DNA of 37,343 bases from Treponema sp. (lineage in GTDB: Bacteria > Spirochaetota > Spirochaetia > Treponematales > Treponemataceae), in the NCBI GenBank assembly GCA_012519415.1, contig JAAYQG010000151.1, positions 1 to 37,343 of the forward strand, in the 5' to 3' direction. The position numbers were made by a program, and so were the translations under genes. The notes under the pieces are model-generated. The model saw only the letters and a list, made by a program, of their open reading frames with translations. It did not search any database and was not told the origin of the DNA. Below, one piece after another: positions 1 to 37,343 of the stretch; position 1 is the stretch's first letter, and every line of letters begins with the position of its first letter.

Positions 1-1
1 C

Positions 2-481
2 AATGATGGTGAAATTGCAGGGTTTGAAATGCTTGAAAACTACGGCAAAACAAAAGGTGCAATGAAAGTGTATCCGGTATATTCTTATTTTTCGGAAAAT
101 CTAAAAAAAGCACCAAGCCTCACCTATAAATTTGCACTTCAAAACGAAGGCATTTATCGTTTTGATTTTTACATAAACCCGTCTAACCCCGCAACGCAAG
201 ATAACTACTTTAAGTTTGGCGCAAGCGTAAACGATAAAAAAGTGCTCATTGACGTTGTAGATAAAAATTTTGCCGTAGGAGATAATCAGCATATTTGGGG
301 AACAGATATTACAAATAACATACGCATAAAATCTGCATATTTTGATTGTCAAAAAGGAATAAACACGCTTAAAGTTTATGCAGTTACTCCAAATTTGGTG
401 CTTGAAAAAATTGTACTTTATCCAAATGAATTTGTAATGAAGCAATCGTATCTTGGTCCAAAAGAAACATACAAAAAATAG
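2..481 (+). CDS. C-terminal part of a GH115-family (alpha-glucuronidase-like) glycoside hydrolase, truncated by the window start
   Basis: Frame is open from base 2 (NDGEIAGFEMLENYGKTKGAMKVYPV...). C-terminus '...YRFDFYINPSNP...KFGASVNDKK...WGTDITNNI...GINTLKVYAVTPNLVLEKIVLYP...QSYLGPKETY' matches my recollection of the GH115 C-terminal beta-sandwich (typically 'HTLKIWMVDPGVVLQKIVID...PSYLGPPES'). Confidence 0.75.
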   Translation, partial: NDGEIAGFEMLENYGKTKGAMKVYPVYSYFSENLKKAPSLTYKFALQNEGIYRFDFYINPSNPATQDNYFKFGASVNDKKVLIDVVDKNFAVGDNQHIWGTDITNNIRIKSAYFDCQKGINTLKVYAVTPNLVLEKIVLYPNEFVMKQSYLGPKETYKK

Positions 482-570
482 AGTACAAAAAACTCTTTCG
501 CCGATTATTATAAAATTGCCGAACACGAGTAAAATTATTAATTGGACTTGATTTATTTATAGATAATAAG

Positions 571-615
571 GTATCGTATTTTAGCTTTATCTATAAAAGC
601 TGAATAAATTGATAC
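571..615 (+). other. Potential nested stem-loop in the 5' UTR of the small lipoprotein gene
   Basis: GTATC (571-575) pairs with GATAC (611-615), enclosing AGCTTT...AAAAGCT; RBS GAGGGA follows before ATG 625. Confidence 0.3.
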
Positions 616-624
616 GAGGGAAAA

Positions 625-1011
625 ATGAAAAAATTAAAGGTTTTTATAACACTTTTAACTCTTGTATTGTTGCTTCCAAGCTGCACAACACAAAAGTTCA
701 AAGGCAAAGCAAAAGCTACATCTTCTCATTTTGAAATGGAATATTCTATTTTTACAGGTACAAAAGATGTAACAATGACACTCCGACAAGGAGATGCACT
801 AAGCATTAAAATGGAAACAAAAAAAGGCGAAGTAAGCACATCCATTTTTTTACCCGGTCAATCTCCGATTTATGAAATTGAACCGTCAAAAAATGGAGAT
901 TTTAGAGTCAATATTGCAAAAGACGGCACATACATAATACGCCTAAAAGGACGCAAAGCAAAAGGTAGTGTTGAAATTCGCATTATTTATTCAGGAGGAA
1001 ATGTAATATAG
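625..1011 (+). CDS. Small predicted lipoprotein of unknown function
   Basis: 128 aa, signal peptide with lipobox LLPSC; RBS gaggga upstream of ATG. Confidence 0.75.
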   Translation: MKKLKVFITLLTLVLLLPSCTTQKFKGKAKATSSHFEMEYSIFTGTKDVTMTLRQGDALSIKMETKKGEVSTSIFLPGQSPIYEIEPSKNGDFRVNIAKDGTYIIRLKGRKAKGSVEIRIIYSGGNVI

Positions 1012-1059
1012 TTTCGCATGGAAATTATGATATAGATTTGAAATTAATTCTGCGAAACT

Positions 1060-1099
1060 TCAAATTTGTAGCATAATGGGAATTATTCTACAAATTTGA
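1060..1099. repeat. 12-bp perfect inverted repeat in a convergent intergenic region
   Basis: TCAAATTTGTAG (1060-1071) / CTACAAATTTGA (1088-1099), 16-nt loop. Confidence 0.7.
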
Positions 1100-1107
1100 C
1101 GACATAT

Positions 1108-1142
1108 AAAAAGAGCTACTTCTAAATGAAGTAGCTCTTTTT
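1108..1142. terminator. Bidirectional intrinsic terminator
   Basis: Perfect 15-bp stem AAAAAGAGCTACTTC-TAAAT-GAAGTAGCTCTTTTT between convergent genes, T-tract on both strands. Confidence 0.9.
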
Positions 1143-1153
1143 ATATTAAGGTT

Positions 1154-2554
1154 TTAGTTATTCATTTCGTCAATTAAGCCTTGATAATGATTCTTTGTAG
1201 CCTCATAAGCTTCTTGAGGTGTCTGTCCGCCACCATAAACGTTCCAAATAACCTCTCCAACCTGATTGATACCAATAATCATTGTATCAAATCGTGGTTT
1301 TGGATTATCGCGCATAAGCTGCAATGTTTCATCAACAGCACGTTCATCACGGAATCTTGAATAATAATCTTCTTTCCATGAAGAATCATCATCATAGCCT
1401 GGAACTTCTGTTGTATAAAGATCAAATGCTTTTGCAATTTTTTCTGCACGTTCTTTATCATAACATGCTGGAATAACATAGATATTATCCTGTGCTAAAG
1501 TTGCATACTTACCATCGCCATTTGGTCCAAGTGGGAAGCATACAAAACCCCAGTCATCTTGCATATCTGCAATGTTACCAACACGATACTGCTGGTCAAC
1601 TTGGAAAGCAACTTCACCATTGATAAAAGCAGCATACATCCAGTCCCAGTTTGCACCTTCCGGTTGTGGTTTTTCATAAGCCTGCTTCATTCTTGCAGCC
1701 CAACTCAAAGCTTCAAGAGTTTTATCATTGCCGATATTGTTAAAATATTTGCCGTTTGAATCTTTACCAATGTAGCTAGTACCATTAGACATAGCAGCAA
1801 GATAACAGAATTCTGTAGAAAGGTTTGCCATTCCATATGTATCAAAAGCACCATCGTTATCAAGATCACGAGTTGTTTTTTTCAACATTTCTTCAAATGT
1901 TTCCCATGTCCATTTGCTCTCTTTCTGCAAATCATAAATTGTTTCAGGGTCAATACCTGCTTCTTTTAACAAACGCTTGTTAAAGAAAACACCGACACGA
2001 GGTTCTGAAGCCATTGGACGCATACCGTAGAAACGTCCATCTTTGGTTGTCAAATCAGTTGTTGCTTTATCCCATTTTGGATTTGACCAATCAATTGAAG
2101 TAATTGAAGACAAATCATAGAACAAGTTTCCTTTCATACCAGTAGTTAGAGAACGATTGTCAATAATAAAAACATAGTTCTCATCTCCACCTGTTGTACA
2201 GAAATTCGCAACTGTCTGTGGGTGAGCACCCCAACCGCCAATACCGTAAGTATCGATATCAACATTGTAAGCAACTTTCAAAAATTTATGAAATTTTTTT
2301 GTATCTTCATCAACAGGATTTACCGGTTCTGCATTGTCCAAACCATCGCTTGGCGACCACCAGTCTGCGACAATAATTTCCATACCTTCAAAGTCATAAA
2401 CTTTCTTTGTATTAGGATCTTTTTCAAGTTTTACACTTTTATATTCCTTAAACAAAGCCTTTTCTTCTTCGGTCAAGTTCTTTTTATTTCCACAAGAAAC
2501 AAAAAGAGCTGCAAACCCAATAAAAAGAACAATTTTTAATGCTCTTTTAACCAT
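1154..2554 (-). CDS. ABC transporter extracellular solute-binding lipoprotein (family 1, sugar type)
   Basis: 466 aa, signal peptide with lipobox LFVSC, sugar SBP motifs (GVFFNKRLLKEAGIDPE, WTWETFEEMLKK, FINGEVAFQVDQQYRV); RBS aaggagg. Confidence 0.88.
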   Translation of the reverse strand: MVKRALKIVLFIGFAALFVSCGNKKNLTEEEKALFKEYKSVKLEKDPNTKKVYDFEGMEIIVADWWSPSDGLDNAEPVNPVDEDTKKFHKFLKVAYNVDIDTYGIGGWGAHPQTVANFCTTGGDENYVFIIDNRSLTTGMKGNLFYDLSSITSIDWSNPKWDKATTDLTTKDGRFYGMRPMASEPRVGVFFNKRLLKEAGIDPETIYDLQKESKWTWETFEEMLKKTTRDLDNDGAFDTYGMANLSTEFCYLAAMSNGTSYIGKDSNGKYFNNIGNDKTLEALSWAARMKQAYEKPQPEGANWDWMYAAFINGEVAFQVDQQYRVGNIADMQDDWGFVCFPLGPNGDGKYATLAQDNIYVIPACYDKERAEKIAKAFDLYTTEVPGYDDDSSWKEDYYSRFRDERAVDETLQLMRDNPKPRFDTMIIGINQVGEVIWNVYGGGQTPQEAYEATKNHYQGLIDEMNN

Positions 2555-2576
2555 AATTATTAGCCTCCTTAATTTA

Positions 2577-2597
2577 TTTTCTCTAAACTAGAGAAAA
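2577..2597 (-). repeat. 9-bp stem / 3-nt loop hairpin just upstream of the SBP RBS
   Basis: TTTTCTCTA-AAC-TAGAGAAAA. Confidence 0.6.
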
Positions 2598-2713
2598 GCA
2601 GCGGAAAAGTTTTAACAAATCCGCAAAGTAACCAAATTTTATCAGCAATCATATCGCAGCAACTTATCCTACAATCACATTACAGAACAAGTTACTAACT
2701 AGCTTAACATTTA

Positions 2714-2737
2714 AAACGGATTTTGTAAAATCCATTT
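2714..2737 (-). repeat. Intercistronic hairpin between permease and SBP genes
   Basis: Inverted repeat around GGATTTT-GT-AAAATCC (2718-2733), extendable with A/T and G-T pairs. Confidence 0.5.
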
Positions 2738-2756
2738 GTTATAAAAAATATCAGTT

Positions 2757-3716
2757 TTACATTTTTACACCGGTTGAAGCCAAACTTTCAACAAATAAAT
2801 TTTGTGCAAAAATATATAAAATCAACAGAGGGATTAATATTATTAAAACTCCTGTTGCCACAATCGCATTTGTATAACCAATTGTTACAGTTTGCATTCC
2901 ATAAGCATTCATCATATATTGTGCAAAACGGTCGCCTAAACTTGCAACTTGTGTTGATAATAATTTTATTTTACCTAAAAACAAATCCGTATAAAATGTA
3001 TCTGTCCATTGCCATACAAATGCAAACAAAAAGCAAGATGTCAAAATCGGTTTTGCACCGGGAACCATAATACGGATAAACGTTGAAAGAGGTCCGCAAC
3101 CATCAACATAAGCAGCTTCTTCAAGTTCAAATGGAAAGCCCATAAAATACTGACGAATCATATAAATATAAAGTCCGTTTTTTAAGCCCATACAAGTAAA
3201 GCACATCATTAAATACGGTAGCATGGAACCGCGCAAATTAAACGTGTGTCCAAAAATTTTAAAAAACCTAAAATGCAAAAACAGTGACGTTGAAATTGTC
3301 TGCGGCGGAATAACGATTACAAGAATAACACAAAAAAACCAAAATCTCTTAAACGGAAACTGAAAGCGAGAAAATCCATAACCTACAATAGAACAAATAA
3401 AAACTTGAATCATTGCTACCAATGTAGAAACCCACAAGCTGTTAAAAAGAGAAGTTTTATAGTCCATAATAGCAGCTGCAATACGATAATTCGATGTTGA
3501 AAAGTTTTTAGGAAGAACAACTATAGTCGTATCGTACAAGTCTTTTTCTGCCATAAAGCTTATAGAAATCTTATTTAAAATTGGCTGCAAAATCAAAAAG
3601 CACATTCCAAAAATCAAAATTCCACGAAAAATTGAAATAGTATACTTTTTTATAGTTTCCCTAAGTAAAACACCGTCGGAAGCCTCGTTTCTTGCCCAAA
3701 AGTCTTTATTAGTCAT
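2757..3716 (-). CDS. Carbohydrate ABC transporter permease (MalG/LplC type)
   Basis: 319 aa, about 6 TM, EAA loop 'EEAAYVDGCGPLSTFIRIMVPGAKP'. Confidence 0.9.
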   Translation of the reverse strand: MTNKDFWARNEASDGVLLRETIKKYTISIFRGILIFGMCFLILQPILNKISISFMAEKDLYDTTIVVLPKNFSTSNYRIAAAIMDYKTSLFNSLWVSTLVAMIQVFICSIVGYGFSRFQFPFKRFWFFCVILVIVIPPQTISTSLFLHFRFFKIFGHTFNLRGSMLPYLMMCFTCMGLKNGLYIYMIRQYFMGFPFELEEAAYVDGCGPLSTFIRIMVPGAKPILTSCFLFAFVWQWTDTFYTDLFLGKIKLLSTQVASLGDRFAQYMMNAYGMQTVTIGYTNAIVATGVLIILIPLLILYIFAQNLFVESLASTGVKM

Positions 3717-4635
3717 AGTTATACACCACCTTAGAAATAATCAAAGAAGACAAACCAATCAAAGCCATAACAACAACAAAATAAATCCATGCTAATGCGG
3801 AACTAAAACCATAATTAAGTTGACCTATCATTACATCATTTATTTTTCGCATGACAGCATTATCAGTCTTTGTAAAAAAGTCAATAATTGTATAAACCCA
3901 GCAAACAAGCATAAGCGGGCTAACCATTGGAACAGTAATTTTCCACAACCGTTCCCAGCTTGTACAACCTTCCATATCTGCAGCTTCGTACATACTTGGT
4001 GAAATATTCTGCAAGCCCGAAAGGAAAATAATAATTTGAATACCTGATGCCATTGCAACATCATATATGGAATCAATAATTTCAAAAATTCTTTTGAAAA
4101 GTCGACTGCTAACACTGTTGACACCCATCGTATTAGAAACAAGAATTTTTTCAAGCACTTCTGTAATCGTATTGGAATTTCCTTGTTCCTCAATAGTCGC
4201 TTTTAGTTGAGCTAAAAGTGCATTACCAAATTCAAGCCCAACAAGCACTCCTGAAGAAAGAATAACACATAAAAAGAAAATTGAACGCACTAAAGTTCTT
4301 CCTCTAAATTTCTGGTTCAACAGCAAAGCCACGAAGAAACTGAAAACAATTGTTGCAAGTGAACGATAAAACATTGTAGCAATAGAAGTTAAAAGAAGTC
4401 TGTTAAATTCGGGATCAATAGTAAATGCCTTTATATAATTTGCATAATTGTTCCAGTGCAAAGCAAAACCACGTGTTGTTACATCAACATTAGAAAGGCT
4501 CATTGAAAGCGATTGATAAAGCGGCTTTATCATAAAAAAAATAAAACCAATAATAAACGGACTTATAAAAGCATAGCCAAGACGTGCTCTGTGACGCGCA
4601 AGCCCTATTTTTTTCTTTTTTCTGTTAAACAGCAT
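3709..4635 (-). CDS. Sugar ABC transporter permease (MalF/LplB type)
   Basis: 308 aa; EAA loop 'YEAADMEGCTSWERLWKITVPMVSPL'; overlaps the downstream permease. Confidence 0.9.
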   Translation of the reverse strand: MLFNRKKKKIGLARHRARLGYAFISPFIIGFIFFMIKPLYQSLSMSLSNVDVTTRGFALHWNNYANYIKAFTIDPEFNRLLLTSIATMFYRSLATIVFSFFVALLLNQKFRGRTLVRSIFFLCVILSSGVLVGLEFGNALLAQLKATIEEQGNSNTITEVLEKILVSNTMGVNSVSSRLFKRIFEIIDSIYDVAMASGIQIIIFLSGLQNISPSMYEAADMEGCTSWERLWKITVPMVSPLMLVCWVYTIIDFFTKTDNAVMRKINDVMIGQLNYGFSSALAWIYFVVVMALIGLSSLIISKVVYNYD

Positions 4636-7238
4636 TAACGAGCCTCCATAATTTTGTAATCACGAGCAGGAATCTTTATGCCTCCAGGTGTTTCAAAATC
4701 AACATAACCGAAATTAACAATAACAGAATATCCATTATCGAATTTTGTAACAGTAACATCATCATTTAAAAATTCATGATTATCAATTCGTGCATTACAC
4801 ACAAGTCCAATTTCTAAATTATAACGTGAATAAATATCTTGCATTTTACTCTGCCAGTTATCAAAATTTGAAGAATAATATTCCGTAAACTTTGTTTCTT
4901 GCAAACTTCTTTCCGATTCCGCAATAAATGTAAATGCAAGCCCTGCCCCACATTCAGCAGCTTCAAGAATAGCTTGTTTTATCTCGCCCGAAATATTTAT
5001 GGCAGAACCTGTAAATGTAACATTTCCATGAAGAGCAATTTGATAAAAAGGAATATGCTTATCAAGAATTGCATAATTATTACCGTGAAAAACCATATTC
5101 GTTACACAATCTGCATCTTTTACAGCATAAACATTTCCGGCATTTATCATAATTCCAAGCCCTGAATCTTTAACAGCTTTGAATATTGAAAGATGTTCAT
5201 TTTTTACAGCATTTCGGCTTATTTTGCGTTTTGGATTATAATCAGCAGAAAGATGATACCCGTTATCTCTAAAAGAAATGCCATCGAAATTGTACTTAGT
5301 AGCATTTTTACTAAAATTTAGAGCAGCTTTTTTACTTTCCGTAGGACGTAAAAGATAATAAGGCTCTTCCGTATCAAGTTTTCCATACCAAATCGGCGAA
5401 TATTCGCTTAATTCGCATACTTCGCTACTGGCAAAACGTGCAGAATGACTAAAATGATTAAATCCGTCATTTAACGACGGCAAAAAAGCGTATTGAACTT
5501 GACCGTCCAAAAAAACTTTAGCTGAGCAGTTTTTTGTTTCGTCTACCATTTTTTGAAAAGCATTTGAACCGCCAAGCTGTCGTATAAGCTTGAACTTTTG
5601 CAATGATTTTTGTTTTATTCCGCTGTTTATAAAACCTGAAAGTTTAATAAAGCATACAGGCATATCCATTGAATCAATGGTTTTTATTATATTTTTTGCC
5701 TGCTCATATGATGTAAGTTTATACGGCAAAATTTTAGGAATTCCAAGAACTTGCTGCATTTTGGAAATCGCACCTACAATTTCTATTGAAACAGGCACAG
5801 CTTTATTTGCTGATTTTGCAGAATCACCAAACAAATAACTGCGGTATTTTTTTGCCATATCAGAATATGAATCCGACTCAACAAATGTGTAAATCTGTTC
5901 AATACTTTCGCCTGCTGTTAAAGAACGTTCGTAAGCATATTGTGTATTAATATTTCTTGAAGACGGCTCATATTTTTCACTATGAAGAATTTTATAATCT
6001 GCAAAAACATAATTGTAACTACCAAGTTTGCCAGCAACATCAGCAGAAACGGCTCCATATTCTGCACCGTTTTGCATAATCGAAATAAAACTTGATTTTC
6101 CGTTTGAAACACCAAAAACCGGAAAAGCTGCACGAGTTTCTGTCATAACAGCATCTCGGTCTGTTCCATAATCCCAGCCGTAAATATCACAATAATACGA
6201 ATTTTGGCGAATTTTCCCATTGTTAAAGTTTATTATGCTTCCGCCGCCTTCCGGCACAAACAAGAAACCTTTATCATCTTTTCCGCCTGCACCAAAATAT
6301 GGAAGCACAGAAAGTCGTATAATTGGAAAATCCTTTTTGTAAGAAATTTTATCGAATGGAACTTCAACAATAAAATTATTTCCATCAAGTTTATACGTTA
6401 CGGAAATATTAAAACCAGGCACATTTTTTACTTTTCCTCCCGCATACATAACAATATCGCGGTCGTAATCTTCTCTTGTATAACCGATAGAAGCAAAAAT
6501 CTTTTCGTTTTTCTCTTTCAAAAATGTCTGCAAAGGACTTCTGATTATATAAATCGGCTCTTTTTCGAGCATCGGATATTGTTGCAAAAGTTGGCTTTTA
6601 TTGTCAGATGCAAGAAGATTTCCAATATCAATTCTTCGATAATTTTGCTTAACTGTGCGCTGATCGCTTGAAGATAATTGTTTAAGATATTCATCCATAT
6701 CATTTTCAGTTAATGCCATCGGATAAACATAAATACGCTCAATATCGCCGACACTATAATCGATTATAAGTTCGTTTCCGTTTTGTTTTATTTTATATGC
6801 GTTTTTTGAAATCGAATAATTGTAAAAATCGTAAGAAGTATCAACGCCATTTATTGTTGAATATTTTAATAAAAACGGAGATCGCATATTATCTTTTTCT
6901 TTTTGTAAAGCTAATGGGTCTTTTTGAGAATCAATAGGATTTGAATACCAAATATGTCCGTTTAGCTTTTGCGTAATTGAAAACATTGTCGTTTCAGGAT
7001 CTAGCTCCAAGCGAAGATATTCGTTCTCAAGCACATATTTGTCGGGTTGACCTTCACTCAAATATTCAAACTGCTCCAAAACAGTATCAGCAACTTTGCT
7101 TACGTTAACAAGCTGAACTCCAATATATGCAATAAAACCTGCCAAAAGCAGCCAAAACACGAAGATAATCCAAAATTTTGGCGAAGTAATTTTTTTTATC
7201 AAAGACGACCGTAAATTCTGCTCAATATATTCTTTCAT
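4635..7238 (-). CDS. Membrane-anchored DUF5696-like protein, putative carbohydrate-active (GH-like) ectoenzyme
   Basis: 867 aa: one N-terminal TM (FWIIFVFWLLLAGFIAYIG), a mutarotase-like N-terminal beta-sandwich ('YVLENEYLRLELDPETTMFSITQKLNGHIWYSNP'), a middle region resembling a TIM barrel, and a C-terminal 'VTVTKFDNGYSVIVNFG...GIKIPARDYKIME' module. Confidence 0.65.
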   Translation of the reverse strand: MKEYIEQNLRSSLIKKITSPKFWIIFVFWLLLAGFIAYIGVQLVNVSKVADTVLEQFEYLSEGQPDKYVLENEYLRLELDPETTMFSITQKLNGHIWYSNPIDSQKDPLALQKEKDNMRSPFLLKYSTINGVDTSYDFYNYSISKNAYKIKQNGNELIIDYSVGDIERIYVYPMALTENDMDEYLKQLSSSDQRTVKQNYRRIDIGNLLASDNKSQLLQQYPMLEKEPIYIIRSPLQTFLKEKNEKIFASIGYTREDYDRDIVMYAGGKVKNVPGFNISVTYKLDGNNFIVEVPFDKISYKKDFPIIRLSVLPYFGAGGKDDKGFLFVPEGGGSIINFNNGKIRQNSYYCDIYGWDYGTDRDAVMTETRAAFPVFGVSNGKSSFISIMQNGAEYGAVSADVAGKLGSYNYVFADYKILHSEKYEPSSRNINTQYAYERSLTAGESIEQIYTFVESDSYSDMAKKYRSYLFGDSAKSANKAVPVSIEIVGAISKMQQVLGIPKILPYKLTSYEQAKNIIKTIDSMDMPVCFIKLSGFINSGIKQKSLQKFKLIRQLGGSNAFQKMVDETKNCSAKVFLDGQVQYAFLPSLNDGFNHFSHSARFASSEVCELSEYSPIWYGKLDTEEPYYLLRPTESKKAALNFSKNATKYNFDGISFRDNGYHLSADYNPKRKISRNAVKNEHLSIFKAVKDSGLGIMINAGNVYAVKDADCVTNMVFHGNNYAILDKHIPFYQIALHGNVTFTGSAINISGEIKQAILEAAECGAGLAFTFIAESERSLQETKFTEYYSSNFDNWQSKMQDIYSRYNLEIGLVCNARIDNHEFLNDDVTVTKFDNGYSVIVNFGYVDFETPGGIKIPARDYKIMEAR

Positions 7239-7263
7239 TCTAATTTCTCCTATACGTTCGCCG

Positions 7264-7941
7264 TCAATTCAGCCTAAACATAATCTCTTTTCCAAGTGAA
7301 ACAAAATATGAAATACCTTGCGAAATCATGCTAAAGAAAAGTAACATTATAAAAATGAAAACAAGCATTCCAAAAACTGTAATAACAAGGAACAAAAGAG
7401 TTTTACCGGCAGTATAAACGTGAATCATCATCATTGCCATAAAAATCAACATAACACACCATAAAAGCGAAATGTTATCAAAAACATAATAAAATGTACT
7501 CTCTTCTATTGTAACAAAATTGCTAAAAACAATAATTGGAATCTGAATTAAAGGATATGGAGTCAACGCATAAGCAGTACCCATATAAATTTCATCAAGA
7601 TGCCCTTTACCATCAAAAAGTGTAGTTACACCCCAGTTACAAATACAAAAAACGACAAGTGGCAACAAAACAGAAGCACACTCAACAAAAATATTTACTT
7701 TTTCCCAGTTTACATCAACTACAAGAAAACTTGTAAATCTAAGTTTCCAGATACGCGTTAAAAGAGTGAGAAAAACAATAAAGTTTGCCGCAGCAAGTGA
7801 ACCGCGTTTCGCATGTGTTAAATCCCAAAAACCATCAGCCGGATGAAATATAACATAAAAGGCATAACGTAAAGTTTCAAAAAAATGATCATAAGTTTGT
7901 TTTTGCCCAAGTTTTTGTATACGTCTAGTTACAAAGTTCAT
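7264..7941 (-). CDS. Yip1-family-like multi-pass membrane protein
   Basis: 225 aa, about 5 TM; N-terminal 'FHPADGFWDLTHAKRGSLAAANFIVFLTLLTRIW' and 'GKGHLDEIYMGTAYALTPYPLIQIPI', typical of YIP1-domain proteins. Confidence 0.65.
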   Translation of the reverse strand: MNFVTRRIQKLGQKQTYDHFFETLRYAFYVIFHPADGFWDLTHAKRGSLAAANFIVFLTLLTRIWKLRFTSFLVVDVNWEKVNIFVECASVLLPLVVFCICNWGVTTLFDGKGHLDEIYMGTAYALTPYPLIQIPIIVFSNFVTIEESTFYYVFDNISLLWCVMLIFMAMMMIHVYTAGKTLLFLVITVFGMLVFIFIMLLFFSMISQGISYFVSLGKEIMFRLN

Positions 7942-9404
7942 TAAACCCCAATCTCCTTTCTAATTTTTGAAATTTTTTTGATAATTGTAAAAACAACAAG
8001 CAAAAATAATGTAGCAAAAACAAAATATCCAGCATTTTTTTCAACAACCTCTTTTCGATAATACATAAATGCTTTAGAATAACCTTTTTTGTCGCGCTTT
8101 AGTTTAAAGTGAGTCATTGCATCTTTATATCGCTCTTGTCTAATATAAGCTTTGCCAAGACCAATATATGCCAAATCATAATTTCCGTTTAATTCAAGCA
8201 CCTTACTCCATGTTTCTGCAGCTTGCTCATAATCGCCGCAAGCATATTGTTCAGTTGCATCATAGATAAGATGACCAAAATCTGTCGGCGTATAAACTGT
8301 AAGTGCACAGCTTTGAGAATCCAGAATTAACAAATCGCGTCCACAATGTTCAATAGCAGTCGGATTTCTAAAATAGCCTTCGAGGTTTCCCTTGCCGGCA
8401 AAAGCAAACAGCAAATACCCTTGATTGTTATAACCGAAAATTCTGCCTCGCATTTCATCAATTGCAATATAAACTTCATTATCCAACACCGTTAAATCAG
8501 CAAATTTAGACGGCCCTCTTATACCGGCTGCATTTCCCCACTGAAGATCTCCAATAGGGGGAACAACTCCGTTTTTTACAAGAATATCTTTTCCAAGCGC
8601 ATTCAACCGACGGATTGGTTTTGCTCTATCAGATTTTAAGTCCCATTCTTGAAAAGTTTTAACAGTTGCAAAAACGAAACCTTCATTATCAAGATACGCA
8701 TTTGAATATTCAGTCGGAACAAATGATTCCATTTGCGAGCGTTGCTTTCTTGTAGAAAACAGCTTCCATACATAATCTGTCCAATTGAAAACTACATCGC
8801 TTGCGCCATAAAAACCTGTAAAAGTTCCATTATAATCATATTTAATAAAACCGTTATTTACATTTTTCGCAAGCACATAAGGTCGCCCTTTTTCGTCGAC
8901 AACTACTTTTTCCGGCAAAAATGCTTTCCCGCGCTCATAAGTAGGATGATCAGGTTCTGTAAAGGTGCGAATAAAGTTAAGATCTTTATCCAGCTTTAAC
9001 ACACGTCCATTGTTAGTGTCTGCAATAAAAAATGAACCGTCTTTATTTACAAAAACATCACTAGGATTAGAAAATGTAGTTGTTATTTCTGCATCCGATG
9101 CATAAAAATGATTTATTTCGCGAACAAACGATAAAGTTTTATTCTCATTGTAAATAAGCTCAATAATTCGATTGTTGCCGGAATCTACAATAAATACTCT
9201 ATTTCCGGTGCAGAATAATCCTGTAGGATTTTTTAGCATATCATCAAGCCCCAAATTGTTTCCGTACAAAACGCTTGAAACTCGATATGTATCTGGAGAA
9301 CGTTCGATTTCACCCCAATAATCATATATGTAATTATCATTTTTTGCGAATATAGTTATAATGCACAAAAAGAACAAAATACAAAAGAATATATATTTTT
9401 TCAT
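7941..9404 (-). CDS. NHL-repeat (beta-propeller) plus TPR exported/membrane protein
   Basis: 487 aa; signal peptide, NHL-like repeats ('NPTGLFCTGNRVFIVDSGNNRIIEL', 'NPSDVFVNKDGSFFIADTNNGRVLKLDKD'), TPR-like 'GNYDLAYIGLGKAYIRQERYKDAMTHFK', C-terminal TM. Confidence 0.8.
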   Translation of the reverse strand: MKKYIFFCILFFLCIITIFAKNDNYIYDYWGEIERSPDTYRVSSVLYGNNLGLDDMLKNPTGLFCTGNRVFIVDSGNNRIIELIYNENKTLSFVREINHFYASDAEITTTFSNPSDVFVNKDGSFFIADTNNGRVLKLDKDLNFIRTFTEPDHPTYERGKAFLPEKVVVDEKGRPYVLAKNVNNGFIKYDYNGTFTGFYGASDVVFNWTDYVWKLFSTRKQRSQMESFVPTEYSNAYLDNEGFVFATVKTFQEWDLKSDRAKPIRRLNALGKDILVKNGVVPPIGDLQWGNAAGIRGPSKFADLTVLDNEVYIAIDEMRGRIFGYNNQGYLLFAFAGKGNLEGYFRNPTAIEHCGRDLLILDSQSCALTVYTPTDFGHLIYDATEQYACGDYEQAAETWSKVLELNGNYDLAYIGLGKAYIRQERYKDAMTHFKLKRDKKGYSKAFMYYRKEVVEKNAGYFVFATLFLLVVFTIIKKISKIRKEIGV

Positions 9405-9406
9405 AG

Positions 9407-10333
9407 TTATTCCTTTAAGCCCGATGTTGCCATTGTTTCAAGAATCTGGCTCTGTGAAAATACAAAAAAGAGAACAGGCACAATTATCATTACAACACCA
9501 ACTGCTGCCATTGGACCTGCTCTTACAACACCACCAAGCTGGAGTTGCTGCAAAGCATAAGCGAGCATTTTTTTGCTTTCTGTATAAATAACATTTGAAG
9601 CATTGTTATTCCACAATCCTTGAATTGAAAAAATTGAAATTGTAAGCCATGCAGGGCGAACATTCGGCATAACAAGTCCCATAAAAATTTTCCATTCACT
9701 TGCACCGTCAATCTTTGCAGCTTCAATAATTGCCATAGGGAATCCTTCCATATACTGCTTCATTAAGAACAACCCCATAGGAGAAGCAAACGCCGGAAGA
9801 ATTAAAGCCCAATAAGTATCTACAATACGAAGTTTGCTCATAACCAAAAAGTTTGGAATAGATGTTACATAACCTACAAACATAAGTGCCACAACAACCA
9901 GCTTAAAAAAAGCATCCCCTAGAGGAAATTTATATTTTGCAAGAACATAAGCAGCCATTGATGCAACAATAACATGACCGAAAGTGCCGACAACAGTTAT
10001 AAAAACAGTATTGAACACATACCGAGAAAACGGAACCCATGACAACTGACTCATAATAACAAACAAATCTGAATAATTGTCAGTTGTCGGATTTCTAGGA
10101 AATATAGTCGGCGGAAACCTAAACAATTCGTCCAAAGGCTTAAACGACTGACAAATCGAAAAAACCAGTGGAAAAACCATTAATAATGAAAACAAAAACA
10201 CAACGAAATATACACCTATATCTCCGCCAATTGAACGGTTTGGTTTTCGTCGCTTTATTTTATAGTGATGCACAACCGGAGTTGACTTAGCTGCACGACT
10301 TTTTTTCATGTTAAAACTCCTTCTACTTACCAA
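9407..10333 (-). CDS. Carbohydrate ABC transporter permease (MalG/LplC type)
   Basis: 308 aa; EAA loop 'IEAAKIDGASEWKIFMGLVMPNVRPAW'. Confidence 0.9.
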   Translation of the reverse strand: MVSRRSFNMKKSRAAKSTPVVHHYKIKRRKPNRSIGGDIGVYFVVFLFSLLMVFPLVFSICQSFKPLDELFRFPPTIFPRNPTTDNYSDLFVIMSQLSWVPFSRYVFNTVFITVVGTFGHVIVASMAAYVLAKYKFPLGDAFFKLVVVALMFVGYVTSIPNFLVMSKLRIVDTYWALILPAFASPMGLFLMKQYMEGFPMAIIEAAKIDGASEWKIFMGLVMPNVRPAWLTISIFSIQGLWNNNASNVIYTESKKMLAYALQQLQLGGVVRAGPMAAVGVVMIIVPVLFFVFSQSQILETMATSGLKE

Positions 10334-11261
10334 CTCTGTTCAATATAGCTTGGAAAAGATTTCTGGAAACAATCATAATCAAAACTAAAACAGTAGCAAT
10401 TGCAGATGCGTATCCCATTTCAAAGCGAACAAAACCATAGTCAAATAGGTGTGTAACAATAGTGCGCGCTGCATAATCCGTACTTGGAAAACCTGCTAGG
10501 TTTCTTGGAACATCAGAAACGTTGAAAGTATTTGTAATAGTTATGACTGCACCAAAAAGAAGCATAGGTTTCATGCTTGGCAATGTAATAAACCATAATT
10601 CTTGCCAGCGATTCTGAATGCCGTCAATATATCCTGCTTCATACATAGACTTATCAATACTTTTAAGACCAGCAACAAATGCTAAGAAATTTGCACCTAA
10701 ACTCATCCACAAAATAATAGGAATAAGCAATTTCATTATATTGCTGGGATTTGCAAAAAATATAATAGGTTCAACAATAAAACCCCATTTTATAAGCCAG
10801 CCGTTTATCCAACCTTGTGCATCATCCTTAAAAATAGTTGTAAAAATCGTATACGCATTTGCAGCTATTGATGGTGCAAAACAAAAAAGCACTATAATAG
10901 ATCTAACCCATTTAGGTAATTCGTTTATAAGCCATGCAAAAATAAATGCCATTATGTAGCCAACTGGTCCTGCAATGATTGCTATAAGAAATGTATTTTT
11001 TACGGCAATCTGAAATACTTCATCTTGTAAAAACAGATTTATGTAATTTCTAAGTCCAATAAATACAGGTTTTTCCAAAATATTAAAATTTGTAAAACCA
11101 TAATATATTGAATTTACAATCGGCAAAACTGTAAATGTAAAAAATAAAATTGCAAACGGCAGCAAAAACAAATAACAAACTTTCATATTTTTGGCCTTAT
11201 GCCATGCGTTAGAAAGTTGAAGAAGTCGCTTTTCTTTATATTTCTTCCAGAAACTACTCAT
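10323..11261 (-). CDS. Sugar ABC transporter permease (MalF/LplB type)
   Basis: 312 aa; EAA loop 'YEAGYIDGIQNRWQELWFITLPSMKPM'. Confidence 0.9.
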   Translation of the reverse strand: MSSFWKKYKEKRLLQLSNAWHKAKNMKVCYLFLLPFAILFFTFTVLPIVNSIYYGFTNFNILEKPVFIGLRNYINLFLQDEVFQIAVKNTFLIAIIAGPVGYIMAFIFAWLINELPKWVRSIIVLFCFAPSIAANAYTIFTTIFKDDAQGWINGWLIKWGFIVEPIIFFANPSNIMKLLIPIILWMSLGANFLAFVAGLKSIDKSMYEAGYIDGIQNRWQELWFITLPSMKPMLLFGAVITITNTFNVSDVPRNLAGFPSTDYAARTIVTHLFDYGFVRFEMGYASAIATVLVLIMIVSRNLFQAILNRVGK

Positions 11262-11263
11262 AA

Positions 11264-14203
11264 TTATTCCTCCGTTGGAAGATTGAACTCTTGTCGTTTT
11301 CGAGTTAATTCTTCGTTAACCTTACGTGTATAATCAATAAGCACTTCGCGCGGATCATCTTTTTCGTTGATTACTTTGCGCATACCATTAACCATATGCC
11401 TACTAGTGTAATAACTGCCTGGAACTTCCGGAACGCCGCGTGATTCTTCCAATGATTTAAGCAAAACTTTTAATTGAGCAGAACTCCATGAAAGCTGTTT
11501 TAATGCTTGAAGATTTGCAGTAGTATAACGAGCAGAAAGCCCAAGCAAAGCTTCAAGCTCACGTCCAAAACGAACCTGAGCTTCAGTTGAAACCCACCAT
11601 TTCATAAATTCCCATGAATCTTGGCGACGAGCGGCTTCTTTTGCTAAAGCTTTTTCATTATCACCTTCTTTTGCCTTGTTAATCATCACAGTACAAACAC
11701 CAGAGGTAGTAGTTGAACGGTCAAGATACTCATTACCATCTTTATCAATTCGTATTGTTCCTGGAAGATAAGTAAAATCCCAAAGACCACGAATTTCTGG
11801 AGCAGAAACTACAAGCGTGTTATAACTTTCATAATTTGCAACAGCCAAAGGCATTTCTCCGGAACGGAAACGACTTACAAAATCGTAATATGGTTCCAAA
11901 CCATAACTATTGAACAAACTTGTGTATGTTTTAAATGCAGAAACACCAGTTTCGCTATCAAGCAACGAACGAGTGCCTTTGTTATTATAAATTACACCGC
12001 CATTTTGGTAAAACATCGAATAAAACACAGATAAATCCGCTAATTGAATATTCGGATATGGAACACCAACATTCAATTTATTTCCCTGTAAAGTTGGCAA
12101 AAGTGTAATTAAGTCATTCCACGTATTTGGAATATCAACATCAAGTTGCTCTAAAATATCCTTTCGATAGAACAAAGTGTTAAATGTTACTCTTTCCGGC
12201 AATGCGTAAATTCCGCCATCATATTCATATGCTTCATAAGAACTGTATGGAAACTGTTTTAGAACATCTTTACAACCATCAAATTGCATTAAATCTACGT
12301 TTGCATGACGCAGTGCATAATCAACGGGCAAAGAAGCATAAGCAGAAATAACTACATCAGGACCGATACCGGCAACAACAGCAGGCAAAAGAGCATTAAC
12401 ATCAATAAGTTTAAGATTTACTTTTATGCCCGTTTCAGGTGAAAAACTATCATCTATCATGTTTTTCAAAATTATACTTTGATCACGTCCAGCAACAATC
12501 CAAACTTCAATCAAACGATCATCATTTTTATTATAAACATCACCCAGCATTGTAGAATCGACAACGAAAGATGTAAAAAATGAAACAATTTCATGTTTTA
12601 ATTTATTTGCGAACGTTGCCTTTGGTGCTTCAAGCACAACATTTTCACACACTGCATCAAGTTGAATAAAATCAATATCGAGCTTTGATTCCGTTAAACT
12701 TAAAAGTGAAGCTCCTAAAGATGTGATGTTGTCTTTAAAATTTTGAAAACTCTTTGTAATTTTATGCGGATTTTTGTAAAACTCTTCGAGCTGAATAGCA
12801 AGAGTCTGAGCCGGAGCAATTTTATCCGATTTTTGACCTGTGATTTTTACAAAATCGTCAACAATTTTATAAAGGCGTTTAGCCTCAAGGTTCATTGCTT
12901 CTAATTCATTCGGATAAGCTTTTTCAATATCATAATCACGGAAAGCATCAGGGTGAGTACCTGTCAATACAAGAATTGTTCGATAAATTGTATTTAATCT
13001 GAAAATCGAATCTTCCAAGCGATTAATAATAGGCCCAACAAGACCAAGCGTAACTTCCATACGCAAAGTATGTGTGCCTTTTTCAAAATAAAACTGATAA
13101 GGATTTTCTTCTTCATCAGAGAGAGTAACAAAATTCCAGTCTGTGCTGTACTTAAATTCAACAGCTTTTACGCCGTCAAATGGAATTTTGTTATCAATAT
13201 AAAAAGTGCGACATGCAATATAACCTCGCTGATAAAGCTGACGAGCTTGCACAGAAATTGTATACCAGCCGTTTTCCGGAACGGTAAATTCCCAGTCAAT
13301 CCATTGACCTGAATTTTTCCAAGAATTTCCGCCTGTGTAATTAAAAACAGAATTCTTTACACTGTAAGGTTCTGTAACAGGTGAAGAACGATCATAGCTT
13401 GCAAACAGCGATGGATCTGAACGGCGGAAAGAATCTTCACCTTGAATTTTAATTTGCATCGGAGATGAAGCAGGTACAGGCAAAGAAGGTTGTTTTGCAA
13501 TATATTCAGAATATGTATCAATTATTTCAACAGGGCAAAGCGAAAAGGCACGTATAGCCATAGGTTCGTTTGTTGCTTCAAACGAAATTGAATTTATTCC
13601 TTTTTTAAAATAGAAGCGATACGGCTCAACTTCATAACCTAAGTCGCTTTTGAAAAACGAAGTCTGCCAATCAAAAATTTCTGCTTGTATAGGGCGAATC
13701 TGGTTTCCCTGATTATCTTTTCGGATAACACCGCCATCATGCCATATTCGCTGAAATGTTAAAATATCAGCACCTATAAACGGAACGACTCCATTAATAT
13801 AAACAGTGCGTTCCATACTAACATTTCGAGAAGGCATTGCAATATATTCTATCGCAATGTTATAAAAACCTTCTTCTGGCACATCTACAAGCCATGTTAC
13901 AAAAGATTCATTTTCAGTTACAAGTACACGACTGCCATAGTAATTATCTTGTACGTACACACCTGTAGACGAACTTTCAAAAGAACAAACATCAACTTCA
14001 ATAAGAGTAGACGGTTCATTTTTACTTGGTTGCATTTGCAGATAGTCATTATAAGTGTTTACACGCCCAACAGTACTTTTTTGTGTAGATAAATCAACGC
14101 CTTCATATTTTTCAGAAAAATCTTTTTGCGGCATCAAAATTATCAACGCAAAAACCGCAATAATTGCACAAATAACAAGTGCAATATAAACAGCTTTTTT
14201 CAT
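11264..14203 (-). CDS. Large ABC solute-binding protein with two N-terminal beta-sandwich (CBM-like) domains
   Basis: Start moved from 14227 to the internal ATG (MKKAVYIALVICAIIAVFALI) preceded by aggaag. Two related modules end in 'PYRFYFKKGINSISFEAT' and 'PYQFYFEKGTHTLRMEVT', followed by an SBP fold ('IKVNLKLIDVNALLPAVVAGIGPDVVISAYA... LPERVTFNTLFYRKDILEQLDVDIPNTWNDLITLLPTL'). Confidence 0.82.
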   Translation of the reverse strand: MKKAVYIALVICAIIAVFALIILMPQKDFSEKYEGVDLSTQKSTVGRVNTYNDYLQMQPSKNEPSTLIEVDVCSFESSSTGVYVQDNYYGSRVLVTENESFVTWLVDVPEEGFYNIAIEYIAMPSRNVSMERTVYINGVVPFIGADILTFQRIWHDGGVIRKDNQGNQIRPIQAEIFDWQTSFFKSDLGYEVEPYRFYFKKGINSISFEATNEPMAIRAFSLCPVEIIDTYSEYIAKQPSLPVPASSPMQIKIQGEDSFRRSDPSLFASYDRSSPVTEPYSVKNSVFNYTGGNSWKNSGQWIDWEFTVPENGWYTISVQARQLYQRGYIACRTFYIDNKIPFDGVKAVEFKYSTDWNFVTLSDEEENPYQFYFEKGTHTLRMEVTLGLVGPIINRLEDSIFRLNTIYRTILVLTGTHPDAFRDYDIEKAYPNELEAMNLEAKRLYKIVDDFVKITGQKSDKIAPAQTLAIQLEEFYKNPHKITKSFQNFKDNITSLGASLLSLTESKLDIDFIQLDAVCENVVLEAPKATFANKLKHEIVSFFTSFVVDSTMLGDVYNKNDDRLIEVWIVAGRDQSIILKNMIDDSFSPETGIKVNLKLIDVNALLPAVVAGIGPDVVISAYASLPVDYALRHANVDLMQFDGCKDVLKQFPYSSYEAYEYDGGIYALPERVTFNTLFYRKDILEQLDVDIPNTWNDLITLLPTLQGNKLNVGVPYPNIQLADLSVFYSMFYQNGGVIYNNKGTRSLLDSETGVSAFKTYTSLFNSYGLEPYYDFVSRFRSGEMPLAVANYESYNTLVVSAPEIRGLWDFTYLPGTIRIDKDGNEYLDRSTTTSGVCTVMINKAKEGDNEKALAKEAARRQDSWEFMKWWVSTEAQVRFGRELEALLGLSARYTTANLQALKQLSWSSAQLKVLLKSLEESRGVPEVPGSYYTSRHMVNGMRKVINEKDDPREVLIDYTRKVNEELTRKRQEFNLPTEE

Positions 14204-14513
14204 AATACTTCCTAAAAATTCGCACAATTTTTTTGCGAAAATCCTTAAAGAGATTTAATGACAAAACATCAAATATAATCTCTCAATTTATATTTTATAT
14301 TCTTTATTTTTATATTAATAAACTTTCTTAAAAATAGCATAATTCACTGAGTATAGGAAAATGTTTTCATAAAAACAGACCCTTGAGAACCTTACAATCC
14401 AAATTTATAAGTTTTAGTTTTATTATTCATGGTAATTTTTTATTTACATGTGGAAAATACTAAAATACTCCGCAATTCTGTATTAAAACCAAAAACATAC
14501 CAGATTCAAACAG

Positions 14514-14521
14514 AACCGGTT
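14514..14521. promoter_or_regulatory. Candidate operator palindrome AACCGGTT
   Basis: 8-bp perfect palindrome with central CG, about 13 bp downstream of the predicted -10 of the sugar operon. Confidence 0.35.
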
Positions 14522-14533
14522 TCTTTGTAATTC

Positions 14534-14562
14534 ATTGTAGACTGCTTTATTTTAGCTGTCAA
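14534..14562 (-). promoter_or_regulatory. Sigma-70 type promoter of the carbohydrate cluster
   Basis: Minus strand TTGACA - 17 bp - TACAAT (-35 at 14562-14557, -10 at 14539-14534). Confidence 0.75.
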
Positions 14563-14572
14563 GAAAATTTAT

Positions 14573-14598
14573 ACCTCAATTTGTTACCCTCAATTTGT
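14573..14598 (-). promoter_or_regulatory. Direct repeats upstream of the -35, candidate activator sites
   Basis: CCTCAATTTGT at 14574-14584 and 14588-14598 (14-bp period). Confidence 0.4.
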
Positions 14599-14724
14599 AC
14601 CTTTTTTTCCCGCGCGGAACGTCTGTCTAACATTTGATTAATCTGAAACGCATACATTGTCAAGTTGAAGCAGTTGTTGAAAATCTTTTACAAATCAAAG
14701 ATAACAGTTTTAAGACCACATAAA

Positions 14725-15057
14725 TTAATTAACCGTTGCCAGTTTATCTTTTATAGCTTTTTCTACAAAATTGTTTATTGATACATTCATTTTCTTTGCA
14801 GTTATAGCAATTTCACGATGAAGCTCTGGAGAAAGTCTTAAATTAAATTTTCCAGAATATGGCTTTTCTGGTTCTATACCTTCTTCTTTGCACCAACTTA
14901 TATAATCTTCGATTGATTCCGAAAAAGCTCTTTCAATTTCTTCTACTGTTGTTCCTTGAAATGTAATCACATCTCGGGTATTTACAACATCCCCATGAAA
15001 CAGTTTTGCTTCTGAATCATATTCTACTATTCTTATATATCCTTTATATTCCATCAT
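14725..15057 (-). CDS. hicB: HicB-family antitoxin
   Basis: HicB fold ('YKGYIRIVEYDSEAKLFHGDVVNTRDVITFQGTTVEEIERAFSESIEDYISWCKEEG') plus C-terminal RHH-like 'FNLRLSPELHREIAITAKKMNVSINNFVEKAI'; start chosen at MMEYKG. Confidence 0.85.
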   Translation of the reverse strand: MMEYKGYIRIVEYDSEAKLFHGDVVNTRDVITFQGTTVEEIERAFSESIEDYISWCKEEGIEPEKPYSGKFNLRLSPELHREIAITAKKMNVSINNFVEKAIKDKLATVN

Positions 15058-15307
15058 ATTTAACCCCTGCATTATCCAGAAAACGTTTTACAGAATTTAC
15101 AGCACCTTTATTTGTAACTTTTTCAAGATGTGGTCTATGAAAAACAGCACGAACATCATTCAATTTAATTCGAACACGTGAACCAGCACCTTCGGATATC
15201 TCAGCTCCTAATGCTACAAATAAATTCTCAATATCTGCCCATAAAATGTTATTTGGTATTGGACGTTTGTAAATATTTTCAATTGTTTTCTTATTCTTAG
15301 TATTCAC
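15044..15307 (-). CDS. hicA: HicA-family mRNA interferase toxin
   Basis: 87 aa 'IENLFVALGAEISEGAGSRVRIKLNDVRAVFHRPHLEK...AVNSVKRFLDNAGV'; overlaps hicB. Confidence 0.82.
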   Translation of the reverse strand: MNTKNKKTIENIYKRPIPNNILWADIENLFVALGAEISEGAGSRVRIKLNDVRAVFHRPHLEKVTNKGAVNSVKRFLDNAGVKYDGI

Positions 15308-15313
15308 TATATA

Positions 15314-15336
15314 ATAGTACCACTATTTAGTACTAT
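15314..15336 (-). promoter_or_regulatory. hicAB promoter/operator with inverted repeat
   Basis: ATAGTAC (15314-15320) / GTACTAT (15330-15336), overlapping a possible minus-strand promoter TTGTCG-17-TACTAT. Confidence 0.5.
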
Positions 15337-15490
15337 CGACAAATACTTTTTAAATTGATTAGTCTTTTGAAAATTTATACTTCAATTTATACCTTCGTTA
15401 AAAATATTTACATTGTATTAATAAAAATATGTTGTCTTAAAAAAAGGAAAAATCGCCTACTGTTTTTTAGAAATTATTTTTTCGAACATA

Positions 15491-15519
15491 TTGACACTTT
15501 TTTTAAAAATCTGTATATT
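15491..15519 (+). promoter_or_regulatory. Promoter of tRNA-Val
   Basis: TTGACA (15491-15496) - 17 bp - TATATT (15514-15519), 13 bp before the mature tRNA 5' end. Confidence 0.8.
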
Positions 15520-15532
15520 AAACAAACATTAC

Positions 15533-15605
15533 GGGCGATTAGCTCAGCTGGGAGAGCACCTGGTTTACACCCAGGTTGTCGGGGGTTCGATCCCCTCATC
15601 GCCCA
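15533..15605 (+). tRNA. tRNA-Val (anticodon TAC)
   Basis: 73-nt cloverleaf: acceptor GGGCGAT/ATCGCCC, anticodon stem CCTGG/CCAGG with loop TTTACAC, T-arm GGGGGTTCGATCCCC; CCA not encoded. Confidence 0.95.
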
Positions 15606-15637
15606 AAAGACCATCTCAAAGCAGATGGTCTTTTTTT
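15605..15637 (+). terminator. Intrinsic terminator after tRNA-Val
   Basis: AAGACCATCT-caaagc-AGATGGTCTTTTTTTG. Confidence 0.9.
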
Positions 15638-15773
15638 GTTTTTTACGAAAAAGAGGGACGCATTTTAGTTATGCTACAAAATCTAAGATTAATCCACGAG
15701 GTCGTAGTTTTGCGAGCAAACTTGAAACTTTTGTGCTAAACGACCAATTAGGCATTTCGGGATTTTATGCAAG

Positions 15774-16517
15774 TCAAACTGCAATTTGAACGCATTTTTT
15801 TATGGGATGTTCTACAATTTTAACATTAATATCATAAGCTTTTTTTATGTTTTCAGATGTTATTACATTTTTCACTGTCCCATCAGCAATAATGCTTCCC
15901 TGACTCAAAAGCAAAATTTGTTCAGCAAATATGGCAGCCATATTAATATCATGCATTGTTACAACAACGCATTTTGTTTCTGCAATTTTTTTTAAAATTT
16001 CAAAAAGAGTATACTGATGTTTAATATCAAGATTTGCTTGCGGTTCATCGAGCAAAATATATGGAGTATCTTGCACCAAACTTCTTGCTATTGCAGCACG
16101 CTGGAATTCTCCGCCGGAAAGCTCCGTAACAGCTCTTTCTGCAAGCGTTTCAAGTGAAAAACTTTCTAAAGCCCAATCAACCAGTTTTTCATCTTTTTCT
16201 TTTGCAAAATATCCAAGCGACACATATTCCCTAACAGTATAAGCCCATGCGCAAATTTCATTTTGTGTTATAAAAGAAATTGTATGTGCTCGTTTCAAAC
16301 TTGAAAAACTTGAAATTGGCATATTATCAATCATAGGTTCATTCTTAAATTTAAGTGAATTGTTAGGAACACCTGCAATTATTGAAAGTAATGTAGATTT
16401 TCCAGAACCATTTGCACCCAAAAGCATTGTTAAACCTTTATCTTTAAGACAAAACGAAATATTTTTGAGTATCGCCTTTTTTTCATATTCAGCACATAAG
16501 TTTATAGCTTCAATCAT
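15774..16517 (-). CDS. FecE/BtuD-type ABC transporter ATP-binding protein (siderophore/cobalamin/heme)
   Basis: Walker A GANGSGKST, signature LSGGEFQRAAIARSL, Walker B YILLDEPQANLD; start moved to MIEAINLC with RBS aagagg. Confidence 0.85.
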   Translation of the reverse strand: MIEAINLCAEYEKKAILKNISFCLKDKGLTMLLGANGSGKSTLLSIIAGVPNNSLKFKNEPMIDNMPISSFSSLKRAHTISFITQNEICAWAYTVREYVSLGYFAKEKDEKLVDWALESFSLETLAERAVTELSGGEFQRAAIARSLVQDTPYILLDEPQANLDIKHQYTLFEILKKIAETKCVVVTMHDINMAAIFAEQILLLSQGSIIADGTVKNVITSENIKKAYDINVKIVEHPIKKCVQIAV

Positions 16518-16593
16518 AAAAAGATTCCTCTTAATATTAAAAAAACGCATTTAATATTCTACAAAACTTAATTTTAAGCTTTGTGCTAACAAA

Positions 16594-17592
16594 TTAATAT
16601 CCTCCACCTTTGCCTTTTGCCATAATAGATAGAAAAAACGGAGTTCCTAATAATGATGTAATTATTCCTACAGGAATTTCCATCGGAGCTGCAACTGTTC
16701 TTGCGGTTATATCAGAAATTAAAAGCAGCAATGCACCCAAAAGAATACTTGAAATTAAAAGCTTTTTATGTAAAGGACCGAACATAAGTCTTGCAATATG
16801 TGGACCTATAAGCCCTATAAAACCAATTGTGCCGCCGCCGCATACTGCCAATGCTGTTCCAAAAGAACCTAGTGCAATGATTTTTATTCTTGCGTGTTTT
16901 GTATTAAGTCCAAGTGTTGAAGCACTTTTTTCTCCAAGTGCAAGCACATCAAGAGATTTTGCAACAGTAAAATAAAGAGGAATAACAAGCAGTGCCGGCA
17001 CTAAAAGTCTTATTGCATCGCTCCATGTTTTTCCGTTAAAGCTGCCTAATGTCCATGTGTACATTTTATGAAGTTCATTGTAATTCAATAAAAGCACAAG
17101 GGAATTAATTGCAGAAAAACACGCACTTAATGCTGTACCAGTAAGAAGTAAAGATACAGCACCAGGTTCGCTGCGTTTTTTGCCTGCAATAAAATAAGCA
17201 GCCCAAACAGCAGTAAGTGCACCAATAAAAGCACCGAATTGAACAAACAAAGAAAACTGACCTTTTGGCGCATAAATGCTTAACAAAATTGACATTATTA
17301 CGGCACCAAGCGATGAACCTGACGAAACACCCATTATAGCGGGGTCTGCAAGTGCATTTCTAAAAAATCCTTGAAAAAGACAGCCTGCACCTGCAAGCAA
17401 TGCACCAGCAAAAAGCGCGATTATCGTTCTTGGAGCTCTGATATTCCAAACCAAGATACGAGTAAAAGTATCATAGTTTTTTACATTAACAAAAGTGCTA
17501 AAACTTATATGTTCTGCTCCTAAACCAAGACTTAAAATAATTGAAGCAATTAACATAAAAACTATTATCAAAATCTTATATCCAAATTTCAT
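16594..17592 (-). CDS. FecCD-family ABC transporter permease
   Basis: 332 aa; 'RAPRTIIALFAGALLAGAGCLFQGFFRNALADPAIMGVSSGSSLGAV', 'GTIGFIGLIGPHIARLMFG'. Confidence 0.92.
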   Translation of the reverse strand: MKFGYKILIIVFMLIASIILSLGLGAEHISFSTFVNVKNYDTFTRILVWNIRAPRTIIALFAGALLAGAGCLFQGFFRNALADPAIMGVSSGSSLGAVIMSILLSIYAPKGQFSLFVQFGAFIGALTAVWAAYFIAGKKRSEPGAVSLLLTGTALSACFSAINSLVLLLNYNELHKMYTWTLGSFNGKTWSDAIRLLVPALLVIPLYFTVAKSLDVLALGEKSASTLGLNTKHARIKIIALGSFGTALAVCGGGTIGFIGLIGPHIARLMFGPLHKKLLISSILLGALLLLISDITARTVAAPMEIPVGIITSLLGTPFFLSIMAKGKGGGY

Positions 17593-17889
17593 AACTCATA
17601 TTGAGATATTACTTCAAAAAAGTAAAGTAATATGCCAAATGTCGAGTTTTATAAATTCAAATTGGATAACTCTAAAATTTTGGGATTAATCCGGCGAAAC
17701 GCAAGTTTCTTCCCTTGAAAACATCCGTCTTTAGCCACGACTAAATAGTTCTTCCTTATGGAAACACGGATTATCAATATATATTTTTCAGTCTTTTGGC
17801 TTTTTATATACAAGTACAGACACAAAGTCTCGAAACCGCACGCGCTTTTGCTTTCTTTCTGGGGAATAGGTTTCACGATTAAAATTATG

Positions 17890-18660
17890 CTACACAGCAA
17901 AAATTTCTAAGATTTTATCACGCAAAGAAGTATTGTCAAAATTCTTTACAAGAACATCAAGAGCAATATACAAAGTTGAAATTGTTTTTGAAGTAGGTTT
18001 TAGAACGATTATTCTATCAGCTAACAAAATAGCTTCTCGTATATCGTGCGTTACGCAAACAACAGTGCGAGCTTCTGTTTTGAGCAATTTTTTTAAAAGC
18101 TGCATAAGCTGTTCTTTTAGTATTATATCTTGAGATTGAAATGCTTCATCCATTAACAGCACCGGTGCTTTTATAGCGAAAGCTCGTGCAACAGAAGCTC
18201 GTTGCTTTTCACCACCGGAAAGCTTGCCAGGATATTCTTCAATTTTATCTTTCAAACCGGTAGCACACAAAAACTCGACTGCTCGTTCGTGGGCTTCTTC
18301 TTTCGACATAAAATTTTCCAAAGGCAACGTGCAGTTTTGCAACAATGAACACCAAGGTAAAAGTCTAGGTTCTTGAAACAAATATGAAACTTCTATTTTT
18401 TTCTTTTTTTTTGAAGAATCTAAAACATTATTTGAACCTATTTTTACGACTCCGGATTCTGCCTTGATAAGAGAAGCGATGCAATCCAAAAGAGTTGTTT
18501 TTCCAGCACCACTAGGCGCAAGGATGGCATTAACAGTGCCAGCCTCAAAAACAAAAGAAAAATTTTTGTATATTGATTTTTTTCCACGAGTTACAGTTAA
18601 ATTTTCAATAATTATATCTTCACAAAAATCTTGGTTTTTAGCTTGCAAAAAATTATTCAT
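17890..18660 (-). CDS. NitT/TauT/ThiZ-type ABC transporter ATP-binding protein
   Basis: Walker A APSGAGKTT, LSGGEKQRASVARAF, VLLMDEAFQSQD. Confidence 0.88.
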   Translation of the reverse strand: MNNFLQAKNQDFCEDIIIENLTVTRGKKSIYKNFSFVFEAGTVNAILAPSGAGKTTLLDCIASLIKAESGVVKIGSNNVLDSSKKKKKIEVSYLFQEPRLLPWCSLLQNCTLPLENFMSKEEAHERAVEFLCATGLKDKIEEYPGKLSGGEKQRASVARAFAIKAPVLLMDEAFQSQDIILKEQLMQLLKKLLKTEARTVVCVTHDIREAILLADRIIVLKPTSKTISTLYIALDVLVKNFDNTSLRDKILEIFAV

Positions 18661-19423
18661 GCTGAGTCTCCGGCTGCAAACGGCTTCTTAATTTTTTTGT
18701 ATAAAATCCAAAAATACTTTCGCAAATATAGCTTAACGAAACAACAGCAAATGTCCATGCAAACACATCAACTGTTTCAAGGTGAACTTTTGCTGTATAA
18801 AGAACTGTTCCGACAGAATTTTTAGGCAAACTTAAAATTTCACCAGCAACAACAACTTTCCACGTTAATCCTAAAGCACTTAACATTCCTGAAAAAAAAT
18901 ATGGTGCAACAGATGGAGCATATACAAAAAACAATTTTTGTCTTGAAGAAAAACAATAAACTTCTGCCATATCCAAAAGTTTTTTATCCGTGCTTTTAAT
19001 TCCTGTGGCAACATTTTCCGTTAACACAGGAAGAGTCATCAAAATTGATACAAAAACAGGAACGGATGAACTTTTAAACCAAAAAAGCGCAACAAGAATA
19101 AAAGATACAACCGGTGTAGCTTTTATTACAGAAAGTGGAAATTGAAAAAAAGCAGCAAAATCTTCACTTATTCCAATAATCACGCCAAAAACAGCAGAAA
19201 TACAGACAGAAATAGCAAAAGCTTTAAAAGCACGAATCAAAGTCGAAGCAACAATTTTTTGAAACTCTTCTTCCGTAATTAGTTCTGCAAGTCTAAGAAA
19301 AACTTGAAGAGGTTCTGGTAATACAAGCGGAGCAGATATTTTAACTGCAATAATATGCCATAAAGAGAAAAACAAAATTATAGAAAGACAGATTAAAACA
19401 GCTTTCCGCATTTTACGATTCAT
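18653..19423 (-). CDS. NitT/TauT/ThiX-type ABC transporter permease
   Basis: 256 aa SsuC-like: 'LVLPEPLQVFLRLAELI', 'KATPVVSFILVALFWF', 'GLTWKVVVAGEILSLPKNSVG'. Confidence 0.88.
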   Translation of the reverse strand: MNRKMRKAVLICLSIILFFSLWHIIAVKISAPLVLPEPLQVFLRLAELITEEEFQKIVASTLIRAFKAFAISVCISAVFGVIIGISEDFAAFFQFPLSVIKATPVVSFILVALFWFKSSSVPVFVSILMTLPVLTENVATGIKSTDKKLLDMAEVYCFSSRQKLFFVYAPSVAPYFFSGMLSALGLTWKVVVAGEILSLPKNSVGTVLYTAKVHLETVDVFAWTFAVVSLSYICESIFGFYTKKLRSRLQPETQHE

Positions 19424-20427
19424 TCAAAATAAAAATTATCATCCGGCAGTTTTCCGCCGACAGAAGCTGGTGCATATTTTAAGAATGTTTGCAGCAATAA
19501 TTCTATTTGCGGTTTTGCTTCTTTTGCAGGACTAAAACCGAATGCACAATTTGGAATAGCTTTTTCTGCAATTTGAGCTTTAAGCCCAAGCGTATGCTTT
19601 TCTACAAGAAGAGACGCTTCATAAGTATTCTGATTAGTCCATTTAATTGAATTTTCAGCTTCTTGCAAAAAGGAATTAACTAATGCAGGGTATTTTTTGG
19701 CAAATTCCTTTCTGACAACAATAGTTGTCATCGGAAATGTATCGGTATTAAAAAATTCGCTCCAAATAATTTGTAAATCTAAAGAACGATACACTTTTAA
19801 TTTTTCTGAACTTCTTAAAACAGCTACAGTTGCAAATGGCTCTGGCACAACAGCATAATCAACTTTGCCCGAAACAATAGCTGCAGCAAGTTCGCTTGTT
19901 GGAATGCTAAAATCTAATGTTACAGAATTTTCCCCGTTTTGATTAATTCCGCTTTTTTCAAGAATAGCTCTAAATATGTATTCTGGAGTTGCACCCTGCC
20001 CTGCTACATATACAGTTTTGCCTTTTAAATCTTCTAACGATTTTATTGTTTTATCCGTAGATACAAGATTTAACATTCCAAAACCACTTACAGCTGCTAA
20101 AATTATAGAATCAGGTTGGCTTGAATAAACTTTTGTAGCAACATTAGGAGGCAAAATGCCAATATCGAGTTCGCCTTTTAAAAGCTTTGGCAACAATACA
20201 TCGGGGCTTGCACAAACTTCATAATAAATGGAAGTGTTGTCGATTTTTGAAACATTTTCAAACAAGTATGCAAAACACATACCGCTTGGTCCATTCAACA
20301 CTGCCATATTTATAGATTCGGGTACATTATTTTTCTCTTTTGAAGCAAATCCAAAAGAAAAAGACAAAAACAAAAAAAACATTCCGCATAAAGCGCACAA
20401 CAATTTTGTAGAAAATTTATTTATCAT
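19420..20427 (-). CDS. NMT1/THI5-like ABC substrate-binding protein
   Basis: Start moved to internal ATG (MINKFSTKLLCALCGMFFLFLSFSFGFA, signal peptide); 'LKGKTVYVAGQGATPEYIFRAILEKSGI', 'AAAIVSGKVDYAVVPEPFATVAV'. Confidence 0.82.
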   Translation of the reverse strand: MINKFSTKLLCALCGMFFLFLSFSFGFASKEKNNVPESINMAVLNGPSGMCFAYLFENVSKIDNTSIYYEVCASPDVLLPKLLKGELDIGILPPNVATKVYSSQPDSIILAAVSGFGMLNLVSTDKTIKSLEDLKGKTVYVAGQGATPEYIFRAILEKSGINQNGENSVTLDFSIPTSELAAAIVSGKVDYAVVPEPFATVAVLRSSEKLKVYRSLDLQIIWSEFFNTDTFPMTTIVVRKEFAKKYPALVNSFLQEAENSIKWTNQNTYEASLLVEKHTLGLKAQIAEKAIPNCAFGFSPAKEAKPQIELLLQTFLKYAPASVGGKLPDDNFYFE

Positions 20428-20433
20428 GTTTTT

Positions 20434-20463
20434 ATTATAATCACAAACTTTTAAAAATATCAA
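20434..20463 (-). promoter_or_regulatory. Promoter directly abutting the SBP start codon (possible leaderless mRNA)
   Basis: Minus strand TTGATA - 18 bp - TATAAT - AAAAAC - ATG. Confidence 0.55.
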
Positions 20464-20594
20464 CTTGTAGCTTAAATCCAAATGCGAAACCTGTATTTTG
20501 CAGTATATACGACAGAGAATCCTCTCCTGATTTCGGTGGAAGAAGGAGAGAGGTAAAGTTAATAAATCACAATATGCATCATGTTGCAAATTCG

Positions 20595-22463
20595 TTAAAA
20601 ATTAAAACGACCTACTTCTTTGGTCAAAATTGCTATGCTTTCGAGATTTTCAACAGATTTATCTTTTGAATCAATTGCAATTTCACGAATCTTTTCTGAG
20701 CTGTTACTCATTTCGCTCATTGCAATATTAATTTGACTAGTAGCGTCTGTTAAGGCTGCCATTTCTTTTACAATTTCAGCAGCACCTGCAAGCATTTCTT
20801 TTGAGCTGTTACGTGTTTCATTTGCAATTTTATTTATTTTTTCCATTGAAGCGAGAACTTGTGTATTGCCCTCTTGTTGCTCTTCCATTGCAGAAATAAC
20901 AACGTGTTCTTGAAGCTGCACTGTTTCAGCAAGATTGTAAATGCTTGAAAAGTGATTTTGAACAAGTGTTATGCGATCAGAAACTTTTTCAATTGAAGCA
21001 TTAAGAGTTTTTAGCTCACTATTAATTGCCTTACCCTGTTGATTCGACTGTTCTGCAAGTTTTCTAATTTCGTCAGCAACAACAGAAAAGCCTTTACCAG
21101 ATTCACCTGCATGAGCTGCCTCAATCGCAGCATTCATAGCAAGCAAGTTTGTTTGAGAAGCAATAGTTTGAATAATTTTTGTTGCATCAAGCAAGGAACT
21201 TGAACCTTCAAGAATAGATTTAGATGAAGTTACAGCTTCTACAACACTATGCTGCCCTTCTTCGGCAGCTTTGCGAAGTTGACCTACAGCAACAGAGTTT
21301 TTTTCAAGAACTTCATTTACAGAACGAATATTTGCAACCATTTCATCAACAGCAGCGGTAGATTCTGCAATACTTGAAACTTGAGTATCTACATCAACGT
21401 CAAATTTACGAACAGCTTGTTCAATTTGACGAATGCTTGCACTAACTTCTTCAACGCCACTAGACTGATTTACTACAGATTCTTTAATTTGCGCTATTGT
21501 TCCTACAATTTGTGTAATTGCCACAGCTGTTGTTTGTGCACCGGAATGCAAACTTTCTGCACGCTCACTGGAATCCAAAGCTGTCTTTTTTATTGTTTGA
21601 AGTAATTCTTTTGTTGAACTAACAAGTCTATTAATTGATGTTGCAAGAAGACCATAATCATCGCGACTTTGAACAGGTTCACGTTGTATTGAAAAATCGT
21701 TTGCTGTCATTTTTTCCATAATTTTTACAACATGACTAAGACGTTTAGCTTCATGATGCGTTTCATTTATTGTAATTATAACTGAAAAAATAATGGCAAA
21801 TATTCCAACGGGAACCATTTTATATAAATAGTATTCATTTATATTTTGATAATTATCTGTTCCTATTTTTCTGCATGATAACAAAACCAAAAGAACAGTT
21901 GCAGTTATAGTCGTAAAAACCACAAGTACATGGCGCATTACAAGCCCCATCGTAATATTTTTTTTGCGTAAAGGCAGCCAGTCAAGCCAAGATTCAAAAG
22001 TCTGAAGCCAATAAACAAAAAAATATGTAGACACAAGAAATAAAGAACCTACTACACCAAACCATGCATCAAGCGGAAAATAATTAAATCCGTTCATTTT
22101 ACATGATAATTTAAGTGATAACGGCATAAATAAAGCAACAATTATTGTAAAAGCAAATTGAAGCACTGTAATTTCATTAGATCTTCTAGCAAGTCTATCA
22201 ACATTAGATTCTGAACCATCAAAAAAATCAAATGATTTTTTATAAAAAGTAGAAAGCGAAACACCTATAGATGTAGATATAATAAAAAACAAAATATAGG
22301 GTATGGAAATAGCGAGCTTTATAAGTTGATTAATCGAATAGATTTCACAAAAAGCGAAAACAAGCCAAAATAAAATTTGATACCCAATAAAACACATCAT
22401 ACTCCAAAGAGTACATCTCTTTGGAAAGGGTGGAATTGTAACAGCCAGGTTTTTCTCACTCAT
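20595..22463 (-). CDS. Methyl-accepting chemotaxis protein with multi-TM N-terminus
   Basis: About 6 hydrophobic helices in residues 1-230, HAMP-like segment, MCP signalling hairpin '[43 protein letters not shown]'. Confidence 0.9.
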
Positions 22464-22714
22464 GAACAGCTTCCTCTTTAGTTACTCTAAAACAGCACAA
22501 TTTTAAAACTGCTTAAAGCATTATTTGTAATTCGATAACAGAACATAAGAATTCAACTAAAAAATGACACGATAAATACATATGTCCGTTATATCAAATA
22601 TTATCGGTTGGATTATATAATGAAACATCGTAAAATTCAAGAAAAAAATATCAATACTGAAATTATTTTATCTTCTAGGAATATTACTCATTTTTACATA
22701 CGAAAACAAAAAAA

Positions 22715-22759
22715 GAGCTGCCGAATATCGTTAAATCATCACGATTATTCTTGCAGCTC
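22715..22759 (-). terminator. Intrinsic terminator of the clpC transcript
   Basis: Minus strand GAGCTGC ... GCAGCTC followed by TTTTTTTG, with inner near-complementary GAATA.TCGT pairing. Confidence 0.75.
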
Positions 22760-22799
22760 ATTAAAATATTTAAGCATTTTTGTTTAAGTTTTCTTAAAT

Positions 22800-25376
22800 C
22801 TACACTAAAAGCATTTCAAGATTTGATGCTTCTTTAGAATTTTTCTTTTTGGGCGTTTTCTTAAATGAAATATTCAAACAATCATTCTTAAAACTAACAA
22901 CAACGCACGATTTTCCAATTCCTTCGCCGGCCAGTAGTTTTATCGAAAGGGGATCTTCGATTTCACGCTGAATAAGACGGCGCATTGGACGCGCACCAAA
23001 CTGCGGGTCATAGCCATTATCAACAAGATAACTGCAAACTTCCGGTTTTACCTGCAAAGAAAGATTCTGCTCCAAAAGACGATTTTCAAGCTCACGTAGC
23101 TGAATCTGTAAAATTGCTGAAACTTCTTCTTTTGAAAGAGATGTAAACACAACAATATCATCAATTCTATTCAATAGTTCAGGACTTAAAAGCTTTTTCA
23201 ATTCTGAAATTGCATTTGTTTTAATATCTTCGTAATCAAGCAAACCGCCTTCGCCGCTAGAAAAACCGACTCGTCCGTCTGTTGTAATTTGTCTTGCGCC
23301 AGCGTTACTTGTCATAATAATTACAGTGTTTCTAAAATTAACGGAGTGTCCAAGACTATCTTTAAGTTCACCCTCTTCTAAAACTTGCAAAAGCAAATTA
23401 AATACATCCGGGTGAGCTTTTTCGATTTCATCTAAAAGAACAACAGAATAAGGATTTCTGCGCACTTTTTCAGTTAAAATACCACCGTCTTCATAACCAA
23501 CATAGCCCGGCGGAGCTCCTACCAAGCGACTTGTGTTATGTTTTTCCATATAATCGCTCATATCAATTCTAATCATAGAATCTTCTGTTCCGAATAAAAA
23601 GAGTGCAAGACTTTTTGCAAGCAATGTTTTGCCAACGCCTGTAGGACCTAAAAACACAAAAGAACCTAGTGGACGACGGACAGACGAAATGCCTGAACGA
23701 GAACGTCTTATTGCTGAGCTAATAAGTGAAACTGCTTCATTTTGACCAACTACGGTTTTGTGAAGTTCCGATTCCATATTTATAAGTCTTGTTGATTCGG
23801 AAGCTTCGATATTCTCTTGCGGAATTCCTGTCATAATCGAAAGAACATTTTTTACATCATCTGAAGTTACAACATTAGAACCGTTTGCATCTGCTGTCTG
23901 CCAATAATTTCTAACAATATCAAGTCTTTGGCGCAGCTCTCTAACTTGATCTCTTACTTCTGCTGCCCGTTCATAATTTTGGCTGTTAACAAGGTTTTGC
24001 TTTTCTTTGTTGAGATGTTCAATATTTGATTCTATATCTGCAAGTTCCGGAGGACGAATGTCAGCAGCAATTTTTCTCATAGAACCTGCTTCGTCAAGTA
24101 CATCAATTGCTTTATCGGGGAAACATCTTTCTGTAATATATCTGCGACTGTAACGAAGAATAGTATCAATTACATCATCTTTATATACAACGCCATGAAA
24201 TTCTTCGTATTTATTTTTTAAGCCTTCCAAAATTAATCGAACATCATCGTCTTTAGGTTCGTCTACCCTAACTTGCTGAAAACGGCGCACCAGTGCTGCA
24301 TCTTTTTCAAAATATTGACGGAATTCTTTTGAAGTAGTTGCACCAATACATTGAATCTCTCCGCGTGATAAAGCAGGCTTTAAAAGATTAGATGCATCCA
24401 TAGCACCTTCTGCGCCACCGGCTCCAATCAATGTATGAAGTTCATCTATAAAAAGAATTATGTTTTTATTTTCTGTTACTTCTTTCATTATGCGTTTAAA
24501 ACGCTCTTCAAATTCACCGCGATATTTTGTTCCTGCAACAACAGAAGCAAGGTCAAGAGTGAGCACTCTCTTATTACAAAGACTGCGCGGCACCTTTTCT
24601 GAAACTATGCGCTGCGCAAGTCCTTCAACAATCGCAGTTTTACCGACACCAGGTTCGCCAACCAAAACAGGATTGTTTTTTGTGCGGCGAGATAAAATTT
24701 GAATTACACGAGCAATTTCAACATCTCTTCCTATAACAGGATCAAGCTTTTCTACTCTTGCAAGCGCAGTTAAATCTCGTGAATAATTTTTGAGAATGCT
24801 ATTAGACTGAGGTCGTCCGGTTTGTGCATTTGAATTTACAGCGGAACCTACAGACATCATTTGCGGAAAACCAGGCGGTCGAGGAGTTGCTGAATAATCT
24901 GATCGACGCTCATCCCTTTCTTGAATATCAACATTTGGAGTGCGGCGCAAAACATCTACAGCTTTTCTTACGTCGTCTATTGTTATATTTGATTTTTCAA
25001 AAAAATCCGAACATGGACTTTTTTCTTCTTTTATTGCAGCTAAAAGCAAATGTTCTGTGCCTAAATATTCTTGTCGAAAACTCCTAGCTTCAATTTGAGC
25101 AACATCCAAAAGAGTTCTAAGCCGTCTTGAAGCTGGTAAATCTCCAAAAGGCATTGCTGAAGATCTAAGCGGTAAAGCTTGCTCTAAAGTTAACTGAAGT
25201 GAAAGAATATTTACTTTTAATGCTCTTAAAACAAGAACAGCTCGCCCTTCATTTTGTTTAATAATGGCAAGAAGCACATGCTCAGGCAGAAGCTGTTCGT
25301 TGCCGTTTTTTCGTCCTTCTTCTTGAGCAATTACTGTTAGAATTTTTTTTGCTCTATCTGTCAATCCTTTAAACAT
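22800..25376 (-). CDS. clpC: ATP-dependent Clp protease ATP-binding subunit ClpC
   Basis: 858 aa; N-domain 'FTDRAKK..A..EA', AAA1 [11 protein letters not shown]-like '[19 protein letters not shown]', AAA2 GPTGVGKT, '[43 protein letters not shown]'. Confidence 0.95.
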
Positions 25377-25481
25377 ATTAAAACCTCAAAAATTAGAAAG
25401 ATAAAGTAACGGTAAAAATCTCTTGCAATCACACAGATCAGAGATTTTCTCAATTTTTTAAAAACAAACAGAAATCTTAAA

Positions 25482-26582
25482 TTAAAACTCCAACTGAGCA
25501 TTTGTAAGAGCTTCTTGTAAAACTAACGCACGCAATCGCTCAATTTTTTCGTCTTCAGTTGTAATATCTTGTTCAAAATTAAATGCACCATTCCGTATAA
25601 CATAAGTTAAATGAGCATTTTGAATTCTATAAAGCAAGGCCGTTAATTCATGATGTTTAATGCCTGAAACAAGCCCCAAATTAAGCCCCCACTTTATTTT
25701 TGAAACAAGATCTATCCCTTCTCTGTTTGTAACTAATCGGCCATATTTTATAGTTGCAATAGCCCGATAAATCAAATCTTTTACATAAGTTGTGCGCCCA
25801 TCTAGAAGATTCATTGCAATTCCTCGCTCATTTTCTACAAGACGAAGAACCGCAACTTCAAAACGCGCAACCTGCTCTTCTTCAGAACCTTGATATGATT
25901 GTCTGTTTTGAACAATGAAAAAAGCACCAAGCGGATTGGAAGTATCATTTGCACCCCAAAAAGCAGTAATAGCACAACCGTCCGACATTGCCGCACGAAA
26001 AAATTTTTCACAAACACCAGCTGTTACCATCGACGGCAAATGAACAACACAAGATAGTTTCATTCCGCTACCTAAATTTCTCATAAGCGAAGTAAGATAC
26101 CCAAATTCGCTGGAAGCAGCAAACTGCAAATAATTTTGCAGTTCAGTATCAAGCATTTTTGCTTCAATAAAAGCACTATCACAGTCAAAACCACTTGAAA
26201 AGCTTGAAATGCGCAAATGATCTTCGTAATTTACATAACAGGAAAGTTTTCCATCTCCTTTTATAACACCGCCTGTCCATGGCCGTGCATACATTGAATA
26301 TGGAAACATCCCTCGCTCGCTTAAAATTTTTTGCCCAAGAGAATCAAGACTTGCAGACCTTAAAGCTTGATAACTTTCTACTTTTTCAAGATGAGTAAAA
26401 GAATCAAAAATAAGCGACTGTACGCGCTCTGCATCATCGCTATTTAAATAACGCGGAAAAACAAAATCAGCAAGATTCCTTGCAAGTCTTATGCGCGTAG
26501 AAAGGATTATATCATTTTCCGGTCCCGGCACAGAATACCATGTATCTAAAGCCCGACCCTTTGAAGAAAAATTTTCACCCAT
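25482..26582 (-). CDS. mcsB: McsB-like guanidino-kinase-fold protein, active site apparently degenerate
   Basis: Adjacent to mcsA and clpC; 'NDIILSTRIRLARNLADFVFPRYL', 'VNYEDHLRISSF', 'FGYLTSLMRNLGSGMKLSCVVHLPSMV', 'KIKWGLNLGLVSGI'. Start set at MGENFSSKG. Confidence 0.85.
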   Translation of the reverse strand: MGENFSSKGRALDTWYSVPGPENDIILSTRIRLARNLADFVFPRYLNSDDAERVQSLIFDSFTHLEKVESYQALRSASLDSLGQKILSERGMFPYSMYARPWTGGVIKGDGKLSCYVNYEDHLRISSFSSGFDCDSAFIEAKMLDTELQNYLQFAASSEFGYLTSLMRNLGSGMKLSCVVHLPSMVTAGVCEKFFRAAMSDGCAITAFWGANDTSNPLGAFFIVQNRQSYQGSEEEQVARFEVAVLRLVENERGIAMNLLDGRTTYVKDLIYRAIATIKYGRLVTNREGIDLVSKIKWGLNLGLVSGIKHHELTALLYRIQNAHLTYVIRNGAFNFEQDITTEDEKIERLRALVLQEALTNAQLEF

Positions 26583-27102
26583 CAGCTTCGTCCTCTGTAT
26601 AATAAGGCTGAGCGGAGCGTGTTTCAAGTGCTTTTAAGCAATCTCTATAAACAGCTGCTTTTTCATAATCTTCTATAGCAACAGCTTGCGCCAATTTTTC
26701 TTGATACATTATTCTGTCTGTAAGAACCGAACGGAAATGAGCTAGTTTTTTCGGTAATTCACCTTGATAAGTGCCTTCAATACCGTGATTTTTTAAAATA
26801 CTGAATATTTCACTTTTAAAAACCGTATAACATTCGGGACAACCCGTTGATTTCATACGGCGCAAATCAGCAAGAGTTTTTCCGCAAACAGGACAAGATA
26901 ATGAATGCTGATTTGTAATGCTGGCATCTTGCAAAAGCCCTGAAAGAAGATTATTAAATGCAGCTTCAACATTTGTTCCTGCGACATTTACTCCTCTTTC
27001 TTCTGCGCATTCGAGACAAAGATGAAGTTCAACAGTTCTTGTAGCAGAAACTTGCTGAACAAATAGAACTGCTTTTCGTATGCCACATATATCACATTTC
27101 AT
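26575..27102 (-). CDS. mcsA: McsA-like zinc-finger / UVR-motif protein
   Basis: CxxC pairs (CDICG, CLEC, CPVC, CPEC) and C-terminal UVR motif 'YQEKLAQAVAIEDYEKAAVYRDCLKALE'. Confidence 0.88.
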   Translation of the reverse strand: MKCDICGIRKAVLFVQQVSATRTVELHLCLECAEERGVNVAGTNVEAAFNNLLSGLLQDASITNQHSLSCPVCGKTLADLRRMKSTGCPECYTVFKSEIFSILKNHGIEGTYQGELPKKLAHFRSVLTDRIMYQEKLAQAVAIEDYEKAAVYRDCLKALETRSAQPYYTEDEADG

Positions 27103-27186
27103 AAGAACCTCTACCCTCTCTTATTTATATATTACTAAATCGTTGAAGCAAAGTGAAGATAAAAACTGCATAACAAATTCCATTTT

Positions 27187-28557
27187 CTAAATTTTACGAA
27201 GGCTCTCGAGCGGTTTTTCACCTGTAGCTTTATAAGCTGGAACAAGTGAAACAACAGTTGAAAGCAACAATGTTATCGCTGAAATTGCAAATACTTCAAC
27301 AAACGGAACTGTTATGGGAATGTTTGCTAAATAAAACTCAGGATTCAAAAGATTTATTGAAACAAAATTATCAATGTATGAATCATTCCCAATATGACTG
27401 ACAGTATATCCTATATGAGCAAATATGTTTACTGTTTTTTCAATAAATCTAATAATTTCATTTGATTTTATTGCGCAAAGAATACCTAAAGGAACACCTA
27501 AAATTACGCCTCCTAAACCTGTTAAAAAACCTGTCATTACAAAAGCAAGCTGAAGCTTTGATGGAGAAGCACCAATCGCTTTTAGAATAGCTATTTCTTT
27601 GCGTTTTTCCATTGTAAGCATTATTAATGCTGAAGAAACGTTAACAGACGCAACAAGCACAATTAGAAACATTATAAAAAGCAACATCATTTTTGTTGTA
27701 TTAAATGTTTCATAAGTAGAATAATTTAGTTCTTTCCAATTATAAACGCCAAAGCCCGAATCTGCAATTTCTTGACATTGTTCTTGTATTTCGTAAAGAT
27801 TTTTAGAAAATGCATCGTTGGTTTTAATTCCTATAAGCATTCTAGAAACGTTTGAAGATAAAAATTCAAAACCTGATTCTAACGGCACAAACACCCAAAG
27901 TGCATCAAGTTCTTGGTAACCGGAAGAAATAATACCGCACACTGTAAATGAAGCTGTTTTCGGTACTGTTTTTCCGTTTGGCAATGTTCGCATTGTAATA
28001 AGACGCAAAGTATCACCTACAGCAAGTCCTGTTTTTTCTGCAAGTGCACTGCCGATTATTGTGCTTTTTTCACTTTCAAATGCGAGAACTCCATCTTTTA
28101 CTTCAAACAAATTTCTAAAAGATTCATTTTCATCAAAAAGTGTCGTTTCTACAGCCCGAATAGTTGCACCACTTCGTTCTTTTTTACCTGCTGCAAGTGC
28201 CATACCTGTGCGTTCAATGAAAGTTCCTTCAACGCCGTCGACTTCATCTATTTTATTTGCAAGATTTTTGAGCTGATTTATGTTTTCAGTTGTATTGGGT
28301 TGTGCTTTATATTGAATTGATTGTAAATGAAAAGTTGAAAGTTCAATAATTCTTTCGGTCATTCCTTTTATCATACTGTCTGAAAAAACCATTACAACAA
28401 TAAGTGGAACAAGACTTAATGATACACAAATCATTGCTGCAAAAACATTTTTTTTTGCGGGGCTTTTGTTGGCAAAAGAATTATCTGAAAATGCAGCTTC
28501 AGGCTTAGAGGGAAACATAAATCTAAGTGCCAAATGCAAAGATGTAAAAATTGTCAT
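27187..28557 (-). CDS. LolC/LolE-type (FtsX-domain) ABC permease
   Basis: 456 aa; N-terminal TM, large extracytoplasmic domain, three C-terminal TMs with 'VSSALIMLTMEKRKEIAILKAIGASPSKLQLAFVMTGFLTG'. Confidence 0.85.
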   Translation of the reverse strand: MTIFTSLHLALRFMFPSKPEAAFSDNSFANKSPAKKNVFAAMICVSLSLVPLIVVMVFSDSMIKGMTERIIELSTFHLQSIQYKAQPNTTENINQLKNLANKIDEVDGVEGTFIERTGMALAAGKKERSGATIRAVETTLFDENESFRNLFEVKDGVLAFESEKSTIIGSALAEKTGLAVGDTLRLITMRTLPNGKTVPKTASFTVCGIISSGYQELDALWVFVPLESGFEFLSSNVSRMLIGIKTNDAFSKNLYEIQEQCQEIADSGFGVYNWKELNYSTYETFNTTKMMLLFIMFLIVLVASVNVSSALIMLTMEKRKEIAILKAIGASPSKLQLAFVMTGFLTGLGGVILGVPLGILCAIKSNEIIRFIEKTVNIFAHIGYTVSHIGNDSYIDNFVSINLLNPEFYLANIPITVPFVEVFAISAITLLLSTVVSLVPAYKATGEKPLESLRKI

Positions 28558-29237
28558 AAAGCAATAAGATTTCCATTTTTTATGCTGTAAACGACATCGC
28601 CGTTTTGCGCCAATTTCATATCATGTGTAACAAGAATAAGAGTTTTTTTATAGCGTTCCACTAACGAGAACAAAAGATTTCCTACATTTTGTGCATTTGC
28701 AGGGTCTAAATTGCCTGTAGGTTCATCTGCAAGTATAAGTTCAGGATTATTAATAAGTGCTCTTGCAACTGCGACTCTCTGGCGTTCTCCGCCCGAAAGT
28801 TGCGACGGAAAATGATAAAATCGTTGTTCTAAGCCTGCATCACATAAAAGTGCTTTTGCTTTTTCCATAGCTTTTCTTTTTGAAACACCTGCAATTAATG
28901 CACTCATTGCGACATTTTCAACTGCATTAAAATCTTTTAGAAGATAATGAAACTGAAAAATAAGCCCAAGCACATTTGTGCGATAATAAGTCAATTTGTC
29001 TTCATTTTGTGTATTTACTACAAAGTTACCAACTTTTACAGACCCGCTGCTTGAAGAATCCAGTGCACCGATTATGTTTAATAATGTGCTTTTGCCTGAA
29101 CCGCTTTTGCCTGTTATAACAACTTTAGTACCTTTTTCAACATACAGCGAAAGATTTTTTAGTATTTCGAGTTGTTCACTTTCTGTATTATAAATTTTTG
29201 ACAAATTTTCAACTTTAACTAATATTTCATTATTCAT
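28554..29237 (-). CDS. LolD-type ABC ATP-binding protein
   Basis: GKSGSGKST, LSGGERQRVAVARAL, LILADEPTGNLDPANA; start set at MNNEILVKVEN. Confidence 0.9.
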   Translation of the reverse strand: MNNEILVKVENLSKIYNTESEQLEILKNLSLYVEKGTKVVITGKSGSGKSTLLNIIGALDSSSSGSVKVGNFVVNTQNEDKLTYYRTNVLGLIFQFHYLLKDFNAVENVAMSALIAGVSKRKAMEKAKALLCDAGLEQRFYHFPSQLSGGERQRVAVARALINNPELILADEPTGNLDPANAQNVGNLLFSLVERYKKTLILVTHDMKLAQNGDVVYSIKNGNLIAL

Positions 29238-30525
29238 CGCGCAAAACCTCTGCACAAGACAAATTAAGAATACCTCTGCTTGCAGCCCATGCAGCTACAA
29301 GCGAAGCAAAAATACCAAAAACTGCAATCATGCAAACTTCACTCAAAATAATTCTTGGTGGAACAGATGCAAAAACAGTATACATCATATTCTGCTCTAT
29401 ATAGTGTACTTTTTCTGGTGCAAAAAACAATATAAATGAATGTTTTACATGAAATAAAAATTCTGAAATTGTATGAAGAATCTTATTTATATTTATGCAA
29501 AGAAAAAGTCCTAAAGCTGTACCTGAAACAGAACCTGTAAAACCTGTTAGAAAGCCTTGCATTATAAAAACAGCTTGAATATCATTTTTTTTTGCACCCA
29601 AAGCTGAAAAAATAGCAATATCGTCTTTTCGTTCAAAAACAATGCGGCGAAGACTGTTAAAAATATTTACACCAACAACAACAAAAATCAGCAACACCAG
29701 CATCATAATCATATTTTTTTCAATACGGAGTGCACCAAAAAAAGCACGGTTATAACTTCTCCAAGATTCAAAACTCAAATTAGGAAATTTTTTTGAAATT
29801 CTTGAAATAAAACGGGTATCAATACTGCTATCTTTCAGCTTTATTCCAATAACAGGCAAAACATCTTTTCCAAAAAGAGTTTTTTTGCTTTTGTCGGAAA
29901 CAAATATAAACGATGAATTTATTCCAGAATAGCCGCATGAAAAAATACCAGAAACTTTATAAATTCTGCTTGTATCAATAAGGCTTACATCAGAAGATCC
30001 AGAAACAGCAACAAGAGTTACTTCATCTCCAATACCAACATTCAAATCTGTAGCAATATTTTCACCTATTACAACATAATTATGCTCATATAAATCAAAA
30101 TTTCCGCGAACAATTTTTAGCTCTCTTTTAAATCCGCTGTCTTTTTGACATATATCCGGATTTACAGCTCGAACAAGAACAGCGCTTTGTCGTCCTTTAT
30201 CAGAAGCAACAAGACTTTGTCCCTCATAAAAAGGTGTACAAACTGTAATATCAGAATCAAATTTTGACTTTTCAACAAAAACAGCACAATCTTCAGCAGA
30301 ATTACATTTTACACGAATGTGGTAAGAACTTATTTCAAGAATGCTATCAATGTAACTCATTTGCAAACCGTTCATTACTGAAATTATTGTAATAAGGGTC
30401 ATTACTCCAAAAGCGATGCCCAAAGATGCTAAAAAAGAAGTTAATGCACCGCGTCCTTTTTTATCAACAGAAGCAAATCTTCTTGAAACAAATACAAGCC
30501 ATGAAATAGAAAATCTTATTTTCAT
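29230..30525 (-). CDS. LolC/LolE-type (FtsX-domain) ABC permease
   Basis: 431 aa; 'VNIFNSLRRIVFERKDDIAIFSALGAKKNDIQAVFIMQGFLTGFTGSVSG'. Confidence 0.85.
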   Translation of the reverse strand: MKIRFSISWLVFVSRRFASVDKKGRGALTSFLASLGIAFGVMTLITIISVMNGLQMSYIDSILEISSYHIRVKCNSAEDCAVFVEKSKFDSDITVCTPFYEGQSLVASDKGRQSAVLVRAVNPDICQKDSGFKRELKIVRGNFDLYEHNYVVIGENIATDLNVGIGDEVTLVAVSGSSDVSLIDTSRIYKVSGIFSCGYSGINSSFIFVSDKSKKTLFGKDVLPVIGIKLKDSSIDTRFISRISKKFPNLSFESWRSYNRAFFGALRIEKNMIMMLVLLIFVVVGVNIFNSLRRIVFERKDDIAIFSALGAKKNDIQAVFIMQGFLTGFTGSVSGTALGLFLCININKILHTISEFLFHVKHSFILFFAPEKVHYIEQNMMYTVFASVPPRIILSEVCMIAVFGIFASLVAAWAASRGILNLSCAEVLRDE

Positions 30526-31346
30526 TCACTTATGCTCCTGATAATTTTGCCGTTGCGTTCAATATATTGAGCTTTTTTTACTCCGTTTTCATAAGAAGTT
30601 ACTACAGTTGTGCCGTCATCAAATATAACTTTTTCTTGATAATCTTTTTCGTTAATATAAGTTTTTACAAATACTTCTTTATTGCTTTCGTACCGTTTTT
30701 CATCTGGTCTAAGACCTTTGCCGTCATATGAAAATATTATTTTTATATGTCCATGTTCTAAACTAGCGGTTTGTTCTTCAATAACGCGCCCTTTTTCATC
30801 ATATTTTTTCATAAATGAACTAATCGGCTTTTTTTTGGGCTGATTAATTTCATTCAACTCAAAAACAGATTCTGCAGCTACAGTTCCGCATGGATTATAA
30901 CGCGTTTTTATCTGAGTTTTTTCATCGAATCGAGTAATTGTGCGCTGTTTTTTATGCGTAAGAGTTTCGGTTTCTGCATAAGTATACAAAGTTTCTACAG
31001 CTAAAATAGGCGAATCGCTCGTATAATTCCATTTTTGTTCTTTCACAATATTCATTTCTGCGTCGTAAAAACATTGTTTATAACCGGTTTCATCTGCTAA
31101 AACAATTGAACTTATATTGTTTTTGGAGCGCACAACATAAGCGACATCACCTGCACTTTTAGCATCAAAAGCTGAACCGCTACGCAAAATACGAAAACGC
31201 CCTCTTTTATCAATGCGCAAGTTTTCTGTGCAAAATGCAAAAGAAAGAAAAACAAAAAAGAAAATAAAAACCAACGCATTTTTTTTTGCGTTAGATGAGT
31301 TAATAAAATTATTCACCAATAAATGCTTCCACATAAGAATCAGCAT
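30522..31346 (-). CDS. Exported protein of unknown function
   Basis: Signal peptide 'KNALVFIFFFVFLSFAFCTEN', repeated Tyr/Gly-rich 'YDEKGRVIEEQ' strands; exact start uncertain (several ATGs overlap the ftsY end). Confidence 0.7.
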   Translation of the reverse strand: MLILMWKHLLVNNFINSSNAKKNALVFIFFFVFLSFAFCTENLRIDKRGRFRILRSGSAFDAKSAGDVAYVVRSKNNISSIVLADETGYKQCFYDAEMNIVKEQKWNYTSDSPILAVETLYTYAETETLTHKKQRTITRFDEKTQIKTRYNPCGTVAAESVFELNEINQPKKKPISSFMKKYDEKGRVIEEQTASLEHGHIKIIFSYDGKGLRPDEKRYESNKEVFVKTYINEKDYQEKVIFDDGTTVVTSYENGVKKAQYIERNGKIIRSISE

Positions 31347-32184
31347 TAAAAATGCTCAAATCGTCATATTTTTCGCCTGTTCCGACAAAAGCAACAGGCA
31401 AATTCAATTCTTTGCCAATAAGAGCTGCAATTCCGCCACGCGCAGTAGAATCATATTTTGCAAGAACAACCGCATCAATTTTTACAGCTTCATTGAAAAC
31501 TTCAGCTTGACGCAAAGCATTTTGACCTGTAGTTGCATCAATTACAAGAATTTTTTTATAACAACCTTCACTGGCTTTTTGCGCAGCAATTCGATCAATT
31601 TTTTGAAGCTCACGTATAAGATTTTCTTTATTGTGAAGCCTTCCTGCTGTATCTGCTATTACAAGTCCTCCTCCTTGTGCGGAAACTGCATCAGCAGCAT
31701 CAAAAACAACAGCTCCGGGGTCGCTTCCATTTTGATGAGCAACAACACGAATATTAAGTTTTCCTCCGTGATAAACAAGCTGCTCAATGGCTGCAGCGCG
31801 AAACGTATCAGCAGCAGCAAGAACAATAGGTTTTACGTTTTTATCATCAAAATATTTTGCAATTTTTGCAGCTGTTGTTGTTTTTCCAACGCCATTTACT
31901 CCAAGCATTAGATAAATTGAAGTTTTAGAAGGAACAGGTTCAAGTTTAATTTCTTTTACAAATGAGCGAATATTCTGTTTCAATAGAACAAAAACGTCTT
32001 CTTTTGTTGTTGCTCCGTTTTTTTTACATTCTTTTTCAATCTGTTCTGCAAGTTCAAAAGCTGTTTTTGCACCTAAATCGCCTTCGATTAATGTATCAGC
32101 CAAATCTTCAAAGAAGTCTGATGAAAATTGTGATTTATGTGAAAACAACGATTTTAATTTTTCTGAAAATTTATTTTTTGCCAT
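31309..32184 (-). CDS. ftsY: Signal recognition particle receptor FtsY
   Basis: 291 aa; 'GVNGVGKTTTAAKIAKYF', 'AADTFRAAAIEQL', 'IADTAGRLHNKENLIRELQKI', 'VVLAKYDSTARGG'; no acidic N-terminal A domain. Confidence 0.95.
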   Translation of the reverse strand: MAKNKFSEKLKSLFSHKSQFSSDFFEDLADTLIEGDLGAKTAFELAEQIEKECKKNGATTKEDVFVLLKQNIRSFVKEIKLEPVPSKTSIYLMLGVNGVGKTTTAAKIAKYFDDKNVKPIVLAAADTFRAAAIEQLVYHGGKLNIRVVAHQNGSDPGAVVFDAADAVSAQGGGLVIADTAGRLHNKENLIRELQKIDRIAAQKASEGCYKKILVIDATTGQNALRQAEVFNEAVKIDAVVLAKYDSTARGGIAALIGKELNLPVAFVGTGEKYDDLSIFNADSYVEAFIGE

Positions 32185-32218
32185 GTATTTTCCTCTTTGT
32201 AAAACATTTTGTATTTAA

Positions 32219-33931
32219 TTAATGTTTATCTTCTTTTTCAACATTTTCTTCTTGCACATCATCAGGATTTTCAGACTCATCAACAAATTCAATTTCATAC
32301 GGTTCAATTTCAAATCTATTTTTGCGGTGAATTTTGCTGTTCTTTTTTTCTGTAATATCAACAGACTGAGGCAGAATTTTATTTGCATTATACAAATAGC
32401 GTCCAAGTTGGAACAAAAAATTCACACTAAGCGTAACTGTTGCCGCAGTAGAATAACTTGCAAACTGTTGCCACTGTTCAGCAGAAGATTGATCGGCTCT
32501 ATTATAGAGAACAGAATTTTTTGTTGCTATATTCATGCCTTTTGAAAAAAACAATAACGGCATAGAAAAAAGCAATGCCGCATACGAATTATACAAATTG
32601 GCTCGGCTTTTTTCAATCTCGCGGGTATAATCATCGAGAACAGCTTCAAAAACAATTGTGCCATGTGCATTACCATCTTTTGAATCTGCACGTTGCGTTT
32701 TGTTTCTTACAACATAAAAACGGTTTCTGCCATCTTGAGCATCAATTTCTCCCAAAGTTGTACCATGTTCAACTGAAACATGAGAAGCATTTTCAAGAGG
32801 AAGCCCCAAAGCATAAAGGCTTTGATTTTTAGTCTGTGCTTCAAATGCAACATTGACAATTTTTTTCGGTTGCATCTTAACCTGAATAATAAATTCGTCA
32901 GTTTCTGTAAAAGCATATTCAAAACGTTTTGATTCGTATCCATTTGAATATATGTAAATCTGATGCGTACCGTTTTCAACTTCAATTTCAGTTGTTTTTT
33001 GGGGAAGTGCGCCGTCTATATAGATTCTGGCATTTTTTGCTGCTTCTTCCGGAATAATTTCAAAATGCAACTGCACAGGTTTTGAATTGAGCACAAAAGG
33101 ATATAATTCACTTGAAATTATTTCTGCAAGAGAAGGCAAATCTTCAAGACTACCGACATCGCTAACAGATGCTGCAACTATTCCGCCTGGAAAAACTGAA
33201 AGTTCTACAGTTATGCTTAAAAAACCTGAACGTTCAATAACATTTCCACTTAACAAGCCGGATATTTTTTCATCTAAGACACGATTTTCAAAAGCATATA
33301 AGTTTTCATCTTCTCGTTTAGCTTCAAATTTTTTTGAAGAATCTTCTTGCCATACTTTAATGCGAAGCTTGTCGCCCGGTCGTTCATCTGAAACATAAGC
33401 AATTTTTTGATTCACCGAAAACGGTCGCTTCTTAAAAGAGGGATCTTCTCCTAACGGATTCGCATTTTTTTTAAGATTAATTGATATTTTTTTTCTAATT
33501 TCTTCAATTCGCTTGTCAGATTCTTTTTCAAGTTTTTGCTTTTGTTTTTTTGAAGCGGCATTGAACATAATTGCATCTCGGCTTCTAATTTCAGAAGATA
33601 AATTTGCGAAAAGCTCTTTTCGTTCAGTCTTTAATTCATACCGAACACGCCGTTCGATTTCAGATTCTTCAAGAAGATGACTTCCTTTGCCGTCTAAACA
33701 ACTTAAAATTAAAGATGGAAGCTCATCTGCTGCTTTTTGGGCAGATTCTTTTCCTACTTGGGAAGCTGAAAAACTGAAAGGAACAGTAGCTATAACCCAT
33801 TCATCTGCAAAAAGCAAAAAGAAAGGACATAAAAACATAAAAATGCATAATTTTAATTTGTGCGGAATATTCAATCTAGCGATATCATTTACAATATGCC
33901 TTGCAACATGACCTTTAATATATTTTTTCAC
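32219..33931 (-). CDS. Exported PEGA-domain-like protein
   Basis: 570 aa; signal peptide-like 'LKLCIFMFLCPFFLLFADEW', PEGA-like 'ARIYIDGALPQKTTEIEVENGTHQIYIYSNGYESKRFEYAF', C-terminal hydrophobic segments and acidic tail. Confidence 0.7.
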   Translation of the reverse strand: MKKYIKGHVARHIVNDIARLNIPHKLKLCIFMFLCPFFLLFADEWVIATVPFSFSASQVGKESAQKAADELPSLILSCLDGKGSHLLEESEIERRVRYELKTERKELFANLSSEIRSRDAIMFNAASKKQKQKLEKESDKRIEEIRKKISINLKKNANPLGEDPSFKKRPFSVNQKIAYVSDERPGDKLRIKVWQEDSSKKFEAKREDENLYAFENRVLDEKISGLLSGNVIERSGFLSITVELSVFPGGIVAASVSDVGSLEDLPSLAEIISSELYPFVLNSKPVQLHFEIIPEEAAKNARIYIDGALPQKTTEIEVENGTHQIYIYSNGYESKRFEYAFTETDEFIIQVKMQPKKIVNVAFEAQTKNQSLYALGLPLENASHVSVEHGTTLGEIDAQDGRNRFYVVRNKTQRADSKDGNAHGTIVFEAVLDDYTREIEKSRANLYNSYAALLFSMPLLFFSKGMNIATKNSVLYNRADQSSAEQWQQFASYSTAATVTLSVNFLFQLGRYLYNANKILPQSVDITEKKNSKIHRKNRFEIEPYEIEFVDESENPDDVQEENVEKEDKH

Positions 33932-34028
33932 AAATACTCCATTTCAATATTCATTTTATCTCATGCGGAATATCGGCAAAATTTAAATATAATGCACAAA
34001 TGCTAAAACGCAACTGTAGCACAAGATA

Positions 34029-35166
34029 CTAAACATTCATATCATCTTCAGAACTAAAATCCGATGCAAGACCTTTCCATTTAAGCTGCAAAAATATTTC
34101 AATAAATTCGTCAATATTGCCGTCCATTACAGACTGAATATTTCCAACTTCGTGCTTTGTGCGATGATCTTTGACCATTGTATAAGGCTGAAAAACATAC
34201 GAACGAATCTGATTGCCCCAAGAAATATCTTTTTTTTCTTGAGAATACTTTGCATTTTCTTTTTCTTTTTCTGCCCTGTAATATTCGTACAAACGAGCAC
34301 GAAGCATATTCATAGCCGTTTGGCGATTCATTGTTTGGCTTCGTTCTGTTTGACATGCGACAACAATGCCTGTTGGAAGGTGTGTAAAACGAACAGCAGA
34401 ATCGGTTTTATTAACATGCTGCCCGCCGGCTCCACCTGAACGGTATGTATCAACGCGCAAATCTTCCGGTTTAATCTCTACTTCAATACTATCATCAAGC
34501 ACAGGAAAAACATAAACAGAAGAAAAAGATGTATGACGGCGTGCATTTGAATCAAAAGGACTTATGCGCACAAGACGATGAACTCCTGCTTCCGATTTTA
34601 AATATCCATAAGCATATTCACCTGTAATTTCCGCTGTAACGGATTTTATACCGCCTTCTGCTTCAAGAATATCTACAACCTGAATTTTATAACCATGTCG
34701 TTCGCACCAACGTGAATACATTCTAAAAAGCATTTGTGCCCAATCACAAGCTTCTGTTCCGCCTGCACCTGCATGAATTGTAAAATATGCGCCATTTCGG
34801 TCAACTTCATCGGAAAGCAAATTAAGGATGCTTTGTTTTTCAAATTTTACGCGAATATCATCTATAGCAGTTTGGATTTCTTCTTCAAGAGATTCATCAT
34901 CGCTTTCTACTGCAAGTTCATAAAGAGTTTCTGCATCATCAATAGCAGCGACAAGCTCTTTCCATGGTTCAATTCGCGCTTTTAGGGCTTTTATATCACC
35001 CATAATTTTTTCCGCTTTTTGCGGATTATCCCAAAAGCCAGGCTTTCCCGTAAGTGTTTCTTTTTCTGCAATTTTAGATTCTATCGCAACAGAGTCAAAG
35101 ACGCCCCCAAATTTCAAGAATATCAGCTTTTAAATCCATTAATGGAATTTTTAATTCATCAAGCAT
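34029..35166 (-). CDS. prfB: Peptide chain release factor 2 with +1 programmed frameshift
   Basis: Join on minus: 35166-35098 (MLDELKIPLMDLKADILEIWGRL), skip T35097, 35096-34029 (DSVAIESKIAEK...). 'GGGGG CGT CTT TGA C' shift site; GGQ 'SGGAGGQHVNK'; SPF tripeptide. Confidence 0.95.
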
Positions 35167-35316
35167 TGTTTTTCCTTATTAATAAATACTTTTCAAATTT
35201 CGGTATGAATTACCTTTGGCATTCTAAAGCCATTAAACTTTTCGTAATTTCAAAAAAGCAAAAAGCATAAAAATCACATTGTAATTTTATAAAGCGAAGA
35301 GAGGTTAAATTTTAAG

Positions 35317-35592
35317 CTACGACATTCGCATAAGCATTTTGCGCCACTTTTTCTTGTTTAATTCGGTAATTGCCATAACGCCTTGAACAGGATATTGATA
35401 AATGCGCAGAGTATCGTAATAATCTGTAACTCGATCAATGTCCTTTTTAAGCGCGAGCAATCGCGCTTCACTTACAGCAGTATGTTCCCAGCAAGAACGC
35501 TGCTTCTTAGTATAACCGTAAAATGTAAGAATTTGAGCGAGAGCCTTTGCTGATTCGGCTGCGCCCGGATCTAAAATAACAGAAACAAACAT
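35317..35592 (-). CDS. Small Cas2-like (ferredoxin-fold) protein, stand-alone
   Basis: 91 aa 'MFVSVILDPGAAESAKALAQILTFYGYTKKQRSCWEHTAVSEARLLALKKDIDRVTDYYDTLRIYQYPVQGVMAITELNKKKWRKML'; Cas2-like b-a-b-b-a-b pattern with YGYxxxQxxxWE and DxxDxLRIYQYP. Confidence 0.5.
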   Translation of the reverse strand: MFVSVILDPGAAESAKALAQILTFYGYTKKQRSCWEHTAVSEARLLALKKDIDRVTDYYDTLRIYQYPVQGVMAITELNKKKWRKMLMRMS

Positions 35593-35655
35593 ACATCTAG
35601 AATATGATAATCAAAGTATCTTGTCAAACTGTATTTTTTGGTTAATTATAGAACT

Positions 35656-36807
35656 ATGAAACGAATATTTATATCGGTTGCTTTTTTGGGATTTTCGCTT
35701 TTTTTATTGACAGCGCAGACAGTTACCGCAGTTACAGATATTTCTGTTCTTGTTACAAATATGTCTGTTCAAATTACATGGAAGCGTGGGCAAGGTTATT
35801 CATATTCACCTGATGTAAATTATAGAATTTATAGAGATACAAAACCGCTAACAAAACAAACTGTAAATTCCATGACACTTATCGCCGAACAAGATTCAAG
35901 TCAGTTGATTTTTTCTGAAATTTTGCCGGATACGGCTCAATATTATTATGCTGTAATGGCTGTAAAAGAAGATTCTTTTCTTACCGGTGCAGTAATTCAC
36001 GGCAAAAATGCAACATCGGAAGCTGTAACTGGACAATATTCCGAATGGGAAGAAAATGAAAAAGCAAATATAAGCAATTTTAATGTTATTACACGAAACA
36101 ATTCTGTAATTATTACATACACAACAGAAAAAAAGGGTAAAAGATTAAACCTTTACAGAAGTTCTTCTGCATTTACAAATATTGACAGCCTTGCAAACGC
36201 ATTTTTAATAACAAGTTTTATAGATACAGGCACTCCATTAACAGATGTTCCGCCTCAAAACCAATATTTTTACTATGCACTCATTGAAGAAAGTTCTGTA
36301 AGCGATGGAACAGCTCGTTTTTTTCGGGGAATAACAACATCTTTAGCTCCTATCTGCATTTTTCGCTCCAATTCAAACGTAACAACATCTCCGCAAACAA
36401 CAAGAATTACGCCATTACCTCTTAATTCATCAAGCAAAGCACATTCCGATAGCGTCATCGACAAATTGCCTTTTGAATTAGATTTGGAAAATACAAAAAA
36501 CAAGCCTGAAAAAGATGTTTTTATTTTTCCAAGTGAAACAGCAAGATATTCGGGCGGGCAAACGGAATTAAGTTCAATTATTTCAAGCTGCTTTTCAACA
36601 AAAAACTGGTTAAAAGCAGAAACAGAATTAAAAAAATATATTTCCAATTCTACTTCAACGAGTGCGAAGCAAAGAGCAGAATTTTATCTTGCAGAAACTT
36701 ATTATTTTCTTGGAAAAAAAAGAGAAGCTTTGTTGCTTTTTCTTTCATTGAGAGAGCAATATCCGCTAGAAAGCGCTGAATGGATTGATGCAGTTATTTC
36801 TCTGTAA
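35656..36807 (+). CDS. Exported protein with fibronectin-III-like domains and C-terminal TPR-like helices
   Basis: Start set at MKRIFISVAFLGFSLFLLTAQ (signal peptide); 'VTDISVLVTNMSVQITWKRGQGYSYSPDVNYRIYRDTKPL' FN3-like; C-terminal 'AEFYLAETYYFLGKKREALLLFLSLREQYP'. Confidence 0.75.
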   Translation: MKRIFISVAFLGFSLFLLTAQTVTAVTDISVLVTNMSVQITWKRGQGYSYSPDVNYRIYRDTKPLTKQTVNSMTLIAEQDSSQLIFSEILPDTAQYYYAVMAVKEDSFLTGAVIHGKNATSEAVTGQYSEWEENEKANISNFNVITRNNSVIITYTTEKKGKRLNLYRSSSAFTNIDSLANAFLITSFIDTGTPLTDVPPQNQYFYYALIEESSVSDGTARFFRGITTSLAPICIFRSNSNVTTSPQTTRITPLPLNSSSKAHSDSVIDKLPFELDLENTKNKPEKDVFIFPSETARYSGGQTELSSIISSCFSTKNWLKAETELKKYISNSTSTSAKQRAEFYLAETYYFLGKKREALLLFLSLREQYPLESAEWIDAVISL

Positions 36808-36818
36808 TAGATTGAATG

Positions 36819-36837
36819 TTGAGTTTTGTAAACTCAA
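36819..36837 (+). terminator. Stem-loop after the FN3-like gene
   Basis: TTGAGTTT-TGT-AAACTCAA; no strong T-tract. Confidence 0.4.
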
Positions 36838-36909
36838 ACAAACATTCTTCTGTCTTATCATATACAAAATTAGCTGATTTTAGAAAACTCGATACTAAGT
36901 CTAATAAAT

Positions 36910-36956
36910 AATTTTGCACTTAAATCAAACAAAAAGTCCAATTTAAGTGCAAAATT
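36910..36956. repeat. 16-bp perfect inverted repeat at a convergent junction
   Basis: AATTTTGCACTTAAAT (36910-36925) / ATTTAAGTGCAAAATT (36941-36956), 15-nt loop. Confidence 0.85.
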
Positions 36957-37009
36957 CAGTTTTATTGCTAATATTAAATTTGTAGAGTTGACCTAATCGC
37001 AAAACCGAT

Positions 37010-37343
37010 TTATTTAATTGATTTAATCAAAGTAATTAATGCCGGTCTTTGTTTATCAACAGGAACAACATCTTCTTTTGTTTTTGCTCCATTAGCTTCC
37101 GGCACAGGCAAAAGCTCATCACCAATATTAATACGGTCGTAAAAGCCTTTTTGTTTAACAACTCCCTCAGAGATTTCTTCAGAAGGAACTGTAACAGTAA
37201 CTGTGCCAAACAAATCTTGTTCATCAAAAATAGTACCGAGCGTTTTATCTTCAATTACTACTTTATCTTTTTTGATTACATTAAAAACCATGTCTTTAGC
37301 AATTCCATCGGTTTTACCATAATCAATAAGAACAGTCGAGCCG
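37010..37343 (-). CDS. C-terminal part of a conserved hypothetical protein, truncated by the window end
   Basis: Frame stays open upstream of ATG 37291 to the edge (GSTVLIDYGKTDGIAKDMVFNVIKKDKVVIEDKTLGTIFDEQDLFGTVTVTVPSEEISEGVVKQKGFYDRINIGDEL). Confidence 0.65.
   Translation of the reverse strand, partial: GSTVLIDYGKTDGIAKDMVFNVIKKDKVVIEDKTLGTIFDEQDLFGTVTVTVPSEEISEGVVKQKGFYDRINIGDELLPVPEANGAKTKEDVVPVDKQRPALITLIKSIK

Follow-up and report, generated by a model that had tools for sequence, protein, structure and literature searches.

A conserved nine-gene cluster of Treponema combining two CUT1-type permease pairs with DUF5696, Yip1 and NHL/TPR proteins as a candidate carbohydrate import machine

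Introduction

A stretch of 37,343 nt from Treponema sp. (NCBI GenBank assembly GCA_012519415.1, contig JAAYQG010000151.1), here referred to as the window, carries a cluster of nine minus-strand genes at positions 1154-14203 which, on balance, encodes one CUT1-type ABC import machine with fixed extra subunits. The exact substrate, the co-assembly of the subunits and the non-catalytic binding of the substrate are the parts of this reading that we infer. In literature searches, no publication on DUF5696 was found, and no study combining NHL and Yip1 proteins with a transporter.

Results

Composition of the gene cluster

A preliminary description of the window had claimed nine abutting or overlapping minus-strand genes, and all nine ORFs were recovered at their coordinates with the domains assigned to them (SBP_bac_1 in two proteins, BPD_transp_1 in four, NHL plus TPR, Yip1 and DUF5696). 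Along the minus strand, these are SBP1 (11264..14203), the MalF/UgpA-like CUT1 permease A (10323..11261), the MalG/UgpE-like permease B (9407..10333), an NHL beta-propeller and TPR protein (7941..9404), a Yip1-family multispanning membrane protein (7264..7941), the DUF5696 protein (4635..7238; profile match E 3e-169), the UgpA-like permease C (3709..4635), the MalG/UgpE-like permease D (2757..3716) and SBP2 (1154..2554). For SBP1, the originally proposed start codon ATG at 14203 was preferable to the mechanically called TTG at 14227. The transporter components were of CUT1 type, with SBP_bac_1 E-values of 6e-15 for SBP1 and 7e-15 for SBP2 and with BPD_transp_1 above the cut-off in the four permeases, whose EAA loops, identified by eye in the translations, were intact (EAGYIDG...LP in A, EAAKIDG...MP in B, EAADMEG...VP in C and EAAYVDG...VP in D).

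The tight spacing was confirmed, with 2-nt gaps, 1-nt overlaps at 7941 and 4635 and an 8-nt overlap at 3716/3709; the distance from Yip1 to DUF5696 is 25 nt. The sole real gap of the cluster comprises 202 nt between permease D and SBP2 (2555..2756, minus strand), for which strong RNA hairpins were predicted (z = -2.96, MFE -46.9 kcal/mol). This gap recurs in relatives with a median of 141 nt, whereas the medians of the other junctions range from -8 to 16 nt.

In SBP1 (987 aa), an N-terminal membrane anchor that lacks a lipobox is followed by a tandem pair of jelly-roll, carbohydrate-binding-like domains (about residues 45-430), a helical linker and an SBP_bac_1/8 domain (residues 594-886). The structural model of residues 45-566 (pLDDT 84) gave fold matches to the tandem CBM22 of Xyn10C, to CBM35 and to CBM6. 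SBP2 is a lipoprotein-type CUT1 solute-binding protein (lipobox LFVSC) and the most variable member of the cluster among relatives, being in places missing or duplicated.

The NHL/TPR protein consists of a signal peptide, an extracytoplasmic propeller and TPR region and a C-terminal transmembrane helix, and its neighbor belongs to the Yip1 family (PF04893, 33.7 bits against a curated cut-off of 28.6). Both are fused into a single protein in 28 of 57 Clostridia loci, Paenibacillus included, and also in two spirochaetes. Judged from these fused sequences, NHL/TPR and Yip1 therefore probably form one working unit.

Fold and catalytic residues of the DUF5696 protein

The predicted model of the DUF5696 protein (pLDDT 84) comprises an N-terminal transmembrane anchor (residues 23-41) followed by the beta-sandwich, TIM barrel and C-terminal Ig-like domain that characterize the GH129 fold. 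The best Foldseek matches of the model were 5opq (DagB; E 4.6e-35, TM 0.67 on target), 5wzr and GH101, with NagBb among the matches, and the sequence profile was consistent with this fold (DagB 5e-17, NagBb 1e-4), whereas the Pfam GH129 model PF11308 matched neither the window protein nor 38 relatives. Thus, the fold of beta-sandwich, TIM barrel and Ig-like domain and a similar sequence profile are shared with the DagB/ZgGH129-like alpha-1,3-(3,6-anhydro)-D-galactosidases (5opq, 8rzg-8rzk) and with the GH129 alpha-N-acetylgalactosaminidase NagBb (5wzn). The differences from both enzymes are the added transmembrane anchor, an identity of only about 14%, a Glu-to-Asn exchange and the fixed link to an importer.

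Alignment with hhalign to one GH129 protein was too weak, but a profile of four GH129 proteins could be aligned. The catalytic residues D435/E478 of NagBb align directly onto a stand-alone DUF5696 protein and correspond to D658/N699 of the window protein. The correspondence of Glu478 to Asn699 was identical in three of three joint alignments; Asp658 occupied the position of NagBb Asp435 in two and lay off the catalytic Asp in one. Both catalytic acids are present in all five short stand-alone DUF5696 proteins sampled as opposed to 5/152 transporter-linked ones, and a Glu within one residue of the Glu478 position occurs in 5/5 and 10/152, respectively. In about 93% of the transporter-linked proteins, the catalytic Glu is replaced by Asn, Tyr, Ser or other residues. 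The five linked proteins with an acid at both positions imply that the loss may not be universal.

Since Asn699 takes the place of the catalytic Glu and both acids are rare among transporter-linked members, we read the window DUF5696 as a non-catalytic oligosaccharide-binding subunit, a role deduced from sequence and model. Assignment as an active GH129 member was rejected due to the absence of the catalytic Glu. The cluster had been proposed to capture, process and import a glycan; the analysis supports capture and import but gives no support for processing, as the sole candidate enzyme lacks this residue.

Unlikely, but the best of the alternatives, is the explanation that the importer is the same and that DUF5696 is catalytically active through an unusual set of residues and would trim oligosaccharides at the membrane prior to import, using Asp658 together with another conserved acid, e.g. 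Asp356, Asp666, Asp726 or Glu762. Apart from the GH129/GH101 fold, this is favored by the invariance of Asp356, Asp666 and Arg675 in 97 DUF5696 proteins (Asp726 is conserved in 96 and Glu762 in 94) and by the relative DagB, which also requires acids outside the NagBb pair, among them Asp202 contributed by the second monomer (PMC5698469). Of the 97 closest relatives, 87 have D/E at the place of Asp658; for an acid at this position, that of the NagBb nucleophile, there is no obvious need in a purely binding protein, which counts against such a role. However, the catalytic Glu is replaced in about 93% of the linked proteins, while the five stand-alone ones keep both acids, even the Asp is lost in several linked clades, and Asp356 and Asp666 vary in a wider Clostridia sample.

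Conservation of gene order

According to the preliminary description, its reading would be refuted if other genomes showed no conserved neighborhood; the gene order, however, proved to be conserved in other genomes. The complete nine-gene set was found in order in 70 of 101 spirochaete and Lachnospiraceae loci, the remainder being mostly interrupted by contig ends, and an uninterrupted core in 43 of 57 Clostridia loci, a sample drawn by DUF5696 only. DUF5696 was detected above the cut-off in 90 of 393 sampled Clostridia genomes; scans of viral contigs gave no match. The core order is shared by Spirochaetota, Clostridia and Bacilli, diverse bacteria from gut and soil, which supports a single module and led to the rejection of chance clustering. 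The long DUF5696 was always found with both permease pairs, with exceptions at contig ends, after failed ORF calling and where one permease was displaced.

The cluster could alternatively represent two independent ABC importers, SBP1-A-B and C-D-SBP2, in one operon with three unrelated membrane proteins. Each permease pair is indeed complete with intact EAA loops, and SBP2 is set apart by the structured 202-nt gap. This is nevertheless quite improbable, given that the order is fixed across phyla with the three non-transporter proteins invariably between the pairs and that neither pair occurred alone among the sampled loci, all of which were located via DUF5696. Moreover, C and D often persist where SBP2 is missing at its usual position, and therefore they cannot depend on it.

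Neighboring enzymes and the shared ATPase

A xylan link had been proposed for the cluster and is backed by the GH10, GH43, GH115, GH8 and esterase genes in its neighborhood, which make xylan the probable substrate of the module. In the window, the C-terminal domain of a GH115 alpha-glucuronidase is encoded at 29..481 on the plus strand by an ORF that leaves the contig end; contig C60 of the same genome terminates in the sequence for the N-terminal 781 aa of GH115, past which lies a GH10 gene. GH10 was present in 10/10 genomes with DUF5696 and in 10/49 without, a comparison confounded by kinship, as five of the ten belong to one genus. Other copies are flanked by GH26, GH27, GH130, GH95 and fucosidase genes, and some copies indicate mannan or fucosylated glycans; the substrate is therefore not xylan throughout.

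The cluster itself encodes no ATPase at 1154-14203, and the other ATPase genes of the window (15774-16550, 17890-18660 and 28554-29255) belong to FecCD, NMT1-type and MacB/FtsX-type systems. A shared MalK/UgpC-type ATPase encoded elsewhere had been postulated, and a single MalK-type ATPase (OB_MalK) is present in the genome, which is 98% complete, on contig C56 beside the gene of a GH10 xylanase. The Paenibacillus cluster is immediately preceded by ugpC. The importer ATPase is thus shared and encoded outside the cluster.

AraC-type regulators flank 29 Lachnospiraceae loci, and a sensor kinase and response regulator lie beside a Butyrivibrio copy, which would suit a substrate-sensing complex in which NHL/TPR-Yip1-DUF5696 senses oligosaccharides by way of the transporter and relays the signal to gene regulation, but this is highly improbable, as a cytoplasmic signalling domain is absent from all nine proteins and the flanking regulators vary by lineage, none being in the conserved core.

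Discussion

Comparison with known systems

With the shared-ATPase CUT1 importers (MsmX/UgpC/MalK type), the cluster has in common SBP_bac_1 proteins, MalF/MalG-like permease pairs with EAA loops, an ATPase-free operon and one OB_MalK ATPase in the genome. It differs by two permease pairs, by three constant further components, which are membrane or exported proteins outside the transporter proper, and by an anchored SBP of giant size with carbohydrate-binding-like domains in tandem. A comparator from the same genome (contig C178) comprises two permeases, an SBP and GH10 and is without DUF5696, because the only DUF5696 of the genome lies in the window. As far as the accessible text of two reports on Butyrivibrio xylan loci goes, CUT1 SBPs and permeases are likewise located near xylanolytic genes (GH10, GH43, GH115, GH67 and esterases) that are, like the transporter genes, induced on xylan or pectin, and NHL, Yip1 and DUF5696 proteins are not mentioned in it (PMC6344614, PMC5217386).

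A Yip1 protein as an obligate ABC accessory subunit is known from the four-component Bacillus exporter YknWXYZ, in which YknW is needed for activity and modulates assembly of the transporter (PMC4887032). That system is a MacB-type exporter, whereas here CUT1 importers are involved, with an NHL/TPR propeller as the partner to which Yip1 is coupled or fused; a MacB/FtsX permease, a MacA-like fusion protein and a dedicated ATPase were not found among the nine proteins. A SusCD-type locus was also rejected, a TonB-dependent SusC porin and a SusD lipoprotein being absent among the nine proteins.

Proposed import machine

In the proposed machine, the membrane-held SBP1 would capture long xylan-type oligosaccharides via its two carbohydrate-binding-like domains and its binding-protein domain. 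The membrane-anchored DUF5696, a glycosidase turned binding subunit, would retain the chain, uncut, in the cleft of its barrel. NHL/TPR and Yip1 may form a single membrane-spanning scaffold gathering SBP1, DUF5696 and the permease heterodimers A/B and C/D, both of which would be driven by a single shared UgpC/MsmX-type ATPase, and SBP2 would be a free lipoprotein providing a separate substrate supply. Spirochaetes have a double membrane, Lachnospiraceae and Paenibacillus a single one. The term surface machine used in the preliminary description therefore calls for caution, as the complex would face outward in Lachnospiraceae and Paenibacillus but would be located at the inner membrane and in the periplasm in a spirochaete.

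More tentatively, the cluster may define an undescribed class of ABC importers in Spirochaetota and Bacillota, in which NHL/TPR-Yip1 yokes two permease heterodimers that are fed by a membrane-anchored, non-catalytic, perhaps processive oligosaccharide-threading former glycoside hydrolase. Textbooks depict ABC sugar importers as machines of five parts. If the proposal is true, DUF5696 and a set of bacterial Yip1 and NHL/TPR proteins would be given functions, a clear example of a hydrolase converted to a transporter part would be at hand, and a widespread importer with three additional conserved subunits would alter the picture of how bacteria of the rumen and gut take up fibre.

Gene cluster and host genome

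The nine minus-strand genes at 1154-14203 were found with the domains named in the preliminary description: SBP1 (11264-14203), permeases A and B, NHL/TPR, Yip1, DUF5696 (4635-7238), permeases C and D, and SBP2 (1154-2554). The genes overlap or lie ≤25 nt apart, with the exception of 202 nt ahead of SBP2. This gap (2555-2756, minus strand), also present in relatives, contains strong predicted RNA hairpins (z -2.96) and is possibly an attenuator or RNA-stabilising element allowing a different SBP2 level. The SBP1 N-terminus is hydrophobic and devoid of a lipobox, while SBP2 carries one. SBP1 residues 45-566 were modelled (pLDDT 84) and contain two jelly-roll domains whose fold matches are carbohydrate-binding modules: CBM35, CBM6 and a xylanase's tandem CBM22 were among them, at a similarity too low for family assignment.

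The window corresponds to contig C77 of the host genome (2.45 Mb, 98% complete, 189 contigs), which has its close relatives in Spirochaetaceae/Treponema. The postulated shared MsmX/UgpC-type ATPase encoded elsewhere was located: OB_MalK occurs only once in the genome, in a UgpC-like ATPase whose gene follows that of a GH10 xylanase after 173 nt, and since several further permease/SBP sets of the CUT1 kind are present, this ATPase must be common to them. Eight Lachnospiraceae genomes gave one strong match each to an OB_MalK-type ATPase, two of them with a second, weaker match. Additionally, the window contains an ABC ATPase flanked by two MacB/FtsX-type permeases (27187-30525, minus strand) and an NMT1-type binding protein, permease and ATPase (17890-22463, minus strand) with an adjoining chemotaxis receptor gene, which suggests transporter-linked chemotaxis.

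Conservation of the gene order

A PF18952 search of 59 relatives and 296 Spirochaetota genomes revealed the same gene order in 20 regions (≤20 kb each), as far as contigs allowed. A one-genome-per-species scan yielded 80 Treponema and Lachnospiraceae loci, again with identical order. All nine genes were in order in 70 of 101 loci; the remainder were mostly truncated, or had a permease, Yip1 or SBP2 obscured by ORF calling. Because the 80 loci had been selected by similarity to the window DUF5696, a second draw was performed on 393 Clostridia genomes with the Pfam model alone (90 genomes over the cut-off, ≤3 copies each). The core from SBP1 to permease D was uninterrupted in 43 of 57 long-DUF5696 loci, including two annotated plasmid copies; in the others it was cut by a contig end, lost to an antisense ORF call, or broken by a split gene or one displaced permease. 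Among Bacilli, Paenibacillus cellulosilyticus carries ugpC-SBP (986 aa)-permease-permease-'YIP1'-DUF5696-permease-permease, the 719-aa 'YIP1' protein including NHL. The core order is kept in Spirochaetota, Clostridia and Bacilli, the variable member being SBP2. In one spirochaete copy a transposase-like gene (L057, 12351-13367) separates NHL and Yip1, and SBP2 was not recognised there.

NHL/TPR and Yip1 form one protein of ~680-720 aa in 28 of the 57 loci and in two spirochaetes, and are separate in 24 of the 57. The NHL/TPR protein comprises a signal peptide, a propeller with TPR, and a transmembrane helix. A precedent for a Yip1 protein as ABC transporter accessory is YknW, which is needed for YknYZ activity and modulates YknWXYZ assembly (PMC4887032).

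Predicted fold and catalytic-residue positions of DUF5696

No publication naming DUF5696 was found in a literature search with thin cover of subscription journals. The sequence matched DagB, an exo-alpha-1,3-(3,6-anhydro)-D-galactosidase (PDB 5opq/8rzg-8rzk, 1e-10), and the family profile matched DagB at 5e-17 and the GH129 enzyme NagBb at 1e-4. DagB, NagBb and GH101 were the top fold matches of the predicted structure (pLDDT 84), followed by GH36 and GH31. NagBb has two catalytic residues, of which Asp435 is common to DagB (Asp486) (PMC5698469).

Five stand-alone DUF5696 proteins (L241-L245; 560-600 aa) lack an N-terminal anchor, match Pfam GH101 weakly and possess both GH129 catalytic acids. 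L241 aligned with NagBb across 226-564 (2e-9), the Asp of YIDV falling on Asp435 and the Glu of SES on the Glu at position 478, which we take to be the second catalytic residue. Of three joint alignments that included GH129 and DagB-like proteins, two placed window Asp658 at the catalytic Asp position and all three placed Asn699 at the catalytic Glu position. An acid at the first and Glu at the second position were found in 5/5 stand-alone versus 5/152 transporter-linked proteins (157 sequences). Judged by these residues, the family therefore comprises apparent enzymes outside the module, which are candidates for an uncharacterised glycoside hydrolase group, and apparent pseudoenzymes within it. 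A less likely alternative is that the linked proteins are active through a site rebuilt with different acids: no variation is seen at Asp356, Asp666 or Arg675 in the 97 closest relatives of the window protein, although these residues do vary in the wider DUF5696 set.

Substrate and proposed mechanism

Left of the cluster, a GH115 alpha-glucuronidase gene is represented by its C-terminal end (29-481, plus strand), with the gene for a small predicted lipoprotein (128 aa; 625-1011, plus strand; no family match) lying in between. The N-terminal part is located at the end of contig C60 (L141, 3-2345, minus strand). Since the gene appears split over the left ends of C77 and C60, these contigs very probably adjoin, placing GH115, and a GH10 gene located beyond it, beside the cluster. 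Among the 59 relatives, GH10 was present in 10/10 genomes with DUF5696 versus 10/49 of those lacking it, a difference (Fisher p 3e-6) that is confounded by kinship. At the window locus, xylan is most likely the substrate. Lachnospiraceae loci are flanked by GH10, GH43, GH115, GH8 and esterase genes and AraC regulators, other spirochaete copies by GH5, GH26, GH27 and GH130 genes (all but GH26 assigned by eye from sequence), and Clostridia copies by GH10, GH43, GH3, GH5, GH9, GH95 and fucosidase genes. In view of these varied enzymes, the importer is probably general for plant-wall oligosaccharides. Behind the Paenibacillus copy (L147, 17874-27097) lie several genes for LLM-class flavin-dependent oxidoreductases and additional SBPs instead of glycosidases, which suggests a very different substrate.

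The computations establish the gene content and its conservation, the NHL/TPR-Yip1 fusion, and the predicted fold and residue loss of DUF5696. We propose that the products assemble into one machine, in which SBP1 and SBP2 would capture the oligosaccharide, DUF5696 would hold it without hydrolysis, NHL/TPR-Yip1 would serve as scaffold, and permeases A/B and C/D would perform the transport, powered by the common ATPase.
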